Below are positions 1 through 56,031 of a stretch of DNA of 56,031 nucleotides, piece by piece (the first letter of the stretch is position 1; each line of letters begins with the position of its first letter). The notes under the pieces were generated by a model. It did no database searches and was not told the DNA's origin. It saw nothing but the letters and a program-made list of their open reading frames with translations. The position numbers and the translations under genes were made by a program. This stretch comes from Bacteroidota bacterium (GTDB taxonomy: Bacteria; Bacteroidota; Bacteroidia; Flavobacteriales; Schleiferiaceae): the NCBI GenBank assembly GCA_003045865.1, contig PZPB01000011.1, positions 1-56,031 on the forward strand, read 5' to 3'.

Positions 1-58
1 TATTTTCGATATTTACCAAACTGAGCGTTAAGCCGTTCAGTGCTTATGCGAACCGTTA
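1..58 (+). repeat. attC-like right half, upstream copy of a 58-bp direct repeat
   Basis: Bases 1-58 match bases 630-687 with three mismatches (positions 17, 23 and 28). The last part, GCCGTTCAGTGCTTATGC followed by GAACCGTTA, is identical in both copies. In the downstream copy this arm pairs with an inverted arm to make an attC-like fold. This copy is therefore probably the right half of a preceding site whose left half lies outside the window. Confidence 0.6.
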
Positions 59-228
59 TGGACAGGTGAAAGAAACTACATAATGGACAGAAAAGAGAAA
101 TAAAAATATTGAAAACACGAATCTAAATAAAATCTAAAATAATGTGGAGACTAGAAACCACTCAAAAAAACGGGGCGCAACTGAAAAGCCATAAGAGTAG
201 GAAATTAATAATGTTAAAATAAAACAGT

Positions 229-552
229 ATGAATTATTATTTCAAAGTTTTAAAGAATTACGCTACATTTAGTGGGCGAGCAAGAAGAAAAGAATATTGG
301 ATGTTTGCTTTATTCAATATAATTTTTGCTTTTGTATTTGGATTTGTTTGTGGACTTATTGGAGTTCCAGATTTAGCACAATTATACTCACTAGCAATAT
401 TGCTTCCCTCAATAGCGGTTGGAGTGAGAAGAATGCACGATGTAGGTAAAAGTGGTTGGTTTTTGCTAATTCCAATTTACAATTTCATCCTTGCTGTAAC
501 AGAAGGTGAGAAAGGAGAAAACCAATATGGACAAGACCCAAAAGTCGAATAA
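229..552 (+). CDS. DUF805 family small membrane protein (cassette gene)
   Basis: Encodes 107 residues. The N-terminus (MNYYFKVLKNYATFSGRARR) followed by KEYW is the typical DUF805 opening. Hydrophobic segments lie at about 25-47 and 50-65, with VGVRRMHDVGKSGWF at 64-78, the conserved RRxHDxGxSGW motif of the family. DUF805 proteins are inner-membrane proteins of unknown role. The gene lies alone between two copies of an attC-like repeat and is richer in A+T than the genes that follow. Lone DUF805 genes are common integron-cassette cargo, so it was probably acquired as a cassette. The 170 bp upstream is AT-rich with no clear promoter. Confidence 0.85.
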   Translation: MNYYFKVLKNYATFSGRARRKEYWMFALFNIIFAFVFGFVCGLIGVPDLAQLYSLAILLPSIAVGVRRMHDVGKSGWFLLIPIYNFILAVTEGEKGENQYGQDPKVE

Positions 553-554
553 AA

Positions 555-690
555 CCTGCCAACAATGCATAAGCACAAAACGGCTAATGATGCCTACGAC
601 TTCGTAAGTTCATTTTTTGGTGAAGTATATATTTTCGATATTTACAAAACTAAGCGATAAGCCGTTCAGTGCTTATGCGAACCGTTAAAA
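555..690 (+). other. attC-like cassette recombination site
   Basis: An imperfect inverted repeat starts just after the DUF805 stop codon. Left arm GCATAAGCACAAAACGGC (567-584) pairs with right arm GCCGTTCAGTGCTTATGC (661-678); 16 of 18 positions are complementary. AAC (561-563) precedes the left arm and GTTA (684-687) follows the right arm, as the AAC/GTT triplets do in integron attC sites. The arms are 76 bp apart. The right half repeats bases 1-58. The known attC layout fits, but no integrase is in the window and the R boxes match only loosely. Confidence 0.55.
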
Positions 691-772
691 ATAATGCAAT
701 TGCCAGGTCTTACTGCGCTCGGCTTGTTAGTTTATAACCTGTTAGAGATTAGCATCCATTAGCTGCTATATT

Positions 773-816
773 GAAAATAAAAAACCCGAGAAGCAACCCT
801 TTTTCGCCTCTCGGGT
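773..816 (-). terminator. Rho-independent terminator of the menB-DinB operon
   Basis: Stem ACCCGAGA (784-791) pairs with TCTCGGGT (809-816). Read on the minus strand, the stem is followed by a T-rich run complementary to the A-rich bases 773-783. It lies about 120 bp past the stop of the DinB-like gene. The remainder of the 553-936 gap shows only the attC-like site. Confidence 0.75.
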
Positions 817-936
817 ATGAAATGAGATTTTATCATGGCCTAGTGTTAATACGCATGATGCAGCTATCCTATTTCTAAGCCGAAAATAGAAAGCCCAAAG
901 TCTAAAGCCTTGTTAATGCTTGCGCAATTGAATAAG

Positions 937-1473
937 CTAGTCTGCAGCCTTTAAGTACCGTGACTTACATATTTCAATATGATGCAAATCGTGGCCAGGC
1001 ATAACATAAGCCAAGGCTAAAACCGAAGTTTCGGCCCCCGCCATCATTCCTGAAGCATGCCATTGCTGTTCATTGAAGCTTTGTAGCAGACTTAGATTGG
1101 CAATTTTAACACTTTCGTACTCTTTTAAAATTTCTTGATAGGGGCGACGATTCGCATCGGAGTTCGCCACATACAGATCCTGATCGTAGCTGGGCAAAGC
1201 CTGTTTCTCACCACGAGATATCGCTAATGCGCGATAGGCAAAAATGCGATCGGTATCGATAATATGCAGGAGCATCTCCTTTATCGTCCATTTGCCTTCT
1301 GCATAAGCGTAATTAGCTTCTGCTTCGGAAATAGAGCGCCAAAACGCGAGCGTGGCCGGTAAATAATTTTCCCAAATCTCTAGTACAGGCCCATCGCTTA
1401 AATAGCTCAGGTAGTTCTTAAAATAAGCAGGATGCTTTTCTTCCAAAATTGCAATGTCCATTAGGGAATCCAT
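937..1473 (-). CDS. DinB-like (DinB/YfiT four-helix) family protein
   Basis: A 178-residue soluble all-helical protein. Residues 60-85 contain WTIKEMLLHIIDTDRIFAYR and the C-terminal part has GHDLHHIEI. Both are characteristic DinB-superfamily segments with histidines that form the metal site (first His in LLHIID, last pair in GHDLHH). Family members act as metal-dependent thiol transferases or have no known role. The ATG at 1473 overlaps the menB stop by 13 bp; a second ATG at 1461 is also possible. The overlap shows it is cotranscribed with menB. Its substrate cannot be deduced. Confidence 0.85.
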   Translation of the reverse strand: MDSLMDIAILEEKHPAYFKNYLSYLSDGPVLEIWENYLPATLAFWRSISEAEANYAYAEGKWTIKEMLLHIIDTDRIFAYRALAISRGEKQALPSYDQDLYVANSDANRRPYQEILKEYESVKIANLSLLQSFNEQQWHASGMMAGAETSVLALAYVMPGHDLHHIEICKSRYLKAAD

Positions 1474-2306
1474 TTGATGTCCTTGAAGTCAGGCTTGCGT
1501 TTTTCTAAAAAGGCATTCCTTCCTTCTTTGGCTTCATCGGTCATATAGGCTAAGCGCGTTGCTTCACCGGCAAAAACTTGTTGCCCTACCATACCATCGT
1601 CGGTAAGATTAAAGGCGAATTTCAACATTTTTATAGAAGTTGGCGATTTGGCTAAGATTTCTTGCGCCCACTCGTAAGCGGTATCTTCTAATTCGGCATG
1701 AGGAATTGCGGCATTAACCATTCCCATATCTACCGCATCTTGCGCAGAATAGTTTCTACCCAAAAAGAAGATTTCACGGGCCTTTTTCTGGCCTACCATT
1801 TTCGCTAGATAAGCCGAGCCATAACCGCCATCGAAACTGGTAACATCGGCATCGGTTTGCTTAAAAATAGCATGCTCTTTACTAGCTAAACTTAAATCGC
1901 AAACCACGTGTAAGCTATGTCCGCCACCCACGGCCCAGCCGGGAATAACCGCAATTACCACCTTGGGCATAAAGCGAATTAGTCTTTGTACTTCTAAGAT
2001 ATTGAGGCGTGGCATACCGGCATCATCTACATAACCCTGATGTCCGCGAGCATTCTGATCGCCGCCGCTACAGAAAGAATAGATACCATCTCTGGAAGAA
2101 GGTCCTTCGGCGCTAAATAAAACCACGCCAATAGAAGTGTCTTCCCGCGCATCTAAAAAGGCCTCGTATAATTCGCCTACCGTTTTGGGGCGAAAAGCAT
2201 TACGCACGTCAGGGCGGTTAAAGGCAATGCGCGCTACGCCCGTTCCTGATTTCTTATAAGTAATGTCTTCGTATTCTTTTACAACTGTCCAGTTTATTGC
2301 CATCAT
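1461..2306 (-). CDS. menB: 1,4-dihydroxy-2-naphthoyl-CoA synthase
   Basis: Crotonase-fold enzyme that closes the second ring in menaquinone biosynthesis, converting o-succinylbenzoyl-CoA to DHNA-CoA in the cytoplasm. Diagnostic segments are FNRPDVRNAFRPKTVGEL, the oxyanion-hole region FCSGGDQ, VIPGWAVGGGHSLHVVCDLS and TSFDGGYGSAYLAKMVGQKK. The segment QTDADVTSFDGG carries Asp where E. coli MenB has Gly, so this is the acidic-residue type rather than the bicarbonate-dependent type. I chose ATG 2306 (a second ATG follows at 2303). The TTG at 2312 sits only 7 bases from the promoter -7 box and is less likely. No other men gene is in the window. Confidence 0.95.
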   Translation of the reverse strand: MMAINWTVVKEYEDITYKKSGTGVARIAFNRPDVRNAFRPKTVGELYEAFLDAREDTSIGVVLFSAEGPSSRDGIYSFCSGGDQNARGHQGYVDDAGMPRLNILEVQRLIRFMPKVVIAVIPGWAVGGGHSLHVVCDLSLASKEHAIFKQTDADVTSFDGGYGSAYLAKMVGQKKAREIFFLGRNYSAQDAVDMGMVNAAIPHAELEDTAYEWAQEILAKSPTSIKMLKFAFNLTDDGMVGQQVFAGEATRLAYMTDEAKEGRNAFLEKRKPDFKDIKWIP

Positions 2307-2319
2307 TTTCAAATTTCCA

Positions 2320-2327
2320 CAAATATA
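2320..2327 (-). promoter_or_regulatory. Promoter -7 box of menB
   Basis: Minus-strand TATATTTG matches the Bacteroidota TAnnTTTG box. It lies about 13 bases before the chosen ATG at 2306, so the transcript would have a very short leader. Confidence 0.6.
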
Positions 2328-2370
2328 GGGCGAGCAGCACTAAGGAGAAGTAAGTCCGTTCTAAAAGGCA

Positions 2371-2410
2371 AAAAAAAGCCCCTCCATGGAGGGGAATTTG
2401 GAAGGGCTTT
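2371..2410 (-). terminator. Rho-independent terminator after ssb
   Basis: On the minus strand AAAGCCC (2410-2404) pairs with GGGCTTT (2381-2375) and is followed by a run of T (2374 down to 2371). The loop contains a second palindrome, CCCCTCCATGGAGGGG. It lies directly after the ssb stop. Confidence 0.85.
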
Positions 2411-2416
2411 ATTGGG

Positions 2417-2767
2417 CTATGCGGCTTTATCCTTTTTAGGAGTGAGGAAGTTTAACTCGTTGGCCACAATTTCGGTGACATAGCGTTTTTCACCTTCTTT
2501 GGTTTCGTAGCTGCGGTTTACAATCTTGCCTTCTAAAACTAGATAACTGCCTTTTTCAACGTGGGCTTCTACGATTTCTGCCAGCTTGCTCCAAGCCACC
2601 ACATTGTGCCATTGGGTTTCATCGATTTTTTCGCCTTTGCTATTTTTATACGATTCGTTTGTAGCCAGCGAAAAGCGCGCTAATTTACCTTTGGCATCAA
2701 AGGATTTCACTTCAGGACTTTGTCCTACATGACCAATTAAGGTCACTCTGTTTTTTAAATTACTCAT
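2417..2767 (-). CDS. ssb: Single-stranded DNA-binding protein, short form
   Basis: A 116-residue OB-fold protein. It begins MSNLKNRVTLIGHVGQSPEV and continues with FSLATNES, WHNVVAWSKLAEI and YLVLEGKIVNRSYE, the usual SSB core. It binds single-stranded DNA during replication, repair or transformation. The C-terminus is TPKKDKAA: the acidic flexible tail and terminal DxPF-type tip that recruit partner proteins are absent. It may therefore be a secondary paralogue rather than the main replicative SSB. It is transcribed alone and ends at a strong terminator. Confidence 0.93.
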   Translation of the reverse strand: MSNLKNRVTLIGHVGQSPEVKSFDAKGKLARFSLATNESYKNSKGEKIDETQWHNVVAWSKLAEIVEAHVEKGSYLVLEGKIVNRSYETKEGEKRYVTEIVANELNFLTPKKDKAA

Positions 2768-2923
2768 CAGATAAGATTTAGTTTAACAATAGAAATTATC
2801 AGAGGCAAAACTGCGAGATTAAAAGCAGCATGCTGTTTTACAAACGTTTAAAGAATATTTACTGAGAATGCGAGGTACTAGTCCAATCCTATAATTTACC
2901 TTATGCATCTGCTGAAAGCGACT

Positions 2924-2931
2924 TACCTTTG
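2924..2931 (+). promoter_or_regulatory. Promoter -7 box, nearly leaderless
   Basis: TACCTTTG matches TAnnTTTG and ends only five bases before the ATG at 2937. The transcript start would then fall at or next to the start codon. Confidence 0.5.
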
Positions 2932-2936
2932 CCGCT

Positions 2937-3998
2937 ATGTTTAAGCCCCAAAAGATTGCCCTCCTAGAAATTGGCACCTCTCACGATGAGTGCCTTTATG
3001 CACAGGTGGCTTATTTAAAGAGCCGTCCCAATTGCCGCTTAACCATTTATTGTTCCCCCATTATTGCCGAGCGCATTGCCGATTGGGCCGATTCCTCTGA
3101 AATTCACTTGCTCAAGCAAAAGCTAGGTTGGACTGACTTTTACCGACTGTATAAGAGCCTAAAAAATGGAGGTTTCAACAAAGTAATCTTTAATACTGGG
3201 CAAGGGCCACATATTCGAAAGCTGCTACTTTTCCCTTTCCCGAAAAGCATAGAATTCATTTCTAGCATACACAATATCAATCGTTTGGAAACGAGTCGCA
3301 GTCAGAAGGCCATCTCCCGTAAAGTGAAAAAGTACTTTGTTTTAAACGACTATTTGCTAAAAAGGCTGGAAGAGAAGAATTATCCCGACTTGCACTTTGG
3401 CAGCTATTACGCGATACTTTATCCTAGTTACCCGCTACTGGAATTGGACAAGAAAGAAGAGGAGATTTGGATTGTAATTCCTGGACAGGTAGAGAATCAG
3501 CGCCGTGATTATCCCGCCTTAATTAAGGCACTTTCGCATAACAAGCCTCCGCAAAATATCCGCTTTATTCTGCTGGGTGCCTCCGAACATGCGCATGGCG
3601 ATGGCGCTGCTTTACAGCAAGAAATTAGCGCGTCAGGCCTCGAAAAAAACTTTGTGCTTTGGTCCTCTTTTATCGATATGGATACCTTTTACAGCTATAT
3701 CCAAATGGCCGATTTTATAATGCCCCTAATTCACGCCCAGCATAGCTCTGGTGCTACCTATCAAAACCAAGTTTCCGGGAGCTATAATTTGGCCTTTGCC
3801 TTTAAAAAATGCTTACTCATGGATCAGGCTTACGCAGATATCCCAGATTTTAAAGATAGTGCCCAATTCTACGACCCTATGCATTTGGATGCCCTTCTGC
3901 CGAGCTTAGCGAAGACGCAGAGCAAAGATTATTACCGTTTAGACAAATGGAGCTTTTACTATCAAGCCGCCAATTACTGGGATTTTATTTTAAAATAA
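2937..3998 (+). CDS. Putative glycosyltransferase (GT-B fold)
   Basis: A 353-residue protein without signal peptide or membrane segment. The N-terminal half (1-165) has alternating strands and helices (IALLEIGTSHDECLY, NKVIFNTGQGPHIRKL, FISSIHNINRLETSRS). The C-terminal half opens with EIWIVIPGQVENQRRDYPAL, then IRFILLGASE, FVLWSSFIDMDTFYSYIQMADFIMPLI and GSYNLAFAFKKCLLM. This is the two-Rossmann layout of GT-B enzymes such as GT4, where the second half binds the nucleotide sugar. Donor and acceptor are unknown. It is a single gene flanked by other orientations or promoters. The family call is by overall pattern only. Confidence 0.6.
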   Translation: MFKPQKIALLEIGTSHDECLYAQVAYLKSRPNCRLTIYCSPIIAERIADWADSSEIHLLKQKLGWTDFYRLYKSLKNGGFNKVIFNTGQGPHIRKLLLFPFPKSIEFISSIHNINRLETSRSQKAISRKVKKYFVLNDYLLKRLEEKNYPDLHFGSYYAILYPSYPLLELDKKEEEIWIVIPGQVENQRRDYPALIKALSHNKPPQNIRFILLGASEHAHGDGAALQQEISASGLEKNFVLWSSFIDMDTFYSYIQMADFIMPLIHAQHSSGATYQNQVSGSYNLAFAFKKCLLMDQAYADIPDFKDSAQFYDPMHLDALLPSLAKTQSKDYYRLDKWSFYYQAANYWDFILK

Positions 3999-4064
3999 GG
4001 TGAATCCGATGTAAAATATGTACCAGAGCTGAGTTATCTCATACTTTGATTTTTTAGTAGTGCA

Positions 4065-4072
4065 TATCTTTG
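4065..4072 (+). promoter_or_regulatory. Promoter -7 box of the kinase/sigma operon
   Basis: TATCTTTG matches TAnnTTTG, 26 bp before the ATG at 4099. A TTTG lies at 4045-4048, somewhat closer than the ideal -33 spacing. Confidence 0.5.
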
Positions 4073-4098
4073 TTATCTAGCTAACAGGCTTAAAAATT

Positions 4099-5004
4099 AT
4101 GGAAATTACCCACAAACTAGCTTTTGAGGCCCACGAGCTTTCTTTGCTTAATATGCACAGTGTTTTAAACGTTCTTAATGTCGTGCAATACGAATTATTG
4201 AGACTTTCTGATTATTTGGAAAACCCTAAAGAAATTGAAGGCATCTGTGCAAGCATACTAAGTGCCGCTGAGGACCTAAGTGATAATGAAAAAGCGCACC
4301 AACGCGTGGCCACCATTAACCGCTTTTGCGATAGCACCTATGCAACTTGCCTCAAGGTTATTGAGGAAAAAGGCAAGGCAGAAGATGAGTTTTGCACGGC
4401 CATTCTTTCCAATCTCACCAGCATTTTTAGTATTTTAAAAATTCGTGCCCAAGAGATTAATGCCCGTAAAGACAATCCTTTGGCTTGGGTAGAACATGAT
4501 ATTAAAGCGCTTAAAAACAATTTCATTAATGTATTTCAGGCAATTGAAGAAAACAGCCATGGTGCCTACCATATCGTTTACAATTTGGCCGAACATTATG
4601 AAAAAGAATACCTCATTAACTTGGAAATGAGTAGTGTAAATGAATCATCAATCCAAATGCCTCCTATTTTCCAAGATGTAATGCGCGACCTTTTAGCTAA
4701 TGCCCGCAAGTATACTGCTCCGGGAGGAATTATTAGCGCTGGCTTTCACCAAGGGGAAAAAGAAATTCGCTTTGTGGTAGAAGATTCTGGTTCGGGGATT
4801 CCCGCCGATGAAATCGCAAAAGTGGTAGAATTTGGCTACCGCGCTTCCAATACCAAAGCGCGCATAACCCGCGGCGGAGGCTTTGGTTTAAGTAAGGCCT
4901 ATTATGCGGCCAAAAGTTTCGGAGGACGCATGTTTATTGACTCGCCTGTACCAGGAAGAACAGGAGGAACCAAAATTTCAATAAGCATACCTTTGCCCTC
5001 TTAA
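4099..5004 (+). CDS. Soluble sensor histidine kinase (HATPase_c)
   Basis: Encodes 301 residues with no membrane segment. The N-terminal helical part contains LNMHSVLNVLNVVQYELLRL, a likely dimerisation/phosphoacceptor segment with His20. The C-terminal ATPase domain shows an N box (DVMRDLLANARKYT), a G1 box (VVEDSGSGIP) and a G2 box (TRGGGFGLSKAYYAAKSFGG). No sensor or receiver domain is recognisable. It is followed after 13 bp by an ECF sigma gene, so the two are probably cotranscribed. It could phosphorylate a response regulator encoded elsewhere, or act on the sigma/anti-sigma pair in the way anti-sigma kinases do; the latter is speculation. Confidence 0.8.
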   Translation: MEITHKLAFEAHELSLLNMHSVLNVLNVVQYELLRLSDYLENPKEIEGICASILSAAEDLSDNEKAHQRVATINRFCDSTYATCLKVIEEKGKAEDEFCTAILSNLTSIFSILKIRAQEINARKDNPLAWVEHDIKALKNNFINVFQAIEENSHGAYHIVYNLAEHYEKEYLINLEMSSVNESSIQMPPIFQDVMRDLLANARKYTAPGGIISAGFHQGEKEIRFVVEDSGSGIPADEIAKVVEFGYRASNTKARITRGGGFGLSKAYYAAKSFGGRMFIDSPVPGRTGGTKISISIPLPS

Positions 5005-5017
5005 AAGCAATGGTTAA

Positions 5018-5596
5018 TTGAGCAATAGTAATTCTAAAAAGCAGGTTTTTAGCACTTGGGTAGATGACTATTCCGACGAGCTTTTGACTTGGGCTTCCTA
5101 TAAATTAGGCTCTCAAAGCATAGCCGAAGATTTAGTGCAAGATTGTTTTATGGCCGCTTTTGAAGGCTACGACAAATTTGAGGGACGCAGCAAGCCTAAA
5201 ACCTGGCTCTTCTCTATTCTCAATCGTAAAATTGCCGACTATTATCGCGGTCATCAAAGCGATTTTAAAAATTACGCCGATCCCCATATTGCTAAGGCAG
5301 AAGAGGCTGTACAAAGCTTTTTCACTAGTGATGGCCATTGGGAAAATATGGAAGTGGACCCAATTTGGGAAGATGAAAAAGCCCTGCTTGATCATGCCGA
5401 TTTTCGCGAGAAATTTGAAGCCTGCCTCGCCGACCTGCCGATCCTATGGCAAGAGGTAATTAAAGCCAAATACCTACAAAACTTGAAGGCCGATGAAATT
5501 TGTCAGGAATTAGAACTCAGCACGACCAATTATTGGCAGATCACTCACCGTGCGAAGCTTTTACTTAGAAAATGTATTGAAACTTATTGGCAATGA
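5018..5596 (+). CDS. ECF-type RNA polymerase sigma factor
   Basis: A 192-residue sigma-70 family protein. Region 2 spans about 15-75 (LTWASYKLGSQSIAEDLVQD, KPKTWLFSILNRKIADYYRG). An acidic spacer of about 60 residues follows, then region 4 (LPILWQEVIKAKYLQNLKAD, LSTTNYWQITHRAKLLLRKC). The NYWxxxHRAxxxLR version of region 4 is typical of a group of ECF sigmas paired with very small zinc-finger anti-sigma factors, as here. The start is TTG 5018; the ATG at 5010 runs into a stop after three codons. Its stop overlaps the next start as ATGA, indicating translational coupling. Confidence 0.9.
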   Translation: MSNSNSKKQVFSTWVDDYSDELLTWASYKLGSQSIAEDLVQDCFMAAFEGYDKFEGRSKPKTWLFSILNRKIADYYRGHQSDFKNYADPHIAKAEEAVQSFFTSDGHWENMEVDPIWEDEKALLDHADFREKFEACLADLPILWQEVIKAKYLQNLKADEICQELELSTTNYWQITHRAKLLLRKCIETYWQ

Positions 5597-5850
5597 AAGC
5601 TTTACAAACCATTATGTTATCATGCGCTAAGGCGACTGAGTATTTAAACCTCCGCGAAGAAGGCCAATTAAACGCAAAGCAAAACTTGCAACTGAAACTT
5701 CATTTGCTGGCTTGTAAAACCTGCAAGGCATACGAAAAGCAAAGTGAGATTCTTAAGAATATGTTTGGGGCTTATCAGGAAAAGCAGTCTAAGCCACTTA
5801 AAAACGAGAAGCTCAAAAGAGGTATAAAAGCGAAGTTGGAAGAGCTTTGA
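5593..5850 (+). CDS. Small zinc-finger anti-sigma factor (zf-HC2 type)
   Basis: An 85-residue protein starting at ATG 5593, which overlaps the sigma stop (ATGA). It carries the Hx3Cx2C motif in LKLHLLACKTCKAYEKQ, the hallmark of ZAS-type anti-sigma factors, preceded by ATEYLNLREEGQLNAKQ. No transmembrane segment follows and the C-terminus is short, basic and helical, so it should act in the cytoplasm. By family and position it is expected to bind and hold the adjacent sigma factor, possibly with redox- or metal-dependent release at the Cys/His site. Confidence 0.85.
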   Translation: MKALQTIMLSCAKATEYLNLREEGQLNAKQNLQLKLHLLACKTCKAYEKQSEILKNMFGAYQEKQSKPLKNEKLKRGIKAKLEEL

Positions 5851-5940
5851 TTCCGAAACTCAGATTGCTACATAAAACAACGTTAGTTCACTGACTTACA
5901 ATCTTTTGGCCCTTATTTCAAAGCATTCAAGATATTCTCA

Positions 5941-5955
5941 ACATTAAGCTAATGT
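5941..5955. promoter_or_regulatory. Short perfect inverted repeat before the PH-like gene
   Basis: ACATTA, spacer AGC, TAATGT lies 48 bp before the ATG at 6003. It could be an operator for a dimeric regulator, but at 6 bp per arm in AT-rich DNA it may be chance. Confidence 0.25.
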
Positions 5956-6002
5956 TACCTGAATGTTAATTATTTACTATATTGGGAGCAAAGCTCAGCA
6001 TT

Positions 6003-6518
6003 ATGGCCCAATTAGTTTATTCAGAAAAACAACATTTTCTCTCCAAAAAGAACTTCTATTTAGCTTTAGCCTTAGAGCTGCTTTTAGTGCTAGAAATCAC
6101 CTACCAAATTAGCGCGAATCCCAATCTTCATCTATCCCCCTCAGTCCTCTTTTTACTAGGCTCCAGCCTCTTAATTTTAACCGCGATTCTATGGTTTTTG
6201 CAAGAGCTATCTTTAAAAATAAAAATCACCAATAAGGGACTTTCTTTTAAAATGGCTCCTTTTCACTTAAAGCAGCGCAAGTTAAAATGGCAGCAAATTG
6301 CCCATTGCAAAATAGTAAGTGATCCAAACCTTTTAAGCTGGAACGCAGATATAGAAAACTCTTGGCAAGAGAAAAAATTCACCTTAAATGCTCGTCATGG
6401 CTTAGCCCTTACCACTGTGCAAGGTGAACGCTTATTTATTGGTAGCGCCAACTTACAGGCCCTAAAAGAGGCCATTGAAAATGGCGTGGAAAAGCACAAA
6501 GCTAAGCACGCTTTGTGA
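6003..6518 (+). CDS. Two-helix membrane protein with PH-like C-terminal domain
   Basis: About 171 residues from ATG 6003; an in-frame TTG at 5982 is less likely. Two hydrophobic helices at about 20-35 and 45-65 (SVLFLLGSSLLILTAILWFL) are followed by a beta-rich domain: LKIKITNKGLSFKMAPFHLK, LKWQQIAHCKIV, HGLALTTVQGERLFIGS, LKEAIENGV. This resembles bacterial PH-like domains fused to membrane helices, whose function is unknown. It lies between the anti-sigma gene and a redox/stress-type gene group. Confidence 0.55.
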   Translation: MAQLVYSEKQHFLSKKNFYLALALELLLVLEITYQISANPNLHLSPSVLFLLGSSLLILTAILWFLQELSLKIKITNKGLSFKMAPFHLKQRKLKWQQIAHCKIVSDPNLLSWNADIENSWQEKKFTLNARHGLALTTVQGERLFIGSANLQALKEAIENGVEKHKAKHAL

Positions 6519-6663
6519 AAAATAACACCTAAGATTAGCGCCTAAAAAGGCCAAGTTCAATTTTAAATCGAAAGCCTTTTCCCCCACCCAATTATTTTTT
6601 TTTCAAATCTTTTGTCAGTACTTCTATCTACTCGCGACCATTTAAACGAGTAACAACACTGAT

Positions 6664-7131
6664 ATGAAAACGAAAATTATATTCCTCCTCTTAGCGGGCT
6701 TAGTAATTAGCTTAGGCACGGGACTCTACCTCTACAATGTGCCCGACCGTGATATTGCTGGGAGCAAGAGTGATTTTACCCTTTCGGTAGATGCGCTCGT
6801 AGATGAATATCTCCTAAACCCACAAGCGGCCAACACTAAATACCTCGACGATCAAGGAGAGTCTAGTATTATCACCATTACCGGTCCGCTCGAAGATATT
6901 AGCGAAGATTTTAATGGTCAGCTGGTGCTTCTGCTTAAAAGCCCATCTGCGCAAGCGGGCCTAAGTGCCACCCTCAATGAAGGCTCGATTTTAAAGGCCG
7001 CCGATTTTAAAAAGGTTGAAATCTATACCATTAAAGGAGTGATTCGCTCTGGCGCCAGCTACGACGAAGACCTAGAGATGTACGAACATGTGATCCTTGA
7101 AAAATCAGAAATAATAAATAAATCCAAATAA
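6664..7131 (+). CDS. Exported OB-fold (tRNA_anti-like) protein
   Basis: Encodes 155 residues with one N-terminal hydrophobic segment (IIFLLLAGLVISLGTGLYLY, 5-24) acting as signal or anchor. The rest matches the tRNA_anti-like OB-fold pattern: a helical LSVDALVDEYLLNPQAANTK followed by KYLDDQGESSIITITGPLED, VLLLKSPSAQAG and VEIYTIKGVIRSGASYDEDL. Such proteins are common in Bacteroidota; their ligand is unknown. The YceI gene starts 4 bp after its stop, so the two share a transcript and possibly a role in the periplasm. Confidence 0.7.
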   Translation: MKTKIIFLLLAGLVISLGTGLYLYNVPDRDIAGSKSDFTLSVDALVDEYLLNPQAANTKYLDDQGESSIITITGPLEDISEDFNGQLVLLLKSPSAQAGLSATLNEGSILKAADFKKVEIYTIKGVIRSGASYDEDLEMYEHVILEKSEIINKSK

Positions 7132-7135
7132 CAAA

Positions 7136-7684
7136 ATGAAAAAACTCATTCTTCTCAGCGCCATCGCCTTATTCGCAAGTAGCGCATTTAGTCCTGACGA
7201 AAAAAAAGTCAGTCAAAAAACTCATATCAAATTCTTTAGCAGCACCCCCGCCGAAGATATTGAAGCGCATAATTACAAAAGTGTCGCCAGCCTCGAAACC
7301 GAAACAGGCGAATTTGTATTTTCCGTGCCTATGCAAAGTTTCGACTTTGAAAAACGCTTAATGCAGAAGCATTTTAACCAAGAGAAATTCCTCTATACCC
7401 AAGAATTCCCTAAAGCCAAGTTGGTAGGAAAAATCACAAATTTAGAAGATATCTACTTTAATAAAGACGGCAATTACTCGGCTCAAATAAAAGGCTTCAT
7501 GACCATTAAAGGAGTTAGCCAAGAATTTATGGCGGACGCGAAAATTAGAGTATTAACTGGGAAAATTGACCTCGACTCGAAGTTTATGCTCACTCTCGCC
7601 GACTATGGCGTGGCCTTCGAAAAAGGAAAGCCTTCTACCAATATCGCCAAAGAAGTGGAAGTAACCGTTGAAGCAAATTTTTAA
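7136..7684 (+). CDS. YceI family periplasmic lipid-binding-like protein
   Basis: A 182-residue protein with signal peptide (LILLSAIALFASSAFS). The beta-barrel lipocalin-like YceI fold is indicated by IKFFSSTPAEDIEAHNYKSV, FVFSVPMQSFDFEKRLMQKH, FNQEKFLYTQEFPKAKLVGK and GFMTIKGVSQEFMADAKI. YceI proteins bind isoprenoid-like lipids in the periplasm and are often induced by stress or under ECF sigma control. It is cotranscribed with the OB-fold gene and the peroxiredoxin-like gene 18 bp downstream. Confidence 0.9.
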   Translation: MKKLILLSAIALFASSAFSPDEKKVSQKTHIKFFSSTPAEDIEAHNYKSVASLETETGEFVFSVPMQSFDFEKRLMQKHFNQEKFLYTQEFPKAKLVGKITNLEDIYFNKDGNYSAQIKGFMTIKGVSQEFMADAKIRVLTGKIDLDSKFMLTLADYGVAFEKGKPSTNIAKEVEVTVEANF

Positions 7685-7702
7685 TTCTAAATACTCTCAA
7701 AA

Positions 7703-8305
7703 ATGAAGTACTCTATTTCCCTATTCATGCTGATCCTCGGGCTGAACTTACAAGCTCAAGAATTCCCCGCCGTAGAAGATGTTAAAGGCCTTTCCGTGGG
7801 CAGCACCGTGAAAAACTTTAGCGCGCTTGCGCAAGATGGCCAAAGCTTCGATCTAAAAGAAGCCTTAAAAGAAGGTTCTGTGGTAGTGGTATTTTACCGC
7901 GGACAATGGTGCCCTTACTGCAACCGCCACCTGAGCGCTTTGGAAGAAAACCTGCAAGCCATTAACAAGAAAGGTGCTCAGCTAGTAGCCATCTCGCCCG
8001 AAAACCAAGAAATGCTTATGAAAAGTGCCGAAAAAACCGGGGCGAGCTTTAGTCTTTTAACCGACAATGGTTTTAAAATTGCTGAAGCCTTCGACCTTGC
8101 ATTTCTACCTAGCAGTGGCACGCGTTTAAAATACAATACCATTTTGGGAGCCGATCTTGCGGAAGCACAAACTGACGACTCCGAGCGCTTACCGGTACCC
8201 GCCACTTATATAATTGGCCAAGACGGTAAAGTAGTTTGGCGCCACTTCGATAGAGACTATAGCCAACGCGCCAGTCCAGAAGAAATCCTAGCGAATTTAC
8301 CTTAA
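7703..8305 (+). CDS. Exported peroxiredoxin-like (AhpC/TSA family) protein
   Basis: Encodes 200 residues with a signal peptide (SISLFMLILGLNLQAQ). The thioredoxin-fold core has VVVVFYRGQWCPYCNRHLSA with Cys70 and Cys73 in a CxxC arrangement, then LVAISPENQEML and LLTDNGFKIAEAFDLAF, and a cis-Pro region LPVPATYIIGQDGKVVWRHF. This matches the peroxiredoxin-like group of the AhpC/TSA superfamily. It is probably a periplasmic thiol peroxidase or thiol-disulfide reductase. It follows YceI and precedes an uncharacterised gene by 5 bp, within a putative redox/stress operon. Confidence 0.88.
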   Translation: MKYSISLFMLILGLNLQAQEFPAVEDVKGLSVGSTVKNFSALAQDGQSFDLKEALKEGSVVVVFYRGQWCPYCNRHLSALEENLQAINKKGAQLVAISPENQEMLMKSAEKTGASFSLLTDNGFKIAEAFDLAFLPSSGTRLKYNTILGADLAEAQTDDSERLPVPATYIIGQDGKVVWRHFDRDYSQRASPEEILANLP

Positions 8306-8310
8306 GTAAA

Positions 8311-8973
8311 ATGCCGGCAAAAAGCAGCGGAATTTTAGTGGCCTTGGCTTGGCCCGAAACCTATTGTAAAGGCACGGGCGCCTGGTACGATAGCTGGGCG
8401 GAAAAACTGGGGATTAGTAAAAACTCCTATTACCGTGTTGGTCACGCCGCTCTAGTGTTAGTTCATAGCGATAATGGTGCGGCCGAGTATTTCGATTTCG
8501 GCCGCTACCATTGTCCACCCGGCATGGGGCGTGTACGCTCCGCTGATACCGATCATGAATTGCAATTGCAGTTCCAGCCACAAATAAAAGAAGACGGAAA
8601 ATTGGCCAATCTCGCCGAACTTTTAGGCGAATTAGGAAACATGCCGCAATGCCATGGCGAAGGGCCTTTAATTGCCGCTCAGACCCTTGTTAATTACCAA
8701 AAATCACGTGATTATATCGCTCTGCTCCAAGCCAAGGAACTTATTCCCTATGGTCCCTTTGTAAAAGGAGGAACCAATTGTGCCCGCTTCGTTTTAAACA
8801 CTTTAGACGCTGGTTTTGAATTTTTCAATTGGCGCATTAAACTGGCCAAATACCCGAGCCCTTTGCCTTTATTTTTGGTGAAAAGCTTGGGCAGCACCTG
8901 TCCCGTTCCTAGCATGAAACCCCCTAAAAACCTAGCGCTATGGCCCAAGAAAGCAAATATTTTAGCCCATTAA
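8311..8973 (+). CDS. Uncharacterised protein, possible papain-like fold (DUF6695-like)
   Basis: A 220-residue protein with no signal peptide. It begins SSGILVALAWPETYCKGTGA and has RVGHAALVLVHSDNGAAEYF (about 43-62), DFGRYHCPPGMGRVR and GPFVKGGTNCARFVLNTL (about 149-166). A conserved-looking His in GHAALVLV and Cys in TNCARFV recall the His/Cys dyad of NlpC/P60- and LRAT-like enzymes. I recall Bacteroidota proteins with this opening described as DUF6695, but I cannot confirm the name. The last 34 bases overlap the next gene in another frame. Confidence 0.55.
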   Translation: MPAKSSGILVALAWPETYCKGTGAWYDSWAEKLGISKNSYYRVGHAALVLVHSDNGAAEYFDFGRYHCPPGMGRVRSADTDHELQLQFQPQIKEDGKLANLAELLGELGNMPQCHGEGPLIAAQTLVNYQKSRDYIALLQAKELIPYGPFVKGGTNCARFVLNTLDAGFEFFNWRIKLAKYPSPLPLFLVKSLGSTCPVPSMKPPKNLALWPKKANILAH

Positions 8974-9239
8974 ACGACGCTCTTAGTCCAGATGCCGATC
9001 TTAAAAAATGGCTTTACGGCATTGGCGCAAGTTCTTATTTTGCCTTTCGGCAGATGGGCAAGCAATTGCATATTAGTCGCTTTAGTGAACAAGGCAAACT
9101 AGAATGTGAGGGTGTTTTTGAAGCCCAAAAGCGAGAACTTGATTTAACACGCGACTTTGAAATCTCCTATCCCAGCCATTGCGCTAAAGTTACGCTGCAG
9201 CAAGATGAGCAAGAACTTATTTATTTGCGGCAAAATTGA
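8940..9239 (+). CDS. Small uncharacterised protein overlapping the previous gene
   Basis: A 99-residue protein (MAQESKYFSPLNDALSPDAD...) with a mostly beta-strand pattern: SSYFAFRQMGKQLHISRFSE, LECEGVFEAQKRELDLTRDF, KVTLQQDEQELIYL. No recognised domain. The start at 8940 lies inside the end of the upstream gene (34-bp overlap, different frame), so it is probably translationally coupled. The product may act with the upstream protein, or the two may be one fused protein in relatives. It ends 36 bp before the next promoter. Confidence 0.6.
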   Translation: MAQESKYFSPLNDALSPDADLKKWLYGIGASSYFAFRQMGKQLHISRFSEQGKLECEGVFEAQKRELDLTRDFEISYPSHCAKVTLQQDEQELIYLRQN

Positions 9240-9275
9240 AAATAGGCTAACCTTAAAACTGGTCTTTTAGGATTG

Positions 9276-9283
9276 TATATTTG
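9276..9283 (+). promoter_or_regulatory. Promoter -7 box of the AddB-like gene
   Basis: TATATTTG matches TAnnTTTG. It overlaps a possible TTG start at 9273 and so argues that translation begins downstream, at TTG 9300. Confidence 0.5.
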
Positions 9284-9299
9284 TGAAAACAGATTATCC

Positions 9300-12095
9300 T
9301 TGACGACCTTTCTTCAACAAGCCGCTGCCTTTATTCTTCAAGATTCCCGCCCCCTACATCGCTTAGCGATTGTAATGCCTAGCCGTCGCGCCGCGGTATT
9401 TCTCGAACGCGAGCTTAGTAGGCAAATCGATAAAGTGCAAATTGGCCCGCGTATTCTCACCATCGAAGAGCTGGTTTTAGAAAGCACCGGTCTGCAAAGT
9501 GAAGAAACGGCGGCCCTCTTTTTTAAGAGCTATGAAGCATACACGCAATCGGTAGAAAAGACCGAAAGCTTTGATGAGTACAGTAAATGGGGACGATTAT
9601 TTTTAGCCGATTGCAATGAAATTGACCGCCACTTGGTGGATGCTGAAAATCTATTTTCCTACCTCGCCGATGTAAAGCGCATCGAAAATTGGGATTTAGA
9701 ACCGGGCGAATCGAATGAATTAATTAAAGAGTATCTCGCTCTCTGGCCGCGCCTAGCTAAGGTGTATCAAAAATTTACTAACGGCCTTTTAGCAGATGGT
9801 CGCGTTTACCAAGGCTTGGCCTATCGGCAGATGCATCAGCAAATGGACCGCATCTGCCTTGAGCTGAAAGAACAGTACGGCCACCTTTACTTTTTAGGTT
9901 TTAATGCCTTAAACCGCGCGGAAGAAGAAATTTTCTTGCGCCTTTTTGAGGAGGGACTGGCCGATTTTTACTGGGATATTGATCGCTATTATTTTGAAGA
10001 TATCGAGCACGAGGCAGGGCAATTTTTACGACAATCGCCGCTTATTCGTCGCCTGAAAGGGCAAGAACGCTTTTTCGGCTTACACCAAAAACTGAAAGAA
10101 GGCAAACGCAGCGTAGAAAGCATTGCGGTGCCGGGCAATAATCTGCAAGCACAAATTGCCAACGGTATTTTAGGGAACTTGGAGGCCAACGAACAAAATG
10201 ACACCGCGCTCGTGCTGGCCGATGAAGCCTTGCTCACTTCCTTTCTTAACACTTTACATCCCAATATTGAAGCCTTTAATCTCACCATGGGTTTGGGTTT
10301 GGAAAACTCACCTTTAAGCGGATTTTTTGAGCTTTTACTTGAGTTTCCCGTGGAAGCAGAGCGTAGCGCTAAAGTGGACAAAAAGGGCTCGCCCCGCTAT
10401 TACCATCGCAAGTGGGATTCGCTGCTCAGTAGCTTTGTTATTCGTCGCATAAATCGCCTTAATCCCCAGGCGCCCGATGAACTAAAACAGAAAATCAAAC
10501 GAACCAATGCCATCTTTCGCTCCTTTGGCGAACTCGAATTAGAGGAAATTTTAGCGCCCTTTCCTGAACGGTATTTTCATAAAAACCTATCTGCCCAAGA
10601 GCGCTTTAAAATACTAGCCCAAGCTTGCCTTGACTTAAAGGAAATTTTTGATAGCAGTCAGAATTTAAGCGAGGCCCTCTTTGGCTTTTACAGCCTTTTC
10701 AACCAGTTGGCCGCTTTACTGGAGAAATACCCTTACGTAGAAAAGTTTGAAACGGCTTTACAGCTGTACCGCGAAATCCTCCCCGATTTAAGTCTCGATT
10801 TAAAAGGTGAACCCCTTAAAGGCCTGCAGGTAATGGGAATGCTGGAAACGCGCGCCCTTGACTTCAAGCGACTGGTAATCTGCTCTTTGAATGAAGGGAT
10901 TTTACCCAAAGGTCGCAGCGAAAACAGCCTTATTCCCTTTGATGTAAAAAAGAAATACAAGCTTCCTACCTATTTAGATAAGGATGCCGTTTATGCCTAT
11001 CACTTTTACCGTCTTTTACAAGGCGCGGAAGAAATTTACCTGCTGAATGGCACTTCTGAAAAAGGTATCGGAACGGCGGAAGCATCGCGTTTTATTGAGC
11101 AGTTAAAGATTGAGTGGCCTCAAAAAAACCGACAGTTACAAATTACCGAGCGCATTATAAGCAGCAAGGCCAAGTTGAGTTCTTCGGAGGATTTAATCAT
11201 TGAAAAAAGTCCGGCTTTAATGGAGCGTTTGGACGAAATCGCCGAGAAAGGACTTTCTGCCACCGCCTTGATTAGCTATTTACGCAATCCTCTGCAGTTT
11301 TACTTTGAGCGGGTATTGCGACTGCAAGAAGAGGAGGAAATGGAAGAAGAAATTGAGGCACGGGTGCAAGGAATTGCCCTGCATGAATTACTGGAAGAGT
11401 TTTATACCCGCGATGAAAAAGCATTTACCCCGCGCCCTGAAGATTCCGTTTTTGCGCTGAAGCAAGAAGAGTTAAGAGCCTTAATTTACCAGAAACTAAA
11501 AAGCATTTTAGGGGAAGCGGAAATTGAAACAGGGCCCAATCTTCTCACCTTGGAAACCCTCAGCATGATGTTGAAGCGTTTTTTAGATTATGAAAAGCAA
11601 GAGTTTGAGGAAAATCCCGATCGCATTATAGTAGCCAATGAAAAGGAAATGACGGGTAGCGTTGTGCTAAATTCGGGAAAGCTCATTCACCTAAAAGGTA
11701 CGGCCGATCGGATAGAAAGCTCCAATGCTGGTATCCGTATTGTGGACTATAAAACGGGGGCCAAAGATAAAACGGCCTATCGGATCAGCGCCCGCGAAAC
11801 ACCCAGTTTGGCCGATTTCATTAAAAAACCAGAGGCCCTGCAGTTAATGTTTTATGCCTACCTCTACCGGCAAGAAAACCCGCAAAGCGATGCGCCCGTG
11901 TCGGCGGCAATATTAAGTTTACGCAAGCAAAATGAAAACCCAATCAATATGGCTTTGGGAGCGAAAAGCGCCATGGATGCCGAATTTGAGAGCGAGTTTT
12001 CCGAAATATTAAAGGCCCTTTTAGAAGAACTATACAACCCTGCCATTCCCTTTAGGGAGAGAGGCGAAGAACTTGAAGAAGAGAATGGAAATTAG
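9300..12095 (+). CDS. AddB-like PD-(D/E)XK nuclease/helicase-fold protein
   Basis: About 931 residues from TTG 9300 (an in-frame TTG at 9273 overlaps the promoter). The N-terminal part is a degenerate helicase fold: LAIVMPSRRAAVFLERELSR takes the place of Walker A, followed by ILTIEELVLESTGLQ. Near the end is a nuclease domain: GIALHELLEEFYTR, KGTADRIESSNAGIRIVDYK followed by TG, with the Asp and Lys of the PD-(D/E)XK site. This is the layout of AddB/RexB, the subunit of the double-strand-break repair nuclease that works with AddA. No addA lies in the window. Its end overlaps the threonine dehydratase start by 11 bp. Confidence 0.85.
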   Translation: MTTFLQQAAAFILQDSRPLHRLAIVMPSRRAAVFLERELSRQIDKVQIGPRILTIEELVLESTGLQSEETAALFFKSYEAYTQSVEKTESFDEYSKWGRLFLADCNEIDRHLVDAENLFSYLADVKRIENWDLEPGESNELIKEYLALWPRLAKVYQKFTNGLLADGRVYQGLAYRQMHQQMDRICLELKEQYGHLYFLGFNALNRAEEEIFLRLFEEGLADFYWDIDRYYFEDIEHEAGQFLRQSPLIRRLKGQERFFGLHQKLKEGKRSVESIAVPGNNLQAQIANGILGNLEANEQNDTALVLADEALLTSFLNTLHPNIEAFNLTMGLGLENSPLSGFFELLLEFPVEAERSAKVDKKGSPRYYHRKWDSLLSSFVIRRINRLNPQAPDELKQKIKRTNAIFRSFGELELEEILAPFPERYFHKNLSAQERFKILAQACLDLKEIFDSSQNLSEALFGFYSLFNQLAALLEKYPYVEKFETALQLYREILPDLSLDLKGEPLKGLQVMGMLETRALDFKRLVICSLNEGILPKGRSENSLIPFDVKKKYKLPTYLDKDAVYAYHFYRLLQGAEEIYLLNGTSEKGIGTAEASRFIEQLKIEWPQKNRQLQITERIISSKAKLSSSEDLIIEKSPALMERLDEIAEKGLSATALISYLRNPLQFYFERVLRLQEEEEMEEEIEARVQGIALHELLEEFYTRDEKAFTPRPEDSVFALKQEELRALIYQKLKSILGEAEIETGPNLLTLETLSMMLKRFLDYEKQEFEENPDRIIVANEKEMTGSVVLNSGKLIHLKGTADRIESSNAGIRIVDYKTGAKDKTAYRISARETPSLADFIKKPEALQLMFYAYLYRQENPQSDAPVSAAILSLRKQNENPINMALGAKSAMDAEFESEFSEILKALLEELYNPAIPFRERGEELEEENGN

Positions 12096-13026
12096 CAAAA
12101 CAGACCTAAGCAAAGCGCAGGAAGACCTAGCGCAGCTTATTCATAATACCCCGGTATTAAGCAGTACGGCCATCAATGCAGCGGTAGGAGTAGAAATTTT
12201 TTTTAAGTGCGAAAACTTTCAGAAAACCGGTTCCTTTAAAGCCCGCGGTGCCTCGCATGCCCTGTTGAAATTATCGGCCGCCGACAAAGCAAAGGGAGTA
12301 GCCACCCATAGTTCAGGTAATCATGGTCAGGCCTTAGCTTGGGCTGCCCAGCGCTTAGGAATAAAATGTTGGGTGGTAATGCCCGAAAATTCACCCGCGG
12401 TAAAGATTGCCGCAGTAAAAGGCTATGGCGCGGAAGTGCATTTATGCCCCTCTAATCTTCCTGCCCGCGAAGCGGGCTTAAAGGCCGTGCAAGACAAAAC
12501 GGGCGCGCTCTTTATTCCCCCTTATAATCATCATGATATTATTATTGGTCAGAGTACCGCCGCCGCAGAATTACTCGCAGAACAGCCGAATTTAGATGCT
12601 ATTTTTGCCCCAGTGGGTGGCGGTGGCCTTTTAGCCGGCACCGCCTTAGCTGCGCATTATTTTTCTCATCAAACGAAGGTCTATGCAGGCGAGCCCGCTG
12701 GCGCAGATGATGCTTATCGTTCCTTTTATTCAGGCACTTTGGTAGAAGAGCATGAGCCAGACACTATTGCCGATGGATTACGCACCACGGTAGGGCCAAT
12801 TAACTTCCCCATTATTCAGCAGCATGTAAGTGCCATTTATACTTGTGAAGAGGAAGAAATTATTGCCGCCATGCGCTTAATATACGAGCGTCTAAAAATT
12901 GTGATTGAACCCAGTTGTGCTGTTCCATTTGCCTGCCTCATTAAAAATGTAGAAGCCTTTAAAGGACAAAAAGTGGGCATTATTTTAAGCGGTGGTAATG
13001 TAGATTTAGGGAGGTTGCCTTTTTGA
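12085..13026 (+). CDS. PLP-dependent threonine/serine dehydratase
   Basis: About 313 residues from ATG 12085 (an in-frame TTG at 12073 is less likely). Fold type II PLP enzyme: CENFQKTGSFKARGASHALL holds the Schiff-base Lys52, SSGNHGQALAWAAQ binds the substrate carboxylate, and APVGGGGLLAGTALAA holds the PLP phosphate. LSGGNVDLGRL ends the protein. The short length means no C-terminal ACT regulatory domain, as in catabolic threonine dehydratases or serine racemase-like enzymes. It deaminates threonine or serine to the 2-oxo acid and ammonia. It overlaps the nuclease gene but is functionally unrelated to it. Confidence 0.9.
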   Translation: MEISKTDLSKAQEDLAQLIHNTPVLSSTAINAAVGVEIFFKCENFQKTGSFKARGASHALLKLSAADKAKGVATHSSGNHGQALAWAAQRLGIKCWVVMPENSPAVKIAAVKGYGAEVHLCPSNLPAREAGLKAVQDKTGALFIPPYNHHDIIIGQSTAAAELLAEQPNLDAIFAPVGGGGLLAGTALAAHYFSHQTKVYAGEPAGADDAYRSFYSGTLVEEHEPDTIADGLRTTVGPINFPIIQQHVSAIYTCEEEEIIAAMRLIYERLKIVIEPSCAVPFACLIKNVEAFKGQKVGIILSGGNVDLGRLPF

Positions 13027-13393
13027 TAGTAGTGAGTATTGAGTAGTAAGTAGTTAGATGGGTGTTTGGTAAAGGTGGAAGGTTGTCTATTCAAAGAAAG
13101 TAAGGACAAGAGCGATAATTCGAAGATCGGATTATTTGTTCATTGCTATAAGCCTACTAAGTACTGACTACTTATTACTTTGTACTGTTTTAGTAGTGAG
13201 TAGTGAGTAGTGAGTAGTGAGATGGGTGTGCGGTAAAGGTGGAAGGTTGTCTATTCAAAGAAAGTAAGGACTAGAGCGATAATTCGGAGATCGGATTATT
13301 CGTTCATTGCTATACCTACTAAGTACTGACTACTAATTACTTTGTACTGTTTTAGTAGTGAGTACAGAGTAGTGAGTTAGAGTAGTAAATCTC
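13027..13393. repeat. Tandem duplication of a roughly 163-bp intergenic unit
   Basis: Two near-identical units start with TAGTAGTGAG at 13027 and 13191 (164 and 162 bp); a third, truncated start is at 13353. The units share TTGTCTATTCAAAGAAAGTA and the start and end of each unit. Each begins with an AGTAGTGAG-type microrepeat and ends with its approximate reverse complement (ACTAAGTACTGACTAC), so each can fold into a long hairpin. A short ATCTGACATCTGACATCT satellite follows at about 13388-13420. No coding sequence is evident in 13027-13427. Confidence 0.85.
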
Positions 13394-13427
13394 AAATCTG
13401 ACATCTGACATCTCAAATCTAGCACCA

Positions 13428-14614
13428 TCATTCTCCATTTAAATGCTCTGCCAATCCATAACCCATGCTAAAGCAAGCTTGCAATAAATAGCCGCCGGTG
13501 GGCGCATCCCAGTCTAACATTTCGCCAATGCAATACTGCTGCGGATATGCTTTCAAACGGAAGTTCTCGTCTACCTCGCTTAAGCTTATCCCTCCTACGG
13601 TGGATATAGCGGCATCTATTTCGCTGGCACCGATAACCTCTAAGGGGAAAGCTTTGATCTTTTGTGCTAACTTATCTTTTTCTAAAAATTCCTCTTTCGA
13701 GAGATAGGCTTTTAGCAAGGCTATTTGCGTAGTACTAAGTTTTAAGTCATTCTTTAAGCTGTCACTTACTTTTTGGTCGTGCGACCGCTTTAACTTTGAA
13801 AAGACCCTTCCTTCGGGCATAGTGGTTTTGAAATCTATATAGATCGTTGCACTTTGCCCTTGCTTTAGCCTTTGTCTTATAATGGGACTAAGGGCGTAAA
13901 TAGCATTACCCTCCATCCCCTGTTTGGTGATAACAGCCTCCCCTTTTTGTGTTTTCCGTCCACAAGAAATGGCAACATTTTTTAGGGGCGCACCTTCATG
14001 TCTGGCCATAAAATCTTCATCCCAGTCTATGGTATAGGCACAGTTTGATGCTTGAAAAGGAATGGTTTCAATGCCCTTATCTGCGAAAGCAGAAAGCCAT
14101 GAACCGTCTGAACCGGTAACTTTCCAGCTTCCACCACCTAAGGCAAAAATCTTAAAATCCGACTCAACTAAATCACCTTCTTTAAAGCTTAACTCATTAT
14201 TCTCACCCCAGCCTTGCCAAGTTTTTCCGTATTCAATTTTTACTTGCCTTTCTGCTAAAAGCGCTTCAATGGCTTGAAGTACTTCAATGGGTTTGATACC
14301 CTTTAATGGAAACACTCGGTTGCTAGTGCCCGTGTACATGGGGATACCGATTGACCCTAGCCAGTCTTGCAGATCCTTATTGCTGAAATTTAGGAGGGAC
14401 TTTTCTAAAAATGACGAGGGCGTATAACGCGTAATGAAATTCTGAATGGCCTCTGCATGGGTGAGGTTAAAGCCTCCCTTGCCTGCTACTAGAAACTTTC
14501 GCCCGAGCGCTTTTTTTTTTCAAAGATGGTCACGGCAAACTTTTCCTGATCCAAGAAAGCCGCCACGGCCATTGCCGCTGGTCCACCACCAATAATAGAA
14601 ACTGACTTTTTCAT
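13428..14614 (-). pseudogene. FAD-dependent flavoprotein (HI0933/BaiN-like), frameshifted
   Basis: The minus strand from ATG 14614 encodes MKKSVSIIGGGPAAMAVAAF (a dinucleotide-binding motif) up to ACC ATC TTT. A run of ten A (14520-14511) follows, after which this frame stops within eight codons. Adding one A restores EKKKALGRKFLVAGKGGFNL and then reading straight into the 303-residue frame ending at 13428 (IPMYTGTSNRVFPLKGIKP, GISLSEVDENFRLK, GWLLQACFSMG-like end GYLLQACFSMGYGLAEH). Intact length would be about 395 residues, normal for this family. The shift may be a true mutation, a sequencing error in the homopolymer, or corrected by slippage. It begins 6 bp after the rlmA stop. Confidence 0.85.
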
Positions 14615-14620
14615 TTTTAT

Positions 14621-15451
14621 CTATTGGCCAAAAATATCAATATTAAAGTCACAGCTCACAGACAATTCCGTTTTCTTGGTGATATTCTCCAAACGCTCTT
14701 GCGCCGTACTCCAATAATAAGGAGTCATTTTTAAAAGAGAAAGCACCTCCTCTGCACTGCCCATTTCTATTTTAAAGCTGGTGCGTTCTCGGTGTAGATG
14801 CTGAAAAGTGGCAGACATCTTCTCGAGAATATTGGTAGTATGCGGCCGAAAGTTCTCGTAAATCAGTTCGGCAATCTCACGTAAGTGATTGGGAGCAGGA
14901 CTTACCACGATAGCATAGCCTTGGGTAGATAATATACGTTTGAACTCTTCCTCCATTACGGGCGAAAACACCGATAGAATAAGGTCCACACTTGCATCGG
15001 CGACGGGCAAATTATATATAGAGCTGACAAAATAGAAATTGCTTTTATACTTTCCTGCAGCATTTTTTACCGCGTGCTTAGAAATATCAGTGCCCCAAAT
15101 TTTAGTACTTAAGCCCGGCAGCTCATTCAGCGCTTTTTGGGAATAATAGCCTTCGCCACAGCCCGCGTCAAAAGCAATAATGTTAGGGGAACTAAACGAT
15201 AGTTTCGCCGCAACCAGACTTTTAATGCTTTCGATCAAAGGGTCGTAAAAGCCCAATTCTAAAAACTCCCTGCGTGCGCTAATCATCATTTGATTGTCGC
15301 CAGGATCTTTAGACCTTTTCTGGTTTACCGGTAGCAAATTTAAATAACCCTGTTTCGCTAAATCGAAGCTATGCTTGTTTTCGCAAACATAGGTTCTCTC
15401 GGCTGAATCAATTAAAGGACTTTTGCAATATGGACAGACTAAGATGGACAT
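14621..15451 (-). CDS. rlmA: 23S rRNA (guanine-N1)-methyltransferase, RlmA type
   Basis: A 276-residue protein. The N-terminal zinc site is CPYCKSPL (CxxC) and CENKHSFD (Cx3H), followed by LAKQGYLNLLPVNQKRSKDP and GDNQMMISARREFLE, as in E. coli RlmA. The SAM-binding motif is AFDAGCGEGYYSQ, and motif IV-like LILSVFSPVMEEEF is present. It methylates N1 of a guanine in the 23S rRNA hairpin near G745 (E. coli numbering). It is transcribed with the following frameshifted flavoprotein gene, 6 bp downstream. Confidence 0.92.
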   Translation of the reverse strand: MSILVCPYCKSPLIDSAERTYVCENKHSFDLAKQGYLNLLPVNQKRSKDPGDNQMMISARREFLELGFYDPLIESIKSLVAAKLSFSSPNIIAFDAGCGEGYYSQKALNELPGLSTKIWGTDISKHAVKNAAGKYKSNFYFVSSIYNLPVADASVDLILSVFSPVMEEEFKRILSTQGYAIVVSPAPNHLREIAELIYENFRPHTTNILEKMSATFQHLHRERTSFKIEMGSAEEVLSLLKMTPYYWSTAQERLENITKKTELSVSCDFNIDIFGQ

Positions 15452-15511
15452 TTAAAAAAGCAATAAGCCTAATCAGTTTATGGGTTTCAGACCTTAAAAT
15501 TAGTGGTACAA

Positions 15512-18205
15512 TTATAAATCATACTTCACCCCAAATAACACATAACGTGGCAAGACATTATAAGCTGTGGTAGAGATCAGGTTGGCACTTAAGGCATCTT
15601 CTCTAATAAACTCAGTGTTTAAAATATTGAGGCCTTCTACACTAAATAACCAGGGGCTGCCTTTCTTTTGGTATTCTAGACTAGCATTAAGGAAATCGAA
15701 GCTGGTGCGGGTGTCGCTGCCGGGGTTGCCATAATTGCTATAACTGTAATCAACACGGGCTACGAAACTCTTTAAGAAAACTGCACTCAACTCTGCACTA
15801 GGCGTATGCGTGGTAAAAACGCTGGCGCTGCGGGCACCACTGTAATCATTCTGGCGGAAGCTATAGTTTAAGTCGAGATTAGGCCACTTTTTAAAATTAG
15901 TTCCGAAACCAAGTTGGTAATTTTGAGTAAAAGTATTGTTGATATTTAAAATATCATTCACCGTGTTTTCAATAGTTAAGTAAGAATAAGAAACTCTAAA
16001 GTCGGTTTTAAACTTCTTAAACTTACGTGAATAGGAACCAAAGCCGGTAATCGACTCATTGTAGCCAATAGCATTGATGGGCGAAAAAACCTGTTGCAAA
16101 CCTATATAACGCACCGCGTTATTAATAGGATCTAAGGTGCGGGCATAATTTAAACCCGCAAAAATGGTGGTGAAATTAAAGAGATTGAAATCGCGGTAAA
16201 ACAAGCTTACATTATGCGAGCGGGAGTAGTTTAAGCTATCGTTTCCGGTAAATAAACTGTTATAACCTCTCAAAATTAGGCCATTCATAATCTGATTTAC
16301 ATCATTAAACTGGGCCTGCATAGAATATCGTAAATCAATACCGCGGCTATTGCTGATATCGTATTTTAAAAGGGCATCGGGTAATAAAACCTGATAATCT
16401 CTAATACGCTCATCGCCTGCTTGTAAATCGCGTACTTGGTAATAATGCCAATTCGCTCCAGGGCGGAAGGTGAACTTGCCCATTTTGGTTTTGTAGTGAA
16501 TGCCCGCAAAACCGTCAATCAAGGTGAAGTCTACTGTATTTTGTAAGATGGGATTACTGAAATCATTAGAAGAGCCAGGCACTCCTTCACCAATATTATT
16601 TTGATAATCTTGGCTACTTAAATTCCCGCCCACATTAAATTCGAAGTGATTATTAGCATTCAAAACCCAGTAATAACTCGCTCGACCTTCTAAGCTTTCG
16701 CTATTGGTTAAATTAGTTTGAAGAAGCCTATACATATTGGTATCTACGAAAGTAAAAGGCGAACCAAAGGGCTGATTTTGAGCCTGCAAAGCCAATAATG
16801 GGTCTTGTTGCTTACGCAGATGCTGCGCCTCGAAAGAGAAAACATTTTCGCCATTATTAAAGAAAAGCTCTAGACTTTGCTGTATCGACCAAGGTTTTTG
16901 CGCTTCTTGAGTACTGAGATTATTGCTAAACAAACCGAAATCGGAAGCCAAAACGCTTGTGCTTAATTGATCAGAAATTTTAAAGAATGCATCGTAATTT
17001 ACATATACGCCTTTTTTCGGCTCATAAGTGGCCGAAAACTTAGCTAAAACCGCCTGAGAATGCTGGTAATTCTCCGTATTTAAGGTTTCAATAATGCCGT
17101 TAGAACTCAAACTATCTAAACCTATGTAAGTACGCGTGGTGGAGTAAGGACTACTGGTTACGGCATCGTTAGCAATTACAAATCCCGCCAAGGTTAAGTC
17201 TTTACGGGGGTTATAACTAAAGTTTGCTGCTCCAAAACGACCGATACCATAATCGGCGCGGTTATTCTGCCCTAAGGGAATACCGAGGTCATCTTGGGCA
17301 AAATTTAATTGAAAACCGGAGCGACCAGTTAAATTTCTGAAACCGCCGCTAAAACGAAAATAATCGCGCGCAGTAAAAGCGGCCTTGCCAATATTATTAA
17401 TGTCGCCAATAAGATTAAAGCTTGCTTTAGGACTATAATAAAAGGCGTTACCGTGGGCATAATAGCGCTCTGGGTCGCCCACTTTCGCTTCGGCATCACC
17501 AAACCAAAGGTTTTTCTTGCCTTCTTTTAGTTTAATGTTTAAGGCAATCCGATCGTCGGAGCTCAATCCTTTTAGGGGTGAGATTTCCTCGTAATTGCGA
17601 AGCACCTGAACTTTGTCAATCGCATCTGCCGGAAGGTTCTTAACCGCCACTTTGGTGTCGCCGTCAAAAAACTCTTTACCCTCTACTAAAATCTTTTCTA
17701 CTTTTTTACCTTCCACGGTAATTTGTCCATCTTCATCTACTTCAAAACCAGGCAGTTTTTCGAGAACATTTTCGAGCTTTCGCTCCTCGCCATTGGTAAA
17801 AGCATCAGCCTGATAGCTGATAGTATCGCCGCTAATCACGATGGGCATTTCCTCTACCACTTCGGCCTGCTGTAGTAAATTAATATCTGTATCTAACACT
17901 ACTTCAGCGAGGCCTTGATCTTTAGCCTCTCCCGTTTTGAAAGCCTTTTCAAAGGGCTTCAATCCGAAATAACTCACCTTTAAGATATAACTTTCATTGG
18001 CCTTTAATTGCAAACGATATTCACCATCTGAATTGGTAAAACCATAGGTAGCCATGCTGCTATCTTGGGCATTAAGGACTAAAATATTAGCCATTTCAAG
18101 CGGCTGATTTTGATCGTCTTTAACTTTACCTCTTACAAATATACTTTGGGCAGACAAGCTTAGTGAAACCACACTAAGTAATCCCGTGATAAATAGATTT
18201 TTCAT
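15512..18205 (-). CDS. TonB-dependent receptor-like outer-membrane beta-barrel protein
   Basis: An 897-residue protein. Signal peptide 1-19 (LFITGLLSVVSLSLSAQ) leads into a carboxypeptidase-regulatory-like beta-sandwich (VRGKVKDDQNQPLEMANILV, 24-105). A plug-like domain follows (LENVLEKLPGFEVDEDGQIT, VEKILVEGKEFFDGDTKVAV, about 140-230), then a long 22-strand-type barrel ending YVLFGVKYDL. No clear TonB box and no SusD partner, so it belongs to the outer-membrane barrel family usually linked with GLPGLI proteins, not to glycan SusC. It lies 9 bp after a GLPGLI gene. Its substrate is unknown; peptides or metals have been suggested for relatives. Confidence 0.88.
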   Translation of the reverse strand: MKNLFITGLLSVVSLSLSAQSIFVRGKVKDDQNQPLEMANILVLNAQDSSMATYGFTNSDGEYRLQLKANESYILKVSYFGLKPFEKAFKTGEAKDQGLAEVVLDTDINLLQQAEVVEEMPIVISGDTISYQADAFTNGEERKLENVLEKLPGFEVDEDGQITVEGKKVEKILVEGKEFFDGDTKVAVKNLPADAIDKVQVLRNYEEISPLKGLSSDDRIALNIKLKEGKKNLWFGDAEAKVGDPERYYAHGNAFYYSPKASFNLIGDINNIGKAAFTARDYFRFSGGFRNLTGRSGFQLNFAQDDLGIPLGQNNRADYGIGRFGAANFSYNPRKDLTLAGFVIANDAVTSSPYSTTRTYIGLDSLSSNGIIETLNTENYQHSQAVLAKFSATYEPKKGVYVNYDAFFKISDQLSTSVLASDFGLFSNNLSTQEAQKPWSIQQSLELFFNNGENVFSFEAQHLRKQQDPLLALQAQNQPFGSPFTFVDTNMYRLLQTNLTNSESLEGRASYYWVLNANNHFEFNVGGNLSSQDYQNNIGEGVPGSSNDFSNPILQNTVDFTLIDGFAGIHYKTKMGKFTFRPGANWHYYQVRDLQAGDERIRDYQVLLPDALLKYDISNSRGIDLRYSMQAQFNDVNQIMNGLILRGYNSLFTGNDSLNYSRSHNVSLFYRDFNLFNFTTIFAGLNYARTLDPINNAVRYIGLQQVFSPINAIGYNESITGFGSYSRKFKKFKTDFRVSYSYLTIENTVNDILNINNTFTQNYQLGFGTNFKKWPNLDLNYSFRQNDYSGARSASVFTTHTPSAELSAVFLKSFVARVDYSYSNYGNPGSDTRTSFDFLNASLEYQKKGSPWLFSVEGLNILNTEFIREDALSANLISTTAYNVLPRYVLFGVKYDL

Positions 18206-18214
18206 GGAAATAAA

Positions 18215-19042
18215 TTAACCTCCGATACGAATCTCCATGGAACCATGGCCACCACGACCACCGCGTGAGCCACCGTACATTTCGCGCATTTCCTCCATTT
18301 TTTCACGGCTAATTTTTTCAAACTCCGAGCGAGAAACTTGCTCACCATTTTCTGGTATTTTTATTTCTGCAGCTTCGGTGGTACTAATGCTCACCTTAGT
18401 GCACAAAACGGTGGTTTGGCCATCATACACTTCCAGTATTAAACCGGGCAAGCCGCTGTACTTCCCGGGGCCATGACTAACCGGTATTTGCATAGAGTAC
18501 CAAGCAACTATTTCTACGGTATCATTAATGATGGTATCTTTTACTTCCCCTTCGATCATCTCTGTTTTTGAAACCACAAATACACGTTCTGCGGTAGCCT
18601 TATTGCAGATATAATTACCAATACTTTTGGTTTCTTTACCCAGTTTCCATTCTAAGGTTTCGATGGAATCTTCAATTAAAAATAGTTTTCCGAAAAGATC
18701 TTGTTCTTGTTTGATAGTAGACTCTTTTAAATTGCGGTAGTAAGTGCCCGAGGCGCCAGTCATCATACTTAAAAAACGCATGCCTCTTTGTCCATCTTTC
18801 TCTAAAGCTACCACCTCTTCGTAAAGCGATTCGTTGCGATTAAAGCTAAGGGTATATTCTTTTTGCATGGCTTTAGACATGCGTTCTTCGATACGTTTTT
18901 TCTGCTCAGGAGTGATCTCTGCGCTTTCCAGTTTCATGGGAATGGAGCCCGCTGTTTTAAAGGTAGCCGAACCGTTAATCTTCTGAGCGCTAAGGCTAAG
19001 ACTGCTAAAAATAATAACTAAAAATAATAGTAGCTTCTTCAT
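18215..19042 (-). CDS. GLPGLI family exported protein
   Basis: A 275-residue protein with signal peptide (LLLFLVIIFSSLSLSAQ). It carries the family signature in GPGKYSGLPGLILEVYDGQT (about 193-212), preceded by WKLGKETKSIGNYICNKATA and VVAWYSMQIPVSHGPGKYSG. GLPGLI proteins are periplasmic or outer-membrane partners of TonB-type barrels in Bacteroidota; the mechanism is unknown. The C-terminus is unusual: GGSRGGRGGHGSMEIRIGG, a glycine/arginine/histidine-rich tail. It is first in a two-gene operon with the barrel protein. Confidence 0.92.
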   Translation of the reverse strand: MKKLLLFLVIIFSSLSLSAQKINGSATFKTAGSIPMKLESAEITPEQKKRIEERMSKAMQKEYTLSFNRNESLYEEVVALEKDGQRGMRFLSMMTGASGTYYRNLKESTIKQEQDLFGKLFLIEDSIETLEWKLGKETKSIGNYICNKATAERVFVVSKTEMIEGEVKDTIINDTVEIVAWYSMQIPVSHGPGKYSGLPGLILEVYDGQTTVLCTKVSISTTEAAEIKIPENGEQVSRSEFEKISREKMEEMREMYGGSRGGRGGHGSMEIRIGG

Positions 19043-19163
19043 AAAAATATTGCTTGGTAAAGTGAAAACAAATATGCGCCAAATACATTTGTTAAATGCT
19101 TAGAGTTAAGTTAAAATGATTGGTTTAACCAAACCGAGAAATTTACCCGAGAAATGAGTTGAA

Positions 19164-19538
19164 TTAATCGTTGCCATACTTTTCGAGAATACGCTTTAAC
19201 TCGTCCACATTAATGGGCTTAGTAAGGTAATCGGTCATTCCTGCATCTAAAAACCTTTCGCGGTCTCCTTGCATGGCATGAGCGGTAAGAGCAACAATGG
19301 GAGGCGCATTATTTGCCTGAGTTTCGTTAATCTTTTGGGTGGCTTGGATTCCGCCTAATACAGGCATCTCTATGTCCATGAAAACAAGATCATAATGCTT
19401 AGACCCCACGGCTTCAACCGCTTCTTCACCGTTTACGGCGAAATCAAGATTCAACTGAATTTTTTTAAAAAATAGGTCGGCTAGCTTGCGATTTATCTCG
19501 TTATCCTCTGCCATTAAGAGGCTAAGATTTTGTTTCAT
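19164..19538 (-). CDS. Single-domain (CheY-like) response regulator
   Basis: A 124-residue receiver domain. Acidic pocket residues lie in LLMAEDNEINRKLADLFF, phosphoacceptor Asp55 in DLVFMDIEMPVLGG, the conserved Thr/Ala in IVALTAHAM, and Lys in DYLTKPINVDEL. There is no output domain. The sequence resembles receivers that are usually fused to hybrid histidine kinases, so it may relay phosphate to or from such a kinase. It lies 41 bp after dprA. The only kinase in the window is at 4099-5004; no link is shown. Confidence 0.92.
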   Translation of the reverse strand: MKQNLSLLMAEDNEINRKLADLFFKKIQLNLDFAVNGEEAVEAVGSKHYDLVFMDIEMPVLGGIQATQKINETQANNAPPIVALTAHAMQGDRERFLDAGMTDYLTKPINVDELKRILEKYGND

Positions 19539-19579
19539 TTCCCAGGAAATTATGGGCGAAGGTACTCAAATTAATTTCT

Positions 19580-20692
19580 CTAACCGAGCCTGTAACGTTT
19601 GCCAGGCATACTAACTAAGAGACCTTTAAGCTCTAAATTCATTAACTGAACTAGTAATTTACTCATTGGTAATTCTAACTGATTCGCCAACCACTCGATT
19701 TCCTTCGGTTGTGAGTCGGCTCCGATAGCACTAATTAAACTCTGCTCTTCGGCGCTCATGTCATCAAATAGAGGTAGTTGCGCTTGCTGAACCTGTTCTT
19801 TCTGTTGCCAGCGCATTATGTATTCTATGTCTTTAGTAGACTCTAACAAATTGGCGCGATTACTTTTAATCAACAAATTACAACCTTCACTAAAGGTATC
19901 ACGGTAGCGGCCAGGCAGGGCAAAAACATCGCGATTATATTGAAAGGCGAGATCGGCGGTAATTAAAGCACCCCCTTTGCGGGCGGCTTCAACCACAATC
20001 ACCGCATCGCTCATACCGGCAATAATGCGATTTCGCTTGGGGAAGTTTTCTCGATCTGGCTTTGATTCACTTAAAAACTCTGTAATGATAGCCCCACCTT
20101 TTTCGAGAATATCCGCTGCAAGGCCTCGATGTAAAGCCGGGTAAATACTATCCAAACCATGAGCTACCACGGCAATAGTTTTTAAATTGTGATTAACAGA
20201 TTCTCGGTGGGCAATGGCGTCCACTCCATAAGCCAATCCACTAATTACTTGCGGCTGGAAGGCCTTTAAATCGGGCATAAAGTCCTCTAAAAAACCCCGC
20301 CCATAGTCGGTTACTGAACGCGTTCCTACAATGGCTAAAGATCGACTAGGATTAAGATTGAGATTCCCTTTTTGATAGATAATTACTGGCGCATCAGCAC
20401 AATGTTTTAAGCGCCGAGGAAAACTAGCGTCCTGATAAAAATGCATTAAAAAGGCATTCTTCTCAATAAAGCTCATTTCTTTTTCAGCCCTTTTCAGGGG
20501 ATGCGGGGCTCTTAAACTTGCGCGCACTTTACTACTTATTCCAGGTATAGCAGCAAGACCTTTATCGCTTTCCTTAAAAATAGCTTCGGCCGAACCTAGG
20601 GTGTTTATTAGGTTTTTGGCTAAAATCGGACCCACGCCATCGCATAAGCTTAATGCGATACGATAAAGGGTATCGGGATGGTTTACCGTCAT
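19580..20692 (-). CDS. dprA: DNA-processing protein DprA
   Basis: A 370-residue protein. N-terminal helix-hairpin-helix part (LSLCDGVGPILAKNLINTLG, 13-32), then the Rossmann-like DprA core: SLAIVGTRSVTDYGRGF, VISGLAYGVDAIAHRESV, TIAVVAHGLDSIYPALHRGL, RENFPKRNRIIAGMSDAVIV, ALITADLAFQYNRDVFALPG. A C-terminal winged-helix part follows (EIEWLANQLELPMSKLLVQL). DprA binds incoming single-stranded DNA and loads RecA during natural transformation. Length is normal. Confidence 0.96.
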   Translation of the reverse strand: MTVNHPDTLYRIALSLCDGVGPILAKNLINTLGSAEAIFKESDKGLAAIPGISSKVRASLRAPHPLKRAEKEMSFIEKNAFLMHFYQDASFPRRLKHCADAPVIIYQKGNLNLNPSRSLAIVGTRSVTDYGRGFLEDFMPDLKAFQPQVISGLAYGVDAIAHRESVNHNLKTIAVVAHGLDSIYPALHRGLAADILEKGGAIITEFLSESKPDRENFPKRNRIIAGMSDAVIVVEAARKGGALITADLAFQYNRDVFALPGRYRDTFSEGCNLLIKSNRANLLESTKDIEYIMRWQQKEQVQQAQLPLFDDMSAEEQSLISAIGADSQPKEIEWLANQLELPMSKLLVQLMNLELKGLLVSMPGKRYRLG

Positions 20693-20797
20693 ACAATCAG
20701 ATTATTGGTCGCCTAAATATAGCATTTTGTCTAAAACCGCTTATCAATTGGAGCATTTTTGTAACTTCGCAATTAGCTTCATTTATCAGAAAAGACC

Positions 20798-22273
20798 GTG
20801 CAAAGTACTATTGATCAACATTTAGGGAATTTATTATACTATCACGAATGTGTTGTGGTGCCCAATTTTGGGGCTTTCTTAACGCGGTACTTCCCTGCGG
20901 AGATTAATTCTGCAACGCATATGATGCGCCCTCCTTCCAAGCGAGTGGCCTTTAATGCTCGGGTAAATGAAAATGATGGATTGTTAGCAAAACATATTGC
21001 GGCCGTTGATGGGGTTAGTTACGAGAAAGCCATAGAAAGCATTGAGATATCTGTTCGCAGTTGGAAAAAAGTCTTACGCGCTGGCAAAAAAGTTAATCTA
21101 ATTGGCATTGGTAGGCTTTACATGGATAGTATGGGTAAACTTCAGTTTAACCCAGCCCATGATATTAACTACGACCTTCACTCATACGGTCTCAACATTT
21201 TTAGAGCAAATGCAATGGAGAGAGAGGCAGAGATCAAAAAGTCGGTGAGTAAAGCGATTGAAAAACATCAAGGTACAAAAGTCACTAACAGAGTTAAATC
21301 TACTGCCGAAGGAACTAAAGAACCCTCTAAAACAAATTGGCTCAAGTGGGTGGCCACGCTAGGACCAGTAGCAGCTCTGCTTATCGTTGGCAGTTATTAC
21401 TACACCCAAGAAAGAGAAACTTTTAATAATGTGTCTGGCTTTGTTCTCGATATTTTCGAAACCAATAAACCAGCAGATGAATATATTGATGAAGCTAGCC
21501 TTGAGGAGTCTGCGAGCCTAGGCTTTGAAGAAGCTGAGAAGCTCAATAAGAATTTTGGCCCTGAAGATGATATTCTAAATGAAGTTGAAACAGAAAGTAC
21601 TGTAGACCAAAGCCTTCAATATGCTGAAGAGCCCGCTATTACTGAAATTGCAGCCGAGTCAATTGAAAAAGCGATAGTTGAAACTAATAGTCGAGTGGTA
21701 GAGACTGTTGAACCTGCGGTGGTAAAAAGAAGTGAAACTATTACTGAGCAGCCAGGTAAGGAAACAAAGGTTATAACTGTGCCTCCTTTTAATTACGATT
21801 ATAACGCTTTTGCCGAGAAACCTCTCTATAATGTTAAAAAACGTCCAGACTCTCTGTCTCAGGATAACTTTGAAGAAACGGAAAGAGGCAACCCTTACTC
21901 AAGTTTAAATCAGAGAAAGCTTAATAGCCAAAAACAAAGCAGTGCTGAAACTCGCAGCACGATGCCCAAGCTTGTGGCCCAAACAAACGCTAAAATAGAA
22001 AGTGCCAAAGGCGTTAAGCCTATTGTTAGTGCGGTAAACCGCCCGGCTAAAGCGGGTAACTTCCAAATTATTGTTGGTGCATTTTCGGATGTTAACAATG
22101 CACGAAACTATGTATCGCAGTTACAAGCGCAAGGTTTCGATGCTTACCTAAGCGAAAGCAGTCGATTAAATCGTGTTGCTATTGGTTCCTTCCCAAGTGC
22201 AGATGCGGCTAGTGAAAGCTTAACAAAAATTAAACGTGATGTAGCAGCGGGAGCATGGCTTAACGCATTATAA
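20798..22273 (+). CDS. HU-CCDC81-like domain and SPOR domain membrane protein
   Basis: A 491-residue protein with GTG start at 20798, about 29 bp after a TAACTTCG promoter-like box. Residues 1-150 form the prokaryotic CCDC81-type HU fold: LGNLLYYHECVVVPNFGAFL, NENDGLLAKHIAAVDGVSYE, KVLRAGKKVNLIGIGRLYMD. One membrane helix lies at about 185-206 (WVATLGPVAALLIVGSYYY), followed by a long acidic low-complexity linker and a C-terminal SPOR domain (FQIIVGAFSDVNNARNYVSQ, 424-491). SPOR binds septal peptidoglycan, so the protein probably spans cytoplasm to cell wall at the division site, with the HU domain in the cytoplasm. Confidence 0.9.
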   Translation: MQSTIDQHLGNLLYYHECVVVPNFGAFLTRYFPAEINSATHMMRPPSKRVAFNARVNENDGLLAKHIAAVDGVSYEKAIESIEISVRSWKKVLRAGKKVNLIGIGRLYMDSMGKLQFNPAHDINYDLHSYGLNIFRANAMEREAEIKKSVSKAIEKHQGTKVTNRVKSTAEGTKEPSKTNWLKWVATLGPVAALLIVGSYYYTQERETFNNVSGFVLDIFETNKPADEYIDEASLEESASLGFEEAEKLNKNFGPEDDILNEVETESTVDQSLQYAEEPAITEIAAESIEKAIVETNSRVVETVEPAVVKRSETITEQPGKETKVITVPPFNYDYNAFAEKPLYNVKKRPDSLSQDNFEETERGNPYSSLNQRKLNSQKQSSAETRSTMPKLVAQTNAKIESAKGVKPIVSAVNRPAKAGNFQIIVGAFSDVNNARNYVSQLQAQGFDAYLSESSRLNRVAIGSFPSADAASESLTKIKRDVAAGAWLNAL

Positions 22274-22278
22274 TGATG

Positions 22279-22286
22279 TAGCTTTG
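22279..22286 (+). promoter_or_regulatory. Promoter -7 box of the thioesterase gene
   Basis: TAGCTTTG matches TAnnTTTG and ends 14 bases before the ATG at 22301, just after the HU/SPOR stop. Confidence 0.5.
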
Positions 22287-22300
22287 CCGAAAATTTGGCA

Positions 22301-22840
22301 ATGAAAGCAAAAACTCCTTCTGATTCACTTACAATAATGACCGAAATCGTTCTTCCGAACGATACCAATAACTTGAAAAATCTTTTTGGAGGGCAGCTTT
22401 TAAGCTGGATGGATCGTTGTGCCGCTATTGCTGCTCATCGCCATTGTCGCCGTATTGTAGTAACCGCCTCGGTAAACAATGTTTCCTTTAATCAAGCTAT
22501 TCCACAAGGAGCGATCGTAACTTTAGAAGCCAAAGTTTCTCGGGCCTTTAGCTCCAGTATGGAGGTATTTGTTGATGTTTTTATCGAAGATCAAACTATC
22601 GCAGGAAAGAAGTCTAAAGCAAATGAAGCTATTTACACTTTTGTAGCGGTTGATCAATTAGGTAACCCTATTAATATTCCGCAAATTGAACCCGAGACGA
22701 AGATTGAAAAAGATCGCTACGAAGGTGCAATGAGACGCCGACAGTTAGCCCTTATTCTTTCGGGTAAGATGGATCCTTCTGAAGCCACTGAATTAAAGAA
22801 GCTCTTTTTAGGGGATGATTCGGAAAAGCAGGATGCTTAA
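22301..22840 (+). CDS. Acyl-CoA thioesterase, hotdog fold
   Basis: About 179 residues from ATG 22301 (an in-frame TTG at 22295 is less likely). The hotdog core is shown by IVLPNDTNNLKNLFGGQLLS followed by WMDRCAAIAAHRH, with the catalytic Asn/Asp-type segment of the YciA/BACH family. Later segments include IVVTASVNNVSFNQAIPQGA and FVDVFIEDQT. It hydrolyses acyl-CoA to free fatty acid and CoA in the cytoplasm. It is preceded by its own promoter box. Confidence 0.9.
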   Translation: MKAKTPSDSLTIMTEIVLPNDTNNLKNLFGGQLLSWMDRCAAIAAHRHCRRIVVTASVNNVSFNQAIPQGAIVTLEAKVSRAFSSSMEVFVDVFIEDQTIAGKKSKANEAIYTFVAVDQLGNPINIPQIEPETKIEKDRYEGAMRRRQLALILSGKMDPSEATELKKLFLGDDSEKQDA

Positions 22841-22904
22841 AAATCTGACTGACGGCAAAGAGTAAGCCTGCCCTATTAATCTGAGGCCAAATTTCACGTC
22901 AAAC

Positions 22905-23861
22905 TCAGGTTATTAGAAATATCGAATAAAGGGAAAGCAATACTAGTAGGTAAATGGAATCTTTCACCCAGCGGTTTTGTACGGCTTCAATTGTTAAAGA
23001 TAAAGCATAAGCAATACTATAAACAAGCATACTGAGCCAAAAGGTTTTATTACCCAAACTGAAGCTTGCTAGGATTAGCAATATCACTAGAATTACCCAT
23101 AAATCGATTACCTTCCTTTGCAAATTATTTAAGCGCTTCTTAAATGATAAAAGGACTAGAATACTAAAAATAGCTAGCATCGGCCAAATCAATAAACCGT
23201 AATTATCAATCCAACTTACCGATGGCAAGCCAAAGCTTAAGGCAGAGAGAGAATTCTTATAGCTCGTAAAAACATCTACGCCAAACCAGCCTTCTACCGC
23301 TACCACAAAATAAGTTGCCGCGCCATAACCCAAGATGATTGCCGCTAAACTTTTCGCGGTAAATTTAGCGCTAAGCAATAAGGTTGCTAGAATAATAATC
23401 GCAAAGAAGATGGCTTCCGGCACCTGATAGCTGACAAAGCCCGCTAAAAGACTGAGGAGAAACACGGCTTCCTCTATTCTACTTTCTCTTTGCACTAAGG
23501 CTTGTAAAAACAACAGTAAAATTAGCCCAAGACCTAAAAGCCAATAGCTTGGGCTATCGTTAAGGCCCACGAATAAACTTAAAGAAGCTATAACCCCAAT
23601 AAAGGTAGAGTGATAGTTTCCTTCGAAGATGTGCAAGCGGTTTTGCGCTTCATTAAAGATAAAAGCAAATAATAAAATGCTTAGAACGAAAATAATCTTG
23701 GCCCAAAAAGGCGAAATACTTTGGTTAGACGCGAGGCTTATCGAATTAACTACCAGTAACTTATCGTCAATCCAAAATATTGACAGACAAACAAGCAAGC
23801 TCAAGGCTATGCTATTTAGCATGCTTCTAATACCTATATTGGAAAAGAGTCTTGCAAACAT
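22905..23861 (-). CDS. Polytopic membrane protein (DUF6427-like)
   Basis: A 318-residue very hydrophobic protein with about 9-10 predicted membrane helices (NSIALSLLVCLSIFWI, IIFVLSILLFAFIF, YWLLGLGLILLLFLQALVQR, AIFFAIIILATLLLSAK, LLIWPMLAIFSILVLL and others). The short loop RESRIEEAVFLLSLLAGFVS is typical of a flavobacterial family I recall as DUF6427. It is divergent from a small one-helix membrane gene and close to purD, the arrangement usual for this family. Function unknown. Confidence 0.7.
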   Translation of the reverse strand: MFARLFSNIGIRSMLNSIALSLLVCLSIFWIDDKLLVVNSISLASNQSISPFWAKIIFVLSILLFAFIFNEAQNRLHIFEGNYHSTFIGVIASLSLFVGLNDSPSYWLLGLGLILLLFLQALVQRESRIEEAVFLLSLLAGFVSYQVPEAIFFAIIILATLLLSAKFTAKSLAAIILGYGAATYFVVAVEGWFGVDVFTSYKNSLSALSFGLPSVSWIDNYGLLIWPMLAIFSILVLLSFKKRLNNLQRKVIDLWVILVILLILASFSLGNKTFWLSMLVYSIAYALSLTIEAVQNRWVKDSIYLLVLLSLYSIFLIT

Positions 23862-23875
23862 CTAGGCTTTTTAGC

Positions 23876-23883
23876 TACTTTTG
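23876..23883 (+). promoter_or_regulatory. Promoter -7 box of the small membrane protein gene
   Basis: TACTTTTG matches TAnnTTTG and ends 18 bases before the ATG at 23902. It overlaps an in-frame TTG at 23881, so that start can be excluded. Confidence 0.5.
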
Positions 23884-23901
23884 GCACACAAAATTTTGGT
23901 C

Positions 23902-24072
23902 ATGCAAATTAAGGATATCGTATACGCCTTGGGCGATTTTTTTCTTTGGACTTTTGAAATACTTGGCACATTAGGAAATGTACCAAATATTATTTTCTCA
24001 AGCATTATTGCTATTCTCTTCCTTTATTGGATGAAAGAAATGGCGGGTCACGCTAGTCGCGGAGAAAAATAG
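23902..24072 (+). CDS. Small single-pass membrane protein (DUF6341-like)
   Basis: A 56-residue protein starting at ATG 23902, MQIKDIVYALGDFFLWTFEI..., with one clear membrane helix (NIIFSSIIAILFLYWMKEMA) and a polar C-terminus. Small proteins of this pattern sit next to DUF6427 and purD genes in flavobacteria; I recall the family as DUF6341. The longer reading from TTG 23881 starts inside the promoter. It ends 1 bp before the convergent purD stop. Function unknown; it may act with the divergent polytopic protein. Confidence 0.65.
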   Translation: MQIKDIVYALGDFFLWTFEILGTLGNVPNIIFSSIIAILFLYWMKEMAGHASRGEK

Positions 24073-24073
24073 A

Positions 24074-25342
24074 TTACAGATCGAAGCCGATATCTTTTCG
24101 GTATTCTATCCCTTCATAACATATGGCTTTGATTCCGGCATAAGATCGGGACAAAGCCTCTTCTTTGCTGCTTCCTAAAGCACTGATTGCTATTACGCGG
24201 CCACCATTGGTAACAATCTTGTCTTCCAATAATTTGGTGCCGGCATGAAAAGCTAGGACTTCTTTTAATTTATCAAGGCCACTAATTTCCTTCCCCTTCG
24301 GGTAGGCACCTGGGTACCCTTCAGAAACTGCCATTACGGTGGTGGCAAACTCCTCACTAATTTCTAGGTTTTCTTCGGCTAGCCTTCCTTCGGCGGTAGC
24401 TTTAAGATGCTGCAAGAAATCGCTTTTGATTCGTGGCATTACTACTTCTGTTTCAGGGTCACCCATTCTAACGTTGTATTCAATAACCATAGGTTCTCCT
24501 TGTACTTCGATAAGGCCGATAAAAACAAATCCCACGTAAGTGAAGTCTGCCTTATTTAATCCTTTAACCGTTGGTTCAACAATGCGGCCAATTACCTTCT
24601 CCATCATGGTATTATCTACAAAGCTTACGGGCGAAACCGCTCCCATACCGCCTGTATTAGGGCCGGTGTCGCCTTCTCCTATACGTTTGTAGTCTTTGGC
24701 CACCGGCAATACTTTATAGCTCTTACCATCCGTTAAAACGAATACGGAAAACTCCAAACCAGCTAAAAACTCTTCAATTACTAAGGTTTTACTAGCATCG
24801 CCAAACTTGCCGCCTAGCATAGCATCTATCTCTTCTTGCGCTTCCGCTAGATTGTCAATAATTAAAACACCTTTTCCCGCTGCAAGCCCATCTGCCTTGA
24901 GCACATAAGGCGCTTTTAGGGTAGACAGAAAAGCTTTGGCCTCTGCTTCATCACCGCTACTAAAACTGCGATAAGCCGCAGTAGGGATTTGATGTTGAGC
25001 CATAAATTCTTTGGCAAACTTTTTAGAGCCTTCCAATTGAGAAGCCACTTTATCGGGACCAATTATGCCGATGTTTTTCAGCTCAAAATCGTTTTTAAAA
25101 TAGTCTACCACTCCTGCTACTAATGGCGCTTCTGGCCCGACCACTACAAGTTGAATTTTTTGCTCTAGGCAGAAGGATTTTAAACTCGGAAAATCCTCGG
25201 GATTTAGATTTATATTTTCACCTAATTCTGCTGTTCCGGCATTACCCGGTGCAATAAATAATTTTTCCAATAAGTTGCTCTGCGAAATCTTCCAAGACAT
25301 GGCATGCTCGCGTCCTCCGCTGCCTAAAACTAAAACCCTCAT
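24074..25342 (-). CDS. purD: Phosphoribosylamine-glycine ligase (GAR synthetase)
   Basis: A 422-residue ATP-grasp enzyme of purine biosynthesis that joins glycine to phosphoribosylamine. It begins MRVLVLGSGGREHAMSW, followed by LFIAPGNAGTAELGENINLN, VVVGPEAPLVAGVVDYF and the ATP-grasp segments YVLKADGLAAGKGVLII and VIEEFLAGLEFSVFVLTDGK. The core GEGDTGPNTGGMGAVSPVSF and the metal-binding VIEYNVRMGDPETEVV follow. Normal length, single gene, own promoter region upstream; no other pur gene in the window. Confidence 0.97.
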   Translation of the reverse strand: MRVLVLGSGGREHAMSWKISQSNLLEKLFIAPGNAGTAELGENINLNPEDFPSLKSFCLEQKIQLVVVGPEAPLVAGVVDYFKNDFELKNIGIIGPDKVASQLEGSKKFAKEFMAQHQIPTAAYRSFSSGDEAEAKAFLSTLKAPYVLKADGLAAGKGVLIIDNLAEAQEEIDAMLGGKFGDASKTLVIEEFLAGLEFSVFVLTDGKSYKVLPVAKDYKRIGEGDTGPNTGGMGAVSPVSFVDNTMMEKVIGRIVEPTVKGLNKADFTYVGFVFIGLIEVQGEPMVIEYNVRMGDPETEVVMPRIKSDFLQHLKATAEGRLAEENLEISEEFATTVMAVSEGYPGAYPKGKEISGLDKLKEVLAFHAGTKLLEDKIVTNGGRVIAISALGSSKEEALSRSYAGIKAICYEGIEYRKDIGFDL

Positions 25343-25472
25343 AGTGTATTTATATAGCGCAAAACTAAGATTAATATCGGCAGAAGGCTAGCTACTTATC
25401 TTTAAAAAGAAAAGTATAAAAGTGTTTCAGCGACACTCTTTATTAAAAAGGGCTTTCGATTAATAAAAAAAC

Positions 25473-25480
25473 TACTTTTG
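25473..25480 (+). promoter_or_regulatory. Promoter -7 box of gdhA
   Basis: TACTTTTG matches TAnnTTTG, 23 bp before the ATG at 25504. Confidence 0.55.
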
Positions 25481-25488
25481 CAGGATAA

Positions 25489-26859
<1,371 letters not shown>

Positions 26860-26879
26860 GTAAGCCAATCTTAATACGG

Positions 26880-26911
26880 AAAGCCCTCTGCGTAAACAGA
26901 GGGCTTTTTTT
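26880..26911 (+). terminator. Rho-independent terminator of gdhA
   Basis: AAGCCCTCTG, loop CGTAAA, CAGAGGGCTT, followed by a T run. It lies just after the gdhA stop. Confidence 0.93.
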
Positions 26912-27085
26912 ATGGTCAAATGCGATAAATCCCTTAGCTACAAAGATTCTAACCACCCTGCACCTCGGGACAAATCCTCAGGGCGATGAATAGCCACTAA
27001 ATCCTCAATCTAATCCCGCCTGTGCTCCCTGCGAAACCGCCGCGTTCCCAGCCTAACAAAACCACAAACCCCTCAGTCAATTGTT

Positions 27086-27105
27086 AAACGCGATTAGTCG
27101 CGTTT
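27086..27105. repeat. Perfect hairpin AAACGCGA/TCGCGTTT
   Basis: AAACGCGA, spacer TTAG, TCGCGTTT, with no T run on either side, so not a terminator. It recalls small dispersed GC-rich palindromes seen between genes in Bacteroidota. The rest of the 26912-27179 gap holds no gene I can support. Confidence 0.45.
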
Positions 27106-27179
27106 CTACAATAATCCTCTGCCACCCTATCCCTTGGGGTAAATCCTCGGGACAATTAAAACTAGCTGCCGAACGGTCT

Positions 27180-27215
27180 AAAAAACAAAAGCCCCGCACT
27201 TTCGTGCGGGGCTTT
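27180..27215 (-). terminator. Rho-independent terminator of the triple-module gene
   Basis: AAAGCCCCGCAC, loop TTTC, GTGCGGGGCTTT. Read on the minus strand it is followed by a T-rich run complementary to 27180-27190. It lies about 25 bp past the stop at 27241. Confidence 0.9.
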
Positions 27216-27240
27216 CTAATGAGATCTCTCTCATTTACAC

Positions 27241-29469
27241 CTACTCAATTACTATTTTCTCGCTGTGGCTGCTAGAGCCGTTGCTTACATTAATTAGATA
27301 GATACCTTTTGGTAAAGACTGTACATCAATATGATGTAAGCTGTTGTTACCATTAAGGCTTAATACTTCTGCGTGCATTACTTTGCCCGCAAGGTTAATA
27401 ATGCTTAAAGTAGCTTGAGGTGAATCTAAGCTAAGACGTACATCAAAAGAACCGTTAGTAGGGTTAGGGCTAAAGCTAAAAGCGTTTAAGCCTGTATTTT
27501 CAGTCAAACCTATCGTGCCTGCGCCGAACATTACATCATCGATGTAGAATGTTTTTGGTCCACCTTGAGTAGCGCCATCCGTTCCGAAGTTAGGGAATAC
27601 AGATACTACATCATAGGTTTTAGTTAAATCTAAGGCTGGAGTATTCGCAGCATTGTTGGTGAAATCAAAAGTTAAAGTTTCCCAGGCGCCTGCCATAGTA
27701 GTAGTAGCAATAGTTTCTACCGAAATAGCGCCGTCATTGTTGTCTTCTACTTTTAAAAGTACATCAACACCTGCGTCTGGAGACCAAACACGCACAGTCA
27801 TTGTTGTTTCAGTAGCGGTAAAAGGCACTGGATTAGCTAAACCTCCGAAAGATACAGTTACACCAGCCCAAGTTTGAGCATTACCTTCTTTCGTAATTTG
27901 CATTACGGTATTTGCCGCATTGGTTGGGTCAGCTAAAATAGTATCCGAAGCACCACCGAAAGCTGCACTTGCATAATTTACTGTGCTATCTTCCCAAGTG
28001 ATAGGTAAGTCAACTTGACTTAAAACAGGACCCGTTCCACCACCAGTACCGAACACAAAATCGTCTGCGTAATAAGTTTTATCACCTGCCGTGTTACCAT
28101 CTGTTCCGAAGTTCGGGAATAAAGAAAGCATATCGTAGGTACTCGCGTAATTGATTACCGCTGTTCCTGGAGCTTCATTTCCTGCGCTAAAATCAAATGT
28201 TAAAGTTTCCCAAGCTCCAGCTTGTGTAGTAGTTGCTAAAGTTTCTACGGTTTTAGTATTATCATTAACGTCTTCTGCTTTAAGCAAGAAAGGAATACCA
28301 GCATCTGGAGACCATACACGAACAGTTATAATATTATCCATAGCGGTAAAAGGAATAGCAGTAGCTAAACCACCAAAAGATACAGTAGTACCAGCCCATG
28401 TTTGTGCGCCTAAAGGCTTGTTAAGAAGCAATACATTATTGGCAGCATTGGTTGGATCAACCACAACGCTATCAGCATTACCACCAAAACTAATAGTAGT
28501 GTAAGCAACAGTAGCATCGTCAAAAGTGATTGGTAAATCTACTTGTGAAAGCATAGTTCCACCAGTACCGAATACCACATCATCAACATAGTAGGTTTTA
28601 TTACCTGCGGTATTTCCATCCGTTCCGAAGTTAGGGAAGACAGAAAGCATATCATAGGTACTAGCATAATTAATTACCGCTGTCCCGGGGGCTTCATTTC
28701 CTGCGCTAAAGTCAAAAGTTAAAGTCTCCCAAGCACCAGCTTGAGTAGTAGTAGCTAAAGTTTCTACCGTTTTAGTATTATCATTAACGTCTTCTGCTTT
28801 AAGCAAGAAAGAGATACCAGAGTCTGGAGACCAAACACGAACAGTGATAATATTATCAGTAGAAGAAAAAGGAATCGCAGTAGCCAAACCACCAGCAGAT
28901 ACAGTAGTACCAGCCCAAGTTTGTGCACCAAGAGGCTTGTTAAGAACTAGAACGTTATTTGCTGCATTAGTAGGATCTGGAGCAATGCTATCTACATTAC
29001 CACCAAAACTTATCGTGGTGTAAGCTACAGTTGGATCATCAAAGGTAATTGGCAAAGCCACTTGAGTTCCCGTTCCGCCGCCTGTTCCGCAGGTAGCACA
29101 TTGTTCCCAGCAAACTACACCTAAAGTAGTATCACCACTGAAGGTAAGAATACGATTGGTGAAGCCAGAAGTAGTAATGGTGCAAGGAGATCCAGAAGTT
29201 AAGTTTTCCTGAGCCGTCCAGCCATCTAAAGTAAATTTGTATTCAATAGTACCAGCGGTTAAAGGAAGAGATACCTCCCAAATGCCGTCACTATTTGCGT
29301 CCGTCATTGGATTACAAGCGCCACACCACGAATTAAATGTCCCATTAACATTAGCTGTGGTGAAACTTCCAGTATAGTTGTTCAAATCAACCTGGAAGGT
29401 TACAGTGTCCGTTTGAGCCTGCAAAAAGCCAAAAGACACCATTAAAAAGAGTAGAGTAAATTTTCTCAT
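27241..29469 (-). CDS. T9SS-secreted protein with three glucan-binding-like modules
   Basis: A 742-residue protein. Signal peptide 1-18 (LLFLMVSFGFLQAQ). Residues 20-130 form a CBM20/48-like sandwich (VTFQVDLNNYTGSFTTANVN, DSDGIWE-type loop DANSDGIWEVSLPL). Three copies of a module of about 160 residues follow (about 138-300, 313-470, 487-645), each running from LPITFDD or LPITWED through AQTWAG, TVRVWSPD, WETLTFDF and FPNFGTDG to YYVDDVVFG-type ends. A T9SS type A sorting domain ends the protein (FSFSPNPTNGSFDVRLS). No catalytic domain is visible. Copies 1 and 2 are almost identical. The C-terminal module of the PKD lipoprotein at 47048-48415 is homologous, so a beta-glucan-binding role is inferred. 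Confidence 0.85.
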   Translation of the reverse strand: MRKFTLLFLMVSFGFLQAQTDTVTFQVDLNNYTGSFTTANVNGTFNSWCGACNPMTDANSDGIWEVSLPLTAGTIEYKFTLDGWTAQENLTSGSPCTITTSGFTNRILTFSGDTTLGVVCWEQCATCGTGGGTGTQVALPITFDDPTVAYTTISFGGNVDSIAPDPTNAANNVLVLNKPLGAQTWAGTTVSAGGLATAIPFSSTDNIITVRVWSPDSGISFLLKAEDVNDNTKTVETLATTTQAGAWETLTFDFSAGNEAPGTAVINYASTYDMLSVFPNFGTDGNTAGNKTYYVDDVVFGTGGTMLSQVDLPITFDDATVAYTTISFGGNADSVVVDPTNAANNVLLLNKPLGAQTWAGTTVSFGGLATAIPFTAMDNIITVRVWSPDAGIPFLLKAEDVNDNTKTVETLATTTQAGAWETLTFDFSAGNEAPGTAVINYASTYDMLSLFPNFGTDGNTAGDKTYYADDFVFGTGGGTGPVLSQVDLPITWEDSTVNYASAAFGGASDTILADPTNAANTVMQITKEGNAQTWAGVTVSFGGLANPVPFTATETTMTVRVWSPDAGVDVLLKVEDNNDGAISVETIATTTMAGAWETLTFDFTNNAANTPALDLTKTYDVVSVFPNFGTDGATQGGPKTFYIDDVMFGAGTIGLTENTGLNAFSFSPNPTNGSFDVRLSLDSPQATLSIINLAGKVMHAEVLSLNGNNSLHHIDVQSLPKGIYLINVSNGSSSHSEKIVIE

Positions 29470-29489
29470 GTGCTTTAAAATTATTTAGA

Positions 29490-29497
29490 CAAAGTTA
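29490..29497 (-). promoter_or_regulatory. Promoter -7 box of the triple-module gene
   Basis: Minus-strand TAACTTTG matches TAnnTTTG, 20 bp before the ATG at 29469. Confidence 0.5.
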
Positions 29498-29590
29498 TAG
29501 ACTTTTATTCAAAAAAACTATAAGTGAATATAGAAAATATTTTATTACTTGTTAATCAGACATTTAAATAAAGTTGTCGGCGGATTTAAA

Positions 29591-29607
29591 ATAGTACTAG
29601 GTACTAT
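29591..29607. promoter_or_regulatory. Perfect palindrome, candidate operator of the NUDIX regulator
   Basis: ATAGTAC, spacer TAG, GTACTAT. It lies 15-31 bp before the -7 box at 29622, exactly where the -33 element should be, and about 95-110 bp from the divergent promoter. No TTTG -33 element is present there. The position suits autorepression or control of the regulator/PUL operon by the NUDIX factor. Confidence 0.55.
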
Positions 29608-29621
29608 ATCAACTTTTTTTT

Positions 29622-29629
29622 TACTTTTG
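29622..29629 (+). promoter_or_regulatory. Promoter -7 box of the PUL plus-strand operon
   Basis: TACTTTTG matches TAnnTTTG, 27 bp before the ATG at 29657. Confidence 0.55.
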
Positions 29630-29656
29630 AAAAACTAACAGACAAGCCTTCTACAA

Positions 29657-30406
29657 ATGAGCGAAAAAGAATTTCCTCTCCATATACCTAGTAAATATCA
29701 CGTTTCTTATTATCAAATACCCATAGAAAGATTCTTTCAATTTGGCTTTTCGGTAGACTGCGTGGTATTTGGGTGTTTAGATAACACTTTAAAAGTGATG
29801 TTAGTGGAAAGAGGTGTTCAGCCTTATAAAGGCCAATGGGCTTTACCGGGTGACTTAGTTTATCCAAACGAAGAGATCTCAACCGCGGCCGAAAGAGTAC
29901 TAAGAGACCTGACTGGGATTCAAGACATCCCGACTATGGAGCAAACCAAAACTTACGGAAAGGTTGACCGCCACCCAGTAGGCCGAGTATTAACCGTTGG
30001 GCATTACGCCCTAGTTAACCCCGATATATACAATCCTCACGCCTCTTCTTGGGCCGATAATATTCACTGGGTAGATATTGAGGAATTACCCGGACTGGCC
30101 TTTGACCATCAAGAAATTATTGAGGACGCCTTAGAAGCATTGCGCACTGATGCACGTAAAAAGCCCATAGGTTTCGACCTTTTGCCGGAAAAATTTACCC
30201 TGAACGACTTGCAGATTATTTACGAAAGCATTTTCAGTACAAAATTAGATAAAGGAAACTTCAGAAAACGCATGCTAAATATGGGCTTACTAAAAGCCTT
30301 GGAAGAAACCCAAGCTAATGTAGCGCACCGTCCCGCTCGGCTATACTGCTTCGATACAAAATCATACGAAAACCTAAAATCCAAAGATTTCTCCTTCGAG
30401 ATATAA
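29657..30406 (+). CDS. NUDIX-type transcriptional regulator (NrtR/AraR-like)
   Basis: A 249-residue protein. The Nudix-fold domain (about 28-150) includes VDCVVFGCLDNTLKVMLVER, GQWALPGDLVYPNEEISTAA and ERVLRDLTGIQD. The catalytic REUxEExGU core is degraded to RVLRDLTGI, so hydrolase activity is unlikely. The C-terminal winged-helix part is LNDLQIIYESIFSTKLDKGN followed by FRKRMLNMGLLKALEET. This is the architecture of NrtR-like regulators, which in Bacteroidota often control sugar catabolism and sense a sugar or nucleotide-like ligand. It is first in the eight-gene PUL operon and is preceded by a palindrome, so it is probably the PUL regulator. Confidence 0.9.
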   Translation: MSEKEFPLHIPSKYHVSYYQIPIERFFQFGFSVDCVVFGCLDNTLKVMLVERGVQPYKGQWALPGDLVYPNEEISTAAERVLRDLTGIQDIPTMEQTKTYGKVDRHPVGRVLTVGHYALVNPDIYNPHASSWADNIHWVDIEELPGLAFDHQEIIEDALEALRTDARKKPIGFDLLPEKFTLNDLQIIYESIFSTKLDKGNFRKRMLNMGLLKALEETQANVAHRPARLYCFDTKSYENLKSKDFSFEI

Positions 30407-30429
30407 GCCAACCCCAACAAAGCAATTTC

Positions 30430-32064
30430 ATGAACCACCAACAACTCAACTTTTTAGATCACGCAGTCTTAATTGGCTATTTTGCCTTGATCTTAGTGGT
30501 TTCGTTGTACTTAATTTTCAAAGAGAAAAAGACGAGCACCGCCAATGCTTCTTCCGATTACTTTTTAGGAGGCAAAAATCTTTCTTGGTTTGTAATTGGC
30601 GCTTCTCTTTTTGCTTCCAATATTGGCTCTGAGCATCTTGTAGGCCTTGCAGGCGCTGGCGCCGCTGGCGATTTTCCCGCCGCCCAATTTGAAATCCTTG
30701 CTGCCTTTATGCTTTTACTTTTAGGCTGGCTTTTTGTTCCACTTTATTTAAGAAGCGGAGTTTTCACCATGCCGCAGTTTTTAGAAAGACGCTATGGCCC
30801 GTGGGCAAGAAACTACCTTACTTGGGTTTCGATATTAGGATATGTAATCACTAAAATTGCTTTAACCATTACCGCTGGTGGAATCATCTTTACCACTTTG
30901 ATGGGTATAGATTTTTGGACTGGTGCCATCATAGTGGTAGTTGCTACTGGTGTTTACACCATTTTCGGAGGATTAAAAGTGGTGGTTTACACGGATATGA
31001 TTCAGATGTTTATCCTTCTTGGAGGTAGCATTGCCCTTAGCTTTTATGGCCTAGAAGCGCTAGGCGGCTGGAGCGAAATAGAAAGGTTAAGCGCACCAAG
31101 TTATTCTAGCCTGTGGCGGCCTTTAAGCGACCCCGACTTCCCCTGGACTGGTATTCTCTTTGGCGCGCCCATTCTTGGCGTTTGGTATTGGTGTACCGAT
31201 CAATTTATTGTGCAACGCGTTTTGGCGGCCCGTAATATCGATCAAGCCCGCAAAGGGACCATCTTTGCCGCTTACTTAAAAATGCTTCCACTCTTTATTT
31301 TTGTGGTTCCTGGGCTTATCGCCTATGCTCTATCCGTAAAAGAGGGAGCAAACTTTAGCTTTCCTCAAGAAAATGGCGAAGTTTTATACGATGCCGCCTT
31401 ACCCATGCTAACCATGCAACTTTTACCCGCAGGTTTAAGAGGTTTAGTAGTAGCCGGCTTAATCGCCGCTTTAATGAGTTCCCTCAGTTCTGTTTTTAAT
31501 TCCTGCTCTACCCTATTTACCATAGATGTTTATCAAAGACTGAAACCAGAAACTAGCGAAAAGCAATTGGTAAAAGTGGGTCGTATTGCTACCGGAATCT
31601 TAGTAATTTTAGGCTTGGCCTGGATTCCTCTCCTCGATTTATTAGAAGGTGGGCTCTTTCAAAAACTACAAAGCATCCAATCTTACATTTCACCTCCCAT
31701 TGCTTCGGTATTTTTACTGGGCGTTTTCTCTAAACGCATCACCGCCAAGGGAGCCAAATACGCGCTACTTAGTGGTGCCGTTCTTGGAGCCACTCGTCTT
31801 ATTTTAGAATTAAACAAAACCAACTTACCTGCGAGCTTAAGTTGGTATGTAGATATCAACTTCCTGCATTTCGCACTTCTACTTTTCCTAATATGTACCC
31901 TTGTATTAGTACTGGTAAGTATCAGCGAAAGCGCACCAAATTTTGAAAAAATTAAGTCATTATTATATAGTAAAAGTAACTCCGAGCCCAAGCAAGGCAT
32001 CAACATACTTTTAAGCGTGGTCCTTGTTTTACTTATCGGCGTTCTTTGGATAGTGTTTAGTTAA
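30430..32064 (+). CDS. Sodium:solute symporter (SSS/SGLT-like)
   Basis: A 544-residue polytopic inner-membrane protein with about 13-14 helices. SSS hallmarks are SSDYFLGGKNLSWFVIGASL, FASNIGSEHLVGLAGAGAAG, PLYLRSGVFTMPQFLERRYG, GGLKVVVYTDMIQMFILLGG and LIAALMSSLSSVFNSCSTLF. The SGLT-like GSEH and DQFIVQRVLAARN segments suggest a sugar substrate. It follows the regulator by 23 bp and precedes the MFS gene by 27 bp. Likely import of glucose or a short product of glucan breakdown driven by Na+; exact substrate unknown. Confidence 0.9.
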   Translation: MNHQQLNFLDHAVLIGYFALILVVSLYLIFKEKKTSTANASSDYFLGGKNLSWFVIGASLFASNIGSEHLVGLAGAGAAGDFPAAQFEILAAFMLLLLGWLFVPLYLRSGVFTMPQFLERRYGPWARNYLTWVSILGYVITKIALTITAGGIIFTTLMGIDFWTGAIIVVVATGVYTIFGGLKVVVYTDMIQMFILLGGSIALSFYGLEALGGWSEIERLSAPSYSSLWRPLSDPDFPWTGILFGAPILGVWYWCTDQFIVQRVLAARNIDQARKGTIFAAYLKMLPLFIFVVPGLIAYALSVKEGANFSFPQENGEVLYDAALPMLTMQLLPAGLRGLVVAGLIAALMSSLSSVFNSCSTLFTIDVYQRLKPETSEKQLVKVGRIATGILVILGLAWIPLLDLLEGGLFQKLQSIQSYISPPIASVFLLGVFSKRITAKGAKYALLSGAVLGATRLILELNKTNLPASLSWYVDINFLHFALLLFLICTLVLVLVSISESAPNFEKIKSLLYSKSNSEPKQGINILLSVVLVLLIGVLWIVFS

Positions 32065-32091
32065 AACTGCCTAGCGGCAGAACCAATTTTT

Positions 32092-33657
32092 ATGAAAACA
32101 AATAACAATCTAGTCTCCATAATTGCGCTGATAGTTGCGCTAGGAGGACTTTTAATGGGTTTTGATGCATCCGTTATTTCTGGTGTAGTTAAATTTATCG
32201 AACCCGAGTTTAATCTCAACAAGCTAGAACTGGGTTGGTCGGTCGCTTCGCTTACCCTCACGGCTACACTAGCCATGATGATTGCGGGGCCCATAAGTGA
32301 TAAATTAGGTCGCAGAACCGTATTGCGTTATGCCGCGGCCCTTTATGCTGTTTCCGCAGTTCTTTCGGCTATTGCTCCAAGCTTTGTATTTTTAGTAATT
32401 GCCCGTATGATTGGTGGTTTTGGCGTGGGTGCATCCTTAATTTTAGCGCCGATGTACATTGCGGAAATCGCCCCAAAAGAATTACGCGGACGATTAGTTT
32501 CCTTCAATCAGCTTAACATTGTTATCGGTATTTCTCTCGCTTTCTTCACCAATTACCTTATTCTACAATTGGGTAAAAGCGATGCGAGTTGGGCTTTAAA
32601 CTTAAAGTTAGATGAGTATAATTGGCGCTGGATGCTCGGATTAGAAACCCTTCCGGCCATCTTATATTTCTTCGGACTCTTTTTTGTGCCGCAAAGTCCA
32701 CGTTGGTTAATTATGCACGGCCGCTTTGAAGAAGCCGAAATAATTATGGCCAAAGTAGTAGGCGCCGATGCTGCTAAAATTGAGATCAATCGTATCCAAA
32801 AAAGTATCGAACTGGAAGAAAACAAGGAGGAAGCGAAAATTAAAGACTTATTCCGTCCTGGTCTGCGCCTCGTATTAACCATCGGTATTGTAGTCGCTGT
32901 TTTGCAACAAATTACCGGTATCAACTCGGTATTTTTCTATGCGCCAATGATTTTCGAACAAAGTGGCCTGGGAACTGATGCCTCCTTTATGCAAGCCATT
33001 TTAGTAGGCTTGGTAAACCTCGCTTTTACCGTATTAGCCATTTTATTTATCGACCGCCTTGGTCGTAAACCCCTTTTAAGTTTTGGCGTTGCCGGTATCG
33101 CACTTTCGATGTTTACCTTATCCTATGCCTTTAAAACGGCCGAGTTTTCTGTAAGCCCTGAACTTATCAGCAACTTTGCCGAAAAATTCGATAGCTCTAC
33201 CTTACAAAGTTTAGAGGCAACGGTTTTTACGAGCGAAAATGATTTCACCGCCGCTCTCGCAACCAAAATTGAAGCCGCTACCTTAGAAGAACATCAGGCG
33301 GATATTGTAAAGGGATCGATTCAAATGAACACCACCCTAACTTTATTCTCCATTCTTGCATTTGTGGCCAGTTTTGCGATTTCCATCGGGCCAGTTATGT
33401 GGGTACTCTTTTCTGAGCTTTTCCCCAATAAAATTAGAGGTATTGCCATTTCCTTCGTGGGTTTAATTAACTCCGCCGTCAGCTTTGTAGTGCAATGGAT
33501 TTTCCCTTGGGAATTGGATGTACTAGGCAATTCTTTAACCTTTTTAATTTATGGCCTTTTCGCCGCCTTCGGACTAATCTTTATTATTAAAGTTATCCCC
33601 GAAACCAAAGGTAAATCGCTGGAAGAAATTGAAAAACAACTTGTTACCAAAGACTAA
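32092..33657 (+). CDS. Sugar porter family MFS transporter
   Basis: A 521-residue, 12-helix protein with sugar-porter signatures: GFDASVISGVVKFIEPEFNL, DKLGRRTVLRYAA, PMYIAEIAPKELRGRLVSFN, VPQSPRWLIMHGRFEEAE, DRLGRKPLL and the C-terminal PETKGKSLEEIE. A non-hydrophobic insertion of about 65 residues (FSVSPELISNFAEKFDSSTL onward) lies between two late helices, in a loop. Closest by pattern to XylE/GLUT-type proton-sugar symporters. It is the second transporter in the operon and is followed after 2 bp by GH16. Confidence 0.92.
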   Translation: MKTNNNLVSIIALIVALGGLLMGFDASVISGVVKFIEPEFNLNKLELGWSVASLTLTATLAMMIAGPISDKLGRRTVLRYAAALYAVSAVLSAIAPSFVFLVIARMIGGFGVGASLILAPMYIAEIAPKELRGRLVSFNQLNIVIGISLAFFTNYLILQLGKSDASWALNLKLDEYNWRWMLGLETLPAILYFFGLFFVPQSPRWLIMHGRFEEAEIIMAKVVGADAAKIEINRIQKSIELEENKEEAKIKDLFRPGLRLVLTIGIVVAVLQQITGINSVFFYAPMIFEQSGLGTDASFMQAILVGLVNLAFTVLAILFIDRLGRKPLLSFGVAGIALSMFTLSYAFKTAEFSVSPELISNFAEKFDSSTLQSLEATVFTSENDFTAALATKIEAATLEEHQADIVKGSIQMNTTLTLFSILAFVASFAISIGPVMWVLFSELFPNKIRGIAISFVGLINSAVSFVVQWIFPWELDVLGNSLTFLIYGLFAAFGLIFIIKVIPETKGKSLEEIEKQLVTKD

Positions 33658-33659
33658 TT

Positions 33660-34898
33660 ATGAGAAAATTTTCAAGCCTAATTGTCTTAGCAAGCATCGT
33701 TGCCTGCTCTAACAGCAATGCCACAGAGAACGCATCTACCGAAAGGGAAAGCCCTAAAAACACGGTAATTGTAGCCGCTAATAGTTTTGTAAATAGCAGT
33801 TTACCGAACCTAAATAAGGATAGCCTTAGCATGCCTGCTAATTCGTGGTTAGAATATGAAGTGAATATTGCCGAAGCCGGTCGCTACCGCCTAACTATAA
33901 ATGGACAAGCCGATACAAATGCCCGAGTTTGGATGGAAGATTACGTTAAAAATACCGACGGCCGTAGCTATAATATTAGTGGCGACCTCGCTTTCGCAGA
34001 TGGGCAAGCTTACGTGATTGGTTCTCCGCTAGATAGTGGCATGCACCCCATGCGTTTACATTTTAAAACGGGTACAACAAAAGTCGAAAGCATTGAATTC
34101 AAACTAATTAAGCGTCACGCCTCCACGCCTAAAAGCAGTACCCAAAAGATGGACGGCGATGAATGGCAACTCGTATGGAGTGATGAATTTGAGGGCGAAG
34201 GCTTACCCGATTCCACCAAGTGGAGCTACAATATTGGCAACTGGGGTTGGGGAAATAATGAGCCGCAATTTTACACCGATGCCAAGCTTAAAAATGCCCG
34301 TCAAGAAAACGGCAAGCTTATTATTGAAGCACATAAAAACGACGCGGGCTCTCCTTGGACTTCAGCGCGTTTAAGCACGCAAGGCAAAGAATCTTTTTTA
34401 TATGGTAAAATTGAATTTAGAGCGAAAGTTCCAGTAGGCCGCGGCACCTGGTCGGCAGGCTGGTTACTGGGCGATGAATATCGCGATGAAATCTCTTGGC
34501 CTTACTGTGGTGAAATTGATGTTTTAGAATGCGTAGGCTACGAAATAAACGACAGCACTGGCGACGGTATTAACCATGCCACTTGCCACACACGCGCCTA
34601 TTACTTTAAACAAGGCAATCAGATTGGCAACGAAATAGAAGTGCCAAACATGGACGGCGAATTTCATACCTATGCGGTAGAATGGTATCCTGATGTTATT
34701 TACGGATTGGTAGATGGCGAGCGCTATTTCACCTACGATAAAAATGCAAATGAACTTGAATGGCCCTTTTTCAAGCCACAGAATATTATCCTCAACCTGG
34801 CCGTTGGCGGAGGTTGGGGTGGTGCTAAAGGCATCGATCCACAATGGGAAAGCCACCAATACATTTTAGATTACGTGCGGGTTTATGAATTACACTAG
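33660..34898 (+). CDS. GH16 endo-beta-1,3-glucanase (laminarinase), lipoprotein
   Basis: A 412-residue protein. Signal peptide with possible lipobox (LIVLASIVAC, Cys16). Residues 35-150 form a CBM6/35-like sandwich (WLEYEVNIAEAGRYRLTING, GMHPMRLHFKTGTTKVESI). The GH16 domain (about 160-412) runs from WQLVWSDEFEGEGLPDSTKW to the catalytic stretch GEIDVLEC (nucleophile Glu285, Asp287, acid/base Glu290) and ends YILDYVRVYEL. The catalytic pattern without the beta-bulge Met is that of bacterial beta-1,3- or mixed-linkage glucanases. The next gene overlaps its end by 14 bp. Confidence 0.92.
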   Translation: MRKFSSLIVLASIVACSNSNATENASTERESPKNTVIVAANSFVNSSLPNLNKDSLSMPANSWLEYEVNIAEAGRYRLTINGQADTNARVWMEDYVKNTDGRSYNISGDLAFADGQAYVIGSPLDSGMHPMRLHFKTGTTKVESIEFKLIKRHASTPKSSTQKMDGDEWQLVWSDEFEGEGLPDSTKWSYNIGNWGWGNNEPQFYTDAKLKNARQENGKLIIEAHKNDAGSPWTSARLSTQGKESFLYGKIEFRAKVPVGRGTWSAGWLLGDEYRDEISWPYCGEIDVLECVGYEINDSTGDGINHATCHTRAYYFKQGNQIGNEIEVPNMDGEFHTYAVEWYPDVIYGLVDGERYFTYDKNANELEWPFFKPQNIILNLAVGGGWGGAKGIDPQWESHQYILDYVRVYELH

Positions 34899-36399
34899 AC
34901 TTACTAAATACTTCAAAATCTCTCTTGGGCTGGCTTTCCCTTTTTTAATTTTTGGCTGCCAAAACCCGGAGCAAATTGCCGATCAGCTTAGGGTAGAAAT
35001 CTATAACAGTTCTGCCGCGGGAGCAAAAATGGCCCAAGGTGAGCCCTTTGATTCAATTACAGAGTTTGGCATCGAAATCTTCCCTGAGCAGACTTTCCAA
35101 ACCATTGAAGGTTTTGGCGGCGCTTTTACCGAAGCGAGCAGCCACTTGCTCCAAAAAATGAGTGCCAATAAACGCAAGGAAGTTCTCGAAGCCTATTTCT
35201 CTAGCGATGCCGCCGCTTACAGCTTATGCCGCACGCACATCAACTCCTGCGATTTCTCTTTAAGTTCTTACGCTTACGCAGATGTGCCAGGAGATACCTT
35301 ATTGGAATCCTTTAGCATTGCGGTAGATCGCGATGATATTATTCCCACCATTAAGGAAGCACAAGCCATTTCTAAAAACGGCTTTAAAATTTTTGCTTCT
35401 CCTTGGACTGCTCCCACTTGGATGAAGGATAATCAAGCCTATTTCGGTGGAAAACTACTCCCCCAATATCGCTCGGTTTGGGCCAAGTATTTTTCTAAAT
35501 ATGCACAGGCTTACGCCGCAGAAGGCATTCCCATTTGGGGTTTCACAGTAGAGAACGAACCCTTAGGCAACGATGCTAACTGGGAAAGCATGCACTTTAC
35601 GCCTGAAGAAACTGCGGATTTTGTAACGAATTATCTCGGCCCGCAATTAGAGGCGGATAGCCTAGACATTAAAATTCTCGTTTACGATCAAAACCGCGGG
35701 GAAGAATTAGAGGAATGGGCCGATGTGCTTTTGCAAGATTCGCTTGCTTCACCGTATATCGCAGGTACCGCTGTTCATTGGTATACTAGTACTTACGATT
35801 GGTTTCCAAAATCACTACAACATACCCACGCCCTAGCGCCCAATAAAATGATTATCCAAACGGAAGCCTGTGTAGATGCCGAAATCCCTCATTGGCGAGA
35901 AGATGATTGGTACTGGCGCAAAGAAGCTACCGACTGGGGCTACGACTGGGCCAAGCCCGAAGATAAATACCTGCACACACCTTATGTTCCTGCTTACCGC
36001 TATGCCCGCGATATAATCGGCTGCTTAAATAATTGGGTGGCCGGTTGGGTCGATTGGAATATGGTCCTCGACAAACAAGGTGGCCCCAATCATGCAAAAA
36101 ACTGGTGTGTAGCGCCGGTATTAGTCGATACTATTAGCGATGAGGTATACTTCACACCGCTCTATTATATTCTCCGTCAGTTTAGTCAATTCATCCAGCC
36201 CCAAGCGAAACGCATTGGCTTTAGCTGTTCCGATGAAGCGCTATTACTTACTGCTGTGCAAAATCCTGATGAGAGTATTGTTGTGTATTTATTCAACACC
36301 GACGAACGTGCGAAAAGCTTTACCCTAAAAATTGGTGAGCGGGAAATCAAAACTTTAGTGCCCGCACAAGCACTGCAAAACCTAGTACTAAAACCCTAA
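34885..36399 (+). CDS. GH30 family glucanase/glucosidase
   Basis: A 504-residue protein with a signal peptide ending in GCQ (Cys25 lipobox). The GH30 (beta/alpha)8 barrel shows TFQTIEGFGGAFTEASSHLL at the start, acid/base Glu225 in GFTVENEPLG, nucleophile Glu327 in IIQTEACVDA, and a C-terminal beta-sandwich (VVYLFNTDERAKSFTL). In laminarin PULs the GH30 usually removes beta-1,6-linked glucose branches. That role is inferred here because GH16, GH17 and GH81 enzymes lie in the same operon. The subfamily cannot be set by eye. Confidence 0.9.
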   Translation: MNYTRLTKYFKISLGLAFPFLIFGCQNPEQIADQLRVEIYNSSAAGAKMAQGEPFDSITEFGIEIFPEQTFQTIEGFGGAFTEASSHLLQKMSANKRKEVLEAYFSSDAAAYSLCRTHINSCDFSLSSYAYADVPGDTLLESFSIAVDRDDIIPTIKEAQAISKNGFKIFASPWTAPTWMKDNQAYFGGKLLPQYRSVWAKYFSKYAQAYAAEGIPIWGFTVENEPLGNDANWESMHFTPEETADFVTNYLGPQLEADSLDIKILVYDQNRGEELEEWADVLLQDSLASPYIAGTAVHWYTSTYDWFPKSLQHTHALAPNKMIIQTEACVDAEIPHWREDDWYWRKEATDWGYDWAKPEDKYLHTPYVPAYRYARDIIGCLNNWVAGWVDWNMVLDKQGGPNHAKNWCVAPVLVDTISDEVYFTPLYYILRQFSQFIQPQAKRIGFSCSDEALLLTAVQNPDESIVVYLFNTDERAKSFTLKIGEREIKTLVPAQALQNLVLKP

Positions 36400-36409
36400 G
36401 ATTTTTTTA

Positions 36410-39400
36410 ATGTCTTCTAAAGCAGAAACAACTTTCCTTGGCTCCAACCCTATTCAACAAGCTCCCACTGAGGTAGATGGGGGATTTGTAGAAATTTCGG
36501 GTGAAAGTTATTACAAGATTTCTAACTACCACGCGATGGACCCCTTCTTTATGACCGTGGTGAGCCCCAGCGATCAGTGGCTTTTTATTGGCAGTAATGG
36601 CGGACTAACCGCGGGTAGAAAAAATGCGGAATCGGCTTTATTCCCCTATTATACCGACGATAAAATAATCGACAATGCGGAAAACACTGGTTCAAAAACC
36701 TTAATTAAAGTAAAGCGCGACGGACAAACCCAACTGTGGGAGGCCTTTTCGTTGCGCTCGGAAGGTTTATATCAGATACGCAGAAATATTTACAAAAACA
36801 GCCTCGGCAATAAGCTGCGCTTCGAAGAAATTAATGAAAGCCTCGGTCTAAGTTTTAGCTATGAATGGTCTTTCAGCAATCGCTACGGCTTTATTAAAAA
36901 AAGCTGGCTTAAAAATTTAAGTTCTGATGCGGCCGAAATCGCCATTCTCGATGGTTTGCAAAATATTTTACCCTCGGGGGTAAATAGCGCTTTGCAAAGT
37001 GGTAGAAGCACTTTGGTAGATGCCTACAAGAAAAACGAAAAGGTAGCTGATTCCACTTTGGCCATTTTTAGCCTAAGTGCTCGTATTGTTGACAAAGCCG
37101 AACCTGCCGAAGCTTTAAGGGCCAATACAATTTGGTCTAGCGGCCTTGCGGCAGATGCGATTTTACTATCGAATTTGCAATTGGATAAATTCCGTCGTGG
37201 CACTACCATTGAAAACGAAAGCTTTATCAAGGCTACTAAAGGTGCTTATTTTATTCATAGCCAGTTTAGCATGCCTGCTAATGAAGAGAAGCATTGGCTT
37301 TGTGTGGCAGAACTCAATATGTCTAGCGCCCAAGTTGCGCAACTAAGAGAAGAGCTTAAAAACGAAAGTGCCCTAGTCGCCAATTTAGAAGCAGAAATTG
37401 CTGCCGATTCTCTCAAGCTAAAAAAACTAGTAGGCTTAGCCGATGGCTTACAAAGCAGCAAAGACAAACTAATTAGCACTCGTCATTACAGCAATGTTTT
37501 GTTTAATATTATGCGTGGTGGTATTTTCGAAGGCCTTTACCTGCTTAGTAAAAACGACCTATTAAAGTACTTCAATATTGTAAACCATAAGCTAAGTATT
37601 GCCTATGCTTCCTTTTTCGATAGCCTAGATGAGCAGCTTAGTTATAGCAGTTTAGTTGCGAAGGCCAAAGAAACAGGCAACAGCGATTTAACCCGCATTT
37701 GCCGCGAATATTTACCGCTATCTTTCAGTCGCCGCCATGGAGACCCGAGCCGCCCTTGGAATTATTTCAGCATCGAAAACCTCGACCAAGACGGCAATCG
37801 CATTATCAACTACGAAGGAAACTGGCGCGATATTTTTCAAAACTGGGAAGCGCTTAGCTATTCCTTCCCCCTTTATATCGAAGGCATCATTGCCAAATTT
37901 GTGAACGCATCTACGCTGGACGGTTATAACCCTTATCGCATTTCTAAAAACGGTATCGATTGGGAAGTAATTGAAGAGCACGACCCATGGTCATTTATTG
38001 GCTATTGGGGCGATCATCAGATTATTTATCTGCAAAAGCTCCTCGAACATTCGGCCGCACATTACCCTAACAAACTGCAGGAAATGCTGTCGGAAGAATC
38101 CTTCGTTTACGCCAATGTTCCTTACCGTATAAAATCCTATTCAGAAATAGTACGAGATTCTAGCGACACTATTGATTTCGATCACGATTTAGAAAAAACA
38201 ATCCAAGGCCGCGTAGAGGCGGTGGGTAGCGATGGTCGCTTGGCTTGGGATGAATCTCAAAATATAATTAAAGCGAATTTGGCGGAGAAAATCCTCCTAA
38301 CCGCTTTAACTAAACTCTATAACTTTATTCCCGAAACTGGCATTTGGCTTAATACCCAAAGACCGGAATGGAATGACGCCAACAATGCCCTTGTAGGCGA
38401 TGGCGTAAGCATGGTTACGCTTTACTATTTACGTCGCTTTATTGCCTTCAACAGCAAGCTCTTTAGTAAGTCTAGCCAAAGTACTTTTGCTTTACATAGC
38501 CCGCTTTACAATTTAACCGCTAACGTTTTAAAGACTTTCCAAGAGCATAAAGATTCCCTTGGTAAACCATTTAGTGCGCAAGAACGTCGCGCTGTTTGCG
38601 ACAGTCTCGGTTATGCGGGCGATCGCTATCGCGCTCTTGCCTATTCTGGTTTAGGGGGCGAAAAACAAGAAATTGATAAGCAAGATATTCTCAATTTATT
38701 TGATTTGGCCTTAACCTATATCGATGATGCCATTACTAAAAACCGTCGCACCGATGGTCTTTATCATGCCTATAATTTAATTGACTTTAGCGAAAATAGC
38801 GTAGAGGTTTCCAATCTCTACGAAATGTTAGAAGGGCAAGTGGCGGCTTTAAGCACCGATAATTTAAAGGCAGAAGAAGCCCTGCGTGTACTGGACAAAT
38901 TAAAGCAAAGTGCAATGTACCGTGCCGATCAATATAGCTATATGCTATACCCAGATCGAACCTTAGCGCCTTTTATCGATAAAAATAATATCCCTGCTAG
39001 TTTTGTAGAAGCTTCTGCTTTAATCAAGGCCATGCACGCCCAGGGCAATCAAAGCATTGTAGAAATTGGAGGATCGGGATCCTATCATTTTAATGGCGAC
39101 CTGAGCAATGCCAAAGATTTAGAAGCACGTATAAACCAGCTAGCCCAGTCTCCTTGGGCAGAACTTGCTCAAGCAGAAGCTAATTCTTTGTTGGAGCTTT
39201 TTGAAGAGATCTTTAATCACCGCGCTTTTACAGGCCGATCGGGAACCTTTTACGGTTACGAGGGCCTAGGCAGTATTTACTGGCACATGGTTTCTAAACT
39301 TCTCTTAGCCGTGCAAGAGAATATTTTTAAAGGTAAAGCCGAGCAGGCTGATCCTAAAGTTATGGGGGCCTTAATCGATCATTACTACGAGATTAGAGCG

Positions 39401-39862
39401 GGAATTGGGGCTAATAAAAACCCGAAATTGTACGGCGCCTTCCCCACCGACGCTTACTCGCATACTCCTTCTAATGCTGGGGTTCAGCAGCCTGGCATGA
39501 CCGGACAGGTAAAAGAAGACGTGTTAAATCGCTGGGCGGAATTAGGACTAAAAGTGCAGAATGGACAATTAGACATTGCACCTTTCTTTATGCATCCCGA
39601 CGAGTTTAATAGTACCGCAAGCACCTTTGACTATGTAGATGCTTTGGGTGAATTTCAAAGTATTGCGCTAAAAGAAGGTCAAATGGCTTTCAGCTATTGT
39701 GGTGTACCTATTATTTACCAATCTGGCGCAAGCTACCAGCTTACTATTTTCTATGCCAATGGCGAGCAAGAATCAAGTACAGAAGCTAGTTTAAGCCTGG
39801 AATTAAGCCAAGGTATATTTAGCCGCAGTGGCCAAATAAATCGTATTGAATTAAGCTTTTAA
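36410..39862 (+). CDS. GH149-like beta-1,3-oligoglucan phosphorylase (cytoplasmic)
   Basis: A 1150-residue protein with no signal peptide. N-terminal sandwich (NYHAMDPFFMTVVSPSDQWL, FIGSNGGLTAGRKNAESALF), a helical linker, then an (alpha/alpha)6 domain with RPEWNDANNALVGDGVSMVT; Asp656 corresponds to the general acid of GH94-type phosphorylases. Later come GSGSYHFNGDLSNAKDLEAR and QPGMTGQVKEDVLNRWAELG. Size, domain order and PUL context fit GH149 better than the shorter GH94 cellobiose phosphorylases. It would split beta-1,3-glucan oligomers with phosphate to glucose-1-phosphate, saving ATP. The family number is inferred; GH161 or a new GH94-related family is possible. Confidence 0.8.
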   Translation: MSSKAETTFLGSNPIQQAPTEVDGGFVEISGESYYKISNYHAMDPFFMTVVSPSDQWLFIGSNGGLTAGRKNAESALFPYYTDDKIIDNAENTGSKTLIKVKRDGQTQLWEAFSLRSEGLYQIRRNIYKNSLGNKLRFEEINESLGLSFSYEWSFSNRYGFIKKSWLKNLSSDAAEIAILDGLQNILPSGVNSALQSGRSTLVDAYKKNEKVADSTLAIFSLSARIVDKAEPAEALRANTIWSSGLAADAILLSNLQLDKFRRGTTIENESFIKATKGAYFIHSQFSMPANEEKHWLCVAELNMSSAQVAQLREELKNESALVANLEAEIAADSLKLKKLVGLADGLQSSKDKLISTRHYSNVLFNIMRGGIFEGLYLLSKNDLLKYFNIVNHKLSIAYASFFDSLDEQLSYSSLVAKAKETGNSDLTRICREYLPLSFSRRHGDPSRPWNYFSIENLDQDGNRIINYEGNWRDIFQNWEALSYSFPLYIEGIIAKFVNASTLDGYNPYRISKNGIDWEVIEEHDPWSFIGYWGDHQIIYLQKLLEHSAAHYPNKLQEMLSEESFVYANVPYRIKSYSEIVRDSSDTIDFDHDLEKTIQGRVEAVGSDGRLAWDESQNIIKANLAEKILLTALTKLYNFIPETGIWLNTQRPEWNDANNALVGDGVSMVTLYYLRRFIAFNSKLFSKSSQSTFALHSPLYNLTANVLKTFQEHKDSLGKPFSAQERRAVCDSLGYAGDRYRALAYSGLGGEKQEIDKQDILNLFDLALTYIDDAITKNRRTDGLYHAYNLIDFSENSVEVSNLYEMLEGQVAALSTDNLKAEEALRVLDKLKQSAMYRADQYSYMLYPDRTLAPFIDKNNIPASFVEASALIKAMHAQGNQSIVEIGGSGSYHFNGDLSNAKDLEARINQLAQSPWAELAQAEANSLLELFEEIFNHRAFTGRSGTFYGYEGLGSIYWHMVSKLLLAVQENIFKGKAEQADPKVMGALIDHYYEIRAGIGANKNPKLYGAFPTDAYSHTPSNAGVQQPGMTGQVKEDVLNRWAELGLKVQNGQLDIAPFFMHPDEFNSTASTFDYVDALGEFQSIALKEGQMAFSYCGVPIIYQSGASYQLTIFYANGEQESSTEASLSLELSQGIFSRSGQINRIELSF

Positions 39863-39896
39863 TTTCACTGAAAGGCTCTTAAAATAACTATTGCTT

Positions 39897-42800
39897 ATGT
39901 CTAAAATTTATCAGCGCTTAACGCAGATTTTCATCTTGACCTTATTGGTCCAATTATCAGCGGTAGCGCAGGTGGTAAACGTGGGCAGTGGTAGCTATAC
40001 CACTACTTTTCCAGGTACCGATGCCGCCGGTAGAAATGGTTATCCCTCGGGGACACCCTTTGTGGTGGGCAACGCCGCTAACCGTCCCGTACCCACCAAC
40101 GACTGGTGGTCGGATAAAGTTAAAAATGCGCATTCTAGCAACCTGTTTAACTATCCCTTTACGGAGAAAACCCTCAACAGTGGTTTGGTTTTAACCTACA
40201 TTCCTTGGGGACCAATTGATAATATCGAACCCGTAAAAGTAGGCTTGAACGGTCTTAATGCCAGTGCGGCAAATATTTCCGATTTCAGCGATTGGACTAT
40301 TACCATGCAGTGGAAAAATGGCACGAAACAAATGGAAGCCACCACGGGTATAGGAATGCCTTTTGTTTACTTTACCAAAGATTCGGCGAGCACGGTAGAA
40401 ATTACCGCCGATCAAGGAACAGCCACCATTCATAATGAGATTCTTATTATAGAAAATTTACGTAACGGTGCCGACTTCGCGGTTTATGCTCCAAGTGGTA
40501 GTGTTTGGACCCAAAGTGGCAATGTTTACAGCTCTAGCTTAAACGGCGAAAATTACTGGTCTTTGGCCTTCTTGCCTTTGAGCTCCAGCAATCTATTAAC
40601 CGCGGCCACCAGCTTTCAACAGTACGCTTATGTTTTCCCTACGGGTACCACCAGTTCTTACTCTTACGATGAAACCACTAGTGAAGTAACCACGGTTTTT
40701 AATGTTCAAACTAGCGTTAAGGAAGGTACATCCAGCAATATGCTACTCGGGCTTTTACCGCATCAGTGGGCTAATTTAGGCAGCGGAAGCGTAAATACTT
40801 CCCACGTTTACAATACCGTAAGAGGGCAGTTAAAAATGATGGCGGGCAATACTTTTAGCACAGTGAATACCTTTTACGGCATTCTTCCTACCCTGCCTTA
40901 TATCGACTTTTACAGTCCTACTTTCAGTCCCGCTAAGATGAATACCAAGATTAAGCTTTTGGAAAACGAAGGACTGGCCACTTGGACCGATTCGTACAAT
41001 GAAGGTCAAGCCATGAATCGTTTAATTCAAACAGCTCGGGTGGCTGAAATTAGCGGTGATACCGTAGCTTTAAATAAAATAGTAAGCACCATTAAAGGTC
41101 GTTTAGAAGATTGGTTAAAAGCCAATAGTGGTGAGGTAGCTTTCTTATTTTATTACAATCAAACTTGGTCGGCTATGCTAGGCTATCCTGCTGGTCACGG
41201 CCAAGATGTGAATATTAATGATCACCATTTCCACTGGGGCTATTTCATCCATGCGGCCGCCTTTTTAGAGCAGTATGATGCGGGTTGGAAAAACCAGTGG
41301 GGCGATATGATTAATCTTTTAGTGCGTGATGCCGCGAGCAGCAATCGCCAAGATAACCTCTTCCCTTACTTACGAAATTTTAGTCCTTATGCCGGGCATT
41401 GCTGGGCTAATGGCTTTGCTACTTTCCCGCAAGGAAACGACCAAGAGTCGACTTCGGAAAGTATGCAGTTTAACTCCTCACTTATTCACTGGGGAGAAGT
41501 TACGGGCAACGATTCCATACGCGATTTAGGTATTTACCTCTATACCACCGAGCAAGCAGCGGTGGAAGAATATTGGTTTGATATGTACAACCGCAATTTC
41601 GCCAGTAGTCAACAATACTCCTTAGTATCGAGAGTATGGGGAAACAGCTATGACAACGGCACCTTTTGGACGGCAGACATCGCCGCTTCTTACGGTATTG
41701 AGATGTACCCTATTCACGGTGGATCACTTTACTTAGGACACAATGTTTCCTATGTAGATCAGCTTTGGGCAGAAATTGAGCAGAACACTGGTATCTTAAC
41801 CAATGACCCCAATGTGAATTTATGGCATGATGTAAAGTGGAAATACCTCTCCTTTACCGATCCGCAAAAAGCCATAACTATGTACGATTCTTATCCCGAA
41901 AGAAACTTGAAGTTCGGGATTTCAGATGCACAAACCTATCACTGGTTGCACAGTATGAATGTTTTAGGCGAGGTTAGCACAGCTATTACTTCTAACCACC
42001 CCTTAGCAGCCGCCTTTAATAATAATGGAACCATTATTTATGTTGCCCAAAATTATGGCAACGATAGTATTGTGGTAAACTTCTCCGATGGTTTTAACTT
42101 AGATGTGCCCGGACATAAACTAGTAACTAGCATTGATGTAGATGTAGACGGCGTATTAAGCACAAGCTTTACCCGTGCTTATCCAGGCGGATCTGTAGAT
42201 CTGGACGTTGTAACTTCGGGAATGGGCATTGTTTCTAAGGTAGAGTTTTACCAAGAAGATGTGCTTATTGGCACCAGCAATAGCGCTCCTTATAGAGTTA
42301 CCGCCGACAGTTTGCAAGTTGGGGTGCATAATTTCTATGCTCGTGTTTACGAGGGAAATACCAATTATGCTCTTACCAATTTAGTAAGCGTACAAGTAGG
42401 AGAGCAATATGCTTATTCTGGCATTCCAACTCCAATTCCAGGATCATTTGAAGCAGGACATTACGATGTTTTTGAAGGCGGTAATGGCAATGGTATCGCA
42501 TACCAAGACCTCAGCGCCAATAATAACGGCGACTTCCGTCCTTTAGAAGACGTAGACGCTGAACTAAACCAAAGCGAAGGTGCCGTGGTAGGATGGATTT
42601 CGGCCGGTGAATGGTTAGAATACACCGTAGACGTGCAAACCGCCGGTGAATATAAATTAGAAATGCGCTATGCCTGCGGTAATTCAGCCGGTGGCGGTCC
42701 TTTGCGCATAGAATCAGACGGCGATCTTGTTTTTAGTGGTATTGGCGTAAACAACACCAATGGTTGGAACACTTGGGCTACCAAAACCGTGACCGGCATT

Positions 42801-44015
42801 CCTCTTAAAAGTGGCGAGCAAGTAATGCGCATTCATTTTGAAAGCGGTGAAGTAAACGTAGGTAAGTTCACTTGGACCTACGAAGGCCCGCTTAGTTATG
42901 TTCAAGCTGTCGCTGATGCGGGAGCAAATCAAATTCTATTGCTACCCCAAAGCACCGCTACTTTAGACGGTAGTGCCAGTTCTAGCCCATCAGGCGGAAG
43001 CCTAAATTACCAATGGACCCAAATTTTTGGCCCCAGCATCGTAAACCTGGCGAGTGCCCAATCTGCGACAAGCGCAATAAGTGGTTTGCAAGAAGGCGTT
43101 TACCTTTTTGAATTAGAGGTTACCAATGGCAGCAGTAGAGATATTGACCAAGTTTATGTAATTTCTAGCAATAGCAGCAATGTGCCACCTACCGTTTCCT
43201 TAATCAGTCCTTTAAACGGCAGTGTTTACCTTACGGGAGAAGTGTTAGACTTCAATAGTATTGCTAATGACCTGAACGATAGCGTGCTAAGAGTTGATTT
43301 CTACCTCGATGGTATTCTGCTAGGTAGCGATAATCAAGCGCCCTTTACTATGGCGTGGAATGCCGCTCAAGGGCAGAAGACTTTAGAAGCAGTGGCTTTC
43401 GATAGCTTTGGCGATTCAGCCACTTCGAATGTGGTAAACTTTACGGTAGACCCCGCGCCACCTTGCCGTAATTTATCGTCAAATGGCGATTTCTATTACG
43501 AGTTTTCCGATGATGATAATAATCCTACCATCACCTTTATCCCGACCATTGCGGGTATGGGCAGTCCGACCTGTATTTTATACATCGGCACCGACCCGGG
43601 CGCTTTGCCTGGTTATAATGTAACACCTAATCAGCCTTTTAGAATAACGGCTAGCAAGGGCACGCGTTTGTATTTCTACTATACTTACACCCATCCTAAT
43701 GGCGGTGAAAGAAATAATGCCGGCAGTAAAGATGTATATTTAGTGGGCAGCTGTCAGAATATAAGTTTAGAAGAGCAATTAGCTTTAAATGAAATTCAGT
43801 ATTACCCCAATCCGGTAAGTGATTTCCTTAACCTTGAGTTAGGCGAAGGCCAACAAGAAGTATCCATTTTTAACGTGAATGGGCAACTATTGCAAAATCT
43901 TAGCTTAGATGGAGGGTTTAATATAATTGATATGCGTTCTTTCCAAGCGGGTTTTTATATGTTAAGAATTCAACAAGGAGCAGAGGTAAGAAACCTGCGT
44001 TTGATTGTGGAATAA
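39897..44015 (+). CDS. GH81 endo-beta-1,3-glucanase with CBMs and T9SS domain
   Basis: About 1372 residues from ATG 39897 (an in-frame TTG at 39891 is less likely). Signal peptide to about 25. The GH81 domain (about 40-735) includes RPVPTNDWWSDKVKNAHSSN and the catalytic GNDQESTSESMQFN (Glu517/Glu521), plus NINDHHFHWGYFIHAAAFL. Then an Ig-like domain (about 740-830), a CBM6-like domain (GWISAGEWLEYTVDVQTAGE), a PKD-like domain (YVQAVADAGANQILLLPQST), an Ig-like domain and a module of about 95 residues (DFYYEFSDDDNNPTITFIP) that may be CBM56-like. A T9SS type A domain ends it (YYPNPVSDFLNLEL). It should be secreted and act on long beta-1,3-glucan chains. Confidence 0.92.
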   Translation: MSKIYQRLTQIFILTLLVQLSAVAQVVNVGSGSYTTTFPGTDAAGRNGYPSGTPFVVGNAANRPVPTNDWWSDKVKNAHSSNLFNYPFTEKTLNSGLVLTYIPWGPIDNIEPVKVGLNGLNASAANISDFSDWTITMQWKNGTKQMEATTGIGMPFVYFTKDSASTVEITADQGTATIHNEILIIENLRNGADFAVYAPSGSVWTQSGNVYSSSLNGENYWSLAFLPLSSSNLLTAATSFQQYAYVFPTGTTSSYSYDETTSEVTTVFNVQTSVKEGTSSNMLLGLLPHQWANLGSGSVNTSHVYNTVRGQLKMMAGNTFSTVNTFYGILPTLPYIDFYSPTFSPAKMNTKIKLLENEGLATWTDSYNEGQAMNRLIQTARVAEISGDTVALNKIVSTIKGRLEDWLKANSGEVAFLFYYNQTWSAMLGYPAGHGQDVNINDHHFHWGYFIHAAAFLEQYDAGWKNQWGDMINLLVRDAASSNRQDNLFPYLRNFSPYAGHCWANGFATFPQGNDQESTSESMQFNSSLIHWGEVTGNDSIRDLGIYLYTTEQAAVEEYWFDMYNRNFASSQQYSLVSRVWGNSYDNGTFWTADIAASYGIEMYPIHGGSLYLGHNVSYVDQLWAEIEQNTGILTNDPNVNLWHDVKWKYLSFTDPQKAITMYDSYPERNLKFGISDAQTYHWLHSMNVLGEVSTAITSNHPLAAAFNNNGTIIYVAQNYGNDSIVVNFSDGFNLDVPGHKLVTSIDVDVDGVLSTSFTRAYPGGSVDLDVVTSGMGIVSKVEFYQEDVLIGTSNSAPYRVTADSLQVGVHNFYARVYEGNTNYALTNLVSVQVGEQYAYSGIPTPIPGSFEAGHYDVFEGGNGNGIAYQDLSANNNGDFRPLEDVDAELNQSEGAVVGWISAGEWLEYTVDVQTAGEYKLEMRYACGNSAGGGPLRIESDGDLVFSGIGVNNTNGWNTWATKTVTGIPLKSGEQVMRIHFESGEVNVGKFTWTYEGPLSYVQAVADAGANQILLLPQSTATLDGSASSSPSGGSLNYQWTQIFGPSIVNLASAQSATSAISGLQEGVYLFELEVTNGSSRDIDQVYVISSNSSNVPPTVSLISPLNGSVYLTGEVLDFNSIANDLNDSVLRVDFYLDGILLGSDNQAPFTMAWNAAQGQKTLEAVAFDSFGDSATSNVVNFTVDPAPPCRNLSSNGDFYYEFSDDDNNPTITFIPTIAGMGSPTCILYIGTDPGALPGYNVTPNQPFRITASKGTRLYFYYTYTHPNGGERNNAGSKDVYLVGSCQNISLEEQLALNEIQYYPNPVSDFLNLELGEGQQEVSIFNVNGQLLQNLSLDGGFNIIDMRSFQAGFYMLRIQQGAEVRNLRLIVE

Positions 44016-44026
44016 AAATTATTGAT

Positions 44027-45832
44027 ATGACAAAATGGACCGCTCTATTAGGGCTGGCCTTAGTATTTAGTTTATCCTCCTGTAACCGGGAGGATAACTT
44101 GTTTAAGGAGGCCCAAGATATTTTAGGAAATAGCGATTATCCGGCCATTGCTTATGGCGGTTATCGTCACCAAGAACGTTCTAAAGCGCCTAGTGTAGCA
44201 AATATTAAAGAAGACCTAAAAATATTAGATGCGGCAGGGTTTCGAGTTTTACGTACCTATCATGCACGGCTTTACGATCATACGCCGCGCCTTTTACAGG
44301 CCATTAAAGAAATGAAAGATCATGACCCTAGTTTCGAGATGTACGTAATGCTAGGCGCTTGGATGCAATGCAAAAATGCCTTTGGCGAAAAACCCAATCA
44401 CAGTCGCGGCGACACTGCAAATAATCGCGCAGAAATAGAACAAGCCGTTAAACTCGCTCAACAATACCCAGACATTGTAAAAGTAATTGCCGTAGGTAAC
44501 GAATCGATGGTGCACTGGGCCGCCCCTTATTACGTAGAACCTAGTATTATTCTTTACTGGGTAAATTATTTACAAGAGCTTAAAAAGGAAGGTGGCTTAA
44601 ACGCTAAATTATGGATTACCTCTTCCGATAATTTTGCTTCCTGGGGTGGTGGCGACGATAGCTATTTTAATGAAGACTTAGAATTACTGCTCAATGCGGT
44701 AGATTATGTTTCCCTGCACAGTTATCCCTTTCACGATACGCATTACGATCCAGAATTTTGGTATGTACCTGAAAATGAAGAGAACCTAGAAATAACCGCC
44801 CAAACAGAAGCCGCAATCGCAAGATGCGTAGCGCGCGTAATAGAGCAATTTCAAGCGGTAAAAGACTATATGAATAGCCTAGGTATTGAAAAGGAAATCC
44901 ACATTGGGGAAACCGGTTGGGCCAGTTATACCAATACCATGTACGGTGCCGGAGGCTCGCACGCGGCCGATGAGTACAAGCAAGCTCTGTATTATAAGGC
45001 CCTGCATGAATGGACGAATGCTAATGGTATTTCTTGCTTTTATTTCGAAGCTTTCGATGAGCCTTGGAAAGATGGTAAAAACCCAGGAGGCTCGGAGAAT
45101 CACTTTGGCCTATTCGGTGTTTCCGGAGCGGTAAAGATGCCTCTGTGGGAAAGTTTTGATCAAGGAGTTTTTGAAGGCTTAAGCAGAAACGGGCAAGCCC
45201 TACACAAGAGTTATAACGGCGATAGAGATTGTGTGTTGCAAAGGCTCTTAGCACCGCCTTACCAGCGCTCACTGCCAATTAAGAAGATTGTGTACCCTAA
45301 TGATGATAGTCTGCTAACAGAAGCTAAAAACATCCTTTTATTGGGCACTGCCATAGATGCTAATTTGAATGAAGATTTCCGTTATCCCGCATCTACTGTA
45401 AAGTTAGAAGCTTGGGAAAACACTTGTAGTATAGAGCTTAAGCAAGATTCGCTTTTAGTTATAGAAACCGGTACTGGCCCTTGGTGGGGATGCGCGCTTA
45501 ATTACGCATCTGGCGAAAGCCAAAACCTAAGTGAGTTTAAAGAAGAAGGAAGGCTAGTATTTAGCCTTAGAGGTGGAAGTGCAAGCAATTTTGAGATTGG
45601 CTTGCAAAGCGGGAATTATTCGAAAGGAAACTTAGCAGAAGCTCATTTTAAATTTGGTCCAGCTGGTACTAAAAAAATCAAGACCGAATGGCAAAAATTC
45701 AGCCTTGACTTAAATGATTTAGAAGGTGAGCTTAATTGGGAAGATATTAGCGGCTTAATCTATTTTAAGGGCCTAGATCAATTTGATGGAGGCTTCATAG
45801 AGCTCAAAAATATCTATTATTCCTCTAAGTAG
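44027..45832 (+). CDS. GH17 endo-beta-1,3-glucanase, surface lipoprotein
   Basis: A 601-residue protein. Lipoprotein signal with Cys19 (LALVFSLSSCNREDN); the acidic residues after Cys resemble the Bacteroidota surface-export signal. The GH17 barrel (about 35-400) has acid/base Glu159 in VIAVGNESMVHW and nucleophile Glu295 in IHIGETGWASYTN. A C-terminal sandwich of about 150 residues (STVKLEAWENTCSIELKQDS, LVFSLRGGSASNFEIGLQSG) is unassigned and could bind glycan. GH17 enzymes in marine laminarin loci cut debranched beta-1,3-glucan. Last gene of the plus-strand operon; its stop is 14 bp from the convergent GH16 stop. Confidence 0.92.
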   Translation: MTKWTALLGLALVFSLSSCNREDNLFKEAQDILGNSDYPAIAYGGYRHQERSKAPSVANIKEDLKILDAAGFRVLRTYHARLYDHTPRLLQAIKEMKDHDPSFEMYVMLGAWMQCKNAFGEKPNHSRGDTANNRAEIEQAVKLAQQYPDIVKVIAVGNESMVHWAAPYYVEPSIILYWVNYLQELKKEGGLNAKLWITSSDNFASWGGGDDSYFNEDLELLLNAVDYVSLHSYPFHDTHYDPEFWYVPENEENLEITAQTEAAIARCVARVIEQFQAVKDYMNSLGIEKEIHIGETGWASYTNTMYGAGGSHAADEYKQALYYKALHEWTNANGISCFYFEAFDEPWKDGKNPGGSENHFGLFGVSGAVKMPLWESFDQGVFEGLSRNGQALHKSYNGDRDCVLQRLLAPPYQRSLPIKKIVYPNDDSLLTEAKNILLLGTAIDANLNEDFRYPASTVKLEAWENTCSIELKQDSLLVIETGTGPWWGCALNYASGESQNLSEFKEEGRLVFSLRGGSASNFEIGLQSGNYSKGNLAEAHFKFGPAGTKKIKTEWQKFSLDLNDLEGELNWEDISGLIYFKGLDQFDGGFIELKNIYYSSK

Positions 45833-45846
45833 TTCTTTTCCTTTTA

Positions 45847-46974
45847 TTATTGAAATACTCTTACGTAATCTACTGCCATTCTTTGGGGGAATACGGTGCT
45901 GCTATTGGGGCTGCCTGGCCAGGTACCACCTACCGCTATGTTAAAGATGAAAAAGAATTTTTCTTTAAACTCATCTAAAGAAGAACCATTTATATTAATG
46001 GAATGATATTGAATATCATCGATATACCAGGTAATACTGCTTTGATCCCAAATAATGGAATACACATGAAACTCTTCGGATAGCTTACCATTATTGGGTA
46101 AGCGATAGGCACCACTGAAATCAGCCTTCACATTGCTGCCATCATTAAACCAATGCACCGTTCCGTGCGTATAGCCATCGCCACGTTTATTGGCGGTAGG
46201 TCCGCCTACCATTTCCATTATATCTATTTCGCCACATCTTGGCCAACCTACGGTGCCAAAATTATCGCCTAACATCCATAAAGCAGGCCATAATCCTTGT
46301 CCTTCTGGCATAGCGGCTCTAATATCGATTCGGCCATATTTAAAACTCTGGTTGCCCCGCGAAACAATGCGTGAAGAAGTATAAGAAGTGGTTGAAAAGT
46401 CTTCTTTTTTAGCGGTGATTACTAAGTAACCATCACGCACTTCCGTATTTTCTGGACGGTAATATTGTAATTCTTGGTTACCCCAGCCACCATTTCCGGT
46501 GCCAATTTCGTGGGTCCAAGCGCTAGATAGCGAAGTTCCTTCAAACTCATCTTGCCATACTAAAGTATAGTTGGGATAAGTAAGAGGCGTTGTGTAGCCG
46601 GTTGTGGGAATTCCACCCGCACCCGAATTGGTAGAGATTGTGATTTCTACTGAATCACGCTTTTCAATAAAGTCGATATTAGAAATATGAGCACGACTAA
46701 CGATAAGGTATGTTCCACTTTCGGTAAAGCGATAAGAAAAAGTTCCTTCTCTAGATTCTAGGTCTGTCCGGCCGTCTCGGTCGTAAAATTCGGCCGTATA
46801 AAAATTTGCATTCACTGCACGGGTGGTTAAATTAACCAGACCTTCCGTGGTGGTGGATACGTCGATAGTAGTTTGGAGATTAGAAGGTAAAAGGGCTGGT
46901 GCAACTATTTTTTCCTCTGCACATGAAGCTGTAATAAGTAGTATTACCAGTAGAGGGTAAATGCTTAATCTCAT
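45847..46974 (-). CDS. GH16 beta-1,3-glucanase with PKD-like domain, surface lipoprotein
   Basis: A 375-residue protein. Lipobox Cys18 (LLVILLITASCAEEK), followed by Glu-Glu as in surface-exported lipoproteins. Residues 25-115 form a PKD/SusE-like sandwich (LVNLTTRAVNANFYTAEFYD, GTFSYRFTESGTYLIV). The GH16 domain (about 130-375) runs from YTLVWQDEFEGTSLSSAW through GEIDIMEMVGG (nucleophile Glu249, Asp251, acid/base Glu254) to AVDYVRVFQ. The Met in DIMEMV is the beta-bulge form typical of laminarinases. Last gene of the SusCD operon, separated from the previous gene by a strong hairpin. Confidence 0.93.
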   Translation of the reverse strand: MRLSIYPLLVILLITASCAEEKIVAPALLPSNLQTTIDVSTTTEGLVNLTTRAVNANFYTAEFYDRDGRTDLESREGTFSYRFTESGTYLIVSRAHISNIDFIEKRDSVEITISTNSGAGGIPTTGYTTPLTYPNYTLVWQDEFEGTSLSSAWTHEIGTGNGGWGNQELQYYRPENTEVRDGYLVITAKKEDFSTTSYTSSRIVSRGNQSFKYGRIDIRAAMPEGQGLWPALWMLGDNFGTVGWPRCGEIDIMEMVGGPTANKRGDGYTHGTVHWFNDGSNVKADFSGAYRLPNNGKLSEEFHVYSIIWDQSSITWYIDDIQYHSININGSSLDEFKEKFFFIFNIAVGGTWPGSPNSSTVFPQRMAVDYVRVFQ

Positions 46975-46999
46975 AAGTTGCGTTTTAGGTTAAAGAAAT

Positions 47000-47034
47000 A
47001 AAGAGGCGCAAGGAATTACACCTTACGCCTCTTT
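47000..47034 (-). terminator. Hairpin between glycan-binding protein and GH16
   Basis: AAAGAGGCG (47000-47008) pairs with CGCCTCTTT (47026-47034), extended by AAGG/CCTT inside the loop. On the minus strand it is followed by a T-rich run. In an operon this would act as a partial terminator or 3'-end stabiliser, giving more susCD/binding-protein mRNA than GH16 mRNA. Confidence 0.75.
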
Positions 47035-47047
47035 AAAAAAATTCTAT

Positions 47048-48415
47048 TTATTCTTGAACGACATCGTCAACATAGAAAGTTCCTGCATTAGCAACATTCC
47101 ATCCTGGGAACATTACCAAGCGATCGAAATCTGCAGCAGTGCCACTAAAATCGAAAGTAATTTCCTCCCATGTGTTCGCAGTTGTTACCGTAGCATCTAC
47201 TTCAACAAAGTTGTTGGTGTTTGCTTGCTCTTCTAACTTAATTCTGAAGTCGCCTGCAATGGGCGCCCAAACTTTCAGTTTGATAGTAGTTTGCGTACTA
47301 AAATCAAGTTTAGAATCTAAGTTTACAAAGAAACCAGCCCAAGTTTCATTACCGTGAACGGTTTCTACAACCTTAGAGCTCATGTTAATACCAGTAGCAT
47401 CTGGGTTAGCAATAACCGCAGCTGTGCTGTTTCCAAAAGTGGTAAATACTGGCTCAACCGTTTCAAAGTCTAAAGGAAGACTGTAAGAAGGTGCAACTGG
47501 ATCTGGGTTGCTTACGAATCCTTCAGGAACTAAACGAAGATACCAAGCTAAAGCAGGGTTTGTGGCTATACCATCAACAAAACGTAAGAATAATTCATTC
47601 TCACTAATGCTTATGATTTGGTAAGTTTGAGAACTGGCCCAGTACCCTAAGAAGGCGTTGCCACTAAAGGTAATACTAGTATCTGCGCCTTCGTTAAGCG
47701 TCCAAGTTTCGCCTAATTGATCAGGGAAATTAGCTTTGAAATCGCCCACATTAGTTGCGGTAGTATCATTAAACGGAGCAATACCTGCACTAGCTGTGTT
47801 TACGTATACATCACCATTGGTGATCATATCAAAACCAAAACCGTTTAATTTAAAGGTGTAAAGGTCATCATACATACCTGCACCCGTTTTTTCTAAAGCG
47901 GCGGCCGCATACCACTCTGGGTAGTTACCGGCTGCACCAACAGGGTCAGGGCCTACGCCGAAATGCCCGGCTCTAACTGAGTCAATCGCCCAAGATTTAA
48001 AACCTGGACCTGCTGTTCCACCTGTTAAGAGGTCGTAAATTGGGTTATTAATTAAGTTTGGATCATCTTGAGCAATAGTAATATCTTGAGTACTACTAGC
48101 ACTACCACCTGAATTCTGTACCGTTAAGGTAACAGTGTAAGTTCCAGCAAATGGATAAGAGGCAGAAACATTCGTTCCTTCGCCGGTAGCCCCATTGCCA
48201 AAATCCCAATTTGCACTTACACTAGAATTTGAAGCGGTAAACTCGATAACGTTATCGCTTTGCGCAGAAGCAGCATAAGTAAAAGCTGCATCACTTTGAC
48301 TGGGAGCATTCCCAATTGTTGGTTCATCATCTTCACCACAGGCCGCCGCAAAAACTAGTAGAGCACCTAAAGCAAAAAACCGTGAACCTGTTCTTCTCAT
48401 TGATTTCATTTTCAT
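47048..48415 (-). CDS. PKD-containing surface glycan-binding lipoprotein
   Basis: A 455-residue protein. Lipobox Cys26 (LLVFAAACGEDDE); the acidic residues after Cys match the surface lipoprotein export signal. PKD domain at 40-115 (ANWDFGNGATGEGTNVSASY, GTYTVTLTVQNSGG). The middle domain of about 190 residues (GPGFKSWAIDSVRAGHFGVG, LGYWASSQTYQIISISENEL) is of the type found in SusE-like binding proteins. The C-terminal module (about 310-455: LPLDFETVEPVFTTFGN, ETWAGFFVNL, WEEITFDFSG, FYVDDVV) is homologous to the triple modules of the protein at 27241-29469. No catalytic site. Third gene of the susCD operon; expected to hold laminarin at the surface. Confidence 0.88.
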   Translation of the reverse strand: MKMKSMRRTGSRFFALGALLVFAAACGEDDEPTIGNAPSQSDAAFTYAASAQSDNVIEFTASNSSVSANWDFGNGATGEGTNVSASYPFAGTYTVTLTVQNSGGSASSTQDITIAQDDPNLINNPIYDLLTGGTAGPGFKSWAIDSVRAGHFGVGPDPVGAAGNYPEWYAAAALEKTGAGMYDDLYTFKLNGFGFDMITNGDVYVNTASAGIAPFNDTTATNVGDFKANFPDQLGETWTLNEGADTSITFSGNAFLGYWASSQTYQIISISENELFLRFVDGIATNPALAWYLRLVPEGFVSNPDPVAPSYSLPLDFETVEPVFTTFGNSTAAVIANPDATGINMSSKVVETVHGNETWAGFFVNLDSKLDFSTQTTIKLKVWAPIAGDFRIKLEEQANTNNFVEVDATVTTANTWEEITFDFSGTAADFDRLVMFPGWNVANAGTFYVDDVVQE

Positions 48416-48445
48416 GATTTGGATTAAATTAAAAATATAAAATTA

Positions 48446-49924
48446 TTAGTAACCACTATTTTGTGTCCAGCTACCTCCTGCTAAATCAATTTCGACCTGA
48501 GGTATGGGGAAAATCTCATTTTTCCCAGAGGTGAAATTGTCTATTGAGGTAGCGGCTTTACCCGTACGTACGAGGTCGAAAAAACGCAAACCTTCACCAG
48601 AAAGTTCATATCTTCTCTCTTGCCAGATGGCCTCAGTTAATTGTTGGCCGCTGGCATTTACTGCGGGCATGCCAACGCGCGCACGTACTTCATTTAAGTA
48701 TGTTAAAGCAGGACCGTCATTATTACTTCTGGTATGCGCTTCTGCTGCCATTAAAAGTACATCAGCATAGCGTATTGCTTTATAGTTGAGCGGGCTCGTT
48801 AAGTCATCATCTGGCAATCCTAATTCGGACTGACGCTTAATGTACTTATTGTTATAAAAGCCTGTATGACCGCCGCCACCCACAGCATAGCTAATTGAAC
48901 CTGGGTCTGGCTGTAAGTTAATAAACGAGTCTAAATTTAAAACTGTTATATCGCGACGAGGATCATTTACTGGAAATGCATTGTATAAATCTGCCGTAGG
49001 CAAATTGTAGCTGTTACCGTCTCCATACAAAGGACCTTCATACTGACGGATTCCTTGAAAACCAGCAGCAGCATTTCCTTCTAAGCAAATTAAACAACCG
49101 TAGCTACCACCTTCAAGGTTGGAATATTCCACATCAAAAACTGTTTCGCTATTATCTTCATTGGCTGCGAACCACAAATCGCCGAAGTTAGCCATTAAGC
49201 TATAAGGACCATCATTAATTACCTCATCTAAAACTTCCGCCGCTTGAGCAAACTTATTCTGATAAAGATAAACCTTACCTAAAAGTGCCAAGGCAGAACC
49301 TTTCTCGGCTTTACCTTTTACAGGATTGTTCCAAGGTAGGTTATTAGCGGCATAACGAAGGTCAGACTCAATTTGAGCATAAACTTCCGAGCGTGGCGTA
49401 CGTGCTACTTCGGTCACCTCTTCTGAGCCTAAGCGCTTGTCGATAATTAAAGGCACATCACCAAAGTATTTTACCAATTCGAAATAGTAATAAGCTCTCA
49501 GGAAACGAGTTTCACCGATTATTTGCTCTTTACCATCAAAGTCGGTTTTGTCTTTATACTCCATAATAAAGTTGGTGCGAGCAATACCCGCATAGTTCCA
49601 ACGGAATATGCTTCTCAACTCGTTGTTCACCGCATTGTGCGTCATGGCTTCAATTTGGTGTAAACCTTCCGAATCGTTCACACTTTCACCACCGGCGATA
49701 GCATTGTCAGAAGCAATTTCACCGATCCACAAGGTAAGGTAAGAAGCCTGCAATAAGTCGTAGGCTCCGATTAAAGCCAACTCATAGTCTTGTTCAGAGT
49801 TGAAGTAGTTTTCCGCATCCTGAGCAAAAGGCGGGCTAACGTCTAAATACTTTTCACAGCCCGAATTAGTTAAGCTAAGAGCAAGGGCAGTTAAAATTAC
49901 TGTGGTATATCTTTTTATAGCCAT
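48446..49924 (-). CDS. SusD/RagB family outer-membrane lipoprotein
   Basis: About 492 residues from ATG 49924; a longer reading from 49993 would put the signal peptide internally and overlap susC. Lipobox Cys23 (LALSLTNSGCEKYLDVSPPF). SusD hallmarks: helical TPR-type N-terminus (DYELALIGAYDLLQASYLTL), ETRFLRAYYYFELVKYFGDV and the C-terminal LNEVRARVGMPAVNAS with IWQERRYELSGEGLRFFDLV. It binds oligosaccharide and forms the lid on the SusC transporter. Its start lies 4 bp after the susC stop, confirming the pair. Confidence 0.95.
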   Translation of the reverse strand: MAIKRYTTVILTALALSLTNSGCEKYLDVSPPFAQDAENYFNSEQDYELALIGAYDLLQASYLTLWIGEIASDNAIAGGESVNDSEGLHQIEAMTHNAVNNELRSIFRWNYAGIARTNFIMEYKDKTDFDGKEQIIGETRFLRAYYYFELVKYFGDVPLIIDKRLGSEEVTEVARTPRSEVYAQIESDLRYAANNLPWNNPVKGKAEKGSALALLGKVYLYQNKFAQAAEVLDEVINDGPYSLMANFGDLWFAANEDNSETVFDVEYSNLEGGSYGCLICLEGNAAAGFQGIRQYEGPLYGDGNSYNLPTADLYNAFPVNDPRRDITVLNLDSFINLQPDPGSISYAVGGGGHTGFYNNKYIKRQSELGLPDDDLTSPLNYKAIRYADVLLMAAEAHTRSNNDGPALTYLNEVRARVGMPAVNASGQQLTEAIWQERRYELSGEGLRFFDLVRTGKAATSIDNFTSGKNEIFPIPQVEIDLAGGSWTQNSGY

Positions 49925-49928
49925 GATC

Positions 49929-52900
49929 TTAAAATTTAATGTTAAAGCCTCCCATAATTGTGCGTGCTTGTGGGTAGAAACCGTAGTCAACACCCGCTGC
50001 TAATACACCACCGAAGTTTCCAATATCCGGATCAAAACCCTGATAATTGGTTAGCGTATATAGGTTATTTACGGAAACGTAAACACGCATAGACTCAACT
50101 TTTTGACGAGTTAGCCATTTTCTAGGAAGCGTATAACCTACTTGTAAGTTTCTAATTCTTAGAAAAGAGCCATCCTCAACAAAATAGTCAGAGAATACAT
50201 TGTTACGAGTTGCACCGGTAGTTACACGAGGAATATCTTCACTAGAACCTGGACCGGTCCAGCGATCAATAATATAAGTTAATTGATTGGCATAAGGTTG
50301 TTGTCTTTCGTAGTTTCTGATGATTTCTTGACCAACAGCGGCGTAAAGATTACACGAGGCATCGAAATTTTTGTAACGACCGGTTAAGTTTAAACCGAAG
50401 GTGAAATCAGGAATAGGAGAACCTATTTTAGTTCTATCTGAATCGTCCCCGAAACTAATTACGCCATCGCCATTCTGATCTACATAACGAAGATCACCTG
50501 GACGAGCACCTGCTTGTACTACAGAAGAGTTATCGATTTCTTGTTGGCTTTGGAAGATACCATCCGTTTGTAATCCGATGTAATAACCAATAGGCTGACC
50601 GACTTCAAAACGAGTAGCCACGTTACCACCTACTCCAAACTGAGCACCGGGAATAAAGTCAACACCGTCTGGTACTCGCAGTACTTCATTGGTTAATTGG
50701 GTCATATTAAAAGAGGTAGAGAAAACCCAGTCTTTAGTAGGATCAGTGCTATAACCTAATTCTAGTTCTAAACCGCGGTTAGATACATCACCTGCGTTTA
50801 CAAAGGGAGGGAAACCGCCAGGACCGTAGGTTCCTAATAAACCAGATACATCCGGTTGGAAAAGCAAGTCATTCGTATTTTTAACAAAATAGTTCATGGC
50901 AAAGCTGATCTCTTTAAGAATGGTTAAATCTAAACCCACGTTAAACTGATGGGTAGTTTCCCATTTCAAATCTGGGTTAGAAGCGCGACCAATTGCCACA
51001 CCACTAGTAATTAAATCGTCGAGAACATAAACACCTTCCCCGTTAAGAAGGGCACGGTAAGCAAAGTTTGGAATCTGGTCGTTACCAGAAATACCATAAC
51101 TCATACGCAGTTTACCGAAGTCGATAAAACTTACATCAAAAAAGCTCTCATCGCTAAATACCCAAGCTCCTGAAAAAGCAGGGAAAATACCCCAACGATT
51201 ATTCGCTCCAAATTTTGATGAACCGTCGCGACGTACAATAGCCGAGAATAAGTAACGATTTAAGTAAGAATACTCTGCTCTTAAGAAGGCCGAAACTAAA
51301 CGCTCTTCGAATTCGAATGAACCCGCATTGTTTAAGAAACCTCCTTCCGCTTGGTTGGCAGAGATATCGGCAAAATCTACCGAATTATTAGGAACGTTAA
51401 AAGCGGTTGCGTTTAAGCCACTACCCGAACGCGTAAATACCGAAGTACCTAAGGTTCCTTTCACCTTATGTTCTCTATTAATCTGTCTCTCATAGTTTAA
51501 GAAACTCTCGAAGTTTAAGTCAACATAATAATCGCGATTTTCATAAACACTAGCTCCTCTTTCTAAGAAAATACTGTCTGCGATTTCTACTCTTGGCGCA
51601 TCTAAATCGGCGTTTACAGCCGTGTTTTGTGCTTTACCTGGACCGTACCAAACTAAGGGTGAAAACACCTTACCGTCAACTATGGCAGCGTTGTAATTAA
51701 AGCGATTTGTAAAAGTGAAGTTTTCGTTAATCGTGTAAACCAATTCTTCTTTACCTACTAATTTATTTACAGCCGACTCATTATAGGTGTTCTCCATCTG
51801 AGCTACTGGGTTAATAATGTCATTAACCAATTCTAGGTAGCTGTATCTCCCATCAGTTTGACGAACCGGTTCAGTAGGATAGGCATTAATCGTATTATAA
51901 AGAACAGAACCTATACCATTCTCTGGTAAAGATCTGCGATTTTCATTGGTATAAAGAAGTACACTGTTAATGCGGAACTTGGTAGACAATTCGTAAGACA
52001 CATTAAAACGAGCGTTGTAACGCGTAAAGTTTGCCTTGTCTAAACCTACAATACCGTCTTGTGTGTAATAAGACCCGCCGATTGAATAGCGAGTCTTATT
52101 GGTCCCCCCGTTAATGCTAATATTATAATTCTGCATTGGTGCCACTTGGAAAATTTCATTTTGCCAATCGGTACCCTCGCCTAGTTGCGTGTTATTAAAT
52201 GGTGCAGTTTGCCCTGCGTTTACAAAGGCATTGTTTTTTATAATCGCGTATTCATTTGCATTTAGCAAGCTTAAGCGATTGGTGGTTTCTTGCATACCAT
52301 AAAAGCCACTAAATTCAATTTGCGGCTTGGTATTTAATTTTCCTTTTTTGGTTTCAATAATGATTACACCGTTAGCGGCACGCACCCCATAAATACCAGC
52401 GGTACCATCTTTAAGAACGTTTACCGACTCAATATCAGCTGGGTTTAAAGCATTTAAACCCTCAGAATCGTAAACAATACCATCCACCAAAATTAAGGGA
52501 TCATTATCTCCAAAGGTTGAGAGTCCCCGAATTCGGATATTACTCGAACCTCCTGGCGAACCAGAGTTAGAGTTAATAGTTACTCCAGAAACTTGTCCCT
52601 GTAAAGCTTGGTCAACTCTTGATAAGTTTAATTTTTTTAGCTCTACACCATCAACCTGCGAAGTTGCACCAGTAATTTCCTTTTTGGTAGATGAGCCATA
52701 ACCTACTACTACAATTTCACTTAGTACAGACGACTCTTCCTTCAGGGATACATTAATTGTACGAGAGGAGGTAACCTTTATGGTTGCCGCTTGAAAACCA
52801 ATAAATGAAAAGACTAAGTCATCGCCTGGCTTCGCTTGAATGGTATAATTTCCATCCATATCTGTTGTTGTTCCAACTGACGTTCCTTTCACGAGAACAT

Positions 52901-53042
52901 TTACACCCGGGATGGGCAGGCCATTTGCCGCTTCTTTTACTACTCCCGTAATGGCAACAGACTGCGCCTGCATCCAAATTGGAAGGAATAGCAAAACAAT
53001 GGCTGCAAACCCCTTAAAACGCCTTAGGTAATAATTTTTCAT
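49929..53042 (-). CDS. SusC/RagA family TonB-dependent outer-membrane transporter
   Basis: A 1037-residue protein. Signal peptide 1-27 (AAIVLLFLPIWMQAQ), carboxypeptidase D-like domain 30-105 (ITGVVKEAANGLPIPGVNVL), TonB-box region EIVVVGYGSSTKKEITGA, plug 118-235 (VSGVTINSNSGSPGGSSNIR, DPLILVDGIVYDSEGLNALN) and a large barrel ending PQARTIMGGFNIKF. It takes up oligosaccharides over the outer membrane with TonB/ExbBD energy and the SusD lid. First gene of the minus-strand PUL operon, with a canonical promoter and two inverted repeats upstream. Laminarin as substrate is inferred from the neighbouring enzymes. Confidence 0.96.
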   Translation of the reverse strand: MKNYYLRRFKGFAAIVLLFLPIWMQAQSVAITGVVKEAANGLPIPGVNVLVKGTSVGTTTDMDGNYTIQAKPGDDLVFSFIGFQAATIKVTSSRTINVSLKEESSVLSEIVVVGYGSSTKKEITGATSQVDGVELKKLNLSRVDQALQGQVSGVTINSNSGSPGGSSNIRIRGLSTFGDNDPLILVDGIVYDSEGLNALNPADIESVNVLKDGTAGIYGVRAANGVIIIETKKGKLNTKPQIEFSGFYGMQETTNRLSLLNANEYAIIKNNAFVNAGQTAPFNNTQLGEGTDWQNEIFQVAPMQNYNISINGGTNKTRYSIGGSYYTQDGIVGLDKANFTRYNARFNVSYELSTKFRINSVLLYTNENRRSLPENGIGSVLYNTINAYPTEPVRQTDGRYSYLELVNDIINPVAQMENTYNESAVNKLVGKEELVYTINENFTFTNRFNYNAAIVDGKVFSPLVWYGPGKAQNTAVNADLDAPRVEIADSIFLERGASVYENRDYYVDLNFESFLNYERQINREHKVKGTLGTSVFTRSGSGLNATAFNVPNNSVDFADISANQAEGGFLNNAGSFEFEERLVSAFLRAEYSYLNRYLFSAIVRRDGSSKFGANNRWGIFPAFSGAWVFSDESFFDVSFIDFGKLRMSYGISGNDQIPNFAYRALLNGEGVYVLDDLITSGVAIGRASNPDLKWETTHQFNVGLDLTILKEISFAMNYFVKNTNDLLFQPDVSGLLGTYGPGGFPPFVNAGDVSNRGLELELGYSTDPTKDWVFSTSFNMTQLTNEVLRVPDGVDFIPGAQFGVGGNVATRFEVGQPIGYYIGLQTDGIFQSQQEIDNSSVVQAGARPGDLRYVDQNGDGVISFGDDSDRTKIGSPIPDFTFGLNLTGRYKNFDASCNLYAAVGQEIIRNYERQQPYANQLTYIIDRWTGPGSSEDIPRVTTGATRNNVFSDYFVEDGSFLRIRNLQVGYTLPRKWLTRQKVESMRVYVSVNNLYTLTNYQGFDPDIGNFGGVLAAGVDYGFYPQARTIMGGFNIKF

Positions 53043-53086
53043 AAGCCACGCATTAAAAGTTTTATTTTAGTTGATTCTCAAACACT

Positions 53087-53113
53087 TACAATAGTAACAT
53101 TGCCACTATTGTA
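53087..53113. promoter_or_regulatory. Inverted repeat in the susC leader
   Basis: TACAATAGT, 9-base spacer, ACTATTGTA: a perfect 9-bp inverted repeat about 45-70 bp before the susC ATG and downstream of the predicted transcript start. It could be an operator within the leader or an mRNA stem-loop. Confidence 0.45.
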
Positions 53114-53137
53114 CGCGTTACATTTATTAAGCTTATT

Positions 53138-53169
53138 CAAATATATATCTTTTGGTTAAAAGTACCAAA
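53138..53169 (-). promoter_or_regulatory. Canonical promoter of susC
   Basis: On the minus strand, TTTG (53169-53166), a 20-base spacer and TATATTTG (53145-53138): the full Bacteroidota -33/-7 promoter. The transcript would start near 53131, giving a leader of about 88 bases. Confidence 0.75.
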
Positions 53170-53171
53170 AG
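53149..53171. promoter_or_regulatory. Inverted repeat over the susC -33 region, candidate operator
   Basis: CTTTTGGT, 7-base spacer, ACCAAAAG: a perfect 8-bp inverted repeat that covers the -33 box and most of the spacer. A GGTACT sequence on the minus strand (53166-53161) lies 15 bases before the -7 box. The palindrome before the NUDIX gene has GGTACT 16 bases before its -7 box, so a shared half-site is possible. Confidence 0.4.
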
Positions 53172-53874
53172 CAAGATAAAAAAGAAATTGAAGCTGCCAT
53201 TCCATAAGGGATACAGCCTCATCTAGTCAAATAACTTTTAGTACTTAAAACTATTAGCTGCCAAACAAGGTGAAACTTGCTAACTGTACTTTATACACTT
53301 AGGTGACCACACATCAAAAGTTAGCGCTTAGATTGCTTGTTAAAGCCTTCTCTTTCAGGGATTTAAAAATTTCAGGCCAATTGATGATTTTATGCGTCTT
53401 AACTCTCTAAGGGCCAGTTGTTTCTTATTTTCTCACCAGTTAATGTTCGAATGAAAATCCCTAAAAAACACATCGCCCTGAGTTTAATCGTCTTTTAAAG
53501 TCTCGCTTCTTGCCGAAGCTTAGAGCTAAAATTTGAAAGGGAAAAGACACGTTTTCATTAAGCCGGCTACCTATAAAAGATGAAGGTCGCTGAAGAATGG
53601 TAAGGGTCGCTAGGGTTTATTTTCTACTCAAGCAACAAAGCTAGGATTATACAGGCTGGGCCATTTACCTCTTAATCTCAGGGCTGGCATTAGCCCTTAA
53701 CACTCTACCGAAAAACCAATAAAACGGTATTAGCAGCCATTGCTTGATTAGCGCAATGTTGCCTAACTTGCTCGAGGTAGCATGGCAAAGATGCGGCACT
53801 AGCAAAGCGAAAGCATTATTTCTGTGACGGTAATCGCAGAATAACCATCTGAACCTGAGCTCCGATTTTAAAAC
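53172..53874. other. Intergenic region without an intact gene
   Basis: About 700 bp between the susC promoter and gatC. Neither strand has a reading frame of convincing length or composition, and no tRNA-like or terminator-like fold stood out. The only gene-like trace is a short lipoprotein-like start at 53451. It may be the remains of a gene lost at the edge of the PUL. Confidence 0.5.
53451..53561 (+). pseudogene. Possible remnant of a lipoprotein gene
   Basis: ATG 53451 encodes MKIPKKHIALSLIVF, then a stop (53496-53498). The same frame continues SLASCRSLELKFEREK to another stop at 53559. Reading through the first stop gives a plausible lipoprotein signal with lipobox LASC. This suggests a decayed lipoprotein gene, but the stretch is short and could be chance. 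Confidence 0.2.
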
Positions 53875-54171
53875 CTAATCTTCGCGCTTGAGCACCTTAG
53901 GAACACGGAAGTAATCGCTATCCTTGGCGGGAGAATTTCGCAAAGCATCTTCCTTACTAATGTTCTGCTCTACCTTGTCGGCCCGCATAATATTGCGATC
54001 TTCATTCAAGTAAACAAGGGGCTCCACTCCCTCTAAGTCGAGTTCATTAATCTTATCCACGAAGCCTAGGATTTTATCCATATCGGCCTGCATGCTTAAT
54101 TTTTCCTCTTCCGAAAACTCAAGTCGCGCTAAGTGGGCTAATTTTTCAACTTCTTCTTTGGAAATTTTCAT
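53875..54171 (-). CDS. gatC: Asp/Glu-tRNA amidotransferase subunit C
   Basis: A 98-residue protein with the GatC pattern: EEVEKLAHLARLEFSEEEKL, ILGFVDKINELDLEGVEPL, and the C-terminal RNSPAKDSDYFRVPKVL. It stabilises the GatAB amidotransferase that converts Glu-tRNA(Gln) or Asp-tRNA(Asn) to the amide forms. It starts 3 bp after the acyltransferase stop, so the two are cotranscribed. No gatA or gatB lies in the window. Confidence 0.95.
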   Translation of the reverse strand: MKISKEEVEKLAHLARLEFSEEEKLSMQADMDKILGFVDKINELDLEGVEPLVYLNEDRNIMRADKVEQNISKEDALRNSPAKDSDYFRVPKVLKRED

Positions 54172-54174
54172 AAT

Positions 54175-54921
54175 CTATAGAGAATTAGGAGGATCTTGTA
54201 AAGTTTGCAAAATTAACTGATAACAGTCCTCTTTCAAGGTATTTGCCACGGCTTTTTTATCGCCTTCACCCGGCACCAAAAATGGATGCACTTCTACCTT
54301 AAGTTTTCCGGGCTTACCGCGAAAGATATCATAAGGCAGCAAACGCTTGCAATCGTAAAATGTAGCAGGAATAATCGTTATCTGATTATCTACAGCTAGG
54401 CGAAAAGCGCCCGACTTAAACGGTGCAAGGATTATATCCGCACGAGGCGCCATGCCCTCGGGATAAATACAAACACCTAAGCCTTCTTTTAACTTTTCAC
54501 CGGCTGCATCAAAAGATTTACCTCGACTAGCTAAACTAGAGCGATCTACTAAAATATTGGTGCGACGGTAAAAATATCCGAAAATGGGAAGCTTCGAAAG
54601 TTCTGCTTTGCCAATAAATAAAAAGGGAAAAGGGAAAATAGCGAAGGTTACCATAATGTCCAACATGCTGGTATGATTAGCACAAATGATATACTGCCCA
54701 TCTGCCTTGGGCTTTTCATGCCACTTAACGGAAATGCGGTAACCACAGAGAAACAGAACCAAACGCGCCCAAATTTTCGCATAATAAAAGAAGCGCTTGT
54801 AAGTCTTGGGACTGAGCGAACTAATAAAAATAAAGGGGAATAAAAGCACGATAGCAATAAAAACTGCCAGGTAAAACCACACACGAAATAACGGTGCAAA
54901 AATGAAGCGTAAATTTTCCAC
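54175..54921 (-). CDS. Lysophospholipid acyltransferase (PlsC family)
   Basis: A 248-residue membrane-associated protein with an N-terminal hydrophobic segment (FYLAVFIAIVLLFPFIFISS). The acyltransferase motifs are ICANHTSMLDIMV (Hx4D catalytic dyad), FIGKAELSKLPIFGYFYRR and YPEGMAPRADIILAPFKSGA. It probably adds the second fatty acid to 1-acylglycerol-3-phosphate in phospholipid synthesis, at the inner membrane; another lysolipid acceptor is possible. It is upstream of and cotranscribed with gatC. Confidence 0.9.
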   Translation of the reverse strand: MENLRFIFAPLFRVWFYLAVFIAIVLLFPFIFISSLSPKTYKRFFYYAKIWARLVLFLCGYRISVKWHEKPKADGQYIICANHTSMLDIMVTFAIFPFPFLFIGKAELSKLPIFGYFYRRTNILVDRSSLASRGKSFDAAGEKLKEGLGVCIYPEGMAPRADIILAPFKSGAFRLAVDNQITIIPATFYDCKRLLPYDIFRGKPGKLKVEVHPFLVPGEGDKKAVANTLKEDCYQLILQTLQDPPNSL

Positions 54922-54965
54922 CGCGCTAAATTAAGATAATGACCGTATTTTGTGCTTAGCCTTTA

Positions 54966-54973
54966 TACTTTTG
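54966..54973 (+). promoter_or_regulatory. Promoter -7 box of trpS
   Basis: TACTTTTG matches TAnnTTTG, 19 bp before the ATG at 54993. Confidence 0.55.
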
Positions 54974-54992
54974 TGCAAAATATTTAAAAACC

Positions 54993-55964
54993 ATGGCGCG
55001 CATTTTAACAGGCATACAAAGTAGTGGCACTCCTCACTTAGGAAACGCACTAGGGGCGATTGAGCCAGGCATTGAACTTTCGCAAAAAAAGGAGGCCGAG
55101 TCTTTTTTCTTTATTGCAGATTTACACTCTCTCACTTCCTTAAAAGACCGAGAAAAAAGGCAAGAAAGTGTAAATGCCGTTGCTGCCGCTTGGCTAGCTT
55201 TAGGTTTTGATGCCCATCGCAATTTCTTTTACCGCCAAAGTGATATCCCCGCCGTGTGCGAGTTAAACTGGTATTTAAACTGTTTCACACCCTTCCCCAT
55301 GTTGGCCAACGCGCATAGCTTTAAAGATAAAAGCGACCGCCTAGCCAATGTAAATGCTGGCCTTTTCACCTACCCCGTGCTTATGGCAGCGGATATTCTC
55401 TTATACGACGCCGACTTTGTACCCGTGGGTAAAGATCAGCAGCAACATTTAGAAATGACACGCGATATTGCTGGCGCTCTGAATCGTGGTGTGGGTGCCG
55501 AAATCCTTAAACTGCCCGAATCGGTAATTCGCGAAGACGTTAAAACCGTTCCCGGCACCGACGGACAAAAGATGAGTAAAAGTTACGGCAATACCATTGA
55601 TATTTTTTCTCCCGCCAAGGTTTTAAAAAAGCAAGTAATGGGCATTGTCACCGATAGCAAGGGCATGGACGAGCCTAAAGACCCCGATAGCTGTAATGTT
55701 TTTGCACTCTACTCGCTTCTCGCTTCCGCAGATGGGATTGGTCAAATGCGCGAAAACTATGTCACGCCAAGTTATGGTTATGGTCACGCCAAGAAGGAAT
55801 TACTAAACCTCATTAACGAAAAATACGGTGCAGCCCGAGAAAAATATGACCTCCTTACCGCCAAGCCTCAGCTTATTGAAGAGCAGCTTGTTGCAGGTGC
55901 TGAAAAGGTTAGACCCATTGCTCATGAAGTATTGAGTCGTGTGAAAAATGCTTTGGGATATTAA
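54993..55964 (+). CDS. trpS: Tryptophanyl-tRNA synthetase
   Basis: A 323-residue class I aminoacyl-tRNA synthetase. The HIGH-type motif is in GIQSSGTPHLGNALGAIEPG, followed by FFFIADLHSLTSLKD, MAADILLYDADFVPVGKDQQ and the KMSKS loop in TDGQKMSKSYGNTIDIF. It charges tRNA-Trp in the cytoplasm. Normal length, own promoter upstream and a terminator downstream. Confidence 0.96.
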   Translation: MARILTGIQSSGTPHLGNALGAIEPGIELSQKKEAESFFFIADLHSLTSLKDREKRQESVNAVAAAWLALGFDAHRNFFYRQSDIPAVCELNWYLNCFTPFPMLANAHSFKDKSDRLANVNAGLFTYPVLMAADILLYDADFVPVGKDQQQHLEMTRDIAGALNRGVGAEILKLPESVIREDVKTVPGTDGQKMSKSYGNTIDIFSPAKVLKKQVMGIVTDSKGMDEPKDPDSCNVFALYSLLASADGIGQMRENYVTPSYGYGHAKKELLNLINEKYGAAREKYDLLTAKPQLIEEQLVAGAEKVRPIAHEVLSRVKNALGY

Positions 55965-55987
55965 TCTAAGATTTCACCTAAGTTCAT

Positions 55988-56020
55988 AAAAAAAGGCGCC
56001 CATTGAGGCGCCTTTCTTGT
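55988..56020 (+). terminator. Rho-independent terminator of trpS
   Basis: AAAGGCGCC, loop CATTGA, GGCGCCTTT, followed by a T-rich stretch. It lies 28 bp past the trpS stop and could serve both strands. Confidence 0.88.
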
Positions 56021-56031
56021 TTATAGCTAAT

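Follow-up and report, generated by a model that had tools for sequence, protein, structure and literature searches.

The minus strand of a 56,031-nucleotide stretch of DNA (the window) from a marine bacterium encodes, at positions 27241 to 29469, a protein of 742 amino acids (P0001) that is quite probably a non-catalytic cell-surface protein for laminarin capture. A preliminary description of the same DNA had read it as a secreted, enzyme-free and multivalent beta-glucan-capture device. This reading is supported by the likeness of its repeated modules, in sequence and predicted fold, to a solved laminarin-binding carbohydrate-binding module (CBM; PDB entry 8qx6). Laminarin in particular fits because of the content of the locus, the conserved synteny and a candidate operator common to P0001 and susC.

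P0001 starts with a signal peptide (seen by eye) and a CBM48-like domain (29086 to 29412, minus strand; about amino acids 20 to 128), in which Pfam CBM_48 is matched at amino acids 38 to 86 (E 5.2e-9; 36.7 bits against a cut-off of 22.4). Three tandem modules of about 165 amino acids follow on the same strand: module 1 (28567 to 29061; amino acids 137 to 301), module 2 (28051 to 28542; 310 to 474) and module 3 (27523 to 28014; 486 to 649). The protein ends in a type A sorting tail of the type IX secretion system (T9SS) at 27247 to 27468, minus strand (amino acids 668 to 741; PF18962 E 1.2e-12, TIGR04183 E 1.6e-12; Por_Secre_tail 48.4 bits against a Pfam cut-off of 27). The earlier reading of a CBM20/48-like N-terminus and a T9SS domain is thus borne out by models scoring above their Pfam cut-offs. 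So is that of three modules, as the ORF contains exactly three copies each of the motifs AQTWAG, VRVWSPD, WETLTFDF and FPNFGTDG; judged from the alignments, these four motifs are signatures of the module family. The Pfam and NCBIfam scans gave no enzyme domain above cut-off in P0001, glycoside hydrolases included, in agreement with the catalytic part having been described as absent. With its type A tail, and with SprA encoded in the same genome (SprA_N, 536 bits, the sole T9SS component searched; the genome is a draft, 89.9% complete), P0001 qualifies as T9SS cargo. The lipobox search gave no match in P0001. The gene adjoins a regulator and lies about 19 kb from SusD, and the protein is therefore not of the surface glycan-binding protein (SGBP) lipoprotein type found in SusCD operons.

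The modules were assigned to a family using A1, a nine-row profile built from the window and its own genome and searched against all chain sequences of the PDB. A single entry stands out, 8qx6, with the PDB title 'Novel laminarin-binding CBM X584' (E 6.6e-21 across the whole module; the next match has E 0.5). The P0001 modules are 31-34% identical to it by global alignment and 28-30% by BLASTP. A larger profile of 64 rows, whose 8qx6 score is partly circular because close 8qx6 relatives are among its rows, also matches the CBM of laminarinase 16A (1gui, presumably a CBM4 and part of an enzyme), weakly and with an E of only 7e-4. The preliminary description had left it undecided whether the modules belong with laminarin-binding modules already reported; sequence and fold together now place them with 8qx6. 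Homology and fold therefore support an assignment as CBM102/X584-type modules, CBM102 being the family to which we take 8qx6 to belong. The idea that the module is an orphan of no known family was also considered and is ruled out by the 8qx6 match.

The family is widespread. It is found at E<=1e-3 in 46 of 99 near genomes and, within the order, 133 of 393 sampled genomes have it at E<=1e-10 (own genome counted in both cases). In a search for the source of 8qx6, the best match was at 72%. A fourth, diverged copy had been described at the C-terminus of a PKD lipoprotein of the window (P0002; 47048 to 48415, minus strand). We recover it at 47051 to 47482 (minus strand), 35-38% identical to modules 1 to 3; chance is excluded here by the BLASTP values (E 2e-17 to 1e-15), the score of a three-module profile (42.8 bits) and the prevalence of the family. 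Outside the phylum, the gammaproteobacterium Leucothrix arctica carries the module family in a 1379-amino-acid protein (L148:7310-11449) near homologues of GH16, GH30 and the phosphorylase, a possible case of transfer between phyla.

Two further observations concern the family elsewhere. GH16 enzymes of about 700 amino acids carry a family module inside the GH16 region (L068:3818-5929, L078:8068-10170 and L080:6137-8242). An unassigned domain is reported to interrupt GH16 in Maribacter laminarinases of 687-705 amino acids (PMC11345257); this domain may belong to the same family. A second, different type of tandem module, with a VISIFSDAYTNV-like start, alternates with the P0001-type family in laminarin-type glycan-binding proteins of Flavobacteriaceae (L063, L068 and L079) and matches CBM_11 weakly at most (E 0.0019).

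Structure prediction of a module had been proposed earlier as a check. AlphaFold models of module 1 were obtained from the four modules of the window (pLDDT 76.6) and from 64 rows (pLDDT 95.0, pTM 0.90), and for both of them the first Foldseek match is the laminarin-binding CBM 8qx6 (TM 0.67-0.73). The modelled module thus has the beta-sandwich fold of the solved 8qx6, a general fold common to other CBM families. With the better model, the CBM4 chain 3p6b gives E 3.6e-5 (TM 0.52-0.56) against 3.1e-5 for 8qx6, CBM11 and CBM30 structures give TM values of about 0.5-0.58, and exo-beta-agarase domains reach 0.61-0.66 by query length. Because 3p6b is nearly level and the agarase domains are close, the fold alone does not fix the ligand and, since the lead of 8qx6 is not large, the family assignment rests mainly on sequence. 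These near-equal matches, which include families for other beta-glucans, are what would favour modules made for another beta-glucan (for example, mixed-linkage), for another sugar, or for no ligand at all, as structural spacers. We give this very little probability: the sequence puts the modules with 8qx6, the enzymes of the locus are beta-1,3-glucan types, and the aromatics at P0001 positions 185, 213 and 247 are conserved across the 64 aligned modules (in 64, 62 and 64 of them, respectively), with W at the equivalent positions of all three P0001 copies (either ligand contact or core filling could account for this).

The relation to known CBM102 proteins can be followed in Christiangramia and Gramella. 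Zuhlke et al. (2024, Environ Microbiol 26:e16624) reportedly found that Christiangramia forsetii has a glycan-binding protein with four CBM102 and a GH16 (GH16_3) that carries CBM103. When genomes were scanned with 8qx6 and its relatives, 43 loci came up, of which the nearest are in Gramella sp. AN32 and C. sediminis (81%). C. forsetii is absent from these 43 loci, and three Christiangramia/Gramella relatives were used instead: Gramella sp. AN32, C. sediminis and an uncultured Christiangramia (L119-L121). Each has a lipoprotein of 892-901 amino acids between SusD and GH16, in which A1 detects four modules (68-119 bits apiece); the corresponding protein of Gramella sp. KN1008 (L123) has 711 amino acids and three modules. 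Compared with the four modules of C. sediminis, those of P0001 show 30-37% identity to every one; among the four themselves, identity is 24-31% except for one pair at 59%. The P0001 modules are therefore at least as close to each C. sediminis module as most of those are mutually. In the module tree, used for grouping only because it is unrooted and has some long branches, P0001-type modules form their own clade (support 100/99) with close relatives and one Bacteroidales module. A CBM103 identity was considered separately. A1, used as query in place of a CBM103 sequence, finds no module in the 560-amino-acid GH16 adjoining the C. sediminis glycan-binding protein, which speaks against it.

Modules 1 and 2 of P0001 have 89% protein identity across 173 positions and are sisters in the tree (100/100), and had been regarded as a recent duplication. 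This is not upheld. Their DNA is only 84% identical (420 of 498 bases); of 166 codons, 49 differ synonymously and 16 non-synonymously, and the layout in congeners looks older. There, modules group by position: the module 2 copies of four genomes form one group (97/99), the module 3 copies of five genomes another (100/99), and those of module 1 form two pairs. The three-module layout is therefore probably old in the genus. The exceptions are G003, whose own modules 1 and 2 are independently sisters (100/99), and module 3 of the window, which is unplaced relative to the other module 3 copies; in G005 the P0001 relative carries just two modules. The wider tree joins modules 1 and 2 of P0001 to the module of a giant protein of the same genome (98/94). 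From these sequence comparisons, the triplet is probably old in the genus with modules 1 and 2 homogenised later, which could have occurred by conversion or by loss and re-duplication.

The genes around P0001 point to beta-1,3-glucan. Divergent from P0001 on the plus strand is a NUDIX/NrtR-AraR-type regulator (29657 to 30406; NrtR_WHD E 4.1e-25, AraR_C E 1.8e-16). On the same strand follow two putative sugar transporters (30430 to 33657: ORFs 30430-32064 and 32092-33657, SSS-type and MFS-type by eye), a GH16 (33660 to 34898), a GH30 (34885 to 36399), a beta-1,3-oligosaccharide phosphorylase of the 6hq6 family (36410 to 39862; 1216 bits), which we take to be GH149, a GH81 with CBM6 and a T9SS tail (39891 to 44015) and a GH17 (44027 to 45832; E 8.5e-8). 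The minus strand carries a second GH16 (45847 to 46974), P0002 and, by eye, a SusD-like and a SusC-like protein (48446 to 53042: ORFs 48446-49993 and 49929-53042). The GH16, GH30, GH81 and GH17 enzymes were identified with Pfam. To judge from these matches, the enzyme set between the regulator and SusC is laminarin-type. P0002, defined by Pfam, BLASTP and profiles, has the lipobox and the place beside SusD that characterize a surface glycan-binding lipoprotein. Besides its PKD domain, its residues 14-298 match the solved PKD domain protein 7kv5/7kv6/7kv7 (E 9e-42), a match that P0001 does not have; together with the module, this gives P0002 two different candidate glucan-binding domains.

This arrangement is conserved. 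We counted as close the P0001 relatives of 12 fetched loci in which the match has an identity of 47% or more; three giant proteins were set aside. The loci come from six congeners, three further members of the family (G014, G038 and G015), two members of another family of the order (G072 and G083) and a MAG (locus L150). In 11 of the 12, the P0001 relative is divergent from the same NUDIX/AraR-type regulator. The exception is L150, where it follows SusC, SusD, a PKD protein and GH16 codirectionally and the regulator lies at the opposite end. All six congeners have the same enzymes downstream as far as the fetched stretch extends, and G072, G083 and G015 have a GH16 homologue in line too. In G014 the enzyme adjoining the regulator matches solved GH158 proteins (9oro, E 3e-100), so the glucan theme is kept with other enzymes. 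More diverged P0001 relatives (for example, L058, L060, L145, L147, L151, L158 and a pair on contig C113 of the same genome) are not adjacent to the regulator. In the other family, longer relatives do lie beside it (L057:6034-9813, 1259 amino acids; L062:2145-5051, 968 amino acids); these have one detected module and extra CBM48-like domains, with a lamin-tail domain in L062. No solved relative was found at E<=0.01 for a 572-amino-acid neighbour protein in L054. Among the 43 scanned loci, 32 have a homologue of GH16, GH17, GH30 or the phosphorylase in the fetched stretch and 11 do not (best BLASTP among window ORFs), a count that is biased because the scan query is itself a laminarin-type protein.

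A candidate operator links P0001 to susC. The repeat was first spotted by eye in the intergenic regions of the window and nine relatives and in the susC upstream region. A position weight matrix (PWM) was then derived from the nine relatives alone, using 14 sites (CTTTT[GA]GT plus 15 bases) in their P0001/regulator intergenic regions. In the window, its best score (26.3) falls on a perfect palindrome before susC, CTTTTGGT-N7-ACCAAAAG (53149 to 53171), the second (19.2) between P0001 and the regulator (29502 to 29524) and the third (15.5) again before susC (53235 to 53257). The next place scores 13.2, and the maxima in eight shuffled windows are 7.4-14.2. The perfect palindrome occurs once per genome in all eight genomes searched, each time 93-107 bp before the extrapolated susC start with susC homologues adjacent.

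Counts alone are less telling. When up to 3 mismatches are allowed, the palindrome occurs at one place in the window (with 0 mismatches) against 0.61 expected by chance, which is not significant, and up to 2 mismatches in the eight genomes give 44 forward matches against 31 for a backwards control. A relaxed pattern with at most one mismatch gave 27 distinct places in six genomes (counted by hand): 7 each at susC and at P0001/regulator, 5 at further genes with modules, 3 at phosphoenolpyruvate carboxykinase and 5 elsewhere. Of the last 5, two are outside the fetched sequence and one is just before a second NrtR/AraR-type regulator. The backwards control gave 24 rows against 39 forward, a figure in which palindromic matches count twice. 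Given these controls, weak sites show no clear excess and are poor evidence when taken singly. The sites at susC, P0001 and the C113 pair of the own genome are circular, because the relaxed pattern was drawn after seeing them; those before a T9SS GH16 on contig C90 and at module genes in G003 and G004 are not. The operator claim is therefore one of position, recurrence and conservation, and these suggest that the P0001 gene is probably switched together with the laminarin-uptake genes. As to phosphoenolpyruvate carboxykinase, operator-like sites precede it at L185:4778 (gene by eye) and L186:5120 (Pfam-confirmed), the site in G001 being assigned only via identical site letters. They hint that the regulator may also touch gluconeogenesis.

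The same genome encodes other proteins with these modules. Contig C113 (L010:5622-8634) carries a divergent, enzyme-free pair of 583 amino acids (three modules; T9SS tail by Pfam) and 299 amino acids (one module; tail by eye). The site between them has a PWM score of 16.8, and an AraC-like gene (by eye) is nearby. The C90 gene (L182:4843-6641) encodes a T9SS GH16 whose N-terminus carries a distant module. An operator-like site lies about 150 bp upstream of this gene, and the G003 counterpart (L183) has a site too. The giant protein, on contig C51 (L009:2600-11173), is a T9SS protein of 2857 amino acids in which MAM and fn3 domains come after a CBM48-plus-module head, 67% identical to P0001 over 304 amino acids. 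G003 and G004 have giants with this head as well. By its domain order the 2857-amino-acid protein looks like an adhesin with a glucan-binding head. This raises the question of whether P0001 is itself an adhesin, its modules anchoring the cell to insoluble beta-1,3-glucan or to algal debris rich in laminarin and not feeding soluble laminarin to SusCD. Its T9SS export signal, with SprA in the genome, would suit such a role, as would the operator site 164 bp upstream of the G003 giant. However, the own-genome giant has no operator site in its upstream 500 bp, and P0001 has no long stalk, sits in an uptake locus and has an operator in common with susC. We regard an adhesin as having little probability.

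The CBM48-like domain raises another issue, since such domains usually point to alpha-glucans. P0001 could bind two storage glucans, an alpha-glucan (starch or glycogen) by this domain and laminarin by the modules. Besides the CBM_48 match, AMPK glycogen-binding and branching-enzyme models match the region, below their cut-offs. In addition, contig C63 of the same genome (L011:3935-5605) encodes a 556-amino-acid T9SS protein that has CBM48/X25-like domains, roughly four of them as judged by eye, beside a GH13-like gene (by eye), perhaps an alpha-glucan counterpart of P0001. The rest of the P0001 locus is nevertheless of beta-glucan type, and a CBM48-like domain in a T9SS protein may recognize other sugars or act as a spacer. 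Binding of two glucans is unlikely on balance, and its probability overlaps with that of laminarin capture, because it is compatible with it as an addition.

For laminarin capture itself, we propose the following course. When laminarin is present, the regulator would turn on P0001 jointly with SusCD. The protein would pass through the Sec and type IX systems, lose its tail, and then either stay attached to the outer surface or be released. The three modules in tandem would bind one beta-1,3-glucan chain or neighbouring chains, with the CBM48-like domain as an additional glucan contact, and so raise the local laminarin concentration for surface enzymes and SusCD. A broader scheme for these bacteria, which are probably Schleiferiaceae-like, is possible, if rather doubtful: a parallel layer of T9SS-delivered, enzyme-free laminarin capture beside the SusCD lipoproteins, comprising P0001, the unlinked C113 pair and, in some relatives, the adhesin-sized protein, all under the susC operator and made partly bispecific for alpha- and beta-storage glucans by CBM48-like domains.

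Several known systems resemble parts of this one. The nearest is the 8qx6 CBM X584, which is homologous over the full module, has the same fold and has relatives in the same kind of locus. Modules of the 8qx6 type are, however, carried by PKD proteins beside SusD, whereas those of P0001 are on a T9SS protein with a CBM48-like domain. BuSGBP-B and BfSGBP-B are enzyme-free lipoprotein glucan binders of the SusCD core of beta-1,3-glucan loci; they resemble P0001 as enzyme-free surface glucan binders in such a locus but differ from this T9SS cargo beside a regulator in being core lipoproteins (PMC7157763). CHU_1279 of Cytophaga hutchinsonii, likened here by description alone, is an enzyme-free outer-membrane protein with CBM-like domains, but has two of them and is required for growth on cellulose (PMC12016534). 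The module kind found in P0001 was therefore already known; what is new is that modules of CBM102 type occur on a T9SS protein that lacks an enzyme part and belongs to a predicted laminarin regulon.

Laminarin is an algal storage sugar and a major carbon currency of the ocean, and its known capture in Bacteroidota centres on SusCD and its lipoproteins. The palindrome provides a ready prediction of the laminarin regulon for these bacteria. If our reading is correct, a conserved, apparently co-regulated and enzyme-free T9SS protein composed of laminarin-binding-type modules would represent a separate capture step.
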